Positions 1-64,000 of a DNA stretch of 64,000 nucleotides are shown piece after piece. The notes beneath the pieces are model-generated. The model worked only from the letters and a program-made list of their open reading frames with translations. It did no database searches and had not been told where the DNA came from. Positions within the stretch are counted from its first letter, which is position 1; every line of letters begins with the position of its first letter. The DNA lies in contig NC_072800.1 in the NCBI RefSeq assembly GCF_028583425.1, forward strand, positions 93,899,001 to 93,963,000, in the 5' to 3' direction. This stretch comes from Eublepharis macularius (lineage: Eukaryota; Chordata; Lepidosauria; Squamata; Eublepharidae). The translations under genes were made by a program, and so were the position numbers.

Positions 1-1175
1 CTTCAGTTTGTTATTACTTCCCACATTTGAAAGCAGCCCAACAGATTTCATATAAAAACTCCCAAAGGACCTCAAATGACCAAGTTCCCATCCCCCCAAA
101 AGGGAAGTAAAACGGGACTGTCAAATGCTGCAACTGGCGCAGGGCCGCTGGAGACCAGTCCCGGGATCCTACCAGCAACTCTCTGTTGGGACGCGCTTGC
201 CTGGTGCCCCAAAGCCGCTCCCCACCAGAACCACGCCCACGCAACCTACGGGAACTGCAGCGCCAGCGACCTCAGTGGGAAGCAGCATTCCACCACGTCA
301 AGCACAAGCTATCCATGTACTTCTAGCAGGCGAAGGGAAGGCTCTGGGGCGGCACCAGAAAGCTCGCTCGGACACGGGACAGCCTAGCTCGAGGTAAGCA
401 GGGCCGCTGGGGAGGAGATCGCTGGCCGTTCTCAACCGCAGGATCACACACTGTAGGCAAGCTTCCCCATCGCAGCCCCAGCCACAAGCACTGGAGCCAA
501 GGCAAATGCATTGCCACCAGGCTGCTGGGACTCGGCCGGCCAAGGCCGCACTGCCTGCCCCACACCCTGGCTTGCCTAAGGAAAGCTCAGCTGGCAGGAG
601 CCGCCTCTGGGGCCAGGGAAGGTCGGCTTCTGCCAAGGCCTGTGCCACCGAATGGCAGCGCCTCCACTTCTGCAACCAAGGCCACCTCATGACAAACACC
701 TGGAATATTAAGTTATTCACATTGTGGTAAACTTCATTTAAAAAAATAGAAATGTTGTGTGCAACACCGCCAACAGGCTGAGGGGGACCCCCCCCCTCAA
801 GACCGGCGCCCCCTCTCGCCTTCCCTGCTTCCCTGACAGTTCAGACTTGGGCGAGAAGAGAGGGGGACACACCAGGAGGAGCTGCTTAGCCTCGCCACCC
901 CCAACGAAGCCCACTCCCTCTCTTCCACGGCTTGCTCACTTTCACACCTTCACAGAAGAGACCGTCGGCCATGAGCACGCGGCGGATACACGGAACGAGC
1001 CTCTGACGGGGGGGGGGGAGGGGGGCAGCTTCGCAGGAATTCTTCGCCTCCAGCTTCCCCCGGACACAAACTGGGGTTGTCGTCCCTCTGGGGGTGTGCG
1101 GGAGAGCAACAAAGCCCGTCACGGTGTGTGGGTGTTTTGCAAGAGCTGCCTCTTTCCTCTCCTGACCTCTGGATT
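1..1175 (-). other. CCM2: CCM2 3' UTR and downstream flank
   Basis: This stretch follows the CCM2 stop codon on the minus strand. It should hold the 3' UTR and possibly intergenic sequence. I see no canonical AATAAA or ATTAAA on the minus strand here, so the transcript end is not placed; it may use a weak signal or lie beyond the left edge. Long C/G runs occur near 788-797 and 1008-1024. Open frames on both strands look like by-products of GC-rich sequence. Confidence 0.5.
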
Positions 1176-1456
1176 TCAAGAGGAATCGTGGTCCATGCTG
1201 CAGCCGAGCGCTTCAATGTCATTACTTATGTCCGAGATCATGCGGTCCCACTCGTCTCCCTCCGAGGGGACCGACTGGTCGTCTGAGCTCCCCGTGGCTC
1301 CATTGCCATTGGTGGTGGAGGTGGAGGTGGAGCTTACTGTCCGCCGGTACCTCCCGAAGCTGTCAGTGATGATGCCCCGGCCATCCTTCACCCCCAGGGT
1401 TTCCAGGAAGTTCTCAAAGTACTGGCTGTCCTTCTCCGGAATGAACGGTCTGAGGC
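1176..1456 (-). CDS. CCM2: CCM2 exon 10 (terminal coding exon)
   Basis: The acceptor AAAG precedes 1456. The exon opens with the last two bases of a split Gly codon and encodes [20 protein letters not shown], then a Ser/Thr-rich linker and the tail [20 protein letters not shown], ending with TGA at 1178-1176. It carries the end of the harmonin-homology domain and the conserved acidic C-terminus. Confidence 0.95.
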
Positions 1457-4400
1457 CTTTGGGAAAGGGGGATTCAGGAGAGCAAGAAGCAAAACATTTA
1501 GTCCTTCAAGTTGGGGCCAGTCATAAACATTTTGACCCCTTGTTCTCCCCCAGAAGCATCATACCCACAGACCACCACACTTCTAAACCCATCAAACCTA
1601 AACGCCCACAGCCTCCTAATACGGAATTGCCTTTAACATCCGCGCTTCAGCTTGTGCATGGCCTGCATTCAGCTCTGGATCACGGAAAAGGAGCTGAGTT
1701 TGAATCTAGAGATCACGGGGCTGGCTAGAATCTAGAGATCATGTTGCCCTGCCTTGGGGGTGGTCAAAAAGGCATTCCTCAGTCTAGGAGTTGTGCTGTT
1801 CAAAACACTGACTCCAAGCACCAAGGAGAGACTTGCTTTTTCCAGAAGCGGTTGCTCTGAATAAGAACTACATTTTTATCTCACTGTTTGACGTCTGCGT
1901 GGCCTTCCATAATAGGAGCAAAATTTTGCAAGGTGCCATTGTAAAATTTGCTGGGACAGCTATGTGTACGTTTTCAGTTTTAACCCTGAGACTGTAGAAC
2001 CATTTCCCCACAGAAATCGAGAGGATCCCGGAACTTGGTCCACTGAGGTAGACCTGGAAGTATCATTTTAACCTGACTAGTTGGTTACATATTCCAGGGG
2101 TTAGCCTGATGCAGCAATCACAAAAGGGGAGTTGTGCAGCACCCTGAAGATGGGCAGAATTATTGAGGCAGAAGCGCCTGCTGATTACTGGTAGGTGGGT
2201 GAACTCTCCCTCTCTGGATGTCTGCAAGCAACGGCTAGACACGCATCTATCAGGAAGGCAACAGATCTGTGTATCCTGCACAGAATCAATGCTCCAGGCA
2301 CCAGTGGTTGGATCCAGAGAGTAACACACTCCCTCCTCTCTTTTGCAGCTTCATCTGGGAAACTCATCACTCTATGGCTGATCTGCCTGCTGGGTGGGGA
2401 TGGCCCTGTTCCCAACAGCAAACGGGGGGAGGAGAGTTGCAATGTATGATGTGGGGCTGGCCATGACTGGTGGTGCCAGCTGTCAGACCTGGTAACGCAA
2501 GGACACTGCTGTGCCCCATCTGACGCATCACCTGTGACTGGCACATTGCCTCTGGCGGGCGGGTGGGCGAAGAGACAGAACTGCCTGCTTGGGGGCGCAT
2601 CCAGCCTGCAGAAGCCTCCTACCCAGCTGCTCAACCCTCTGTCAGGAGCACTGGTCCACCAGGCCAGCGCCTCAGTTAAGGGGCGAATGCTTGTGAAACT
2701 CTCCATGGGTCTGAAGGCCAAGAGCCATTAAGAGACGCATGAGGGAGGCCTTGATCTTCTCCCGCTCTGGAGAGCTCTGAGTTGGACGCCGGTTTCAAAG
2801 CAGACGGGATGACACGGATTCATGGGAGAGAGATCCGTCAGTGACTACTAGCCGTGGGGACGGACGAGTCCCTCCATATCCGCAGGCAGTGCTGGGAGGC
2901 CCCACCAGGGGAAGGCAAGAGGCCTCTGTGCCCGGTGAGCTGCTGTGTAAAATGGGCTGCTGGACTAGATGGGCCCCAGGTCTGATCCAGCGGGGCTCTA
3001 CCTACGTTCTTCCTGCTTCAAGGGTCAGAATCCAACTTAGGCTGTCAAAATGGGCAAAGAACCAGACGTGGCCCTCACGCTAAGAAAACCTGATGCAAGA
3101 ATTATGGCGCTTGTCTTTCATTTCTTCCAGACTTGCATCAAGAGGACTCTGTTGACTGAACCACTAGAGGGAGCCACAACTTGCTAAAATGCTGGCAGAT
3201 TTCTTTCTACAGGGAGGGCTGCAGCTGACTTTGCCAGGCAAGTTGTTGGCTTACTCAGCACATCCGAAAGAATGAAAAAACCCAAGTTGATCCTCCCAGC
3301 CTTGTTCTGCAGGATTCCTACTCGACAGCCCTCATTCTCACCAGGCTTAGCTGGCAGCTGCTGCTCTGTTGATCCTGAATCTTCAAAAAGTTTCCTTTAT
3401 TTGAAAACAACCTTTGTTTCTCCTTGCAACTGACTGTAGGACTCTCGCAGTGCTGTGGCCATCTGAGTTACTGAGGCCAGCCCCTGAAACAGGCTCTGTC
3501 CTGCGCCATGCGCGGAAGGCGGGGCTTGCTGGCACTGCTGAAATACGAGCGCTTCCATCACAGCTGCATGGAGGCTTTTTGCCTTGTAGGAGATCAGCCA
3601 GCCCCCCCACCCCAACGTTTCCATTCGAAGGGGCTGCGGATGAGCTTTCCAAGAGATTTGCTCCTCACCCCAAATTCCCCATAAGCAGCTTAAGCATCTA
3701 AAAGGACCTCTGGGGTCAGAAGTCAGAAGAGCAAGATTCGAGCTAAGCAGAACCTTAAAGACCACTGAGATTTCCAGGATATAGGCCTTCAGGAGTCAAA
3801 GTGCCCTTTGTCAGACACAAGTCTCCTACTTGCCTACTTGTACCTGATGAAGAGAGTGTTGACTCTCGAAAGCTGATCATGCTGAGAGACACAGCAGGAT
3901 GGTGAGGTGAGAACACTCAGGGATGGAGAGGGCTGGTGCTTTGCTTCTGGGCTTGCTCTACCGCCTCCCCAGCCCCGTCCCGCTGGGCCCCTGGCTTTCT
4001 TGGTCTGCTGCCCACAGGCCTAACCTTGATAGCAGCCAAGTCAGGGCTCCGACTCCCCTTCTTCCCATCACATGCTTGCAGCTCAGAGGTCAAGTCTAGA
4101 AAGCTCTATGTAAACCAATGGATCGTATCTAGCCAGTAATCTGGCTTCTGGTCACCACTAATTTCTGCTGCTTCTCAGTTTATTCTTTTCTTTACAAATG
4201 TTAATCAGTGCGTAAGTGTGAGCGACAAGGCAAAGAGTGAGTGCAAGTGGGCCACCGTCATCTCCATGTTACAAGTGGGAGAGGAAGGCCACCAGACACA
4301 CTGGATCCCACAGACCTGGTTCCACTAATGGCCACACGAGGAGCCTCCCCCCCGAGCACAGGGAGCCTCCTCCTGATGCAAAATGGGGTTGCAGAATCCA

Positions 4401-7400
4401 ACTCACAGTGAGTGTCATCGCCAGTACCTTTCCAGGATTAACTTCCACTGAGCTAAAATTCTGTGTGGGGAGGAGAGGGGGGGGCTCACCTAGAAGAAGG
4501 AACTTCCTGCTATCCCCATAGAGCTGTCGCAGGCTGATGCAGAACTCTTGGATGGACGCTCCGTTGCGGTATTCGTGCAGAAGCATTGCGAACTGCTGGA
4601 TCTCGTGAGAAGAGAGCTTCGTTCGTAACTAGGAAAGGGGAAGACGGGGGGTGCGGGAGACGACTCATAAGCAGGGAGGGAACCGATCCTTGTCTGGAAA
4701 GGGTCCTCCTCCATCCCATCTCGCCTACCGTCATCATGTAGTCCTGGAGCAGCTCCGTCGCAGTGGTGCTCAGCTCACTTTCGCTGGCTGTCTTGGTGTG
4801 CGGAGACGGCTGCGTCGCGAAGGGAGAGGGGGAGTTGCCGCCGGTCTCCAAGGACTCTGGGAAAGAGCTGAAAACGTACAGGAGGCCCTGGCGTCATTCT
4901 GCCTGAACAGAGGGCTGCCTCTGGGGCTTACGCTGAAGCCTCAGGGATGGGACGTTTGGATCCCCGCCTCCTTGGGAGGGCTCTGAGCTGGATGGCAGCT
5001 TTTCCTGCTTCCAGGACTAGCAGAGTAGGTAGTGGAAACAGGTGGAGCTGCTACCCACTCAGAGCCGTTCCCAGCAGGTGGAGACCTAGGTGTCGCCCTC
5101 TCTCTTACGAGCCCTCAAAGACACCTACCGTTTGCGGGAAGCGTCAGTCCTCTAGCCAACGCCACAACCTGGAAGGCCGATGCTCCCAACGTATTTTTAA
5201 ACAGGGCTGGATGGAAACGCATTCCCAGGCTGTAACTTGCCCACCTCTTGTCTACTCACTGGCGGGCGCACAACTTTACTTTCTCCTGCATAACTGCATG
5301 GCTGGCGTTCATTCCGACAGCCCTTCGCAGGGTGCATTTTCCGGACTGCTGCACTGCCAGCCCTACCACTACATGCTGGTTTTTGCTTCAGCAGAACACT
5401 TGGCTCAAGGCCAGGGCTAAGCAACTCACAGCAGACCCTCCAGGATTCCTATGGCATCCGCTGGCCCTCTTTCCCCCTCTGGCTGTACAGACGTCGGCTG
5501 GATTATCTGGTGTCTCAGGACGTCTTTAGTGTAAAGAAACCAAAGGAGCTAGGCATGAAGCAGCCCCCATCTTTCTTCAGCACTCCAGATATACTCACAT
5601 AGTGCTTGCTTCTGTTTCGTAAGAATCTTTAACATCCACTTTTGTAGAAGAGTCGTCTGCAAAGATGCCAGAGAGAAGACAGCCATCAGTGCTGATGCAG
5701 GCCTCCACTTGCCCCACGGGCTGCTTGCTGCTGGCCCCCAAGGCAAGTGGGGAAAAGGGGCAGGCAGAGAGGTCAAAGAGAGACCCTGTGGCTGAGTCAG
5801 GGGCAGCTTCAAGCTGTCAGTGGGAAAGGAGAGTGGCAGACAGGCAGGCAAGGGGGCTGAAAAGCTGGATGTGGAAAGACGTTGAAAAGACGGGCCATCA
5901 GCTCAGAAGCTGGGGAAGAAGACGCTATCCTGATGCTTCCCGATTTAGAATGAAGCCTGACCACGCCCCGGAGACCAGATGTGAAACTGCACCTGGAGTT
6001 ATTTTCACAGATACGAAGCCGCTCTTGTGCAGAAAATGCCCCAGGAGCAAACCTTCCTGGACTTGGTTTGCATTTGCATTTGGGAAAGGCCTATCCTGAA
6101 TGAAAATACGGCGTGAGGAAATACCTGGGTGCATTGCTGGGCCACTCCAGCAGAGACCAGGTCTACAGGAGGGAGGGGCATGTCTTGTGTATGGCAGGAA
6201 CTGGGCTGGGGAAAGATGGACTGCAAGTCAGGACAGAAAACCCAGAGCCTCTTCTGCCACTTTTCTCTTTCCAAAGCAGGACCTATGACCGGCCCATAGC
6301 TTCACTACCCAGCAGACCCCTACAGACGGAAGCGTCCAACAGTCCAAGCCCAGTCTGGAGCTCCAAGGGAGGGCCATCCACCTACCCCCAGGGCCTGCAC
6401 CCTCCCAACACAGACCTGAAAGAGCAAAAGGGCAGCCAACTCCAGATCATTCAACAAGAGAGGCAGGCTATGCGGAAAGGGGAACAAGGGGACAATGAGT
6501 TAAGAGCTCCATTTCAGTTGCACTGTCTTGCCTCAGCATGCCAGGGCACCCCATGTGAACCCAGACAACTGACAAAAGTAAGCGTGGCCCTACAGGATAC
6601 CCCAGGAGACACAATCAGAGAGCAGCTCTTCGTACCACTGTGCAGGGACAGATGCCGTGTTGGCGTGGAGGCCCCATCAAATATTGCTCTGTCTAGAAAG
6701 TCTATAGTGGACTCTGTGTAAACAATATGGAAGACTTGGCTGAGAAGGGAGCAAAGCTCCTCCGCAGTTACCTGGAAAAGGAGAGAAGAGAGTCAGGACA
6801 AGAGAGGGAGCCCATCTGCCTTCAGCAGCAACCTGAGGACCTGGCTCAAGAGACAGAAAAATCTCAGCACAGCTAGGAAGTTCTCTGCACAAGTCACCTT
6901 TCACCATTCCAGATGTGAGCTCATTGCTGGGTTATGCTGGCCCAGTGCTGATGCGGTCCCAGAGATGCAGACACTCTAGGACTTGGGAGCCAACTTGGAA
7001 TGCTCAAATGAGCATTCAAATGAGCAACTGGAGTTATTTACCAAATGGCAAAGCCCAAACGGGGCGTCTGCAGAGATTCAACCCATCTCCTTTTGCTCTC
7101 CTCCTCTACGGAAGATTGTGTCTGAGACTGGTCCACAGTCCACATGGGACCCTTCGCCACAACTGCACCATCCATGGTGGTGAGAGATTCAGGTCAGGGT
7201 GCAATGGGCATTTTGCAAGTCTAGTCCAGGTTGGAAGGACCCTAACGGGGACCCCTTGGGGGGAAATGCACAAGGGGAAACACGGAGGGAAAGGAAAGCA
7301 GCCAGGTGACGGGGCAGAAGCATCTTACTTTGTTCTCCGTAGCCAGGACTACCAGACAGCACGCTTCGACGGGTACCACTCCGCTCTCGGAGAGTGATCC

Positions 7401-10400
7401 TGAAGTAAGAGCTTTAGAGCTTTCAGCACAAAGACTCTGGCTAGGGGAAATCCCGGGGTCCTGAGCTGAGAAGAAAGAGAGACCGTTAGTGAAACCACGA
7501 AGCACGTCTGCACAACTCCTGGTGGGAAAGGGGGGGGGGAGACATGGTTAATGGGGCTTCTCTCCCTCCCCTGAGCCTCTTGTTCTTTATCAAGTGAAAA
7601 TGGCTTCATTTCAGCCACTCATTGTGGACAAAACTATACGTGAAATCAATACGGTCTGCCAAAAAGATATGGAACGTAGGGGGCAGAGGGGTGGGGAATA
7701 GAGTAATGCAGAAAACCTTGTGGCAAGCGTTTTGCAAAAGTCTGGCTCTCAGTGGGATGGGCCAACCTGTACCACTGAAGAATGTGGATGAGGCATTCCC
7801 AGGACAGAATGCTTCTCCATACAAAGGGAAACAGAATCCCTGCACAAACCTAATGTGTTAAGGGCAAGGTTAGGCAAGAAACCGCCTCTAACATGCTAGG
7901 TAAATTCAAGGATCTTTTTCAGTACAGAGAGAGAAGCGCTCCCTCCTATGGGCCCCACCCACCTGCATTCTCAAGTGGTACGGTCTCAGACACAGGCTGA
8001 GCCCCTCAGCCAGAACTAGGCCAAACTGTGCGTGCTCCTGTTGTCACAACCAGAAAGACTTACACCACAGAACCCCTCCGATGCTCCCTACGCACTCAGG
8101 GCCAGGTTGATGTGCACCAAAGAATCCCACTCCATACTCTACAGCAGCTGAGAGTTTGATTCTCCACTGAGGGGGTGAGGGAAAAAACTGCTTATTCTGC
8201 ATAGTTCATTTTTTTACTAGTCATTCATGAGTAGGGGAAACAAGGAGCCGCACCAAAGACACATCCTGACAATAGAAGCTCCACTTGTGTTTCGTGTGCA
8301 GTGCAATGTTTTGTTCAGATGTTTCCACATGAGGACCAGAATCTCTTTTTTTAACAACTGAATGCCAAGAATTCAGGGAGCTGAACAGGGAACTAAGCAG
8401 CAAATCCTACATGCAAAGGTATGTGGAGCACGTTCAGGACCGCCTATAAATTCTGAGCAGATTTACTCTCTTCTAAAGGAGAGAGATTCCAGGGGACTGA
8501 GGGACCTTCCCAAACAGAGCGACAAAGGCCGAGGGACGCATCAGGCTCCTAACCGATTCCTCAAGCTGGTCCCAGCCTACCTGTTTTCAACACCACCAAG
8601 TGCGAGGAGTCGTCCCGGATGTACGACACCGATGCGATGTCGTGGATGGGGACCCTGAGTATGATATCTTCACCATCTCGCCACACCAGCTTGATGTTGT
8701 AGGCTGACAAACTAATCACAGCATCATGCTCTGGGGTCAGCTGCCCTGGAAGCTGATGTGCTCTCTAGGGGAAGGTGAGAGTGACAGCGACTGATCACAA
8801 AATCTGCTGAGATTGAGTTCTTCAAGAAATGTAAAAGCCAGAAATGGGATGACATATTTTAAGGAGAAAAGTACAGAAATTAGGTTAGAAACAAATACAC
8901 ACACATATATTCTGGGGCATCAAGCAAACAGATACCTAGTAGTAAAGAGTCCAGTAGCACCTTTAAGATGAAGCAACTTTATTGTAGCATAAGCTTTCGA
9001 GAACTGCAGCTCTCTTTGTCAGATGCATCGTCAGATGGTTCTCAAAAGCTGACGATGCATCTGAAGAAGAGAGCTGTGGTTCTCGAAAGCTTATGCTACA
9101 ATAAAGTTGGTTCGTCTTAAAGGTGCTACTGGACTCTTTACTAGTTTGCAACTACAGACTAACATGGCTAACTCCTCTGGATCTAAAGAAAAGAGAACAC
9201 CTAAGCAACCGCCGCCTTAGGGTTTGGAAAGAGGTCTCCCATCCTTTCAAAGACGTACCTCACAAGGGCAAATTCACACAACCTCTAAGGGGAGAGGCAA
9301 AAAGAATCTGACACACACAGCAGTTCTTGCATCACAGCAGGCAAATCCAGCAATCCAGACTGCTTGGCTCAGCAGGCAGGGCTGCTTCTCTGCCTGAGGG
9401 GTCCACCAAGAGAGCTGCTGCCGGGACACACCTCGCTCCAGCATATCTGGCTGCCTCTCCCCTCACCCTTTTGTTTGCCTGCACACTGACATCTTGGTAG
9501 GGTAGGAAGATGGAACTTTGGGGGGCACGTAGGCCAAAAAGTCTGCCTATCTCTGTCCCGTGCATTTTCATATGCATATTAAAGGGGCTTCAGACACACC
9601 AGCATACAAAGATGCTTTATACCAAGTCATGTTATTGGCTTCTCCAGCCCAGCACCAATTCCTCTGATTGGCTGCAGCTGCCTAAGACCTCAGAAGAAAG
9701 GTTCCTTTTCTCACCCTTAATGACCCAGATTCTGGGCAATGCCAAGGACAGCAGTTGGGACTTACTGAGGATGAAGACTGTGCCCCACCATTCATCAACC
9801 AGTCTTCTAATGGCCGTGACCAAAGATAATCCCCAGGGAGTGTCCATTAGCAACCCCCCCCCTCCCTTGGGACGTGTAAATTAGGTTATTTTGATATTTG
9901 TACTGATCTTTTTGAAAGGTATTTTTAAAAGCTCTCTCATTACCCATCACCCTCAGCCCTCCACGCTCTGCTCCAGAACACCAAAGCAGAGGTTTTAGGT
10001 ACAGACCTGAGCTCCAAGTGTGGAACGACGCTCGAGTGAACTGGTACGCACCTTTGCATTGTCTATTAAATGCAGTATTTCAGTACGGCTGGAAGGATTC
10101 AAGTACCCCGGGACAGATGTTAATTGTCCTAAATACTGGAAAGCAAGAAAAATGTGTCAGAGTGCGAGAGAGAGAGAGAGAGAGAGAGAAGCCCACCTCT
10201 TTGCTTTGAGCCCTCTAAATGACAAGCAGTGTGACGTTCAGAATGCAGACCCACGGGGGGGGGGGCTCCTCTCTGCAGAGACCACCTTCATGCATTTAAT
10301 GTAAGTAATCCAGTCTTGATTTGAAAGGGGTGTCCCTCCATTTTCAGGGGTGTGGGTGGGGGAAAAGAGAGCCTGAGATATGACCAAATCTTTTCTAACC

Positions 10401-13400
10401 GACTACTAAAGGAGCCCCACGCAAACCACAGCCAACAAGCATTCAGAAAAAAACCCACAAAGAAAGGATTTCTTTCAGACAGGCCATTGGAGATCATGAA
10501 CACGTGCCAATTTTAAGATCTATTTGACCACCATGTTTACTGCAATACACCATTACCTTTTACACTACTACCCAACACAATACAACCCCCAGAGCCAGAG
10601 GGGTAGTGGTTATTTATTTGTGTTATGTGTGTTGTGTGCCGTCAAGTCACCGCCGACCTATGGCAACCCTATGTATGAAAGACCTCCAAAATGTCCTGTC
10701 ATTAACAGACTTGCTCAGATCCTGCAAACTGGAGGATGTGGCTTCTTTTATTGAGTCCAGCCATCTCGTTTTAGGTCTTCCTCTTTTCCTACTGCCTTCC
10801 ACTTTACCTAGCAAGGTTAATTACTTATGTTATCTATAATCTGCCTTTCTCACTGAGAATCAAGGTGGATTTACACAGCATAAGTCAATACAATCGATGG
10901 CCGGAACATTCAATGAACGATATAATCGGGCACGGATTGCAGAAATTGGAAAACAAGTATAAATCCAAATACAGAGAAACATTGCTAAAACAAAGGAGAA
11001 CTCATTAAATACGACATATTTAATGATGCGGGCACTACCCAGTAGGAGCATATCGACTTCCACAGACAATACCCAGTAGTATAGTCTACAGCCCCTGTCC
11101 CTTTACCAAAGTATCTCTCTGAACCATTTCAGCACTGCTTATCGCCCGAGTGAAAAAGCCCTCCTGAATAATTCCACTTTGCACAGTTTGCAGAAATCAA
11201 GAGTGGGAGCTTTCCTGATCTCTGGAGGCAGGCCATTCCATTTACTTCATATATGCCCCGCCTTTCTCCACAACGGGTATCCACAGCAGCTGACATCCTT
11301 CTCCTCTCCTTCATTTTATCCTCACAACAACCTGTGAGGTAGGCCAGGCCGAGTGACTGGCGCACCGGGTCAGCAAGCTTCGATGGCAGAGTAAGGATTT
11401 GAACATGGATCTCCTAGATCCCAGTCTCATACTTTAACCACACCATCACACTGGCTCTCTGGTTAGACTGTTAGACAGACTGGGTCCAAATCGTCACTTG
11501 GCGTGAAGCTCACTGGGTGGCCTGAGGTCAATGTCTCTCTCTCTCTCACCTACCTTATAGAGTTGTTGCGAGAATTAAGCAGAGGAAGGAAGAACCAAGC
11601 AAGCTGCTCCCATAAGTTCCTTTGGAGGGAGGGTGGGAGAAAAATGTGGCAGGTAGGCACCCCCCCCACTCCCATCGTAAGCTTAATGATATTGAAAGGG
11701 GATGAGTAGAGGCAGCCTTCAATTTCTGAGCATTAGAAAACACAGGTGGGGAAGCCTGCAAGGACTAGCAGGGGGCATTTCATTTCCCCCTTCCCCATCA
11801 TGTCCACTTTCCTTTTCCTGCCCCCCCCAGTGTCTTTCCCTTTCCCTGCTTCTTTCTGTCCGTAACACCCTCCTTTGACTAACCCCCTGACTTCTGCTTT
11901 CGCCCTCCCCTGCCCGGCACCCTCTCCCCTATAGCCCAGTGGGGTGGTGCTGGCTGGGCCCAGGTGTGTGGTAGGGATCCGGCAAGGACTCGGGGCAGGC
12001 ACTTCACTCCCCCCCACCCTGTATCCTAGGGTTGCCAGGGAAGCAGGGGAGAGGGGAGTGCAGGGGTGCAGCACTTTCCTTTGTACCTCCAGTGAGCAGC
12101 CCTCCACAACCCGCCATAATGTGACATTATAGTTTGGACTGATTCTTACGGATTTGGACCTGGTCAAAGTGCGTGTGCACACTTGCCCCTCACGTGATGA
12201 CATCACTTCCGAAAGTGATGTCATCATGGCAGGGCACAGAGAGAGGTGCGCCCGTTTGCCCAGGATGCCTGCCGGGGCAGGTGACTGCTGGGCAGCTTGT
12301 GGCTGTCAGGAGTTTGGCGCTTGCCAGCGCTACTGACTTGCCTTCCCCACACTATGTCCTCTTTCCCTCCGTATGCTCACCTTCCCCTATGTCCTTCTCT
12401 CCGTCAAACCCACTAAACAGCTTACCTTTTGCCTGTCCCCATCTCCATTTATCTTTATTAATTTACCTCATTTGCATACTGCCTTTCTCCACAATGGATC
12501 TCCACAATGGGGACCCAAAGCGGCTGACGTTATTCTTCTTGCCTCCCTATTACCCTCACAACCACCCTGAGAGGTAGGTGAGGCCGAGAGAGTGTGACTG
12601 GCTCAGTCACCCAGTGAGCTTCCACAGCAGAGTGGTGATTCGAACCCAGGTCTCCCAGACCCTCCTCTGAAATTCTAACCACTACATTACACTGGCTTTT
12701 GTGGAATGCCTGCTATTGAACAGTAGCAAGCAGTGGGGCGTGGATGAGGCATGCAAGTCATAACGTATCTAGTGGTGCAGCAGCGGCTGCTGCTGGGCCT
12801 GGCCCCCAGGAGTCCCCCTCAAAGGCCAAAAGAGCCCTGCCCCTCCCTCTGCCTTTTTCCAGCAAAAACCAAGCCTGGAATACTGGATGTTGCAGTTGCC
12901 TGGCAACAGCCATTAAAGGAATCTGGTTAAAGCTACAAGTGGTTCTTTTATCATTTGGGTTTTTTTAACCCCCCCCCCCAAGTATTTTTTTTAATTTCAG
13001 ATTTTTCTGCAAACCTGGGGCATTTTTCAGGCGTTTACAGAGATCTGACTTGTCCGCCCATGCCTCCAGTCTCCAGGTTTAAGTATCCATAGATCAGGGC
13101 CACTGGGCTATTTGGATATAAGATTTAGAACTTTGGGGCTGATTCTACATAGAAGGGGGGCATGTGGTACTCCAGCAGCGCAGGGAAACTCTCATCAATG
13201 GACTCGGAACAGGGGGGCAGAGGCCACCCACGTCTTCAGGCCCGAAACCCAGAAACAAAGGCTATGGTCAGACTGCCCAGGAACAGGAAGACGCTACCTT
13301 CACTTCCTTTTCAATATAATCGTTCAAGAGGACATCCGGTTCTACCCGATCCGGCAAGGAGAGCGACACCGAATGCAGTGGCCGCCTCTCTGTCACCTTC

Positions 13401-16400
13401 TCCTGCGCCTTCTTATCCCGTCCCTTTTCGCCTTTCAGGAAGACACGCTTGAAAGGGGACACTATCCCAGGCTGAAAGAAGAAAGGGGTGGAAACATTTC
13501 AATATGACATTTCAGGTAGTATCATTTCATGCTCAAAAAGCCACCCGGTTTGTATCAAAGTGCAGGACTGCCAGAAAGGAATCCATTGCCATGGCATTTA
13601 AAAGAGGATGTATTCACAGAGCAGAGCATTGCACACCCCCTTCCAGGGGCTGGGCAGCCTTCATATTGACTGCAGCTGCTTCATCCTTCTTGGGAAAGGG
13701 CTTATCAGTCGCTTGTTCTTGTAAAGTCCTTAAAATGAACAGCTGGTTCTTTTCTAAGCCGAGCACCCTTCCAGCTTAAAGGAACACAAGTGGGCGGCTA
13801 TCTATGTCACCCCAGAAACTAGGCTGGCACAAGACAGTTTGCTAGCTGCCTCCAGCCAGATCGACTGTGGAAGCCAAGAAGCGTGCTCCTGAATCTCTTG
13901 CAACATCAGAGAATAAACGCGGGGACTTCGCAAGGGGATGTGCGGCACATCCCTCAAACTGCAACCTGCTTCAGCAGCACCTTAACGGTACTGCCCCTAC
14001 ACCCAACCGTAGAGGTTGCCTGCACAGGGAGGCCAGCCCTGTTCCACCAACAATTAACTCTGCTTTCATTCCAAGTCTTTCCGTTTGTGGGGCTTTACGC
14101 CTTTTTTATTCCTGATACTAGTTTATAAGGAATTACACGGCTATGTTTGGGAAACTGTATGTTCTTCTGCAGAGAGAGCCTGCCAGTTGCGGAAACTCAC
14201 CCACAGGCAGTGACTCCCCTCCTCCCAGTGTTCATGCCGACAATCCAATTCCTTGACTGCTTGAGAAAGCGAACATCCTCCGCTGCGTGTGCCCTGTTGG
14301 GGACCTGTCCTCAATACAGCCTGCCTCGCCACTAGACAACGCTCCCTGTCTCTGCTCACACCCGAGGAGCCACTGCGCAGCCTCTTCCCCTCACTTACTG
14401 GGCAGAGAAGCCCAGTTCTCAGAAACAGGCATGTCAGCTTCGTGGTTGTTTTCCTACAATGGCTTCAGCCACTGCAAGTTCTTTTTTTAAAGTGAGAGAC
14501 CCCAAGTTTCACAATGTGTCACGCCTCATTTGCAAAAGGCGATCTGGAGTAACACAGGCTTTGCAACCGGATTTTAACTCCACTGCATTCACAACGTATA
14601 AAGGAGGAAGTCACGTGGCTTGTTCTGCTGGGACTCGACTCGCACTGCTGGCCTGAGCGCTTGCTTTGATAAGCATCCCTGACAGCAGCGCAGGAAGAGG
14701 CCAGGCACTTGCCTCCTCTCCAAAATCCACTTCCCAAGCAGCCAGAAAGCGGCGGGATTCTGCCATTCATCAGGCTGCAACGTGCTTTTTCTTATCCAAT
14801 TCACCGCTATCCATTTGTGTACTCCGTTAAGTAGCTCTAGATATGAAATATGAATGAGGTAGCCAAGATGGAAAGGGATACAGACGCTAAATGCAGAAGC
14901 GAGACCCCGTCGAACAGAAAAACTGCACAAGGAGCGCCAAAGCAAAGAGAAGGAAAGCGTATCCAGGCTGCTCATTTCCACCTGAAGGTCATCAAGGGGG
15001 CAGCGCAGACCCTGCACCACGCGAAGCTCAGTTCTGATCAACAAGTGACCCAAGATCACTTAGCACAGATTAGTTGCTTGTTAACATGCTTTAATCCAGC
15101 CTTGCAAATAAATCCACAGAACTAATTTCTTTAAGATTTCCTGCCAAGCCATCCGGAGGTGGTTCTTCCGCACCACACATAACAAGACATACGGCTACCT
15201 GCAAGCTTGTTTTAACACACACACCCCTCAAGATATTTGGGCATTGGTGGCTGGTGGCTGGATACTGACAAAAGAGTCTACAAGAGTTATTCACTCTGAG
15301 ATTCGCCATGTTTTTAAGCGGCTGCTGGACCACTAGGAAAATCTTCCTTAAGGCGAGACGTTCCACCAGCATCTGTCTCAGGGCAACAATACTTCCCTCC
15401 ACAAAGTAACCGTGCACCTTGCTTTCCTTTGCTGTTTTATGGTGGAGCAGTCTATTGGCAGCCAAGCTCAGAAGCAGAATGTCCCCGCTAGCCAAACGCT
15501 GGGGAGCAGCTGCCTCTGGAGCCTGCTTATGAACTGCAGCATTCAGCCGGTCACTGTGGGAAACAGGACTAGAACTGACCCCTGGTGTAAACCACCATGA
15601 CCACTTTTGCGTTCTTTTCAGGCTCTCCAAACCATCGTGTGCAGGTCACAAAGCCACACGCTACAACACAGCAGGTTCAAGTTTCAGTTTTGCTAAGTGG
15701 CGCCCAACAAGCCCAGCTCTGGCAGTCAAGAAAGCTCGGGAATGCAGGCTTCCCACCAGATGTACAGCAAGCCAGTCAGCCTGTCCCAGCAGACACAAGC
15801 AGAACTCTCCCGAGACCCAGCCAAGGAAGGGACCAAGAACAGAGGCCAGGCAAGATGATGGGCGGCCCTGCCAGCTACAGCTCCAGCATGCGCAAGGATG
15901 CCATCTGGGCTATCTGAGGCAGCACACTGCCCGCCCAGAGCTCACGAGCCTCCTCGTTGGGCTATACCTGTGGATTTAACAGGGAGTGGAGCTCCACCGG
16001 GGCTGGCAGGGTGGGGCCTGGGCGTATATTCCAGCCAGACTCCCCAAGGACTTTGCCATTCAGCCCCATTCAGACTGCTGCACTGTACTTGGTTACAGAA
16101 GACACATGAAAAACAGCATGGGGGGGCAGTGAAGTGGGAGGGTTCCAGCTGAAACTCTTCACAGGTGAGAGACGCTGGGGATTCACTACCTTGCAGGCAG
16201 GGTTACATGCCAGGTGAAAACCTTAGCCTGTTGAGGGTATGCAGGACCAATACAGAACGAGATGAACTTTCATACACGGTGGTGTTAGGTGCCAGTGAGG
16301 CATTGTGGCTGCAGCATCTCACAAGGAGCTGGGCTGACATCCCCAGTTAGCTCCAGGGTTATTGGGAGGGTAAAATGAGAAGGGCAGAACCACATCCAGT

Positions 16401-19400
16401 GCCCTGAGCTTCTTAGAGGAAGGGAGGGATACTAATAAGAGATAGCCAGCATAGCTCTGGCGTACAACAACAGCAAAGAGCAAAAAGCAGCCCCGGAAAG
16501 GAGTGCTCTGCCGGGACATTGCTGGTGAAGCCAATCCATGGATTTACAAGTTCCAGGGATGTGGTGGCTGAGTTTCCATTGATCTGCCCACCAGTAAGCA
16601 GGAATGTTCCTGCACCCAGAGACGCAGGAGCAAGTCTCACACCTGGAAAAACTTAAGAATATGTGGTGCACTTTAATGACCCCAGGAGAAGTTTTGCCGA
16701 GACGCCCCTTACGAGGGGATTCAAAACAGGGGAGAAAGGAGGTGGGGTTGATGGTTGTGGATGGAGAGGCTGTCGCAGGCACAGAAGATGGACAGAAGGC
16801 ATGGCAGAGACAGGGAGGAGGCAGAGAGGAAATGCATGCAGAGACTGCCATGACTCCTGGAAGAGCAAGAAGGGCCTGCTCTGAGCAGGCAGGCAGCTGA
16901 GCAATTCCCGAGGCCTACCTCACTCTCCATGAAGGATCCAGGTAGCAAGAGCAGAAACAAACGAGAGGGGCTGAGACAGGAGCCTTCTCGGCCTGCCTCA
17001 TGGCATCCTGCTGCGCACCGTCAGGCGACCAGCCGACATGTTCAAAGGGCGAGGCACACTGTCAGCTTCTGCTCTTAAGCAAGCCTGCAAGCAGGACACG
17101 GGCAGACCACAGCTTCCTTTTGCTCAACCTACGCACGAGCAGAACACCGCCAGAGAGACCCAGCTGGGCCAGCTGCAAAGCCCAGAAGTCCCCGGGGAGA
17201 TGTGCGACAGGCGCATCTTCAGCCATCAAAGGGCGCTCCTTGTGGCCTCCAGGCAGCCTGAGACGCGGAGCAGAGGCCCTTTCTGCTGACAGAAGGCGCT
17301 GCTGATAATGGAACAGGCTGCAGGACCCAACCCAGAAAGCTGGAAGCCAGAAGTTGCCCACTGCGGCACTCTGCAACTGGTAGTAGAGGGCCAGGGGGGC
17401 AAGTTTTATCCCATGCTGAGCATGGGCGAGAGCTACACATGGCTAGGAAAGGCACCGTTTAGGGAGGGAGTGCCAATATTCCCAGGAAAACTTCCCCATT
17501 TCCCCCTCAGACATTCTATGTAATTTCACAAACATGGAGGTATTGTCAATCTACCTCTTTGTATGGGGTACATAGTAGAGTATATTTGACTGGAAGGGAA
17601 GAGGGAGGTAACCACGAAGACTCATTTGGAGAAAGATAGTGGCGATGCAGACACACACACACCCCCACACACACACCCAGCTGCAGGTGCATGGATGGGC
17701 ACTGAACCAAGTTCTCACGCAGTAGACAGGCAGCGGAACGGCTGTTCTCCCTGCACTCCCATCCTGTGGCCAACAGTATCACCAGGCCGTAACGCTCCTG
17801 ACATAATTCACAGGGTCAAAAGGAGGATCAAAGTATCACACACACACAAGCACACCACTGACATCCCTGGTGACTGAAGAGTATGTTTGGGGACAGGAGC
17901 GCGAGAAATAGGTTGACAGGAAGCAAACAAAAATCCACAGGAAGCAATGACCAGTGAAACAGGTTTAGAAGGAAGTCAGCTGAAGCCCGGAGACACGGGA
18001 GTTGTGCACAAAAGGGACTGCCGTGCTGGTCTGCAGCAGCAAACACCACTGTGGGTCTTGTGGCATCTTCAAGACCAACAGACTTCTTTGGGCAGAAGCT
18101 TTCATCTTCCACCACTCAAATATGAACACCCTCCCTCCCCACAGAGCTCAGGACAGGTTTATTTTATCCTTGCATCAACCCTGTAAGGTAGGCTAGCCTG
18201 AGAATGACTGGTCTGAGGTCACCTGGTGAGGAGCTTGGCTGAGTGGAGATTTGAGCCTGCATCTCCTCAGGCCCAGTCTCACACTCCAACCCCAACCCCT
18301 ACACTGCATCGGCTAACTGGAACTTCTGTCAAAGTGGGCTCAAGCCCACAAATGCTTCTAGCACAATAAATCCAGCAGTCTCTCAGGAGCCACATGATCT
18401 TTTGTTGCTTATGCACAGAAATGGTTTATGCATAAACAAGGATTTTTTTATGCTGCAAGAGACCTCACGCCTTCCTTTTCCTGAGCTTTGGAGACCACAG
18501 ATCATGCAAACACTGACCGCACCCTCTGCTGGGGAGATCGGCTGAGGCTCAAGGAGCAGATTCAAGGAACGCAGTCGGGAATCTGCAAGAGGCAAAGGAG
18601 CACACGTGCACACCAGCTGAACGGCGAGCACACACGCTGCAGCGCAATATTCCAGATCATTGCCAGCGGGCTGTTCCATTAGCCTGATTTGGACACAGTC
18701 CGCTTTAAAAGGCACTGAGTCTTTAAGAGCACAGAGCTGAGTTTTCGCCCTGAAGGCTCCCTCTTTGAGAAGCTCAGGCACTCTGCTGCTGCGGATTACT
18801 TGGCGAAGCACGTAAGAGCAGCCCTGCCAGGTCAGGCCAGGGGCCCCACTAGTCCAGCATCTTGGCCCCCCGGAAGGCCAAAGCCTGACCACAATATTGT
18901 CCCTTCCCCTTGCTGGTTTTCAGAGCCACACTGCCTCTGATCAAGGAAGCGCCACTTCATGAGCAGCTGCCAATGGACCTATCCTCCAGGAATCTCTTCA
19001 GCCCCCTTTCAGAACATCGGAGCTTGGGGCTATCACTAACATGACCTCCATCAGTTAATTCTGCCCAGTATGAAAAAGTCCCTTCTTTTGTCTGTCCTGA
19101 ACCTGCTGGCCACCAGCTTTGATTGCTCCTGACTTCTAATGTGTTATATATGGGGTGAGGGACAGAAAGCTCCCCCCCCGCCCCTTGCCCGCCCAGTTCC
19201 GAGGGATCCCAAGTGTAAATTTCCCCAAAGGGCCATACAGTAACACCACCGAGGCCATTTCAGGTTGTGAAACGGTGTGTGTGGGGGGGGGGAGCTGAAG
19301 CCCCTTCTCCTCACAAGCGGCACTCCTGCTCAAAATCAGGCCCATACACACCTGGGAAGAGAGTTTCTGGCACGGAACTCCAGGTGCACATCTGACTCGA

Positions 19401-22400
19401 AGTCCGTGTGTCCGCCACGTGACCACCACATGGATGCTGTAACATGTGAAATGACCCACAGTCATCTTTTCTCTCTGCCAACACACCTCAAGCCTACCCT
19501 GAGCCCCTCTGCCAATGGAACGGAAGTGCTCTCCTTCCCCGTATCAGTTCATCTGTCGGTTTCCTCTGCTGCAGTCTTCCCCATTCCCCCCTGCCACGAC
19601 CTGGCAGACCGCTCCTCTCTTGCTCTTCCAGAAGCCTGCTCCTCCAAGAGGTTTTTCAGACTTCCTGCTACCCATGATCTAACCGGAGCCACCCCATATT
19701 ATTCCACTACCAAACTCTGTCCCTTTTCCTGCAGACATGCCCTGTGCAGGGTACGTGCAAGAGGGGCAACCGGGGCCAGCCCTTTCGAGGCTTGCCTGAC
19801 GCAGGCAGAGGCAAAGCCACTCCCCCCGAGGGCCTCTGCACTCACACAGTCCCGTGTTTGCTGGGCTGCTACGAGGCAGAGGCAGAGGCAGATGCTTTGC
19901 ACAGGTATAGAGCCAGAGGAGTTAGCCGGGCTAGTCTGTAGTCGCAAATTAGTAAAGAGTCCAGTAGTAGCACCTTTAAGACGAGCCAACTTTATTGTAG
20001 CATAAGCGTTGAAGAACCACAGCTCTCTTCGTCTGACGATGCATCTGACGAAGAGAGCTGTGGGTCTCAAAAGCTTATGTCACAATAAAGTTGGTTAGTC
20101 TTAAAGGTGCTACTGGACTCTTTGCTATTTTGCACAGGTAGCAGCTGAATCTCAGGAATCCAAGAGTCGCTCAGAGGCAAATGTCAGCGTTGTGCTTAAG
20201 CCCAGCCTCAAAAGACAGCCAGGCTGCTATTTTGTACGTTGTCTTTGTTGCAAGAGACAAAGAAGGCCTCGAGAGGGAAACTGAAAACAGCCTGATGTGG
20301 CACGTGGGCACTGGAAAGATGATTCTGAGCCTGCCTTCAGAAAATGAAACTGCTCCCCCACAAAAGAGAAATCATCTCTGGTGACATCACTGGAAATTTT
20401 ACATCTCTAATCACCCCTTGCTAAGTATAACAGAAATTCAATAGTAGCCAGCAGGACCTCTGTGCTTATGGGACACTAAGTGTGGGCCAGGAAAGACGAC
20501 TTACATCAAAGACACCCAATACTCCATACAAGGATGACCAAACAGTGTGACAGTGAGAGCCCGTGTGATGTTGCGGTTAGTGTGTTGGAGTAGGATCTGG
20601 GAAACCCAAGTCGGAATCCCCACTCTGCCAAGGAAGCTTGCTGGGTGGCCTTGGGCTACTAACGCCTGGTCAGCCCAATCTACCTCGCAGGGTTGTTGTG
20701 AAGAGGTGAATGATGCCAGCCACTTTGGGTCCCCGCCAGGGATAAAGGCAGGGTATAAATAAAGTGCTGCAACAACAAAGCAGGTTGGAAGAAAGCAGAG
20801 CTCCCGTATCTCTGGCAAAGGCTGAGGCTGCGAATGGAGAATGCCTACCCACAAAGCTGATTTGGGCCCATCAGGGGAACGCCACACTCAAAAACTGGGG
20901 AAACTCCCACACAAAACACCGAATCCTTAATTGGTGTTAATGGCTGAGGGCCTGAAGCAACAGCAAGGAGATTCCCAACGGCTCTGTACTGGGAGCTACA
21001 AAACCTCCTCAGCTGGCTTTGCTCGGGAAAGTGGCTGCTTAACTAGTCAGAGGTCTTAAGCTAGCAACAACAAGTCAGGGATAAGCATGAAATCCATATC
21101 TAGGTCTCAGCCTACTTTGAGGGCTCCAAGTTGGCCACCAGCTCTTCCCGTTTCTGGCACCAGCATCAATGGTGGTGTCCAACTCAGACCCCTCAAAAAC
21201 AGAGGAACTCCCAGACGCAGCTGCCACTCTTCGTGGCCCTCAAGCTGTGGAACAACTTTGCTGGAGCACTGGCCCGTTAGCCAATGCTGTACTCTGCTGG
21301 GCACATGCTCCCAAAAGGGGTCTAGCAAGTCACAAATTACGTGCCTGGCCTGCTTTCTTCAATGCAGGTTAAGGCAGCTTCAAAACAGCCTTCAACCCTC
21401 TCCTCCCCTGTCTGAACAGCACTGGTCTATCTTGGGCAGAATTCCTTCCTGTCATGCCCCCTGCAGCCAGGCCAGAACCAAGAAACAGGCAGACCCAAGC
21501 AAGGGAACTGAAGGGCATCAGGAGAGGCAGAGCAGAAAGACCCAGCTGGGAAGGGGAGGGCAGGGACACTGAGACCACACCGGCCCTTAGGACTTTTGGC
21601 TAAGGTCACAGCTGGATTTTGATCCAGAGGGGCAGAGATGCCGCCTTTGCAGAGACTGACAACAGCCGGCTGACTACCTGCTGCAGGTCCAGAGTGGGAC
21701 ATTTTACCTGGGTGGGGACCGCTGCGGCGCCGTGTCACCCAACACATTCTGCATGATTCAGGACTAGCAGGGAGAAGGGCAGGACACGCGGGGCTGCGGC
21801 GATGGTCACGAGAAGGCTGTAAAGAAAGGCTGCACGCCTTAAGCGGACTCTCGGGCCTGCTACCCAGGACGGAGGCACGTCTTCCTCCTGATTCCAGTCC
21901 CACGCCATTCTTGACCATCAAAGAGCCGTTTACATGACAAAGCCCCACACGGCTCTTAACAGACTGTGCTCTTCTGATTCAGACGGCACACAAGCCGCAG
22001 AGCCTGGGCAGAACCGTCCGGCTTTCCTGTCACACCCAGAACAAAGCTTACTGGGTCTCCCCAGGGCGCCTGAGACCCAAGTTAGCCACGGGTGGCTGGC
22101 CTCTCCATAGCCAGAGATTCGGAACAGGCTCCGGGGGGGGGGGGGCTTCTGAGGCCCTTTCCTGTTCCGCTGGAAGAGCACGAGAGGCCCTCCTTGCTCG
22201 CCACAGCTCCGGCTTAGCATTCTGACTCTCATCACCACCACGTGCGGAGAGAGGTGGGGGGGCCCAGCACTCACGCGTTCTAAACCAAGACCACAAAACA
22301 AGTGCAACAGGCTTCACGTTCTGCTTTGAGGGTGGGGGGAAAGGAGGCAGGACTCAACAACAGCAAGCCACGTTAAGGGACTCTCTCTGATATGCTCCTC

Positions 22401-25400
22401 CTGCCCCGCCCCTCACTCTCTCTCACACGCACAAGGTCTAGTTTGTTTTAGACTCTCTGACACTGGCTTCTTTGTTTCTGGCGTTGCTCTGCCTCCAGCT
22501 CTGCTCAGGTTTCACAGAACCTTTTCAAGGTGGAAACAGATGAGGCCTAACAAAAGCTCCAGCTCAGCTGATCTAAAATTACTAAACTGGGAAGCACGTT
22601 GGATGGACTTCTTCCTGGAGGAGCTGCACCATCCATTGCTCTGAGGTGGCACAATTCCTGGCTGAACAGCACACTTAGAGGACCTCCCGGACGCCCGGCT
22701 GATTTTGCTTTTTATCGACATGGCTGTTCAGACCCCTGGCAGCATGGTTTTAGGGTGGCTGTGGGAGGAAGATCTTGGTCCCAAGGGAACATTTACATTG
22801 ATTCCATCAGGATTCAAGCTTCTCTGGAGCTGCCAGACATGGACTCAGTCTGTGCTAACAGACACCTCCAGTCTGTCCCCTTCAGGCCAAAGGGGGCAGC
22901 GGGGAGGGGGGGGTTAGTCAGCCCTGGCAACACCAAACCTACACCCAGAAGGGACAGTGGAAAGAAACCCCGTGACTGCATCTCACCCTCTTCATAAAGT
23001 TTTCATTTTAATTAGGCAGCCTTCTTTTCCTTCACCGTATTACCGCATTGCTTACTGGACACATTGTACGGCATCCTCTAACAGCAAAATCCAGTTTATT
23101 TGATTATTATATTGTTTCTGTTTCATTGCTCTTAAGGGCAATCCAGTTTTATTGCATGGTGCATGGCACGCGCTAGCTAGGCATCTTTACGGCTGCCTAC
23201 AATGTCAAATTAAGTAAATAAATTAAGTGCTTCTAGATCAAGCCTGCTTCTTTGGACTGAGAGACCCGCCTCACCTTGCCAAGTCTTTGCCAGTGGCCCA
23301 TCAGCGTTGGGCTTTGCCGGCCCACGTGGCCCATCAGTGACTCAGAAGCAGTCGGCTCAGGCACACGAGGAGGGAGCCCTGATGCCCCTCAAGCTGCTAT
23401 AAAATAAAATTTAGAGTGCTGGTCACAGGGACCTCCATGGATGCAGGACCCAGCGAGGTCGCCGTGTTAGGCTGCTGCAGCTGAAACGAGGGAATCCCAG
23501 GACAACTGAGAGGCAAACCCATTTATCGAAGTTTATACTCTCAGAGATTAAAGCTTGTGCTACAGGGAATGGATTGTTTTTTAAGGTATCACAGGACGCT
23601 GATTTCTGCAGAAACAACAAATCCCTTTCCATACAGTAAAAACATACGGCAGTTTCTTGAGACGATCCCAAGCTTTCCTCCCACCATTGTGCAGCATCCA
23701 CCCGAGGCTTCGTTTTGCATTGGCAAGGCCAGAAATAGGACATGATGCAACAACACTCTATCCACCCCAAGAGTGCATCCAATACACTCTTCAGCTACAC
23801 TCTGCAGGCGCCAGAGGATCAGTTTAGAATCAAAGCCTCAAAAAAACCCCAAACCCTCAGTTTTTGTTCTAAACACTTGGGAGGGTGTGTGTGTGCAGAG
23901 GGAGCGAGAAAGAGAAGAAAGGAAAATGCCAATCTCAGCCTTCTCCAACATTCCCTGTCCTCTCCCAGCAATGCCAGAATATATTCCTTCTCTGGGAAGT
24001 GCCTGAGAGGGCCATACCTCCATGGCACTGCCAGAGGAAGCAGCCTCCAGCCCCCCCCCCGCCCCCTACAAAACCAAAGACGGGAGGAAGTCCCCTGCTC
24101 CCAAACACTGCAGTTAGTGTGGGGGTGGGGCGGGGAGAAGAGGCATGTTGGGAACTCTCCATGGCTAACAAATCACCTGACGGGGTAACAGCAAAGCAGT
24201 ACAGGAAAGAAAACACAAATGTTCTAACTTGTTCCCCTATCAGTTCTTGCTTGAGACTTGGTGGCCGAGTGATTTAAAATACTCGTGTCCTGCCTCAAGG
24301 CAGGTCACAAAAGAATACCCCATGGTATCTGTGACAATAAAAACAAATTCCAAGAACCACCCACCCTTAGACACCAAGACTCTGCCGGAGAGAATTACAC
24401 AGCCAGTTACAGAAAAAGCGGAAAATCCCTCCCAAACACACTGCCTGACCATCTCTTTCAACAGCTCAGCAATGCGGAAGTCTCCTTTACCTCAGCTGGC
24501 AGACCACCCCACAGCAGGAGTCCTGCCCCCCCCCCAGGTGCATCGCCATTTCCTGGAGAGAGGGGAAAACGGCAAACAGCAGGAATACCGCTCTGCTCTC
24601 TAAGCTAGTCCCTGAGCAAGCCTGATGTCTCCTATATCTGCACACCAAACTTGTTCACATACATTATGAGAATTCTCATATGCAATGCAACACGAGGGGG
24701 GGAGGTGTCCCACTTTCCTTTACGATTCACATCTCTCAGCCATAGATAAAAGCCATCCCCAGCAGTTAAGCCAGCTTTGTCCTGACTTGGCCTCATGGAG
24801 GTCCCCCCTTCACGCATCCCCCCAAAAGAGAGACAGAGATCTATCCATTCACGTTCAGTAAAACCCTATGGGGTCACCCTAAGCTGGCTGTGACTTGACG
24901 ACGGCACTTTCCACCACCATAGAAGGCTACCCACGGGCAACTTCATGTTTACTTCAGCTGTGCTGGCCTCCACACCAGCACTCAAGGAAAAAGGAAAGGA
25001 ATTTTCCCAGAACGCTATTTTTGGAACTGCCTCCTTTCCCTTGCTCTCTTCAGAGAAGAATTCCTGCCTTAGTCCTTCAAGAACACACTTTTATTCTGAT
25101 TTATTATACCTATTGGAGGGAAACGAAACCGTTTGTTATAGGAAAGAGGCAGAAAAAGTGAAAGGTAAGAACCCCGAGGGATCATTCTTCACCATCAGCA
25201 ACAACAAGGTAAGATTCTGGCTGAAGAAGTTCACAGCCATACATGAACACTTTGCATACACAAAACCTACATTCAGGACAAAGGGGTTCAATGCTGCGCT
25301 CCTGGGTGAAAGCAGCCTACTTAGCTCTGCTACTCTTTCCCTCCTGGAAGGCTAGACTGCTAGGAAACCTCTGTGCTGCTACTGCTTGGCTACTGAGAAA

Positions 25401-28400
25401 GCCAAGGAGGAGGGATGCTGCAGGCACCAAAGCCCCATTTCAGAAGGAAGCTGAAAGGGAGACTCAGAAGAATCAAATCCCTCCAAGACAGGACACGTAT
25501 TTCAGGTTAGAAGAGGCGCAATCTTGAAAGGATTCTTGCATACTTAGCAAGCCAAGTCACAGAAGCCATAAGAGGCAAGGCGGCTTTCTTTAAAAAGTGG
25601 GAAACTCGTTCAAACAAGGTGAATGGAAAGAAGCACAGGCTCTAGCAAAACAAATACACACTGGGTTGGGTTTCTGGCATGACACTCGTGTTTACCTAGA
25701 GATAGTTAGCTTGCGTAGGACTATTCAAATGTCCAGTCGTTCTTTGTGTCAGGACAGAAGGGGAGTTGCATGCTTAATTAAGGGAGGATTCATTATTGGC
25801 TGACCAGTTTACTGGCGGGCAATTAGAATTCCTTCACGTACTCAAGGATTAATTGCTTTGTTCAGTTCTTAGTTCACCAAGATGTGAAGACGTAGCAGCT
25901 AAGATGAGCTATTCTTTGTTTTATTACCAATGTACCCTTTTAATCCTGTATGTAGTAAATCTCTTTTTGGAAGCCAAAACACGTGTCTGTGATTTTTAAT
26001 TCTGCTGTGCATATTTCATAACTCTGCCAACACACTGACAGAAAGGGGAACAAAAGAGAATTTGAGGAGCGTGTTGCTTAAAAACTTAAGTGTTTCTTCA
26101 AATATATCAGCAGCAAGAAGGCAGTTGAGCAACCAGACAATAAAAGAATGAATGGATTGTGTTAGGAAGACTGGGGTGGGGTGGGGAGGGGGTTTGAACT
26201 TTGAGGAAAGATCAAGGGATTGTGGTAGACACCTTGATGAAAACATTGACGGCACTGAGACCAGCAGCAGAGAAAGATGCAAACTCCATGACAAGGACTA
26301 CTAGGAAAATAAAAGGGCCGACATGGTAATTGCTATGGATGTAGCCCCAACGGGAATACTGTGTGCAGTTTTGGTGAGGATACTCCCCCCCCCCCGCGCC
26401 AAATACCGCAGAGGTGGACAAAGTGTGGAAGAGGGCAGCCAAGTGGATTAATGGGACGGACCACCCTTCCTATGAGGAAAGACTAAAGAGCACTGTAGCT
26501 CGGACAACAAATGGAACAGAGGCCAAGCCCTTCACCCATGATGCAGCCTTCTAGCACCGGGATTCAGACCTCTGAATCTGAGCAGGAGGCCCCTTTAATC
26601 CCACAGCTAGTAGCTACTCATGGACTTATTTGGGAATTCAAGATAAGAGATTACTGGCCTCCCCAGTCTTGTAAAACCTGGGAACAAGTTCTCCCCTGCT
26701 ATGTTCCAGTGCGACAGCTCCGCTCACCTGAGCAAAGCTTTTCCAAAAACGATACAAGTAAAATCAGCAGTTCGTGCACATTCTCTACGGCAGCGGCGCC
26801 TGCATTATGGACTGGAGGCCTTTGTGAAGGCGCCCGCAATCTGATCATTGCCTAGAAAGTGCAACAGAATTGTTCAGGAGGACATTCTTTAGGGTGGAGC
26901 AAAGCTCCAGTGTAACAGTTCAGCTCCGGAGGCGATTTTTATTAGGGGGAAAGTTTTTCCTACACTGATAGTCTTGTTGCTTTAAGCAGAGAGGGGTGCA
27001 TGCATTGTTCTGTCCCCCGCCCCTTTCTACAATCTCTCCCAACCGCATTATTTTTACTAGGCATTTTTACTATTAGATTTAAATGTTATCATACCTGATA
27101 ATTCATTCACTGATTGCCTGATGTTGCATACCTTGTAATCTGCTTACTGACTGAATGAGAGCTTTCATCATACTCATAATATGCTTTTCAGCATCCCTGT
27201 AAAGCCGCTGGGAGAGGTAACCTTGAGATTTGGGCTGAGTTACCACCAATATGCACACGACACTCAGTTTCATCTTGTGTTACAAGCAGATCCCAGGGAG
27301 GCTGTGGAAACTGTGAGCAGGTGTCTGGAGGCAGTTTTGGGACAGAAGAAGGCTAACCAGCTGAAATCCTGACAAAACAGAGATGCTATTGCTGGAGGGA
27401 AGGTTTTTCCCAGGAATTGGGATAATTCCCGTTCAGAATGGCATTGCACTCCCCCTAAAGGAGAGGCTTCGTAGCTTGGCGGTGCTGCTGGACCTCAGCC
27501 TACTGTGGTACGAACAGGTGGCAGCAGTGGCCAGGGATACCTTCCGCCAGCTTTGACTGCTGAGCCAGCTGCAGCCCTTCCTGAACATGAAGAATTTTGT
27601 CACCAAATACTAAAACATACTAATACCCCACATACGTGGGGCTGCCCTCGAGGACTGTTCAACATCTTCTGTTAGTACAGAATGTTGCGGCCAGAACGCT
27701 GACTGCAGTGAGTTGTAGGGACCATGTATCACTCCAGTCTTGGTCCATCAACACTGGCTCCCAATTTGCTTCCAGGCCCAATTCGAGGTGCTGGTATTGA
27801 CTCTGAAAGCCCTGCATAGCTCCGGACCCGCACCCCAGCTCAGGACAGCCTTCTCCCCTACGAACCTCCCTGTCCACTCTGGCCATCTTCAGGTGCCCCC
27901 GCCATCTGAGGCTAGACAGGTGGCGACCCAGGAACGGGACTTCTCGGTCACAGAGCTAACACTTGGGAACTCCCTCCCCGGGGAGAGCCATCCGCCATCT
28001 GTCCCCCTCTATCCCTGCCTTCTGCCAGTGGGCGAAGACTTGTCTTGTTTGGCATCCCCCCGCCCCAGGAACAGTTATGTGCCCTCCTTCCTGTTTGTTT
28101 ATATGTTTGTAATTAATTATTTTATATATACTTTATGTTAAGTGCTGTTTTAATGTTGAAATGTCGTAATGTTCTGATGTTCTCCACCCTATGTAGGTAG
28201 AAAGGCAGCATAGAAATGTTTTAAATAAACAAGTAATCTGCCTCAGATCCCAGTGAGAAACAAGGATTATAAAGGAAACCATCATCAACAACAACAATAA
28301 TGATAATAAAGGGTCTGGAGAGATTATCCACTCCTTATAGTGGTTTGTAGCCCCCCCCACCCCCCACCCCAAGACAAACCAAACTGCTACTTTAACACTG

Positions 28401-31400
28401 AGATTCAGCTTACATGCCCAAGTACTCCTGCTGTATGGACAAGTCATTTCACAAGATGGGAAATTTGCCACAGGTTGCAGAACGTGCTGCTGCTTCGAAA
28501 TGGCAAGGCAGGTGGGATGGGAGAACACGCTTGCTGCTTCATTTTCTCTGTTCCATCCATCTGCCAGCATTTGTCACAGAAAGAGGCGCTGGCCATCTGG
28601 GACAGGAAGCTGTTTATAACATGTTTGAGGTGAGCCGTGACAGACAGAAGCATGCAAGCTTTGTGGAGGTCTCTGGACAGACTGTATGCAAGGCCCATTT
28701 TATGCAGATTCAAGCCCGTATGCATAATGAGCACTGGTCCTATACTCGTTAATCGTATTTCTCAACACTACGCAGTTACCAAAGATGGAGGCACTTCCAA
28801 ATTCCTCACAGGCCCTGCACACATGCTTGCAACACAAGTCCCCCCACTCCACCTTATCATACTCTTGTGTCTTTCATCCTTCTCCCCATGAGCTCCAGCC
28901 TTCATCGGCTGTTGCAGAACAGACTAATGCCTCAAGCAAAGAACAGCGGCTAGGCCGTATAGGGAACTGCTAAATTAATTTTAAGACCCAGCACCGCACC
29001 GTGCAGAAAATACTCTCTGTCAAGCTTACCATTAAGGCAGCCACTGAAGGATTTCTGTACACTTCAAGCTTTGTTTGGCTTTTAATTTATTTGTTTGTTT
29101 TCGATTTTTATTCCGCCCTCCCCACACAGGCAGGCTCAGGGCGGATTACACTCAAAAACATTACAATATGATTTACACTTTAAAATAGTTTAAAATGACA
29201 ATAATAAACAGTCCCATAAATATTTAAAAGAATATAAAATAGCAGCACTCAACCAATAGAAGGTAATCGATGTACCGCCTCCTATCGCTTAAAAAAGGCT
29301 AGATAGTGGATGCCTCTAATGGGGAGGGCTCTGATTTCCTCTGGTCTATTCTGTTCGGCCGGTGGAAGCCTAGCCCAGCCTGAACCATACGCCTGGCGGA
29401 ACATCTCCGTCTTACAGGCCCAGTGGAAGGACAGTAAATCCTGCCAGGCCCTAGTCTCATCAGGCAGAGAGTTCCACCAGGTTGGAGCCAGGACCAAAAA
29501 GGCCCTGGCTCTGGTCGAGGCTAGACAGGCCTCCCTGGAGCCAGGGACCACCAATAGTTGTTTATCCCTTGATCGGAGCATCCTCTGGGGCACATACGGG
29601 GAGAGGTGATCCCACAGATACGCTGATCCAAGTCTGCATAGGTTAGTACCAAAACCTAAGCCACAATGCTCCACTCTCAAGGAACACAATGCCCGAAAAC
29701 AAGCAAAGCAAGTCATACAAATTTTTCTAGGCTCTCACCCCTTCCTGCCACACCGATTTAAAACCCCAATTTTATCACTCAAGCTAAGGGGATACTGTCA
29801 ATTTTTCACTGCCAAAGTTCAGTTTGCCAGTTCCACCACACCTACACCACACACTGAAGGTGTCGGCCAAACAGTGTTTTCATCACTCATCAGCCATTTT
29901 TGCACAGTATTCGAGCGCTATGCTACTAAGACAACCATTCCCATCCACATAGGTGGAAGGGAGGTCAGCCACAACAGAAGAATCTTGCTTGCACACAACC
30001 ACCCCTTCCCCTAACACATGCACACCGGGGGCAGGAAAGGAAGCTTCCTGTAAATTAGGAAGATCTTAGCTGGGCATCACTGGAGTCATTTAAGATATAT
30101 GGGCATACATATTCACTTTCCAGTACAGAGTGTGAGCAAATATTCACCTCTCTGTGAGTGAAAGTGAAGTATATATCTTAACAGGCATCTCTGGTACTCC
30201 TCAGATATCTTCATAACATGGCAGGATCCAGTAAGCAAGTCCTTCCGTATCTACATAGGGTTCGTTTTCAAATCACAAATCAGATCTAGCCACCGGAGGT
30301 TCCTGAGTCTCAAGCTAAATAGGGCTCACCTCAGTTCAGTTCTTTTCTACATATAGCAAAGGAGAAATCAATTCTAGCCTCGGCCCATGTAGGATCCTGT
30401 GGCCAATGCCCTCCCTAATGGCCTACACTCAGTGGCATCAGTTCATGTCCCTATGACTGTCAGATTGTTTTCCCGCCATGCCATTCACACATGCCTTAGC
30501 TTCCAGTTTACTTCTCCAGCTTTCACCCTTGTTTGTTTGCCCGAGTGCCTCCTGCAACATCTTGGCAAGACAGCACAGGAGATGAATCAATCATTCCTCT
30601 CTAGGCAGCAAGTTTCTACCATCTGCAATACTTTTAACGATACAAAAACAAAGTTAAGCAATTGCCTGTTTTGAGGGTGAACAAAGTAAAAGGCACAAGG
30701 TCTTCACGTGCTTGAGCAGTGCATTGCATTCCAATGTGTTTGTGGGGCAAGAGAAGCCAACCCAACTTCTCCAGGAGTGGTCACTCCCCATAGTAGCTCA
30801 AGATTAAACAGCCAGTTAAGGGTTTGTAAATGTAAATTTGCATACGTACATTTCAAAAGGAGGGAGCCTCTATAGGATTTCACAGGCAGCCTGCCAGGAC
30901 ACCCCTTTTCCAGTTTTATCACACCCAGTTGCTACCCACACAAGACTCCTCCTCCCAAATGGAGCCTGCCCACCCACCCCCTCTCACAGATGCACCTCTG
31001 CTTGCGCGTTTTACGATGGGAGTTCTGAAGATCCAGGAACATGGTACTGTCACCAAATCCACAAATATTTGATACTCAGATTAAAAATATATATACTATG
31101 GATTAGGAAAACTAATGTCAGTGAGATGAATGAACAAAATCAAGAAAATCATAAAAGGCTTCCTTGTCCACTGCTGTGACAATACAAACACTTAAGCCAA
31201 AATTACAGCCAAGAAAACGAGATCCAATGGCAATGATTTCCTGCCCCGGATCCCCCAGGTAGGGTCAGCTTCAATCTTTGATTCATACTGTGGACCTTGG
31301 ATTTCCAGGAAGGAAGAATTTCCTGGTTAACACACAAGGTTATAAAAACAACACTTTCCCAGTTTCAACGTAGCCAAATATACCCATTAATAAGAACTGT

Positions 31401-34400
31401 GACCTCAAAACCCAACCTTAACCCAGCAGGGTTGATGTGATAAAACTGCTAGGTGGTTGCATCTAGTACAGCTTTTATTAAGGGTGACTTCCTATTCTGT
31501 AGCTTCCTAACTAGACTCAGAGAGTATATACCCTTTTAACACAAGAAGCTGAGGCACACTCCGCTCTGGAAGGAGGCTCCTTTGACCACAGCTTTATCCA
31601 GTAGACAGGCAAACGTAAGAATGGGTGTGGAAGGACATCCCCCAATGCAACTCAGCCCAAGAGTCCTACAATCAGCAGGAAGCCCTTTGGAAAGTAATTC
31701 AGCTGGAAGACGGGGACAAGGCAGGTCGTGATTCCAAACCCTTCAGTTATAACACACTGTAACTTATACCCCCACATCGAAAGTGACTTTCCAGAGCTCT
31801 CAGCCTTAAAAGCCACAAACAATGGCTTTTAAGATGTTCCTTCAGACCCTAAAGCCATGATTTAAAAAAACAATAATTCAAACAAAAGACACTGAGTAGA
31901 GGCACTGAATTCTGAAAGGTGCCAGAGGGGATTTGAAAAGATTATAGGTAAGATCCTCCAAAATGTATTCATATTTTTAAAGAACCCATTTCCCCTCGTG
32001 CTATCAAGAAAAGGGGCACAACCTAAGCTTTCCATATAACTAAATGGTGGGATTAAGCTGGGCGTTCCTGAGCTGCTGTTGCTCCGCATGTCCACATTCA
32101 CCCATGAAGAGAAGGCCCACTTTTTCCACCCTGCAGGTGTCCTGGGAAGTTCCCATGTGCTGAATCAGACCCTCGGTTTACCTAAGCTGGTACTGTGTAC
32201 TGACTGGAAAGGACTCTATGGGGTCCCCCACAGGCTAGAAACCTGAGGTGCTGGGCACTGGGTCTGTGGGCTTTTTCATACCAACCTGGTGCCCTACCAC
32301 TAAGCTATAGTTCCCTTTCATGTTAAGTATGTCAGTCGGCCCTCTTCCTTAGCACGGGTGCATTGGTTGCTGCTATGCAAACAGGTCGCAAGTGAAGATG
32401 GGGTTGGTGCAATGGATGGGGATGTCAGGAGAGGCACCAATTGGTCTCTCAAGGAAGGAAAAGCAAGAATACTGCCCACACACTCTATGCAGTTCCTAGG
32501 AAGAAAGGGGACGGAGGGGGGAAATAAGCTTCCCAATCACAGTCTACAACCTTCTCTTGCAGTTTCCCAAAGATATCTCACTATTCACTGCACACTGAAA
32601 CAATTCAGAAGATGGCAGATAGATGGAACAGCCTAGCAGATGAGGGACATTGCAGAAAATAACAAATTTTTAAGTAGTACAGAATACAAAGCACATCTGA
32701 ACTCTAACAGCAGGAAGATCCCGGCACCGAAGCCTCTCTTGGGATCAGAATGACTCTTGTGCTAGTCTAACAAGACACCATACCAGTGTGTTTAGAATTA
32801 CTTTGTTGGAGCAAAAGTGTCTCAGCAGAGCACAACGGGAAGCTCTGCTGCCACCTTCTGAAACAGCAGTTACTGCCAATTCCTATGGCAAAAGGGCGTC
32901 AGTAAAAATAGCTCCTTTCTCACAGTTATGGCCCCAGCTGGAGAGGGCGGGGAGAGAATGGTCAGTTCAAAGGGGCTGAGCTCATAGGGTGGCTCTAACT
33001 GTAGTTCGCATCTTGGAAGCAATTTATATATAAGCTTTGGTTCTGAGCCTTCGCCTAGTCAATGTGTTCAGTTAACACAGCAATGCGGAAGCCAGCAGGG
33101 CATCTAAGACTGTGCTAAAAATTCTGAGATGCAAAGGACACTTGGAGGTAGGTTTTATAAGAAGCAGGGCTCTGCATATGAAATATGAAATTAACTGTAT
33201 CAGCAGTTCCAGGAGAAAAATGGGACAGAATGTTTGAGACCTATCTTTAGACTCACTGACACTGTTCCCAAGATGAGCGGGGGAGAGCACCAAATGAGCG
33301 GGGAGAAATTGCTGCCAGGGACTTAACCTGGGGCCTACCGAATGCAAAGCAATGCGGCCGACCACGCTCCCCACCAACGCGCTGGCAAGTGCAGCAATAT
33401 GAACAAGCCATTCTAGAAAGAGAAACTTTAAACAGCCCAAACCAGAAAACCCTTCAAAGAAAATCACTATGCTAGATGGCTTATAAGCAGGCTGTTCTCC
33501 TCTCCCGCCCACTCTCAAGTCATATTTAGAGCAGAGACTAATTGTTGTTCTACACTGAAAACCAACTAAAATTAGCTGCCACTTTTAATTAGAACACTGC
33601 TCTTGGGAAGAATCATCACCACTTTATGAGCATATGGGCTGCAACAGAGCATCGCTGACCTGCCATGATGTTTCACTCATATCTGAATGATTTCCTTTAA
33701 GCATTACCAAACCCTTGATGTGAAATCCCTGGGAAAATTAACAGCGAGTTCAGTCCCCTTATCAGTTCTTTGAGAGCTAGTATGTGTGGGTGCATGTATT
33801 TAAACATGTCTTCCCCTCTCTCTCCTTACAGACTAGTCTCCTTCCTAAAGTTCCAACCAAGAGAAAAAAACACATTTTATTTTCTGGGAAGAACTTCCCC
33901 ATTTACTTCGAGGGTGCTTTGCACCGAGTGCAAATAAACCCATTCATCCATGAAGCCCATGTTCAATCACAATAGCATGACAGGAAGTGCACAGGAAGGG
34001 TGGAAACCCAGAAGTGTTGTCAGCTTTACCCAGTAGTGAGGGGGAAATGTCAGTTTTTAGGAGCCAGGATCACAAAGCACCAGCCCTGACTAGTAGGGAA
34101 ACAATTGCAAAATCCTAGGGGCCAGGAATATCCCAGCCCAGGCCCTCCCACAGACATCCAAGGAGCGGCCACATTTGCTTTGCTAGGGTGTGCTAAGCTG
34201 TATACACAATACAGAGCAGGTCTCCTGCCTTAGTGCCCCAGTGCAGCACGTCTCACGTCTCTCCATTGCACAGAAAGTTTGGTGCCACATCTTCTGACAT
34301 TACCTGGCACAATGTGTGGTTCAATACCAGCTACATGTAGCTTCCCCCAATGACATCCTGACCTCTCTTCCATCTGCATCCTTCCCTTCTCTAACCAAGC

Positions 34401-36535
34401 AGCTCACACATCCATCCCAGGACTCCGCAGCAACATACGCCACACAAGCGGTCACACCAACCTCCCCCCACCCTCCTTGGCCCTTTTCAGCCACAGCGTC
34501 CCACCTTCTTTACCAATGCCACATTTCCCTGTTTAGTATTACAAGCAACCCTTTGCTCTCGCCTCCATCTTTCTTCACCTTACTCTCTATCAACAAAGTA
34601 TACTTAAAAAAAAAAGCATACAGAAGTGACAGAGGCCACCTTAGCCTGGGTATGCAGACAGTCAAAGCCCAATTAAATAAGAATTTAGAGAACTAGACTT
34701 CATTGATCTTATGGCTTTTTTCTGGACACTGCAGAATTATGGCTGGTTTCTTGCACTGGGGAAAAAATGACCTCATGCAGTGATATGGCTCTAGCATTCA
34801 TATTCCAACATACTGAAAAACGATGCAGCAAGGTACTGGGGCAATCTTTAGTACTCCAGCTGTTGAGGTGCATTTTCTGCATATCAGTGCTTTGTTTAAA
34901 TTCTCTTCTAGTTCAGCCACTATTTGAATGTAGAGGTGAAAATTCCGACCACCTTCTCCACTTCCTTCAAGCGTGCCATGAGGGAAGCACAGGAGAACAT
35001 AGCAGAAGGCCCCAAGTTCAATCCCGTTCCCTGGCATCTCCAGTTAAAAAGCATCGAGCAGCAGTCGATGTGAAAAACCCATGCCTCAGACCCTAGAGAG
35101 TTATTGCCTGTCAGAATAGGCAACTGATATACTAATGGCATGATGTAGTATAAGGCAGCTCTGTGTGTGTGTGTATGTGCACGTGTGTTCCTGGTCCCTA
35201 TTCTGATACACAGTGTTGTTAAACACATTAAATCATTATTCTAAAATAAAATACAAACAGATGTGAAATGCAGCTTTCTGCTGTTGGCTGTTTTAACAAC
35301 ACAGCCTTCTTCGGAAGTCAGCACACAGTATTACAAAACTAAAAAGCATGTAAGCCAGCAGAGTTTACTGTCATGTGTATGTGGTTGGAAGTGAGGACTG
35401 CATTTTCTTTCCCAGCTCTGTCTTTTGCTGTGGTTGAGTCTTTTATTGAATATTTGTTGCTCCCCACGGGGCTTTCATTAATTATTTTGATCTGCATGTA
35501 TGCAGCTTCAGGCACCACTTGGCCACAAACCGTTACAGAAAATGCAATTTATTACAATAAATAGAAGACAGGGAGTCTTTGGGGGCACAGAACCCTTATT
35601 AGACAAAAATGGAGAAGAACTATGTAAGATGCTTTGGGTCCCCATCAGAGACAAAAGCAAGGTATAAATAAAGCAAGCAAATAAGTAAGATGCAAGGGTG
35701 GGGTTCCAACTACCATCTGGGACTTGCCAGGATGGGATGGCTATCAACCCACTGCCTGGTAAAACGAGCTATTTATTTACTGAAATGCTAAAACAGAACA
35801 TAAGCAATACTAGGGCTGACATAGGAGCATATATTTAAAGCAACAGATAGTACATAAGGCAACATCCACTATGTTGACTTATGTACTATGTGCTACTTTA
35901 AATATGTGCTCCTATGTCAGCCTAGAATTGCTTATGTTCTGAAGTCTATGGTCCCTAACTCATTAGCGGAGCATCTGAGACCCCTCCCTACAATTTTTGA
36001 ATAATTTCAGCTGGGTGTATTGGTTTCCAGTCCAAGAGCAAGATCTGGGTCCAAGAGCCCCTTAAAGACCAACCAGATTTCCAAGGTATGAGCTTTCAAG
36101 AGTCAACAATCCCTTCTCTTCATATCTGATGAAGGGTGCTGTGACTCTTGAAAGCTTATACCTTGGAAATCTAGTTGGTCTTTAAGGGGCTCCTAGACCA
36201 GAATATCTAAAAATAAATGAATATATAAAATATATATAAATAAAAGTGCTATTAGAGCAGAATATAAGTAAACAAATAAAATATAAATACTCCCAGTAAT
36301 TGCAACCTGCATTCCAAATGATGACAGCATTGGACTTATGCAGCAGCCCCTTTCTCATATAAGACGGGGTTTTTCCTCCCCCTACCAAAAGCTCAAGCCG
36401 AAGCCCTCAGCGAGGAGCCCCTCCCTCTCAGCGCCCAAATAGACACACCCAGGCGGCCCCGCCCACCGGGAGGCCCCGCCCATCGCCCCCCGCCTCAGTA
36501 CTCGCCTTTTTCCCCCTCTTGCCTTCTTCCTCCAT
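1176..36535 (-). CDS. CCM2: CCM2 scaffold protein (malcavernin), complete ten-exon coding sequence
   Basis: CCM2 is a cytoplasmic scaffold that links KRIT1 (CCM1) and PDCD10 (CCM3) and binds MEKK3 in endothelial cells, restraining MEKK3 signalling and supporting vessel integrity. Ten minus-strand exons with AG acceptors and in-frame junctions sum to 1362 nt, a 453-aa protein against 444 in human. It starts [10 protein letters not shown], as in the human long isoform. The PTB domain, which binds KRIT1 NPxY/F motifs, spans roughly residues 58-240 (exons 2-6). The C-terminal harmonin-homology domain covers about 292-388 (exons 8-10). An acidic tail, conserved with human, ends CSMDHDSS. Nine extra residues lie at about 282-290. 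Intron 1 has a GC donor. No break in the frame is seen. The neighbouring MYO1G supports the identity. Homology is from memory of the human sequence; the exon structure is read directly. Confidence 0.95.
1457..4489 (-). other. CCM2: CCM2 intron 9
   Basis: A 3-kb intron. About 2845-3030 resembles the body of a tRNA-derived SINE (plus strand, 'ggactagatgggcc...tctgatccagc'). About 3728-3890 is a foldback-type repeat. I recognise nothing coding in the rest. Confidence 0.6.
3728..3895 (+). repeat. Foldback interspersed repeat, diverged
   Basis: Contains the family hallmarks 'cttaaagacca' and 'gactctcgaaagctgatca', with inner halves that are inverted relative to each other. It is related to the copy at 36,048-36,200 but more diverged. 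Confidence 0.6.
4490..4628 (-). CDS. CCM2: CCM2 exon 9
   Basis: Acceptor TTCCTAG, donor GTGAGC. It encodes [20 protein letters not shown] and then the [10 protein letters not shown]...[10 protein letters not shown] segment, which is the helical core of the harmonin-homology domain. It ends in phase 1 within a Gly codon completed by exon 10. Confidence 0.95.
4729..4867 (-). CDS. CCM2: CCM2 exon 8, with nine-residue insertion
   Basis: Acceptor TTTTCAG, donor GTAGGC. It encodes [13 protein letters not shown], then an extra SPFATQPSP (residues about 282-290), then [20 protein letters not shown] and YMMT. The extra residues sit in the linker just before helix 1 of the harmonin-homology domain. 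They account exactly for the nine-residue length difference from human CCM2. Confidence 0.93.
5599..5656 (-). CDS. CCM2: CCM2 exon 7 (58-nt exon)
   Basis: Acceptor TTTGCAG, donor GTGAGT. It encodes [19 protein letters not shown], the inter-domain linker. Both ends are split codons that close in frame with exons 6 and 8. Confidence 0.93.
6636..6771 (-). CDS. CCM2: CCM2 exon 6
   Basis: Acceptor TTTCCAG, donor GTACGA. It encodes [20 protein letters not shown] followed by [20 protein letters not shown] and LSLHS. This is the last helix of the PTB domain and the start of the linker. Confidence 0.94.
7329..7465 (-). CDS. CCM2: CCM2 exon 5
   Basis: Acceptor TTCTCAG, donor GTAAGA. It encodes [40 protein letters not shown] and LATENK, a central PTB-domain segment with a Ser-rich loop. 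Confidence 0.94.
8581..8764 (-). CDS. CCM2: CCM2 exon 4
   Basis: Acceptor CCCCTAG, donor GTAGGC. It encodes [20 protein letters not shown], then [20 protein letters not shown] and [20 protein letters not shown]. This is the beta-sheet core of the PTB domain, at 184 nt the longest internal coding exon. Confidence 0.95.
8765..10051 (-). other. CCM2: CCM2 intron 3
   Basis: Contains the foldback repeat at 8943-9182. The remainder, including 9300-9950, shows nothing I recognise. Confidence 0.6.
8943..9182 (-). repeat. Palindromic foldback element (MITE- or SINE-like)
   Basis: A near-perfect inverted repeat. The left arm reads 'agtccagtagcacctttaag', then 'actttattgtagcataagct' and 'ttcgaga'; the right arm is its reverse complement. 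A centre built from 'gatgcatc' separates them. A single-copy tail 'tgcaactacagactaaca' follows the right arm. The same unit recurs at 19,908-20,133 and 55,582-55,872. I cannot name the family. Confidence 0.75.
10052..10135 (-). CDS. CCM2: CCM2 exon 3
   Basis: Acceptor TTTCCAG, donor GTGCGT. It encodes [20 protein letters not shown] and LHLIDNAK, the first strand and helix of the PTB domain. On the coding strand a (TC)n run lies 31-54 nt upstream of the acceptor. Confidence 0.94.
10166..10189. repeat. (GA)n microsatellite next to CCM2 exon 3 acceptor
   Basis: A 24-bp pure GA run; on the CCM2 strand it is a (TC)n tract starting 31 nt upstream of the exon 3 acceptor. A CTGAC branch-point-like motif lies between the tract and the acceptor. 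Confidence 0.9.
10610..10815 (+). repeat. Interspersed repeat, family not named
   Basis: Contains 'gccgtcaagtcaccgccgac' and 'ctatggcaaccctatg', followed by 'gacctccaaaatgtcctgtc'. I recognise this as a dispersed repeat of squamate genomes. A short related 3' fragment ('gctgtgacttgacg') lies at about 24,865-24,910. Confidence 0.6.
10820..11240 (-). mobile_element. L2-like LINE 3' tail, diverged
   Basis: Begins with the complement of the common tail ('ataatctgcctttctcactg', 'gaatcaaggtgga'). Farther in it has the C-terminal LINE signature on the minus strand ('ggcaggccattccatttac'). Heavily decayed. Confidence 0.55.
11250..11466 (-). mobile_element. tRNA-derived SINE (Sauria-SINE-like)
   Basis: On the minus strand it opens 'agccagtgtgatggtgtggt', carries a B-box-like segment ('ggttcaaat'-type) and has the body 'cctcacaggttgttgtgagg'. 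This matches the general layout of the squamate Sauria SINE. Confidence 0.75.
12190..12226. repeat. CRE-like palindrome inside a dispersed repeat
   Basis: The sequence TGATGACATCACTTCC is followed after a short centre by its near reverse complement ending GATGTCATCA. Two TGACATCA-type half sites face each other. The same palindrome is found at 51,510-51,542, so it travels with a repeat. I cannot tell whether any factor binds. Confidence 0.6.
12447..12700 (-). mobile_element. tRNA-derived SINE (Sauria-SINE-like)
   Basis: The minus-strand head 'agccagtgtaatgtagtggt' is followed by 'ggtttgaac'-type B-box sequence. The body contains 'tgagccagtcacactctctc' and a tail near 'ggagaaaggcagtatgcaaa'. 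Confidence 0.75.
13298..13471 (-). CDS. CCM2: CCM2 exon 2
   Basis: Acceptor TTTCAG, donor GTAGCG. It encodes [40 protein letters not shown] and [18 protein letters not shown], the basic N-terminal region leading into the PTB domain. It begins in phase 0, matching exon 1. Confidence 0.95.
13472..18139 (-). other. CCM2: CCM2 intron 1, exon-2-proximal part
   Basis: About 4.7 kb of intron. A CA/CCCACA-rich simple repeat lies at 17,650-17,683 and a short CA tract at 17,838-17,853. Otherwise I see no recognisable repeat, exon or RNA gene. Confidence 0.5.
18140..18318 (-). mobile_element. tRNA-derived SINE (Sauria-SINE-like), diverged
   Basis: The minus-strand body motifs 'ttacagggttgatgcaagga' and 'aggtgacctcagacc', with a head near 'gatgcagtgtaggggttgg', fit the same SINE family as the copies at 11,250 and 12,447. 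Confidence 0.65.
18785..19140 (+). repeat. Interspersed repeat (LINE-derived, unnamed)
   Basis: Runs from 'gtaagagcagccctgccagg' through 'cactgcctctgatcaaggaa' to 'aaaaagtcccttcttttgtc'. I recognise this as a common squamate dispersed repeat. A related fragment with 'ggaagtgagttccacgtgct' lies at 48,235-48,380. Confidence 0.55.
19908..20133 (+). repeat. Palindromic foldback element
   Basis: Starts 'agccagaggagttagccggg', then 'agtccagtagtagcaccttt', then two inverted arms ('tttattgtagcataagcg' and 'aagcttatgtcacaataaag') around 'gatgcatc'. It is the same family as 8943-9182, in opposite orientation, and lies in CCM2 intron 1. Confidence 0.75.
20557..20772 (+). mobile_element. tRNA-derived SINE (Sauria-SINE-like)
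   Basis: The plus-strand head 'gtgatgttgcggttagtgtg' is followed by the B-box-like 'gtcggaatccccactctgcc' and the body 'cctcgcagggttgttgtgaa'. The tail is 'gggtataaataaagtgctgc'. This is the best-preserved SINE in CCM2 intron 1. Confidence 0.85.
20780..26180 (-). other. CCM2: CCM2 intron 1, central part
   Basis: About 5.4 kb with no exon or RNA gene that I recognise. A 13-base G run lies near 22,132-22,144. A repeat tail fragment lies at about 24,865-24,910. AT-rich sequence at 25,600-26,030 could be an old repeat, but I see no diagnostic ends. Confidence 0.45.
26200..26490 (+). mobile_element. Non-LTR retrotransposon RT fragment, decayed
   Basis: In shifting frames the plus strand reads fragments such as 'EYCVQF' followed by motifs like those seen near the end of CR1/L2-type reverse transcriptases. 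It is interrupted by an 11-base C run near 26,386-26,396. Assignment to a family is uncertain. Confidence 0.45.
26620..28240 (+). mobile_element. L2-like LINE, two adjoining 5'-truncated copies
   Basis: The first part (26,620-27,180) matches the 3' portion also present at 50,030-50,600. It runs directly into a second copy at 27,200-28,240. The second starts with a reverse-transcriptase segment, [20 protein letters not shown], in which YAHD stands where YADD is expected. It continues through '[20 protein letters not shown]' and ends at 'tagaaatgttttaaataaac'. Frames are broken; neither copy can be active. Confidence 0.75.
28241..29079 (-). other. CCM2: CCM2 intron 1 segment, no recognised feature
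   Basis: A short simple repeat of the type (caa/ata)n lies at 28,285-28,310 and a C-rich run near 28,352-28,375. No gene or named repeat is recognised in the rest. Confidence 0.45.
29080..29725 (-). mobile_element. L2-like LINE 3' end with C-terminal ORF remnant
   Basis: The minus strand keeps an open stretch of about 140 codons. It includes [20 protein letters not shown], then [20 protein letters not shown], then [14 protein letters not shown]. This is the well-known C-terminal end of L2/CR1-type ORF2. The 3' UTR follows toward 29,080 and ends in an AT-rich 'aaacaaacaaataaattaaa' tail. Confidence 0.85.
29726..32119 (-). other. CCM2: CCM2 intron 1 segment, no recognised feature
   Basis: About 2.4 kb of unremarkable intron. 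I see no exon, RNA gene or repeat that I can name. Confidence 0.45.
32120..32322 (-). mobile_element. tRNA-derived SINE (second type)
   Basis: On the minus strand it begins 'ggaactatagcttagtggta', an A-box-like tRNA head. It continues through 'cctcaggtttctagcctgtg' and into 'agtacacagtaccagcttag'. It is the same family as the plus-strand copy at 59,128-59,295. Confidence 0.7.
32323..34949 (-). other. CCM2: CCM2 intron 1 segment
   Basis: Apart from the tRNA-like fragment at 33,285-33,372, I recognise no feature here. Confidence 0.4.
33285..33372 (-). repeat. tRNA-like fragment, probably SINE-derived
   Basis: The minus strand reads 'ggggagcgtggtcggccgca', then 'ttgctttgcattcggtaggc' and 'cccaggttaagtccctggca'. 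The layout is tRNA-like, with a TGC-type anticodon region. The acceptor arms do not pair well and the A box is poor, so it looks like a decayed SINE head rather than a functional tRNA gene. Confidence 0.5.
34950..35165 (+). mobile_element. tRNA-derived SINE (second type), diverged
   Basis: The segment 'gcagaaggccccaagttcaa' followed by 'tcccgttccctggcatctcc' matches the B-box region of the SINE seen at 59,128. The tail near 'gtagtataaggcagctct' is also typical of it. Confidence 0.65.
35600..35690 (+). mobile_element. Sauria-SINE-like 3' fragment
   Basis: Only the tail half is present: 'tgctttgggtccccatcaga', then 'caaggtataaataaagcaag'. It matches the 3' end of the copy at 20,557. Confidence 0.6.
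35795..35940. repeat. Inverted repeat made of L2-tail sequence
   Basis: The left arm 'agaacataagcaatactagg' plus 'gctgacataggagcatat' is mirrored by the right arm ending 'ctagaattgcttatgttct'. The arms are about 45 bp. The arm sequence also occurs in the L2 tail near 62,105-62,170, so this is two tail copies in opposite orientation. Confidence 0.75.
36048..36200. repeat. Foldback element, variant family
   Basis: Inverted arms of about 50 bp: 'agccccttaaagaccaacca' and 'gatttccaaggtatgagctt' on the left, their reverse complement on the right ('gaaagcttataccttggaaa'). Related in layout to 8943-9182 but distinct in sequence. Confidence 0.75.
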
Positions 36536-36960
36536 GTCTCAGGCGGGGCCCGGAGCCATCTCCCCGCCCGGGTCCCCCGCCCCTCCGCCTTCAATGCGCC
36601 GCCATAGCCGCACCCGGAAGAGCCAGAGGCTTAACAAGGGAAAGCGGCGCCGCCGCCGCGGCAACAACTTTTCAATCCTGCCGCCATCTTGGGCGTCGGC
36701 ATTCCCGGCATGCTCCGCGCGCCCTCGCCTCAGGCAGGCCTCGCTCAGCCAGCCGCCGTTGAGAGCGGGAGGACTGACGTCAGCCCTCCAACGGCTGGCC
36801 CGCGAGAGGGAGGAAAGAGCGGCTCCGACGATCGGGCCTCCGGGCGCATGCGCAAAGACTGAGAAGTCGCCCAAGTGGATAAAAAAGGCGACGGCTGTGC
36901 GCTGCCTTTATTTCCGGTTACAGGTAGACTCTGCAGGGCAAGAAGAGTGGAAATAAAGGA
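36400..36960 (-). promoter_or_regulatory. CCM2: CCM2 CpG-island promoter and 5' UTR
   Basis: A CpG-dense block surrounds CCM2 exon 1. It includes two CCCCGCCC Sp1-type boxes (36,457-36,464 and 36,474-36,481). A YY1-type AAGATGGCGGC is read on the minus strand (36,680-36,690), and a palindromic NRF1-type GCGCATGCGC sits at 36,844-36,853. These fit a housekeeping, TATA-less promoter whose start probably lies between 36,540 and 36,700. The exact start cannot be read. Confidence 0.7.
36506..36535 (-). CDS. CCM2: CCM2 exon 1 coding part, followed by a GC donor
   Basis: The start ATG (36535-36533) opens [10 protein letters not shown], as in human (MEEEGKKGKK). The exon ends AAG and is followed by GCGAGT, a GC-class donor with otherwise strong consensus. 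The nearest GT (AGTACT, four bases on) would break the frame with exon 2. The exon lies in CpG-rich promoter DNA. Confidence 0.88.
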
Positions 36961-37084
36961 TGGGGACGAGGAGTCTTGAAGTTCGGCGGCGGTTATTGTG
37001 ACATAATTTCTGTGGACTCTAGAGTCGGTTTCATAAAATGCATGAAGGCTTATGCTGGGACACGTGTTTTATTTTTTACAGTAA

Positions 37085-37610
37085 CACCCGGGTCCAATAG
37101 CACTTTAAAGACCAACTAGGCTTCAAGTATGATTCTACTGAGTGGTTATATGTTGTCTAATGTCAGTCCTAGAGTTGCTTATGCTCTGCTTCAGCACTTC
37201 TCCAACTGTGCATTGGATTCTTGCTAATGCCATGTCTTTGTACATTTGTATTTATTTACCCTATGGCATTGAGAAAGGCGGACTATAAATGGCATAAATA
37301 AAATAAGAATAAATTAGATGTCCAAGGTATGAGCTTTCAAGAATCAAAGCTCCCGTCGGTGTTGGGTCTGCAGTAGAACAGCAGGATTTGAGTCCAGTAG
37401 CGCCACAAGAGTTTCAGGGCACACAAATTGCGAGTTAAAACTCCCTTCGTCAGATACAGACAAGTTGCCTATAGATCTACGTTTTGCTGTAACTGGAGAA
37501 GGGAGCTTGGACTCTCACACGCTTCTGCCCTGAAAATTTTGTGCGGCTCTAAGGAGCCGCTTGACTCAAATCCTGCTATTTTTACTGCACAGGCTAACAC
37601 CACCTCTGCA
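37085..37610. repeat. Foldback repeats interrupted by an L2-like tail
   Basis: A foldback arm at 37,090-37,136 ('gtccaatagcactttaaaga') resumes near 37,315 ('gatgtccaaggtatgagctt'). Between them lies a plus-strand L2-like tail ending 'ggactataaatggcataaat'. A second foldback of the same style follows at about 37,379-37,600 ('caggatttgagtccagtagc'). Confidence 0.6.
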
Positions 37611-37859
37611 AAGGGCAAGAATAAACGTTAACAATATGGCAACGCTAATGGCAGCTTACTCTTCCCTTTATTTGCATTTCTTCGGCATTCCTCTCCCCGT
37701 TTCCCTCCCCAGGCAGCGCAAGTACATATGCACGGGGTTCCCCCGCTGTGTCTTTCACACGCCACAACATTCCTTTTCTTCCCCCTCTGCCCCAGTTGTT
37801 TCTCTGGGGTTCCCCTACCCGTTTTGCACCGCACAGGACCATTTTTACCAGCTGCAGTC

Positions 37860-38159
37860 CAGAACCGGAAGTCATTCAGGCGCGCCATTGAAATTGCAAC
37901 CCCGTTGCCGCGCCCGCCTATGGGGCCTCCATTGCCCCACCTTCACTTGCAAAGCCTTGGACGTTGATTGGGCAGTTGGGCCTGTCCGTTAAGAACTTTT
38001 CAGCCGAGGTTCCTGTATAACAGCAGTAGGCCGCTAGGAGGGGCAGAACCTGAAGAAAGGCTGCTTGTTGAAAAGGGGTGGGGATAGTGAGCGTGATGAC
38101 GTCATGCGCATGGCAGCCGGCGGAGTGGGAGAAGCGGCGGGCTCCGTCCCCCGGGCCAG
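37860..38159 (+). promoter_or_regulatory. Candidate promoter and first exon of SNHG15-like host transcript
   Basis: A CpG-rich block with an ETS-type CCGGAAGT (37,864-37,871) and a full CRE, TGACGTCA, at 38,097-38,104, abutting an NRF1-like TGCGCATG. A clear donor, CCAG|GTGAGG, lies at 38,159/38,160 on the plus strand. The pyrimidine-rich CTCCGTCCCC at 38,142-38,151 could be a 5'-TOP-type start, as snoRNA host genes use. The start site itself is inferred. Confidence 0.6.
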
Positions 38160-38349
38160 GTGAGGGTTGGATCCGCCGCCATCCGCGGCGTGTGGGTCCC
38201 GGGGCTCGTTGGCGCCTCGGCCTTTGGGGCTGGGCGAGGCGGCCGGGTTTGTTCCGCGCTTGCCGCGGCTTAAGCGGAGACGGGGGTTGGCGATTGAACC
38301 CTCTCCGTCGGCGCGCCTTGTCCCCGGTGGGAGCGCGGCCCTGTGGCCC

Positions 38350-38600
38350 AGTTTCTTCCAGGAAACAGCTCCGGTTGGCAGTTTCCAGGTGGTGGCTGGA
38401 GACCTCCGGGAATTACAGCTGATCTCCAGGCTACATAAATCGGTTCCCCTGACGGGTGCTTTGGAGGGTGGACTCCCTCTAGCATTATACCCTTCTGAGG
38501 TCTCTTCCCTCCCCAAACCCCGCCCATCCCAGCCTCCACTCCAAAATCTCCAGGAATTTCCCAACAGGGAGCTGGCAGCGCTAGCTGTCCACGTGGAAGC
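38350..38600 (+). repeat. Interspersed repeat, unnamed squamate family
   Basis: Contains 'tttccaggtggtggctggag', 'tacagctgatctccaggcta' and 'aaaatctccaggaatttccc', a dispersed unit I recognise but cannot name. It lies just inside predicted intron 1 of the host transcript. A related minus-strand piece is at 56,050-56,160. Confidence 0.6.
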
Positions 38601-38897
38601 TGTAATTCATTTGTAAAAAGTGGTCCGCTGTTGGGCAGGCCTCTTCCTGCTATTAATGTTGCCCTTTTGCGCCTTTGCCAGTCCTCACGGTGAGCCACGT
38701 GACCGTGTAGCCCGAGTGTCCCTGCAAAAATAGGGCTCGTGCCTAGAAACTCCCTTGTGCTTGTGTGGGGCTTTGTGGGTCATCTTTCCTATGTTTATTC
38801 CTCTTGTGTATCTCTGTCTCATTCTCTTCTTCTCTGGTGTTGTGCATTGCGTTGCTTTTTGGCCTTCATGTTTCTTTTCTTCCTTTCTCACCTGCAG

Positions 38898-38953
38898 GCG
38901 TGACCTTCCACCTCTGCCTTTGGGGCTTGGCGAAAGGGCTGCTGCATTGCAAG
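38898..38953 (+). ncRNA. Predicted exon of SNHG15-like transcript
   Basis: A strong pyrimidine tract and CACCTGCAG acceptor precede it; the donor is CAAG|GTACTG. Length 56 nt. Support is splice consensus only. Confidence 0.45.
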
Positions 38954-39724
38954 GTACTGAGCCAGAAAGGAGGAGCTGCTGTTAAAGGCCATTGTGGCCA
39001 CATTCCTACAGCGCTGGGCCAGCAGTACCTGGTGGAGCTGCGTCAGGATGCCTCTTGTTCTGCTTTCTAAGCTGTCGGCCTGCCTTGCTGGAAGGGGGTC
39101 TCGGATGCTTGTATGCCGCTTCCCGCTTCAGAAGGTGGCTTACTGTAGTGATGATGAAACAGCTGCATTGACGTGTTGTAATCGTGCCAGTTGCAATCTA
39201 TAAAAACTGGAGTAAGCAAAATACGTCATGAATTTTTACCACAAAGTTTCATAAAAGGTCTGGATTTGTCATCCCAGTTTTGTAGAGGGAGACGCTTGTC
39301 TAAGGCCACGACTTCATAGCAGAGGCAGATTTTAACCTGAGACTCCTTGATTTGCACCTTAATGCTTTCACTGACTTCACCAGATCTTAACTCTGGCATA
39401 GCTGACACTTAAAAGCATCTAAGCTATGCTAGATAGCTAGCAAACCGATTAAAAGCGAGTCCTTAAACATTGCTTGGAGATGGTGAGACTACATAGCCTG
39501 TCTCCAGAAACTAAGGAAAAAGCAGCTGCTGTTTCTTGGTATAGCAGGGTAAGGTGCTCTGACCTTTTTAAAGTTTGTATGGGCCTCTCTCTGCCTGCTT
39601 GAATTTACGCTGGGGCAGCCACTTATTAAAGGTGGACGTTGCCTGGATGGGAAACTCGCGCAGCCACGGAGAAGCCGCCTCACCATTGCTCATAAATGCA
39701 CACCAGATGGGGACCCACTGAACT

Positions 39725-40190
39725 ATTGAACTGGGGTCAGATTAGGGTCTGGAAGGCGCAGGTTCAAATTTCCCCTCTCCTAGTGACCTTGGACCAGGTA
39801 CTTGCAGCCTAACCTACCTCTGAGAATTATCTTGAGGTTAAAAGGGGAAAGAATCCTGTTTGTTGACCTGAACTCCTTGGTGAAAAGACAGAGTAAAAAT
39901 GAATATGAATGTGCAGACCTGGAGGGCATAAAGCGATGACCAGCGCTAGGCTGCTGTGGCTCATTCTTACACGCCCAGCGTAATGCTGATTGCCACTGTG
40001 GGGCCAGGAAGGAATTTTCCTCCAGGCCTGATTGGCCAGGAAATCCTGGAGGTTTTCTGCCTTCCTCTGGGCATAGAGCCGGGGTCAGTGGAGGAGGCGA
40101 CGGCGGGAGATCGCTGTGAATTTCCTGCATTGCGCAGGGAGTTGGACTAGATGGCCCTTGGGGTACCTTCTGGCTCTCTCTCTCTCGATA
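39725..40190 (+). repeat. SINE fragment and CR1-like 3' tail
   Basis: About 39,725-39,860 resembles a plus-strand tRNA-type SINE ('cgcaggttcaaatttcccct'). About 39,985-40,190 ends in the CR1-like tail 'gggagttggactagatggcc' followed by a CT-rich run. Confidence 0.55.
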
Positions 40191-40291
40191 TTTGATATGC
40201 TTCGGCCCCTACTCGGGCCTTACTCGGTGGCTTACTCAAGCATTCTGTTACATACTCCTGATGTTACAGCTTTTCCCCCCCTCTCTGGCAG

Positions 40292-40344
40292 GATGTTTCT
40301 CTCTCTGACATGTTGGATTCATCTGGATGTTGAAGGCAAAGCCA
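40292..40344 (+). ncRNA. Predicted exon upstream of snoRNA copy A
   Basis: A long C/T tract and TGGCAG acceptor precede it; the donor GTAAGT is an excellent match. The snoRNA at 40,485 lies in the following intron. Confidence 0.5.
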
Positions 40345-40484
40345 GTAAGTGTCCGATCCTGCATGTGCTTATTAAGAGCTCAGTGGCGTTCCTGAGTAAA
40401 GCTGCTTCGGAGATCTCCCTCTGAGCCTCCTGGATAAACTGCCACGAAAAAGGCAGCCACTCCAGCTGCTTGCCGCCTCCCTCC

Positions 40485-40623
40485 CCTCGCAAGCCGTCCA
40501 GCGTGGCCTGGGTCTGCTCTGTGGCCCGGTTCACTCCTGTTGTGCTTGCAAGAGCAAGCACGAGATGGTTTGAGGCCTCGCTCTGCTCCAGCCAGAGTGA
40601 GGTTATAGAAATCTCAGCCAGGC
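40485..40623 (+). ncRNA. SNORA9: Box H/ACA snoRNA, copy A (SNORA9-like), degenerate ACA box
   Basis: H/ACA snoRNAs guide pseudouridylation of RNA. The 5' hairpin closes with CTCGCAAGC against GCTTGCAAG (one mismatch). The hinge AGAGCA (40,551-40,556) fits ANANNA only by overlapping the stem by two bases. The 3' hairpin closes with GAGAT/ATCTC around an internal pocket, then CCTCGCTCTG/CAGAGTGAGG. The terminal box reads CCA (40,618-40,620) instead of ACA. The 3' pocket strands are identical to copy B. It lies in a predicted intron of the SNHG15-like gene. The SNORA9 name rests on synteny, not on a sequence match I could test. Confidence 0.65.
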
Positions 40624-40939
40624 CTAGTGTGGGGAAAGGGAGAAATGCTTGTTAGCCTTCCTTTGGGGCTAGAGGCTTGATCTCAAAGGAGGGAAACCCA
40701 GGTTCGAATCTCTGCTCACTCAGTAGCCTTGGGAAGGGCCCCAGTTGCACTGCTTAATGTACCTTGCAAGGTGATTTAGTATTCTGAGGCCTTTAGGCTG
40801 GGGCTGTGTGTAGCTTCTGTTCATGTCCTGCTTATCCCAGAATAATAACCTTTGCTCCGGGTCTCTGTAATTGGTTTGGGGAGGGGGGAGTTGTGACTTG
40901 GGATGGGTCTGCTCCAAGGGTCTCAAGGACTGGAGCAAA

Positions 40940-41045
40940 AGGCAGGTGGTTGGGTTGTGGATCAGCATTCTGCTGGTTCAAATCACGCCACCACCCTGAG
41001 CTCAGCAGGTGGCCTTGGGTCAGCCACTCGTCTTAGCCCAGCTCC
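40940..41045 (+). mobile_element. tRNA-derived SINE fragment
   Basis: Reads 'caggtggttgggttgtggat', then 'ctggttcaaatcacgccacc' and 'ggtggccttgggtcagccac', which is the head and body of a SINE like those at 58,603-59,010, in the opposite orientation. Confidence 0.55.
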
Positions 41046-41350
41046 CCAGCTTATGTGTTTCTGAACGCGAGAACGCTTAAGTGTTTCTGAAAAGAGATCC
41101 ATGCATTGTTTTAATAACAGTGTACTTCTATACTGATCTTCTCGACAGCAAATGCTGTTGGGGGTTGGGGGAGGAGGCCCTCTTTCTGCCTTCCAATGTA
41201 ATGAAGCCAGAAAAACCAGGCAGGGGGTAGGAAGGAACTTGTGGGCGCTTATGCCTTCCTGCCCCTGCCCCAAGCGTCTCCGTGCTCTCAGACTTGAGGC
41301 TTAACTGACCAGGATGCCAATGAAGTGTCTTTATCAGCTCTCTCTTCCAG

Positions 41351-41545
41351 GCCAGGATGCCAGATCAGCTACTTTACCTTGGATCCAGATGCGAAAAGGG
41401 AGGAGGAAACGGATCTTGCCTTTGAAGCCCTCCTGTTTCCGGGAGTCTTGCCTTCTTGGGACAGTTCCTGAGTTTGAATCCCACGTGGTGGAGTCAAACC
41501 ACTACAGTGCTCTGACGTGAGATGGCGGTTTCAAGGGAGTGATGG
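41351..41545 (+). ncRNA. Predicted exon between the two snoRNA introns
   Basis: A branch-like CTGAC, a pyrimidine tract and TTCCAG precede it; the donor is GATGG|GTGAGT. It separates the introns that carry snoRNA copies A and B. Confidence 0.5.
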
Positions 41546-42124
41546 GTGAGTGTTAGGGAATTTTGGGAGGGGGGTGCTAAAAGTTTCCCCCAACAGTGAG
41601 GGTCTGAAACTGGCCAGCTTCACGCCCGAGAACTGAGCCTCATTAAGGCGGCTTTGGAGATGTTCCTGGAACAGCCTCTTATTGCCCACGTCACTTTTCC
41701 AAGGGCTGTGCCTGCCGGCTCCCAAATTGGTATTTGGTCTTCTTTAAGAGCATGCCAGTTGCAAGAATATCTGAATTTACCTAAGTTATGTTGATGATTG
41801 TTGAGCAGACAGGCTTTCCTTCTGTTCTTTAGCAGACAGAACTTTGCACATTAGGAGAAGCCATATGTTGGTTTTGGGGGGTTACGTGCTTTGTTTACAT
41901 TGATGCAACGTTTGCAGGGCAGGTAACGAGTAATTGTCAGTGTTGTGCATGTACTTATGGAGAGCACCGCAAACTCTGGAATTATTTTAGTCATAGCTGA
42001 GCAGCAAGAAGGCTGAAAATCTGCTTTCTTTTATCAAATGACGACAGAGATTCTCTGGTGGGAGAATGCCAGCCCTGGTAGCAGATGTTACAGGCAGGGG
42101 GTTCCCTTTCTTTCCTGTTTCCCT

Positions 42125-42264
42125 CCTTGCAAGCCTTCCAGCATGGCTGGGTCTCTCCCATGACCTTGATCACTCCTGTAGTGCTTGCAAGAGAAGACCT
42201 GAGATGGTTTGAGGCCTCGCTCTGCTCCCATTTCGGAGTGAGGTTATAGAAATCTCAGACAAGT
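42125..42264 (+). ncRNA. SNORA9: Box H/ACA snoRNA, copy B (SNORA9-like), intact boxes
   Basis: A canonical H/ACA fold. The 5' hairpin has a perfect nine-pair base (CTTGCAAGC/GCTTGCAAG) and an upper stem GCATGG/CCATG(A)C. The H box AGAAGA (42,192-42,197) matches ANANNA. The 3' hairpin is closed by GAGAT/ATCTC, has a pocket, and a ten-pair upper stem CCTCGCTCTG/CGGAGTGAGG with G-T wobbles. ACA (42,259-42,261) lies three bases from the expected 3' end. Length is about 140 nt. It is intronic to the predicted SNHG15-like gene, where human carries SNORA9. Family name inferred from synteny. Confidence 0.8.
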
Positions 42265-42704
42265 ATTGCTCGGGAGAGTGCAAGTGGCTGGCCTCAGAGG
42301 TGGTGTGGGAAAGACACCCCCACCCTGTTTTGTTACGCGTTCCCCTGATTCAGCATGGAGACGGTTATAGCCAAAGTTTATTGTAAAGCTAGGAAGAACT
42401 AGTCTTTGGCAGAGGGACAGAGGCCCACACGTTGCCCCACCTGTGAAGAAGCTTCCGTGCCTCGTCCGTGGCAGAGAGTGGTCTGCAATTCCACACAAGA
42501 TCTCGTGAGCGTACAGTTTAGCTCTTGGCATTCTGATAAAAAAAACTGCAAAACTCCTTTGCCTTTCTGGTGACTTGTAGAATAAACCATGTATAACTTT
42601 AAATTCTTACTAAAATTTGTGAAATGTGCTGGTGTCAGTTCAACTGCAAGATTTTGGTTGTGTGCCACAGAGTACATACAGATCTACCTTCCTTACCTTT
42701 GTAG

Positions 42705-42875
42705 GCATGTCCCTTTTTAACAGTGCCTCCTTGCAAGGGAGAGTTTCGGACCCATCGAAGAGAAGCTTGGAAACCGGTGGAAAGCTCAGCAACCAAACAG
42801 AGTTCAGAGCTGCTTAAAAGCAAGCCCAGCTTGCCCCATCTTTCCACTGATCCTCTGGGAGAGAATCTGCTGCTG
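42705..42875 (+). ncRNA. Predicted exon of SNHG15-like transcript
   Basis: Acceptor CCTTTGTAG with a good pyrimidine tract; donor GCTG|GTGAGT. 171 nt; no conserved coding content seen. Confidence 0.5.
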
Positions 42876-42964
42876 GTGAGTTGTTGTCAGGGGCGGTCAT
42901 CTTGTTTGTTTTTCCCCTATCTGATAAAGTGGTTGGCTCATGCCAATCCCATTTGTAGCAAATC

Positions 42965-43405
42965 CAGGCACATGATGATAATAATAACATTCAATTTATA
43001 TACCACCCTTCAGAACAACTGAATGCCCACTCAGAGAGGTTTACAAAGTGTGTTGTTATTCGCACGACAATCACCCTGTGGGGTGGGTGGGGCTGAGAGA
43101 GCTCTGAAAGAGCTGTGACTGACCCAAGGTCACCCAGCTGGCTTCAGGTGGAGGAGTGGGGAATCAGACCCGGCTCTCCAGATTAGAGCCCTGCCGCTTT
43201 TAACCACGACACCAAACTGGCTCTCAAAGTGTTATTATCCTCATGACAATCACCCTGTGAGGTGGGTGGGGCTGAGAGAGCTCTGAGAAGCTGTGACTGA
43301 CCCAAGGTCACCCAGCTGGCTTCAAGTAGAGGAGTGGGGAATCAAACCTGGTTCTCCAGATTAGAGTCCCGCACTCTTAACCACTACACCAAACTGGCCA
43401 GATGG
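42965..43405 (-). mobile_element. Two tandem tRNA-derived SINEs (Sauria-SINE-like)
   Basis: Two head-to-tail minus-strand units, about 42,970-43,226 and 43,227-43,405. Each reads 'gccagtttggtgt' (or 'gccagtttggtgtc') at its head and contains 'ggtgaccttgggtcagtcac' and 'tctcagccccacccacc'. They lie in the last predicted intron of the host transcript. Confidence 0.85.
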
Positions 43406-43803
43406 TCAGACTTGGGCTCCTCCTGTAGACACACCAAGAAAAGAAAAACCCCAAAGCAAGAGGCCTGCCTGATGAAGACTGAATGAGCTCCAGGAGGCAT
43501 AGAATATTGAGAGCAAGAGGGAATGTACTAAAGGAGAGGGGGAGGTGGGCCTGTTCGTGCCTCCACAACCTTACTGAATCCTGAAACAGGTGATTGGGGG
43601 AGGGACTTGCAAATTGTTTGTCTCCTCCCCATTTCTTAAATCTGCATGTTTTGGCCTCCCGTTTATCACAAAAGATGTGAAAGAGGCCCAGATGTTGGGG
43701 GTTCTGCACAGCAGGGTGAGGCAGGGGCTTAAAAGCAGCTTGAATGAGGACTGGGTGAACTTCCAGAGTCCTGGCCTGCAAGGTGTTGGCTGTTTCTTTC
43801 CAG

Positions 43804-44103
43804 GTCCCACGAGGAGGAGATGCCTGCCCGTGCCCAACAAGATGCTGCCATAGTGTGCTTAGGGCGCTTTCCAGTTTTGGAGCTCCTACCATTTGACGCA
43901 TCTGCACAACCAACTGGGTGTTGCATTGAATGCACCGGGGGATTCTCTAATGCTGCTGTACGAGGATCAGCTCAGGGACCTGCCCACCTTAGTCGCTGGC
44001 TGACTAATTCCGGGCAGGGTGCACAGTCTGAAATCGCTTAAAAGAGGAAGTATCTTGCCGTCAGACATCAGCTTCTTTTAATAAATATGCAAAGGAAGTA
44101 ATC
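43804..44103 (+). ncRNA. Predicted terminal exon with poly(A) signal
   Basis: The acceptor is TTTCTTTCCAG. AATAAA lies at 44,080-44,085 and a GT-rich downstream element ('gtgttgtc...ggtgtgtctg') follows. The cleavage position is approximate. Confidence 0.55.
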
Positions 44104-47100
44104 AGGTGTTGTCTTGATTTCTTTGGTGTGTCTGCTTTGAAAAATAAGCTAAATTAAGAGATGGTTTTGCAAAGAACCAACCCGCAAAGCAAGGTGTCAG
44201 GCCTGGGCCGCAGTTGTGGGTGGTAATATTTAAGGAGGTAGCAGTTCAAGAATCTGGTTGACCAGGGAGGGGGGGGGTGTCACTTGGCTTGTGTTTCCTG
44301 CCTATAATCTCTTCAGAGGAAGATTAAATGGCCACGTTCGATGGTGTCCTCCCTTTCTTGGCTGCCGTTCTCTCCTGGTCTGTCTGCAAAGTGTTGGGGT
44401 GGGTGCAAAAACAGCGTGGAAGGTCCCACCTAAATTCCCTGTGTGGAAACGCAGCTTCTCTGCCTCCATTCTCTCACTGCAGCCTGAAATGCTGCTTCTA
44501 GGGGAGTGGCCGGAATCAGTGAAAAGCACACTCAAGTGGATTTCCCCCCCCCCACTGGATCTAACCCATGACCGAGGAGGCAGGGGGGTGCACAGGGGCA
44601 GGGGTGTTGTGAGGCTGAATATGTGCTGCCTCTTTGTATGCACACAGTCATATTTTTTGTGTGTTAACTGTTGTTCAGATTGCAAATAACTGAATGGTAG
44701 TGTGGTTCATAGAATGGATATTGTAGCCCTCCCGCTCCTGCCGCAAGCCATTCCTGAGGTTCAGAGGCCCCTCTAGAGCTGCTTGTGAGAGACAAGAGTT
44801 TGTAGCTCTTCCACAGAAGAGCTGATGGTGCAGCCATTCCTGAGGGTTTGTCAGTTGTCAGAGAATTGACAATATATTCTGCAAGCTGTGTTGCAAACCT
44901 ATGCATTAAATATTTTTAAAGGAAAAATAAGCTCGAGTATACTGCAGGTGGTTTTTCTGCTGGTATTCGGGTTAAAGTTTGCTTGATCAGGTGGTTATAT
45001 AAATGCATTAAGCAAAACGTGTGACATTTTCCCGTTGGGCAGTTTTGATGGCTTTTTAGTGTAACGTGCCCTAAGAACACATGAAGCCTTATTCTAAATC
45101 ACATCATTGGTCTCTCTCAGTATTGTGTACTTAGCCTGGCAGGAGCTGTCCAGAGTCCCAGGTGGAAGTTACCAGCTGGTCCTTTTAACTGGAGATGGAA
45201 CCTGGACCGCCTGCCGGCCAAGCAGATCCTCGACCACTGAGCCACAGCTCCTGCCGTGGCTTGGGGCGTTCCACACCAGAAAGCCTAGGTTAGAGGGGCT
45301 GTGTGCTAACCCACATAAGTCTCCCTGGTTATAACACCTGCTGACACGAAGGCCTTGCTTTCGAAGAGGAAATGACATCGCCAACCGCAGGCAGGAACTG
45401 GACGTCTTAGTGACGTTTCCTGCAGCTCCTCCGAAGTTAATGCAGGGGAGCCAAAGCCATTTAAGGCCTGCCCAGGCAGCCCTGTGTGTCTTGAAGCTCT
45501 GAAGCTTTGCTTCTCGCGCTCTTTTGAGTTCGTTATGGACAGTGAGGTTTCCCCACCAGATGGGAAAGCCCAGTTCCTACATCAAGAAAGCTCATGAGAG
45601 TCACGCCTGAGGGGTTGCCAACCTCCCGCCTCCCTTTTAAAGCTACTGAGTAATGAAAAAAATTCCAAGCATAAATACTCCCACCCCCACCCCCTTGCAA
45701 GGTGTGTTACCAAGTTTTGTTCTGCTTCTAGAAGCGACTTGGAATAAGAAGAGCACCAGAAAAGCAACTTATCAGCTGAGCAGCACGGGGAGGGGGGATC
45801 CTATGATCTTGTCATGGGTCTTATTGGGATAGACAGGCTCCTCTGCAGCAGCCAATGAGATTCCTGCTTGGAGGTGCCTTCAGAGGGCTCCGTAGTCCTG
45901 CGTGTGTCCCTGTTCCCACTGCAGCCTGGTGCTGGAATGTTCCCATTTGGACAGGAACCTGGGTCAGTCACCTGAGACAGAAGCACTGCCCTGTGGCCCC
46001 CTACCCCCAAATGTATTCAGTTTGGTAGTGGCAGTTGACTTCTGGGGCAGTCTAGTCTTCCATGGGCTGTATAAGTGGAGCTGGGACTTCCCTCGCCCTT
46101 TCCCAGGACTCTGAAGGAGGAAGAGCTGCTTCCTCTTTCCAAAGCAGAGGAGGGACCCCGGCATACTGAGCTGAGCAGGACTCTCCTTCAGAGGGGAGAA
46201 AGCTGAGACACAGGAGTGAATACGCTATAGTATCGTGACTATACCTAGACGGCAGGCAACGTTTCATCTGGAAAAAAACTTGAAGGCAAAGCTACTCTGC
46301 TGCTTTATGTTCACCCAAGTACAGATTCCCTCGGTTAATCCTAGATTAATGGTTAAATCCAAAAGTAAGCCACATTGGCTTCATGGCTCCTTCCAGACGG
46401 TGCATGGCAGAAACTTCAAGGGAGTGGATCAGCACAGGTGTGGAGGTTGCAGCCCTTGGAGCACAACGCATTCTGTCTAAAGTTCAGTGACACCCCCCCC
46501 CCAAGCCTCGGCCCACGTCGACATTTGCCCATCCCAGGCACCTGTTGGAATGCCGATTGTATCTTGTTGCTGAGGGAGAGCAGTGCCTTTTGTGAAATGG
46601 ATTTCTGCAGCAGGAATCGAATCAGCTTTAAGGTTTGCCCCCTCCTCTGTCGTTCAGTCCAGGATGAGACCCGTCATGCCACTGTGCAGATGTTCCATAC
46701 AGCTGTCACAGCCCAGAAAGAGGCTTGTCTTCCCTGGATTTGCTCATTTCCCCGTTAAAGGTACCAAAGGCGGCGATCATTGCCGCGCCTTGCCCCCAGA
46801 GGATTCTGCCTGCTGCTTACATGTTGTGTAACAAAGTTGGGCTGGTTCAAGGTATTTATTGCCCCAAGTCATGTGCGCCCATCCCCTCCGAGGCCTCTGC
46901 TGCTACTTGCCAGGGCTTGCTTTGTGCCCAAGAACGGGTGCCGGTCACCTCCTGAGCTGTATATGCATGGGCACCCCCTCCTCTTCGTGCTGCCCCAAGC
47001 AGCCCCTGGGGTGGCGTGGCTAAACTATCAGCCTGACAAAGAAGTATTTTCTTTTGTCGCTTCTGGAATTGCTCCTCAGTTTTGAGGGGTGGCCCTGACT

Positions 47101-47380
47101 GAGTTCTCCTAGGATGAGATGAGATGAGGAAAAGGTCTCGCCCATTCTCTGTGCTGTTCAGTGTCCTACAAATCTTTATCGGGCCTCCCATGAACAGTGG
47201 GGTGGAACCTAGCCCTATCCTACCGCTCCGCTGAGCAAAGTTTATTCCTGCATTTATTAAAATCTCTATACCTCGCCTTTCTTTTTCTCTTAAGTTTGAA
47301 GCCTTCGTCTAGTCTAAGGAGCCTCCCCCCAATGTCAGAAGTTCTGTTGCAGGAAGAGCTTCTTAAGTTGGAGGAAGGCT
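44104..47380 (+). other. Interval between host transcript and MYO1G
   Basis: About 3.3 kb. A minus-strand tRNA-type SINE lies at 45,140-45,265 ('gagctgtggctcagtggtcg'). L2-like tail traces appear near 47,235-47,300. No exon or RNA gene is recognised. Confidence 0.45.
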
Positions 47381-47599
47381 GCTAAGAGTGTGGTTGGGTC
47401 CACCCCAGTCTTTCCTCCCCTCTAAATTTAAAAAAAACCCCGTGCTATCGAATGAAACAAACAGGCACATGCATGGCTTCAGGGGTTATAAAGTGAAGAT
47501 GACATCCCAGCAACAGGAACCGTGCAGGGCTGAGAAGTCTTTGCTGACCGCAGAACCCCACCCACTTTGCTGTGAAGGAACCTCGGGGCAGGAAACCCT

Positions 47600-47714
47600 G
47601 CCCAGAGGCTCGTTCGGAAAGTTGAGTCATCTGCTCTCACTCTGCCGGGGAGAAGCACCCCGGCTCCCGAGGCTTGCTCTGAGCGGCTGGGGGCACCTAA
47701 CCTCGCTGGGCAGC
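47600..47714 (+). promoter_or_regulatory. MYO1G: MYO1G proximal promoter / 5' UTR
   Basis: The sequence just upstream of the start codon is GC-rich without a TATA box. An AP-1-type TGAGTCA lies at 47,623-47,629. MYO1G is expressed mainly in haematopoietic cells, but the transcription start cannot be placed from sequence alone. Confidence 0.35.
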
Positions 47715-47809
47715 ATGGCGGAACAGGAGAGCCTGGAGTTTGGGAAGGCTGACTTTGTCCTCCTGGATCAGGTGACCATGGAGGACTTCATGGAGAACTT
47801 GAAACTGAG
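47715..47809 (+). CDS. MYO1G: MYO1G exon 1 (coding)
   Basis: The ATG at 47,715 opens [20 protein letters not shown], then [11 protein letters not shown], and ends with AG of a split Arg codon before GTAAAG. Human MYO1G starts with a similar acidic stretch followed by [12 protein letters not shown], which fixes this start. Confidence 0.93.
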
Positions 47810-50800
47810 GTAAAGACCAGATACCAGGGTAAAGGGGGGGTATGGAAGGCCCTGAAAGACAGGGGTGCAACGGTCATGCCCATACCTGCAACTTATGGAA
47901 TTTGCTCCCTCCAGATGTTGGAAAGGAGAGGGGCAGTGCCTCGTGCTGGTTCAGGCCCAGGGGGACCCATCTCCTTAGGCCTCCAGTTTCCGACAGCAGC
48001 CAGTCAGATCTTTCAGGGCAGCCCCTAAGCCAGAGAGGGTGCAGTCAGCCTCAGGCTTCAGTCTGTCCTGGGCATCTGGCAGGTGTCCAAAGAGACATTT
48101 CCCCTGAACGTGGATCTCTTGATTTATTTATTTGTGTTTTTGTTCTGCTTTTACAGCCCACGATTCTCTCTCAAAACGGCATGAAGCAATTTTTATGATT
48201 TTTGATTAAAATATTCACATATGAGAGAGCTATCCTCCATCCAATACTTTTTAAAGCCTTCCAAGTTGCAGCCAGCTCCACATCTTGTGGAAGTGAGTTC
48301 CACGTGCTAATTGCGTGCTGTGTGAACAAATATTTCCTTTGGTCTGTTCTAAATTCACTACCCGTCCCCTTCCCTCTCCTTATTGAAACAGTTTATCCAA
48401 GGTCATTGCAGGCTGGTTTCATGCAACTATTTCTTCCAAGACACAGGTTTTCAAAGGCTTTTGAGTTGTAAAAGCAAAACGGAATATCCAAAGGGAGTTG
48501 GGTAGAGAAAGGCCTTCCCCGCCACCTGCAGCCTCGTGAAGCATTCACCCCCTACCCTGTCTAGCTTTTTATATTTCGCACAGGTTTGATGCTTTTCTTT
48601 GTAGCCATATGGACTAGAAACATCTGTGTTTACAAACAGACTTTAGAATATCAAGTTCTGTGTGAATCAATCACATGCGGACATGATGCATGCAACCCCT
48701 GTAAGGGGTGTCAGGCAGTATGGCTCCAGCAGCCTGCTCTTTACTGTTCACAAATGCAGGGGCAGCAAAGCCACGCTTTCTAGCCACTGTATGTACAACT
48801 GACAGGGAGCCACAGGTTGCCTCTCTCCTCAGAAACTCACCTGTGAGACACGCACGTTTGCATTTTTAGGGCTATGCCTAGATCAGGTAACATGTGAAGA
48901 GGGAGTACGCTGGGCCGTGTCGCCTGGGGAAGCAGCCTTGGGGCCTGGACGGAGGCTCAGGCACACTCAGCCCTGCCCACTCTCGGTCCAGAGACCCGGC
49001 TTTAGAAGTTAGTCTTCCTCATCTCAGTTCGCTTTGTGAGGAAGTTTCCTGCCATTGGCCTTCCCCTGTTTACAGGAAGGTGCCCGTTTCTCAACCTCAG
49101 AGAAGCTCATGACATTTATGGGAACAGACGCAGGGTAGCGTTTATCCTCACAACAACCTTGTGATGTAAGCTAGAGTGAGAGAGAGAGTACACCTGGCTC
49201 CGGGTCACCCAGTGAGCTTCATTATAAAGTGGGGATTTACCTCCTAGATCTTAGTCCAATCCTCTAACCATTAACCACACTGGATTTCCTGCTGACAAAT
49301 GTCACATATTGGCTGCACATATATTTCTGTGTTCCAGGTAGGTAGCCATATTGGAATGCGCTAGAATAGCAGCCTTTGAGTCCAGTGACAACTTAGAGAC
49401 CGACAAGATTTTCAGGGCATGAGCTTTTGAGAGTTCCCTCCTTCAGATACACTCGAGGCAGTGGGCCAAGCCACTGTTGAGGTGTTTGGAGGTAGAAGTA
49501 GGGATTAAGGGATGTGCTTTGGGTTGGTTTAAAGCGTTCCTTATGTGCAAAATTCCGAAGACTGCTGTTAAGGGGAAAGTTTTCTGCAGTGTGGGACCTG
49601 CCTTGTGAGGTTCTACAAGGTTCCCACTTTCGAGGGGGTCTAGTTGTCTCTCACCAACTCGGTTAAGGCCCTACCTGGGGGTGATTCTGGATCCAGCTTC
49701 ATTGCTGGAGAAGCCAGCTGATGCAGTTACAAAAACGGCATTCGAACAGCACCTCTTTGCTCAGAAGATGTCCCTCTATGTTGACTAGGCTGAACTGGCC
49801 ACCTGGATCCATGTGCTTACCTAGAGGCTAGACTACTGCAATGCACTTTACATGGGTCTGCCCTTAAAGGCAACTCAGGAACTCCAGCTGGTACAGAAGG
49901 CTGCCGCATGGCTGCTATTGGGCGCTAAGCAGAATCGGCATATCACGCCCACGCTGCAGACAGTTGCCAGGCTCAGTTCAAGGTTCCGTCACCTACAAAG
50001 CCCTTAACGGCATGGGACCCCCTTACGTCCGGGGCCTCCTCGCCTGCTGTGTTCCATTGCAGCAGCTTCACTCATCCGAGTCTTTTGAAGGGGCCACGCT
50101 GCAAACAGGTAACATTAGCAACTGCTTGTTCAGGTGCATTCTCTGTGGTGGCTCCCACATTATGGAACGGTCTGCCTAAAGCTACTAGAGAAGCCCCCAC
50201 ATAACCACTGTTTCGCAAAATGTGCAAAATAGAATTGTTCAGGGGGGTATTCCTGTAGAAGAGTAGAGCTGCGAGACAATGGGTCAGATCAGGAAGTGAT
50301 CCCTGTTAGGGAAAATGTGTTTCTCCCCCCGCTTCCAGTTCTTAAATACCATCCCATTGCATTGTGTTGTTTTGCTAGGAATCTTTGCTGTCAGACTTAA
50401 ATGTTATCATATCTGTAATCCCTTTGCTGATTGACTGAATACCTTTGGGTTTTTTGGGGGAAACTTGACTGTTAGATTCAAATATTGCTGTCAATCAAAT
50501 GTTACCATATTTTGTAATTGCCTTATTGTTTGAATAGTTCGATCATACTTGTAATCCACTTTGAGTCCCAGTGAGAAAGGTGGCCTATACATGGAAATAA
50601 ATAATAATACTAATGAAAATAAATTGCACAAAGAGTGTCCATACCGGCACTTTGCATTTCTGGAAGCTGCAGAGGTTGTCCATGTGAGTAGACCTACTTA
50701 TGAAGCCAGCAGCTGACAGCTTTTACACACAGCGCTACCGTGAGATACGTGACTGGGCATGAGTAAAGATGAGACTGTCATTCACCCACATTTTAAAAGG

Positions 50801-51082
50801 GCATTATGCCACAGACCGATAAGAAATGAGTCAATGCTACTTGCTGCCTTTGGTCTCCAAGCAGCTGACATCTGGAGCAGCCTCGGCATTTAGTGCCAGG
50901 TTAGACACAGGAAAGTCCAGACGCAGGCGGGCTGCGGAAGTCACCAGGGACGTTCCAGGTGAGCAACTGTTGATGGTACTACTGACACCACCAGCAATAG
51001 CGGTGGGGGTAGCTTGCTCATGGCCTGCTCCTGCGCTGCCTTGGCTAGCAGTATGCCAGATGATGAGCACACCTATCATCCC

Positions 51083-51130
<48 letters not shown>

Positions 51131-54100
51131 TTCGACTTATACCCCGCCCTTCCCGCGAGCGGACTCGGTGGCTTCCAACAAAATATATTATTAAAATACA
51201 ATAAAGCGTTATTACAAATAGCATACACACCAATATTAATACACAATTAGACAATCAGCATAAAAACCCAGGAGCCATCAAACAAATCTGGCCACTACAG
51301 AATCACTGTAACCAGGGGCACCGCCATGACGTAACTCCAGGGCAGCTGCAAAAGGAGGGTGTGGCGGTCAGAAAGGGGGACAAAAAGCTGGCCCCTAGTC
51401 AAAGGCCTGGCGGAACAGCTCTGTCTTGCAGATAGGGCTGCCAGGCCCCCTCAACCTCCCGGTGGGGGATTGGGGCCTGACACTTACCTTTGGGGGGGGG
51501 AACGCAAGTGTGATGACATCACTTCCTGAAGTGACATCATCACGCGGCCCTTGGGAGTGCGCCACAGGGGCCCACATCGCGCCTGTTTCCGGCTGCTGAG
51601 GAGCGTGGAAGCAATCCTGCGCTCTGCAGCAGCCCGAAAGGGGCCCGTTTCAGCCCAGATCAGGTTCGTTTCGGGCCCATTTTGGCCTGGATTGGGCCCG
51701 TTTTGGGCCGCTGCGGAGCATGGGAGCTCTCCTGCGCTCCACAGCGCCCCAAAACGGGCCCAATCTGGGATGAAATGAGCCCGATCCAGGTGGCTGCAGC
51801 ACACGGGAGCTCGCAGTGCCATGGGGGCACACACATGGAAGGTGAGCTCCCCACTACTGGCCAGGTAAGCAGAGGCGGGGGTGGGGGCGAGGGATCCTAC
51901 TTGCTGGCTCTATGGAACTGTAAAAGGCCCCGCAGGGCCCGGATCTCCAGTGGGAGAGCATTCCACCAGGCCGGGGCCAGGGCAGAAAAGGCCCTGGCCC
52001 TAGTTGAGGCCAGCCGAATTGCCTTCGGCCCGGGGACCACCAGAAGCTGTTTATCCGCAGAGCGCAAGGCCCTGCAGGAGGCATAATGGTAGAGGCGGTC
52101 CCGTAAGTATGCAGGTCCCAATCCGTGAAGGGCTTTAAATACTAAGACGAGTACCTTGAACTGAACTCGGAACCCAACCTTTCCACTGCTGTGAGCTTGG
52201 CTTGCTCCTGAATCGTTTCATCCACCCTGCCGCAGTCTGTAGCAGGGTTCTGGATGCTTTGAGATGACGGACAGAGGAAGTCAAAGCACAGGTATCTCTC
52301 AAACTTGGTGCAGCCTGTCTGGAGAAAGGCAGAGGAAACTGGGGGCCTCTAAGCAGGATGGAGGAAAACCAAGGTGCCCCCCCCCCTCCAGTCAAGACCA
52401 GACTTTAGTGCTGGCAGCAAGGGAAGGTTGGAGGGTATCGAGGTCCTGAAGCCTTAAAAAGGTAATGGGATGGATGAGAACAAATAAACTAAAGCTCAGT
52501 GTGGGGCTGCCTTTGAAAATGGTTCCGCACCTTCTGCTGGTCCTAAACGCTGTGCCTCTCGGCAGGGATTGGTTACAGGGGGGGCATCATCCTAGTGCCG
52601 GGGGATCTGCAGCACTGGCGGCCTGTCTGTTTCTGGGCCCGGTTCAAAGTGCTGCTTCTTCCTTATAAAAGGCCATGAATGGCTTGTTGCCAAGGGATTA
52701 TTTATTTGCTTTATACCCCACGTTTTTCCTCAATGGGAACCTGAAGTGGCCTATTTTGTTTTCCATGTCAACCTCACAACAACCTGTGAAGTAACTTAGG
52801 CTGAGGGGATGTGACCGGCCCAAGGCCACCTAGTGAGTTTCCATGGCAACGCGGGGATTTGAACCTGCGCCTCCCAGATCCTAGTCCAACACTCTCACCA
52901 CTATGCAATGCTGCCTCTGGTTCTTGGAATACTACGGATAGGGAAATTTTTTGAATAGTGCTCTGCTGCCAGTTATAAATTTCCCTTCTACCACTTACCC
53001 AAATATAATCCAGGATGCCAACCACAGTGATACAGAGAAGTATGAGTTCTGTTGTTACACAAAACTCAGACGCATGAGGTTCGCAGGGCCTGATGCGTAC
53101 TGAGCCACCTTATCTTTATGCCTGCATACTTTAATGCTAAATTGTTTACAGATCAAAAGGTATTACCGACAGTTCACTTAGACTTCATCTGACAGAGAAT
53201 GACGGCTTCATTACTTTGAGTGGCAAGATACAATCAAAATACGTAATACAAACAAGAATCCCTCCTGGCTCCTTGTGGTCAGGCCGGAACATAATCAATC
53301 TGCAATGTGAAATGTCCAAGGCTGAATGTGGAACCCTTATGCTAGATAAAAATTGCTTATAGTTATGTCTTTACCAAATTGTGTTGCGTCATACCAACCT
53401 GCGGGATAGCAACCATCACAACAAGAGACGTGGAAGGTGCTGTTTAGGTGTTTTCCATAACTTTCACATGCCAGGCAAAGTTTCTTGATCGCAAAACTAA
53501 AATGGTAGAGGTCTTTATTAAGAATTCCCTAACAACTACCTCCTCCCAAACTGTGCAGCCCACAAGTTAAGATCCTCTTTCCCGACCTTGCTCTGAAGCC
53601 CTCCTGGCAGAAACGGGGGCGGGGGAGGGGGGTGCCAGGGCCCTCACCTGAGGAATGCTCTCCTGTCTGAGCTTCACCTGGTGCCTGTTTTTCTTTCCTT
53701 GCCGTTTGGTGCCAAGACAAAGTATTATTATTTTTCTTATTAATTAATCAATTTAATTAATTATTTTTAAGCCAGGATTTTAACTGAGGTTTTTAATCTT
53801 TTAAAGCTGTTTTTATGGTCTGCTTCTAGCCTGAGGATTGTTTTAGGAGTATAATTCTTAGTCCCTGGCAGTTAGGTCCCCAAGTTCTCCATAGTTAATT
53901 TAATTTATTCAATTTATACTCTGCCCTCCCCACACCACAGGCTCAGGGCGGATCACAACAAAGCTTAAAAACACATTTCACAGTTCAGGCCATTAAGATC
54001 ACTAAAAGCATAAAATACATACTGTATTTTTAAAATACCATATCTATATAAATATAGAAACAAAAAACAATAATCTGGATGACCACCTTTTCGCCATCTC

Positions 54101-57100
54101 CAAAGCGTTTTACCAGGAAAATATGTGGGAGATGGAAGGTGTCACTGGAAGGGAGGGCATATACTTTATTTCCCCCAGCTGGGGGGGGGGCACTGCCTAG
54201 CATCAACCACATGCCTGGTGGAACAGCTCCGTCTTACAGGCCCGCTGAAACGCTAACAAATCTTGCCGGGCCCTAGTCTCATAAGACAGAGTGTTCCACC
54301 AGGCTGGGGCCAGGACCGAAAAAGCCCTGGCCCTGATCAATGCCAGGCGGGCCCCCATAGGGCCAGGGACCTTTAACAGATGGTTATCGCTCGAGTGAAG
54401 AGTCCTCTGGGGTTCATATGGGGAACATATGGGTTAACACACAGGTGTTCCACTTGAAGTAACTTTATTAGAGATCCATTCAGTACAAGGTTCATAGACA
54501 GTGAAATTGGCAGAAGTGACGTAGGTAAGAATAGCAGTGTTAGTTATAGGGCATATTCCCGCCTTAATTTGGACCGTTAGCCTGGGGTGGGTGGGTTTTG
54601 GAGTGAGACATTATTTAGAGCAAGTAGTGGGAAAGATGGACTTATCTTTCGTTCTCAGGAAGAGCACACCATGAGCCTGCTTCGGCTGGCTGTCAAGGAC
54701 ACTAGCTCAAAGGAGCGAGAAAGAGAACGTAAATATTGCAAGATAACAGGCACAGAGCAATAAAGAACTCCCCCATTCTCAGGAGCCATAGTTAGAACCC
54801 ACATACATTCATGGTAGATATGCAGGAGGCATAGACGACAATAATTTTTAGATTGCTGTTTTATGTTGTTTTTATGCTTTGGCTTGTTTTTGTGTATTGT
54901 TTTTAATAGCTTGGTTTGTTTATTATTGTCAATGTTTATGTTCTTGTCTTTATGATTTTATTGCATTGTTTTTATCTTGAGAACCACTTCAAGCAGGTTT
55001 CCGGAGAGGTGGCACATGTGTTTTCGGAACAAATGAAAGTCAGGACAGCAGTGATTTGTTTCTAGAGACTGGCCCTAGTGTGCAGCCGCCCATAGTGTGA
55101 TGCTCCAACCACGCTAGGTTGTCCTGCCTAAGTCCAGTTTCTTTGGTCCTGTCTAGGTTTGAGAAGGGAAGGATCTACACCTACATTGGGGAGGTGGTGG
55201 TCTCCATGAACCCCTACAGGCAAATGGATCTGTATGGCAAGGACATGATTGAACAGTATCAGGGCCGAGAGCTGTACGAGAGGCCGCCTCATCTCTACGC
55301 AGTGGCTGATGCGGCCTACAAGGCCATGAAGCGAAGAGCCAAAGACACCTGCATTGTCATTTCAGGTATGGGGCAGACACGGACTTCTCTCTCCTGGTCC
55401 CATCAGCACTTTGGTTGGTACGGGATGGTCCGCACTTGCCTCTCTCTTGGGAGGGGTTGGTGCTGCAGGCAACAGTCGCAGACCTCACTGGGGCTTCATT
55501 TGTGTTCAGTATCTCCCGAACTCAGCCCCAGGGACAGATGAATCAATAAATCAAGATGAGTGCATCTACACATCTTTAAATCCAGAGGAGTGAGCCGTGT
55601 TAGTCTGTAGTAGCAAGATAGTAAAAAGTCCAGTAGCACCTTTAAGGCTAACCAACTTCATTGTAGCATAAGCTTTCGAGACCCACAGCTCTCTTTTTCA
55701 GATGCATCGTCAGCTTTCGAGAACCACAGTTCTTTTCATCAGATGCATCTGATAGAGCTGTGGTTCTTGAAAGCTGATGATACATCTGACAAAGAGAGCT
55801 GTGGCTCTCGTAAGCTTATGCTACAATAAAGTTGGTTAGTCTTAAAGGTGCTACTGGATTCTTTACTATTTTACACATCTTTAGTAACCATGGCCAGCCT
55901 TCAAAGTTTGACATGCAGGGGTGTGGTTACCAAAGTTAGTGGGTGCGCCTTTCAAGGCAGGGTTTGGCCATTTTGCCTCTCCTTTTTGATTTGGGCCACT
56001 AGGATCCACCAGACACTTCCAGTGGGCTTCTATAAGTGACATGTCTATGAAATGGGATGTGTCCCATTTTCTCCAAGGGAACTATTCTCTGTAGTCTGGA
56101 CATCAGTTGCAATTCTGGGATATCTTCAGACCTCACCTGGAGGTCTGAAGATAGTTTACAAAGTGTCTTATTATCCCCACAACAAAACACCCCGTGAGGC
56201 GGGTGGGGCTGAGAGAGCTCTGAGAGAGCTGTGACTAACTCAAGGTCACCCAGCTGGCTTCAAGCGGAGGAGTGGGGAATCAAACCCAGCTCTCCAGATT
56301 AGAGTCCTGACACTCTTAACCACTACACCAAACTGGCTCTCCACCAAACTGGATGTCAAAGGCCTAAGAGCAGGCAGTGCCTCAGGGGCTTGGCCATCAA
56401 AGGCCCCGTAAGTTAGGGCCCATCCTCCCTTGATGCATACTAAACTAGTCTCTCCAATAAGAGACCATTTGTGTTTCCAATTGCATGTTACTTGTCTGAA
56501 TGCACTGACCTGCCTTTCAGGAGAGAGCGGAGCGGGGAAGACGGAAGCCAGCAAGTACATCATGCAATATATCGCTGCCATTACAAACCCTACCCAGAGA
56601 GCAGAAGTGGAGCGGTGAGCGGTTCCAGAGGTCACGTTTGTTAGATGCACTCAGCCTTCTTAACCAGGAACAGAACCTCTTTATTCAGACTGAAGCAGTC
56701 CACCTCCGAGTGCAAGCTCTTGAGTCGTTGCCACGACCTTGCCGGGAGATGTATTTGCATTTATTTATTTATTTGTATCCCATTTTTCCTGCTGGTTGGG
56801 ACTCAAAGCAGCTGAGAACATTGCTTCCTTTCCTGCCTCCGTTTCCCCACCACAACAATCCTGTAAGGCAGGTCCGGCTGAAAGTTTGTGAGGGGCCCAA
56901 GGTCACCTAGCAAGATTCAGTGGTAGTAGTGGGGATTTGAACCCGGGTCTCCCAGGATCCTCGTTCTATCCCCTGCACCCTGCTGGCTTTCATGTGACTG
57001 GCTCCTGGGTGACAAAGGCCTTTAGTCTGAACTGGCAGAGCTGCTCCATGCGGCAATTTGTGTTGGGAATGGTGACAGGGCCTGCAAGACAGGGTAGCTC

Positions 57101-60100
57101 ACTCATCTTCTGGCAAATGCCCCCCTGCTTCCCCCAGACTGTTCCCCGAGAAGGGGTGCCGCGTAAGTCCGTGTGACCTTTTCAAAAACTGAATAAAAAA
57201 CCGGCAAGGCAAAAAAGCCAAGGTGCAATAAGAAATAAGACGTTTATTATGTACTGGAAAAGCCCCTATGCTTTTTGCATGCAACTTTGCCAGGGGATCA
57301 TTAAATATATCTGCCTCCAGTGAAACACCAGGTTCTACCTGAGACCCTGGAGAGCAGCTGCCAGCCAGAGCAGACAACGCTGACCTTGAAAAACGAAGGG
57401 TCTGGCGCATTATAAAGTGGGCTTTATGTATGTTTTCTTGATTTAATCTGTAGTGTAATCTGAAGAGGCTTTTCTAGGGAGAAACACAGATTAGGAAAAC
57501 ATGCCTTAAATATTTGACAGAACAGGTCAGGCCAGTAAGGTGGCAACAGGTGTCCATTCACCAGATTGCCCCTCAGGTGAAAGCTATGGAGTGGCTCCGT
57601 TGGGGGCAGGGCGGGTGATGTCAGGGCAGATACCCTAGGAACTGGAAAGACAATCCGTATCAGGCTGCCTTAGCATGAAGCAGCCAGTAAACTATACAAC
57701 AAGACTTGGATTACAAAAATTAGGAGAGCAGGATTTGAGTCTGGTGGGACCACAGAGACCAACAAGGTTTTCGGGGCATTGGGATCTGATGCCTCGTCTC
57801 CCAGCACCTGCCTTTTTGTCCAGCTGCAAACTTGTAATCGGTCTCCAGATCATAGAGGGCAGTCCCGACTTTTGGAATGTGAATTCTAGGATCGAGGGCA
57901 TTTCTCCCCACACCATGAATCGAGCACCAGGCACTTGCAAAGAGCTTGAGGTGAGCATCATCACTTGTGTGTGTTTGTGTGTCTTTGTCTCACCTCAGAG
58001 TAAAGAATATTTTGCTCAAGTCCAACTGCGTGCTGGAGGCTTTCGGCAACGCAAAGACTAACCGCAACGACAACTCCAGCCGCTTTGGCAAATACATGGA
58101 CATCAACTTTGACTTCAAGGGGGACCCCACCGGGGGCCACATAAATAATTACCTCCTGGAGAAGGTATGTTGGAACATGAGTGGGCCGGGGCAGGTGGCC
58201 CTTCTGACTTCCTGTGAGATAGTGACCCCCAGAGGAATGCTGGTGCCCAGGAGTCCGCTGAGAAAAGCCCCAGTGGCCCTTATGGGGCTGCTGACTTGCT
58301 CCCGGGCCATTTTAACATCTCTGTCTTTCCTCTACGAGTATGGGTGCCATCATTATCATCACCACAACCAGGGCTTTTTTTCAGCAGGAACACAGTGGAA
58401 CGGAGTTCCGGAACCTCTTGAAAATGGTCACGTGGTCGGTGGCCCCGCCCCCTGATCTCCAGACAGAGGGGAGTTGAGATTGCCCTCTACACCTCTGTCT
58501 GGAGATCAGGGGGTGGGGCCACCGACCATGTGACCATTTTCGCAGAGGGCAACCCACTGAGTTCCACCACCTCTTTTCCCAGAAAAAAAGCCCTGACCAC
58601 AACAATAACAACTACACTTATATACCACTCTGCTAGAGAGATTCGTGCCCCACTCAGAGCAGTGAACAAAGTAAGTGTTGTTATCCCCTCCATGCAGCTC
58701 GGCTGAGAGGAGGGGCTGACCCAAGGCCACCTGCAGAGCTCATGGCAGTAGTGGGAGTCGAACCTGCAGAGTTCTGGTCCACAGCCCAACCGTCTAACCA
58801 CTATGCTACAGCAACTCTCATAATAACTCTGCTTCTATACCACTCTGCTAGAGAGATTAGTGCCCCACTCAGAGCAGTGAACAAAGTCAGTTTTGTTGTT
58901 ATCCCCACATACAGCTGGGCTGAGAGGAGGGGCTCACCCAAGACCGCCTACTGAGCTCATGGGCTGATCCACAGCCCAACCACTTAACCACTATGCTACT
59001 GCAGCCCCCTTCTAACAAAAGTTTTAACAATTTGCATGAGATTCGGATTTAGGTAGTGATATGCCTGAAATGATCCAAATGGCTCGTTCGTGGCCTCGGG
59101 AGCTCATGCGATTCTGCGCTCTAAAAGGGGCTGTGGCTCAGAGGCCGAGCACGGGCTTTGCGTGCAGAAGGTCTTTCGTTTCTTCCCCAGCACCTCCTGA
59201 TAAACAGACCTCTGCTGAGACCCTGGACAGCCACTGCCAGTAGTAAACATACTGCCCTTGATGGACCTATAGCCTGAGTCAGTAAAAGGCGGCGTTATGA
59301 GTGCACAGCTGCAAAATTGTAGATTGGTGACAAACCATTTTTCCAGCTGAGCATTCATTGGCATGCTTTCCATCATTTGCACGGGGTGCTTGAAGTAATT
59401 TTTGTGTCGACTTCATTTTATTTATTTATTTGTGTCATTTATAGTCCGCCTTTCTCACTGAAACTCAAGGCAGATTACACAATGTGAGATTAATATGATA
59501 TTACTTTGAGTGTGTTTTACTTTGTTTTACTCCTCCCGTGGCGCAGGAGCCCCGTAGCACAGAGTGGTAAGCTTCAGTACTGCAGCCCAAGTTCTGCTCA
59601 CAACCTGAGTTTCATCCTGGTGGGTTCAGATACCTAGCTCACAGTTGACTCATCCTTCCACCCGAGGTCAGTAAAATGAGTACCCAGTTTCCTGGGGGTA
59701 AAGTGCAGATGACTGGGGAAGGCAATGGCAAACCACCCCGTAACAAAAAGTCTGCCAAGAAAACGTCGTGATGCGACATCCCGCAACGGGTCAGTAATGA
59801 CTCGGTGCTTGCACAGGGGACTCCCTTTACCTTTACTTTGTGAGCAGGTCTCTGGAGAGGCAGCGTATAAATGCTTTCAAATAAATAACATTGTGGTGCC
59901 TGTTTTGTAGAATTCCGCTTTTTTTTCCTTTGGGGAACTACTGTGGTGTTCTGTGTCTTCTTCCCTGCAGTCTCGCATTCTTCAACAGCAGCCTGGAGAG
60001 AGGAACTTCCATGCCTTTTATCAGGTGAGCCGACTTCTGGCAGGTGGGGGCTCATCTCCTTCCCTTTTGAATCCTGGCTTGGATTGTTCGTAGATGCAGC

Positions 60101-63100
60101 CCAACAGAACGGGATGGATGGGCTTGACCTTCAGAACCGTTTGTATAGCAAAGCAGAACATTGCAGACTGAAGGAAGGGGGGGAGGGTGTCTTCACCTAT
60201 TGTTGGCTCGAATTTGCCCTCCCCTGGTTCTCCTTTTGGTCTCTGCATTTTGATCATGAGCTGTGGATACAGCTTGCCATCCCGAAATTCCTGTGCAAAC
60301 AATACAGTCACATCACAATGCAACATTCATTGTACTACTGTACTAATACACATCATGTTACAACACAGTTCCTTCAAATGTCTCTTATTAAAGTGTCTCC
60401 AGTGTCTCCAAAGCACATTCTTAACCGCAGGGGACCACCAACCCCATTCCTGTTTCTTCTTAGAACAAGGTAAGAACTCCTTGGGTGAAGAATGAAAATT
60501 CCTGTACTGGTCTCTGTAATGTAGTTTCTTTTTACAGGTGTCTCACATGATCTTAACAAGGTGTTACAGGAGAAATACAGCCACTGACAGTCCTAGCTTT
60601 CGTCAAAACGACTTCCTCAGGGACTTGTGACACACTACATGAAAACAATCAAAGGCATATTCATAAACATAAGCATTAACAAGTTCATTCTTAACAAATC
60701 ACAAATGGTTCTCATTGGCATCAATCCAAACTCAGGTTTCTTGCCCTGCAGCTGACTCATCCAATCTAACCCAGAGAGTGACTCGTGACAGACATAATAA
60801 GAGACATTTGAAGGAACCGTGTTGTAACATATGTATTAGTACAGTAGCACAATGAATGTTGCATTGTGATGTGACTGTATTGTTTGCACATCATATTCTT
60901 TTTCACATTGATAAAGTTTGTTAATCATAACGTGGGATATCCGTGTGTGTGTGAACACATTGTTGCTATTGTCTGTAAACGGGTATCAGGCTTGTTTTGT
61001 TTATCCCGAAATTCCTGGCATGCCAGCCATGGGAAACGAAAATCAAGGTGGTACCAAAGGACGGACCTGGGGAGGAGCCGAGCATCTGCTTGTCTCATAG
61101 AAAGCCCCAGGTTCAAGCCCCAATTAAAAATGTCCCAGGTGTTGCGGCACTCTTTGGGTGCCGCAACATGCCTTTTGATTTTTGCTGCCACAGACTAAGA
61201 CTGCTCCTCCTCTGAAATGACTTTCAAAGCGACTGCCGGAGTCTGGCTTGGAAGGCCCCAGGTGCCCATTAACAAGGACTTGCTTCTTTCCCACAGCTGC
61301 TTCTTGGGGCCTCGGACGCTTTATTGGACTCGCTCCATCTCAGCAGAGATCCTGAAGCCTACAGGTTTACCAGAGAGGGAGCCAGAAACAATGTGAGTTT
61401 CATGCAGTTTAAAAAATGATGCACCTTTTAAAGGTTCCTGCTCTCCTTTAATCTAATCACCTAGAGGAATTACACCTCTTGGGTTTATGCAGACATTCTT
61501 TAGTGGGGGGTTAGAACCACCGCCTCACTTCTAATCCCGCATTGCATAGAAGCCCAAAGACAAAAATCCAAACAAGAATCACACACAGCTTGAACTTGCA
61601 TGAGGAATTGAAAACTGATCCTCTAGGGGTGAGATTGCTCTATCCCTTGGCATCTCCGTGGTGAAAAGTGAGCATGAGATGATATGGTAGGCATTAGACA
61701 TATTGGTTGCTTTTGTTATGAATTACAATAATTATGAAAATGGGCTGTTCTTAATTATTGTAATTATTATTTATTACTTTTATTTTTTTTATTTGTGTCA
61801 TTTATAGTCCACCTTTCTTACTGAGACCCAAAGCAGGTCACATACTGTGAGATTAGTACATTTAATGTCAAGAACATTTCTATAAACAATGCCACAGGGT
61901 AAATAGATACAAGTTTACAAAGGTATTTATTTATTTATTTCCGTCATTTATAGTCCACCTTTCTCACTGAGACTCAAGGCGGATTACCCAGTATGAGGTT
62001 AATACAAACAGAATCAAGCACATTTCAATACAATACCATAAGTTAAACTGAAGTTTAAAAGGATCCAAGACAGAGTAGAAAAAATACTGGAGCAAAACAC
62101 AATCAATTCTAGGGCTGACATTAGACAACATGGAGTGCTGGTTGTACATAGGAGTACATATTTAAAGCAGCAGATAACGCAAAAATGGTGATGAAGTCTA
62201 TGATCCCCAACTCATTAGTGAAGCACCTGAGACCCCCTCCCTACAATGCAGCCCTCCCATTTGAGTAAAAAGCCTTTTCAAATAGTTTGGTTTTGCATCG
62301 TTTACAGAAAGCCAGGAGAGTGGGGGCTCTTCTGACTTCCTCAGGCAGGTCATTCCACAGGATAGGGGCCACCACAGAGAAAGCCCGTGTACGGGCTGCT
62401 GCTGACTTCACCTGGGTGCAGCCTGGTACCTGCAGGAGACCCTGTTCAGATGAGCGAAGCTGCCGTGGACGAACATAGGGAGGAATCCAGTACAACACAG
62501 AGGTGAAGTCCATGGTTCTTAACTCATTAGCAAAGCATCTGAGACCCCCTCCCTGCAATACTTCCCTCCTATCTGAGTAAAAAACCTTTTTGAATAATTC
62601 AGTTTTGCATTATTTGTGGAAAGCCAGGAGAGTGGGGGCTCTCCTAACCTCCTCAGGTAGGCTGTTCCACAGGGTAGGAGCCACCACAGGGAATCATAGA
62701 ATCATAGAGTTGGAAGAGGCCATACAGACCATCTAGTCCAACCCCCTGCCCAGTGCAGGATCAGCCTAAAGCATCTCTGACAAATATTCATCCAGCCTCT
62801 CCTTGAAAACTGTCAGTGAGGGGGAGCTCACCACCTCCATAGGCAGCTGATTCCACTTTTGAACTACTCTGACCGTGAAAAAGTTCTTCTTAATATCCAG
62901 CCGGTACCTTTGCGCATGTAATTTAAGCCCATTGCTTCGCGTCCTCTGCTGCCAACTGGAACAGCTCCCTGCCCTCCTCCAAATGACAGCCTTTCAAATA
63001 TTTAAAGAGAGCAATCATGTCCCCCCCCTCAACCTCCTCTTCTCCAAACTAAACATTCCCAAGGCCCTCAGCCTTTCCTCGTAGGGCTCAGTCTCCAGAC

Positions 63101-64000
63101 CCCTGATCATCCTCGTCGCTCTCCTCTGCACCCTCTCGATTTTGTCCACATCTTTTTTGAAGTGAGGCCTCCAGAACTACACACAATACTCCAGGTGCGG
63201 CCTGACCAAGGCAGTATAGAGAGGGGCTATGACCTCCTGCGATTTCGACGCTATGGCCCCTTTGATACAACCCAAGATTGAATTGCCCTTTTTTGCCACC
63301 ACATCACACTGACTGCTCATATTTAGTTTACAGTCCATGTAGGGGCTGCTGTTGATTTCACCCATGTGCCGGGTGGCACCTGCAGGAGACCCTGTTTGGA
63401 AGAGCGAAGCTGCCGTGTATGCTATATTAAAATGAAACAAATTCCCCATGTTAACAGCCTATAATGAGAAAAAATGTTTTTTTAATGTTATCTTCTTGCA
63501 ATTTCTTTCATAATTGCAGTCTCTGTCTCTGCTCGTTTCACTTTTACAAGGCAGCCGATGTCCAAAGTGTTCCTTAGAGGGAGGGGGGAGACAGACTCTG
63601 GGCTTTCTTGATTGACAGCAGGCTGTAGCCACTAGAATAACATGCATTTGTTAGGTACTGCAATCCTGAAGATGATGGGGTGGGCATGCCATGACTGCCG
63701 GTGTCAAAGCCGCCTTTTCAGGGAATCACCAGGCAGTGGTTGGAAATGCTGCAACTCCACAGGAATCCAGTGCATGCAAACAGCATCGGATGCAAATAGA
63801 GCCATTGGGCTGCAGGGATGGAGCCTCACTCCTAGTTCGTTGGCAAAGCACCAAGGCGACTTCCTTTGCTCATCCCTTTCTTGCTTCTGTTGTCTCTCTC
63901 TAGTACTCGGGCAGTGACAAAGCCAACCACAGAGCAGTTGAAGGTGCCATGAAGGTGATTGGCTTTAGCCCAGAGGAGATGGACTCCGTCTACAAGATCT
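47715..64000 (+). CDS. MYO1G: MYO1G, unconventional class I myosin, N-terminal motor-domain part (continues past window)
   Basis: MYO1G is a short-tailed, actin-based class I myosin of the plasma membrane of lymphocytes and other blood cells, contributing to membrane tension and motility. Seven plus-strand exons give about 270 of roughly 1,018 residues. The N-terminus reads [20 protein letters not shown]. The P-loop GESGAGKT is at residues 102-109, built across the exon 2/3 junction. Switch [10 protein letters not shown], is at 156-164, followed by [20 protein letters not shown]. All internal junctions close in frame with GT-AG sites. The last visible exon ends with [15 protein letters not shown] and runs off the window. 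Intron 1 is 7.3 kb. Identity is clear from memory of human MYO1G and from the CCM2 neighbour. Confidence 0.95.
48235..48380 (+). repeat. Interspersed repeat fragment
   Basis: Shares 'gtggaagtgagttccacgtg' and 'gctgtgtgaacaaatatttc' with the LINE-derived repeat type seen at 18,785-19,140. Confidence 0.45.
49138..49288 (-). mobile_element. tRNA-derived SINE fragment
   Basis: The body 'tcacaaggttgttgtgagga' and head 'ccagtgtggttaatggttag' are read on the minus strand; it is a shortened Sauria-SINE-like copy. Confidence 0.65.
49640..50625 (+). mobile_element. L2-like LINE, 5'-truncated
   Basis: Frames in turn encode L2-type RT C-terminal motifs: an 'LDYCNALY' equivalent near 49,830, then '[12 protein letters not shown]' near 49,885. 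The copy ends with the tail 'gtgagaaaggtggcctatac' and an AT-rich run. Many stops and shifts; dead. Confidence 0.75.
51082..51129. repeat. (TTTA)n microsatellite
   Basis: About twelve pure TTTA units at the 3' boundary of the minus-strand LINE that follows, as expected for a LINE tail on that strand. Confidence 0.92.
51130..52190 (-). mobile_element. L2-like LINE 3' end with internal repeat insertion
   Basis: The 3' UTR begins at 51,130 ('ttataccccgcccttcccgc'). The coding remnant on the minus strand at 51,900-52,150 includes [20 protein letters not shown], then '[20 protein letters not shown]'. A different repeat interrupts it at about 51,425-51,895, containing a CRE-like palindrome and a duplicated GC-rich segment. 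Confidence 0.75.
51425..51895. repeat. GC-rich dispersed repeat inserted in the L2-like LINE
   Basis: Starts 'agatagggctgccaggcccc' and carries TGATGACATCACTTCC plus its inverted partner (51,510-51,542). It also holds an imperfect internal inverted repeat built on the words 'gggcccgttt' and 'aaacgggccc'. It splits one LINE copy into two pieces, so it is younger than that copy. Confidence 0.6.
52697..52920 (-). mobile_element. tRNA-derived SINE (Sauria-SINE-like)
   Basis: On the minus strand it has 'gcagcattgcatagtggtga' at the head, 'ggcgcaggttcaaatccccg' as B box and 'cacaggttgttgtgaggttg' in the body. The tail has 'gtggggtataaagcaaat'. Confidence 0.8.
53885..54425 (-). mobile_element. L2-like LINE 3' end
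   Basis: The tail 'ttatactctgccctccccac' is at 53,915. The minus-strand remnant near 54,220-54,400 matches the coding remnant at 29,330-29,600 ('tggtggaacactctgtctta'). Confidence 0.7.
54840..55020 (+). mobile_element. L2-like LINE tail, plus strand
   Basis: Ends 'gtttttatcttgagaaccac' and 'ggagaggtggc', typical of LINE tails in squamates. It points away from the copy at 53,885-54,425, so the pair lies head to head around unassigned sequence. Confidence 0.5.
55157..55365 (+). CDS. MYO1G: MYO1G exon 2
   Basis: Acceptor TGTCTAG, donor GTATGG. It encodes [60 protein letters not shown] and AKDTCIVIS, and ends in the Gly codon that begins the P-loop. Confidence 0.95.
55582..55872 (+). repeat. 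Palindromic foldback element, longest copy
   Basis: Starts 'ccagaggagtgagccgtgtt' and has the two arms of the family plus two extra inner inverted segments around 'gatgcatc'. It lies in MYO1G intron 2. Confidence 0.78.
56158..56342 (-). mobile_element. tRNA-derived SINE (Sauria-SINE-like)
   Basis: The minus-strand head 'gccagtttggtgtagtggtt' is followed by 'gattccccactcctccgctt' and 'agccccacccgcctcacggg'. It is very close in sequence to the tandem pair at 42,965-43,405, so the same subfamily. Confidence 0.85.
56521..56614 (+). CDS. MYO1G: MYO1G exon 3
   Basis: Acceptor CTTTCAG, donor GTGAGC. It completes the P-loop (ESGAGKT) and continues [23 protein letters not shown], ending in a split Arg codon. 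Confidence 0.95.
56615..57998 (+). other. MYO1G: MYO1G intron 3
   Basis: Contains a Sauria-SINE-like copy at about 56,758-56,995 (minus) and a foldback fragment near 57,720-57,790 ('gagcaggatttgagtctggt'). The rest has nothing recognised. Confidence 0.5.
56758..56995 (-). mobile_element. tRNA-derived SINE (Sauria-SINE-like)
   Basis: The minus strand has 'agccagcagggtgcagggga' at the head, 'cgggttcaaatccccactac' as B box and an AT-rich tail at 56,758. Confidence 0.75.
57999..58164 (+). CDS. MYO1G: MYO1G exon 4
   Basis: Acceptor CACCTCAG, donor GTATGT. It encodes [40 protein letters not shown] and [15 protein letters not shown]. It carries switch I. Confidence 0.95.
58369..58595. mobile_element. 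hAT-like MITE with 8-bp target duplication
   Basis: A 227-bp non-coding element. Exact 14-bp terminal inverted repeats CAGGGCTTTTTTTC / GAAAAAAAGCCCTG flank a large inner palindrome ('gatctccagacagagg' and its complement). Both ends are bordered by ACCACAAC (58,361-58,368 and 58,596-58,603). An 8-bp duplication and a CAGGG terminus are hallmarks of the hAT superfamily. It sits in MYO1G intron 4. Confidence 0.85.
58603..59010 (-). mobile_element. Two tandem tRNA-derived SINEs
   Basis: Head-to-tail minus-strand units, about 58,603-58,817 and 58,818-59,010. Each contains 'ctctctagcagagtggtata' and 'tagcatagtggtta' with near-identical bodies. Confidence 0.8.
59128..59295 (+). mobile_element. tRNA-derived SINE (second type)
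   Basis: Head 'ggggctgtggctcagaggcc', anticodon-like 'ctttgcgtgcagaagg', body 'gctgagaccctggacagcca' and end 'agtcagtaaaaggcggc'. The best example of this family in the window. Confidence 0.8.
59528..59839 (+). mobile_element. Long tRNA-derived SINE with CTTTA-type tail
   Basis: Head 'ccccgtagcacagagtggta', middle 'gtcagtaaaatgagtaccca' and 'ggcaatggcaaaccaccccg', end 'gactcggtgcttgcacaggg' followed by 'ctttacctttac'. It is nearly full length and immediately upstream of MYO1G exon 5. Confidence 0.75.
59971..60024 (+). CDS. MYO1G: MYO1G exon 5 (54 nt)
   Basis: Acceptor CCCTGCAG, donor GTGAGC. It encodes [18 protein letters not shown], a conserved segment of the myosin motor; phase 0 at both ends. 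Confidence 0.95.
60294..61002. mobile_element. 709-bp insertion with long inverted arms and 15-bp target duplication
   Basis: A 15-bp direct repeat ATCCCGAAATTCCTG flanks the block (60,279-60,293 and 61,003-61,017). Inside, 60,294-60,390 and 60,796-60,888 are inverted copies of about 95 bp, starting TGCAAACAATACAG. A unique tail of about 114 bp separates the right arm from the right duplication. The long variable duplication and one-sided tail suggest retrotransposition rather than a cut-and-paste transposon; a Penelope-like origin is possible. No coding region remains. It sits in MYO1G intron 5. Confidence 0.8.
61297..61392 (+). CDS. MYO1G: MYO1G exon 6
   Basis: Acceptor TCCCACAG, donor GTGAGT. 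It encodes [20 protein letters not shown] and [12 protein letters not shown]. This loop is less conserved than the neighbouring exons; human starts LLRGSEDKQLHELHL. Confidence 0.9.
61760..62690 (-). mobile_element. Series of L2-like LINE tails, part tandemly duplicated
   Basis: Tails begin at about 61,795 and again at about 61,935 ('atagtccacctttctcactg'). The minus strand at 62,241-62,480 keeps [20 protein letters not shown] and KTKLFEKAF, the LINE ORF2 C-terminus. The segment 62,190-62,501 is repeated in tandem from 62,502 on. Confidence 0.8.
62691..63339 (-). mobile_element. CR1-like LINE fragment nested in the L2-like tail
   Basis: Starts with 'gaatcatagaatcatagag', the complement of the CR1 3' end. 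The minus strand encodes [20 protein letters not shown] and then '[18 protein letters not shown]', classic CR1 ORF2 motifs. L2-like sequence breaks off at 62,690 and resumes at 63,340. Confidence 0.9.
63340..63425 (-). mobile_element. L2-like LINE tail, continuation after CR1
   Basis: Aligns with 62,395-62,470 ('ggctgct', 'cctgcaggagaccctgtt', 'gcgaagctgccgtg'), so it is the rest of the second tandem unit. Confidence 0.8.
63904..64000 (+). CDS. MYO1G: MYO1G exon 7 (runs off the window)
   Basis: Acceptor TCTCTCTAG. It encodes [20 protein letters not shown] and [12 protein letters not shown], matching human DEQSHQAVTEAMRVIGFSPE. Its 5' end is a few residues shorter than human. The donor lies beyond 64,000. 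Confidence 0.92.

Follow-up and report, generated by a model that had tools for sequence, protein, structure and literature searches.

Between CCM2 and MYO1G the window, which is the whole 64,000-nucleotide stretch of DNA analysed, carries two H/ACA snoRNA genes of the SNORA9 family on the forward strand, here called copy A and copy B. The coding exons of CCM2 lie on one side on the reverse strand, and those of MYO1G lie on the other side on the forward strand, both being located with human protein queries; for MYO1G, the one class I myosin compared, this was the N-terminal part of the protein. A Pfam search of 20 of the 291 listed open frames gave a single hit, to Myosin_head, in the frame at 57955-58452. 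Human SNHG15 lies between CCM2 and MYO1G on the MYO1G strand. On that order the position of the SNORA9 host is that of an SNHG15 orthologue, and the SNHG15-type location proposed in an earlier, sequence-only reading of this DNA is supported by the flanking exons. The features are collected in the table.

Features of the CCM2-MYO1G interval, with coordinates in the window; exons given as putative come from splice-like sites and motifs
Feature	Position	Strand	Basis
CCM2 coding exons, 9 tblastn stretches	1179..13471	-	Human CCM2 query, 57-91% identity
Putative host first exon, start unmapped	38100..38159	+	CAG|gtgagg at end, TGACGTCA at 38097; splice-like site and motif scan
Putative exon upstream of copy A	40292..40344	+	Summed splice score 12.1, below best reverse-strand score of 12.5
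SNORA9 copy A (H/ACA snoRNA, CCA for ACA)	40487..40623	+	Rfam RF00411, pair count, folding
Putative exon between A and B	41351..41545	+	Summed splice score 10.7, below reverse-strand 12.5
Alternative putative exon between A and B	41833-41922	+	Score 10.8, below reverse-strand 12.5
SNORA9 copy B (canonical H/ACA snoRNA, ACA box)	42127..42264	+	Rfam RF00411, 28/28 pairs, canonical free fold
Putative exon downstream of copy B	42705..42875	+	Summed score 14.4, highest of the region; best reverse-strand score 12.5
Putative last exon	43804..44100	+	3' splice-like site 7.1; polyadenylation hexamer AATAAA at 44080
MYO1G coding exons, seven tblastn stretches starting at 47715	47715..63999	+	Human MYO1G N-terminal query, 47-86% identity

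The putative exons would set copies A and B in successive introns, as had been proposed. Splice-like sites scoring at least 5 are about equally frequent on the two strands (three donors on each, and six acceptors on the forward against five on the reverse strand), and in the splice-site scan only the exon at 42705-42875 outscores the best exon of the reverse strand. The exon layout is therefore provisional, and the placing of A and B in successive introns, depending as it does on sites no commoner than on the opposite strand, is putative.

Several other elements were seen around the host gene. A scan of 36001-46000 places CACGTG E-boxes at 37061, 38590, 38696 and 41482, near the putative host promoter, a number that does not clearly exceed chance for 10 kb. 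Two E-boxes have been reported for human SNHG15, in exon 1 and intron 1 (PMC6480895, excerpt). Upstream of the host gene a GC-rich stretch at 36400-36900, with TGACGTCA at 36775, looks by eye like a possible CpG-island promoter, perhaps that of the CCM2 side. At 36042-36205 there is an imperfect inverted repeat, also recognized by eye, with sub-cut-off matches to microRNA families, and one of these matches appears on both strands. Similar pieces are found again at 37080-37124 and 37316-37357. Of the nine Rfam matches listed for 36001-46000, the seven below cut-off were discounted as chance hits or palindromic repeats. At 43050-43398, in the would-be intron before the putative last exon, a repeat unit of about 178 nucleotides stands twice, head to tail, with matching blocks 91-92% alike.

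The identity of the two snoRNAs is clear. On scanning the 64 kb window against Rfam with cmscan, copy B matches RF00411 with 116.9 bits (E 5.8e-24) and copy A with 107.9 bits (E 1e-21), each over model positions 1-133 and each exceeding at full length the gathering cut-off of 85 bits. These are the only two matches above cut-off in the whole window. Thus the two H/ACA snoRNAs are where the sequence-only reading had placed them, and the covariance-model check that it proposed comes out in its favor. An RF00411 search of the genome (2.24 Gb, 72 contigs), in which the best 42 candidates were scored so that weaker copies could escape, gave no third SNORA9 locus; at this sensitivity the copy number is two. 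Used as the query in a DNA search, copy A found only itself and copy B. A single DNA pattern for SNORA9 relatives gave no match in either of the collections viral_contigs and genome_contigs, as expected of non-vertebrate collections. The excerpts of the literature examined contain no report of two SNORA9 genes in one host. The name SNORA9B is given to a human gene in one table row of an excerpt (PMC8656740), where its location is absent.

Copy B is a canonical H/ACA RNA. Its free fold is a hairpin-hinge-hairpin-tail structure with an energy of -55.5 kcal/mol (z -4.1), and it has an H box and an ACA three nucleotides from the 3' end. All 28 Rfam pairs are kept (28/28), in agreement with the perfect basal stem and ACA described earlier. 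Copy A keeps 27/28 and has an H box of the ANANNA type, AGAGCA. The mismatch and the CCA that had been noted in it are both confirmed: at the base of the 3' hairpin C-A stands for U-A, so that the outermost pair of the basal stem is lost, and the tail has CCA where ACA is expected, with no A-N-A triplet anywhere in it. In the 3' upper stem the T-A pair of copy A is T-G in copy B, with pairing kept, as described.

The hairpin-hinge-hairpin-tail fold had been ascribed to both copies. This holds for copy B, but the minimum-energy fold of copy A (-62.9 kcal/mol, z -3.3) has a different, non-H/ACA shape. Under a constraint that keeps the hinge unpaired copy A does take up the H/ACA shape, at -56.0 compared with -62.9 kcal/mol. 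The same constraint costs copy B 4.9 kcal/mol (-47.3 compared with -52.2), in part because it spans two nucleotides that are paired in B. The difference in copy A can be traced to its hinge, GCAAGCAC, which is complementary to GTGCTTGC immediately before it; together they can form a hairpin of eight or more pairs, and the 5' basal stem is predicted to be lost. The pair probability of this stem is about 0 in copy A and about 1 in both copy B and the Rfam consensus. Swapping the hinge of B into A in silico restores the stem with a probability of 0.997, and 4 of 300 random hinges placed in copy B abolish it. The prediction depends on context. With 50, 100 and 200 nucleotides of flanking sequence copy B is predicted to form this stem with probabilities of 0.01, 0.55 and 0.04 (37 °C), and the predicted hinge fold is therefore fragile.

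We have looked for the targets of the pockets in an 826-nucleotide 28S fragment of this genome (L008 1199-2024, contig C5). Its ends are odd and it is possibly a pseudogene, and so it serves as a stand-in for 28S only in the conserved core. Of four stretches submitted to Rfam, this one and L009 (142 nucleotides at 6112-6253, contig C3) gave 28S above cut-off, and L007 and L010 gave none; L010 (contig C9) contains a short exact match to 28S. An exact search of the assembly with a second conserved 28S pattern gave nothing, and the full rDNA may therefore be unassembled.

In the scan of L008 the 3' pockets of copy A, copy B and the Rfam consensus all select the same best site, CUAU-UC-UCAAAC, with 7+4 pairs. 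The shared 3' pocket strands that had been noted are indeed identical, with 0 of 19 columns differing. The 5' pockets of both copies can pair with CAGGA-UA-GCUGG (5+5 pairs, 16 nucleotides from the H box); this is the best 5' site for copy B and scores 10.0 in copy A. The earlier description of the 5' hairpins as diverged is correct insofar as 10 of 57 columns differ, three of them in the pocket. It does not extend to the predicted guide nucleotides: in both pockets those that would pair with 28S are the same in the two copies. The proposal that the copies share one target and diverge in the other, 5' pocket is consequently unsupported, as each copy can pair with both 28S sites, and as far as predicted pairing goes the idea that the two SNORA9 copies have different targets is corrected. 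A different 5' target in one of the copies finds no support in the pocket scan of L008.

Taken alone the 28S matches are not strong. In a control made with the 3' pocket of B, 12 of 200 shuffled targets equalled its score. The distance from 3' pocket to box is 13 nucleotides by our own count, where 15-16 is usual in eukaryotes (PMC7991803, excerpt). There is also a rival 5' site, UGGA-UG-GCGUUGG at L008 1899. It pairs with copy A as 8+4 at 21 nucleotides (10.5) or 8+3 at 16 nucleotides (10.0), and is the top site of the Rfam consensus with 9+3 at 16 nucleotides (11.0), above CAGGA-UA-GCUGG, which scores 9.0 there (5+4). It fits A and the consensus and is not among the best eight 5' sites listed for B. 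On this pattern the rival site might be an option retained by A and lost by B, and a second target of A. We prefer CAGGA-UA-GCUGG because its pairing lengths match the published ones. SNORA9 is assigned to U1683 and U1782 of human 28S rRNA (PMC12288042, excerpt). Our two sites are 99 nucleotides apart in a stretch of human 28S, which equals 1782-1683, and 94 apart in L008. It is this agreement in spacing and in pairing lengths with what excerpts report for ACA9/SNORA9 that supports the targets. The pockets can pair with the equivalents of 28S U1683 (5' pocket) and U1782 (3' pocket, human numbering), which are thus their predicted targets.

Copies A and B are identical in 111 of 139 aligned columns. 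The differences tend to spare the stems and pockets, where they affect 9 of 100 columns, against 14 of 33 in the rest (Fisher p 4.9e-5, with column classes defined on the Rfam structure once the alignment was known). The copies differ at four Rfam pairs, three of which remain paired. Comparison with the Rfam consensus gives 102/137 identical columns for A and 103/138 for B, and where A and B differ (28 columns) the consensus sides with A in 11, with B in 11 and with neither in six. The two are equally far from the consensus, so copy A is not generally more decayed; as judged from its sequence, the damage in it is confined to a small number of sites that matter.

The surroundings of the two copies bear on the age of the duplication. 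In the 400 nucleotides downstream and the 60 upstream, 220 and 88 of 300 shuffles respectively reach the local alignment score of the real flanks. Flanks so hardly alignable indicate that the duplication is not recent. By eye the flanks of both copies are without an A-rich tail or matching direct repeats, and retroposition of the snoRNA was rejected as a candidate. The pattern of differences and flanks is consistent with an old duplication after which selection, or in part gene conversion, has preserved both guides. An old duplication raises the question of whether the pair is local to this lineage or is a feature common to many relatives, with one copy lost in birds if the animal is a reptile. 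The decay of the flanks is what a shared, ancient pair would show, but weak traces of flank similarity persist, matched by only 1 of 300 shuffles over 400 nucleotides upstream and 6 of 300 over 60 nucleotides downstream. At four stem pairs, moreover, both copies depart from the Rfam consensus by an identical change on the two sides, which suggests that A and B resemble one another more than they do the family average; it dates nothing. A pair shared widely among relatives is in our view a real possibility that falls somewhat short of being probable.

We consider it rather probable that a host gene in the SNHG15 position contains two SNORA9 genes produced by an old intragenic duplication, with B as the working guide and A impaired. 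The duplication within the host gene would have yielded the two genes, each probably released from the spliced host transcript. Both pockets of each copy would place dyskerin on the equivalents of 28S U1683 (5') and U1782 (3'). Copy B would be the working guide. Copy A would keep both guide elements while being deprived of the ACA box, the outermost 3' basal pair and, on prediction, an open hinge, and would most likely accumulate poorly or have recently begun to decay. We infer the intron positions, the expression and activity of the copies, and the order of these events. Of the two outcomes that the sequence-only reading had offered, one working and one decaying copy is thus the one favored by the CCA, the broken basal pair and the predicted hinge fold of A. 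Excerpts of PMC10234308 report that expressed snoRNAs have the better conserved boxes and, citing others, that the snoRNAs of a single host can commonly be anything between silent and abundant; this fits a silent or weak copy A.

The main competitor to an impaired copy A is that both copies work, as redundant guides for the same two 28S modifications in a dosage role, with CCA tolerated and the hinge of A opened by proteins. The identity of all the nucleotides predicted to pair with 28S is what redundancy would require, and copy A, with its 27 pairs and its H box, stands 23 bits above the RF00411 cut-off. The tail is the difficulty. The recognized alternatives to ACA are AUA, AAA and AGA, the adenines are the most conserved positions, and the boxes are needed for accumulation (PMC7991803, excerpt), so that CCA violates both the consensus and the A-N-A pattern of the listed variants. 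The same excerpt notes that archaeal Cbf5 uses its PUA domain to bind the CCA end of tRNA, and by analogy CCA in copy A may be tolerated. The predicted free fold of A, which is not of the H/ACA form, also speaks against redundancy, and we think it unlikely that A is a full working partner of B.

It is less likely still that copy A has long been non-functional and owes its apparent conservation to gene conversion from B over the 3' half. The 3' hairpins are indeed the more alike, differing in 5 of 56 model columns, two of these outside the apical loop, as against the 10 of 57 in the 5' hairpins. Yet conversion of the 3' half leaves unexplained the intact 5' guide strands within a changed 5' hairpin. 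Finally, we give very little credence to copy A as a retained, remodelled SNORA9 whose stable hinge hairpin and CCA tail would make it either an H/ACA RNA able to switch its 5' domain or an element of the intron that acts on the splicing of the host, with the guide strands under selection.

On the reading that we prefer, with B working and A impaired, the locus can be set against those known in human and chicken. The genes here share with human SNORA9 (ACA9, RF00411) the family model, the two-hairpin shape and the CCM2-MYO1G neighborhood, and their pockets are predicted to suit the two 28S uridines assigned to it in print. In human one SNORA9 is described, in intron 2 of the five-exon SNHG15 (PMC6480895, excerpt), whereas here there are two, and copy A is without ACA. 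The chicken counterpart of ACA9, GGgACA31, is likewise described as a single isoform, in intron 2 of the mRNA CR391354, with pairing of 5+5 in the 5' and 6+4 in the 3' pocket (PMC2653536, excerpt). These guide lengths fit both copies here (5+5, and 7+4 in the 3' pocket), but by their numbering its sites are 83 nucleotides apart (1618 and 1701) where those in L008 are 94 apart.

With identical predicted guides, one canonical and one lost box, and a single locus, the two copies make a natural pair for what H/ACA RNAs need for their retention. The way in which the pair arose has ample precedent. Six chicken H/ACA snoRNAs gave 13 paralogues, and almost all chicken snoRNA paralogues came from duplication within the host gene, with guide regions conserved and the rest variable; intragenic duplication is a main source of new snoRNA genes in that genome (PMC2653536, excerpt). 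SNORA9 is not a duplicated case among the paralogues described in that excerpt. The SNORA9 pair is an ordinary intragenic snoRNA duplication of a well-known mode, and copies A and B show the same pattern as the cis paralogues of chicken, in which the guides are kept and the remainder varies.
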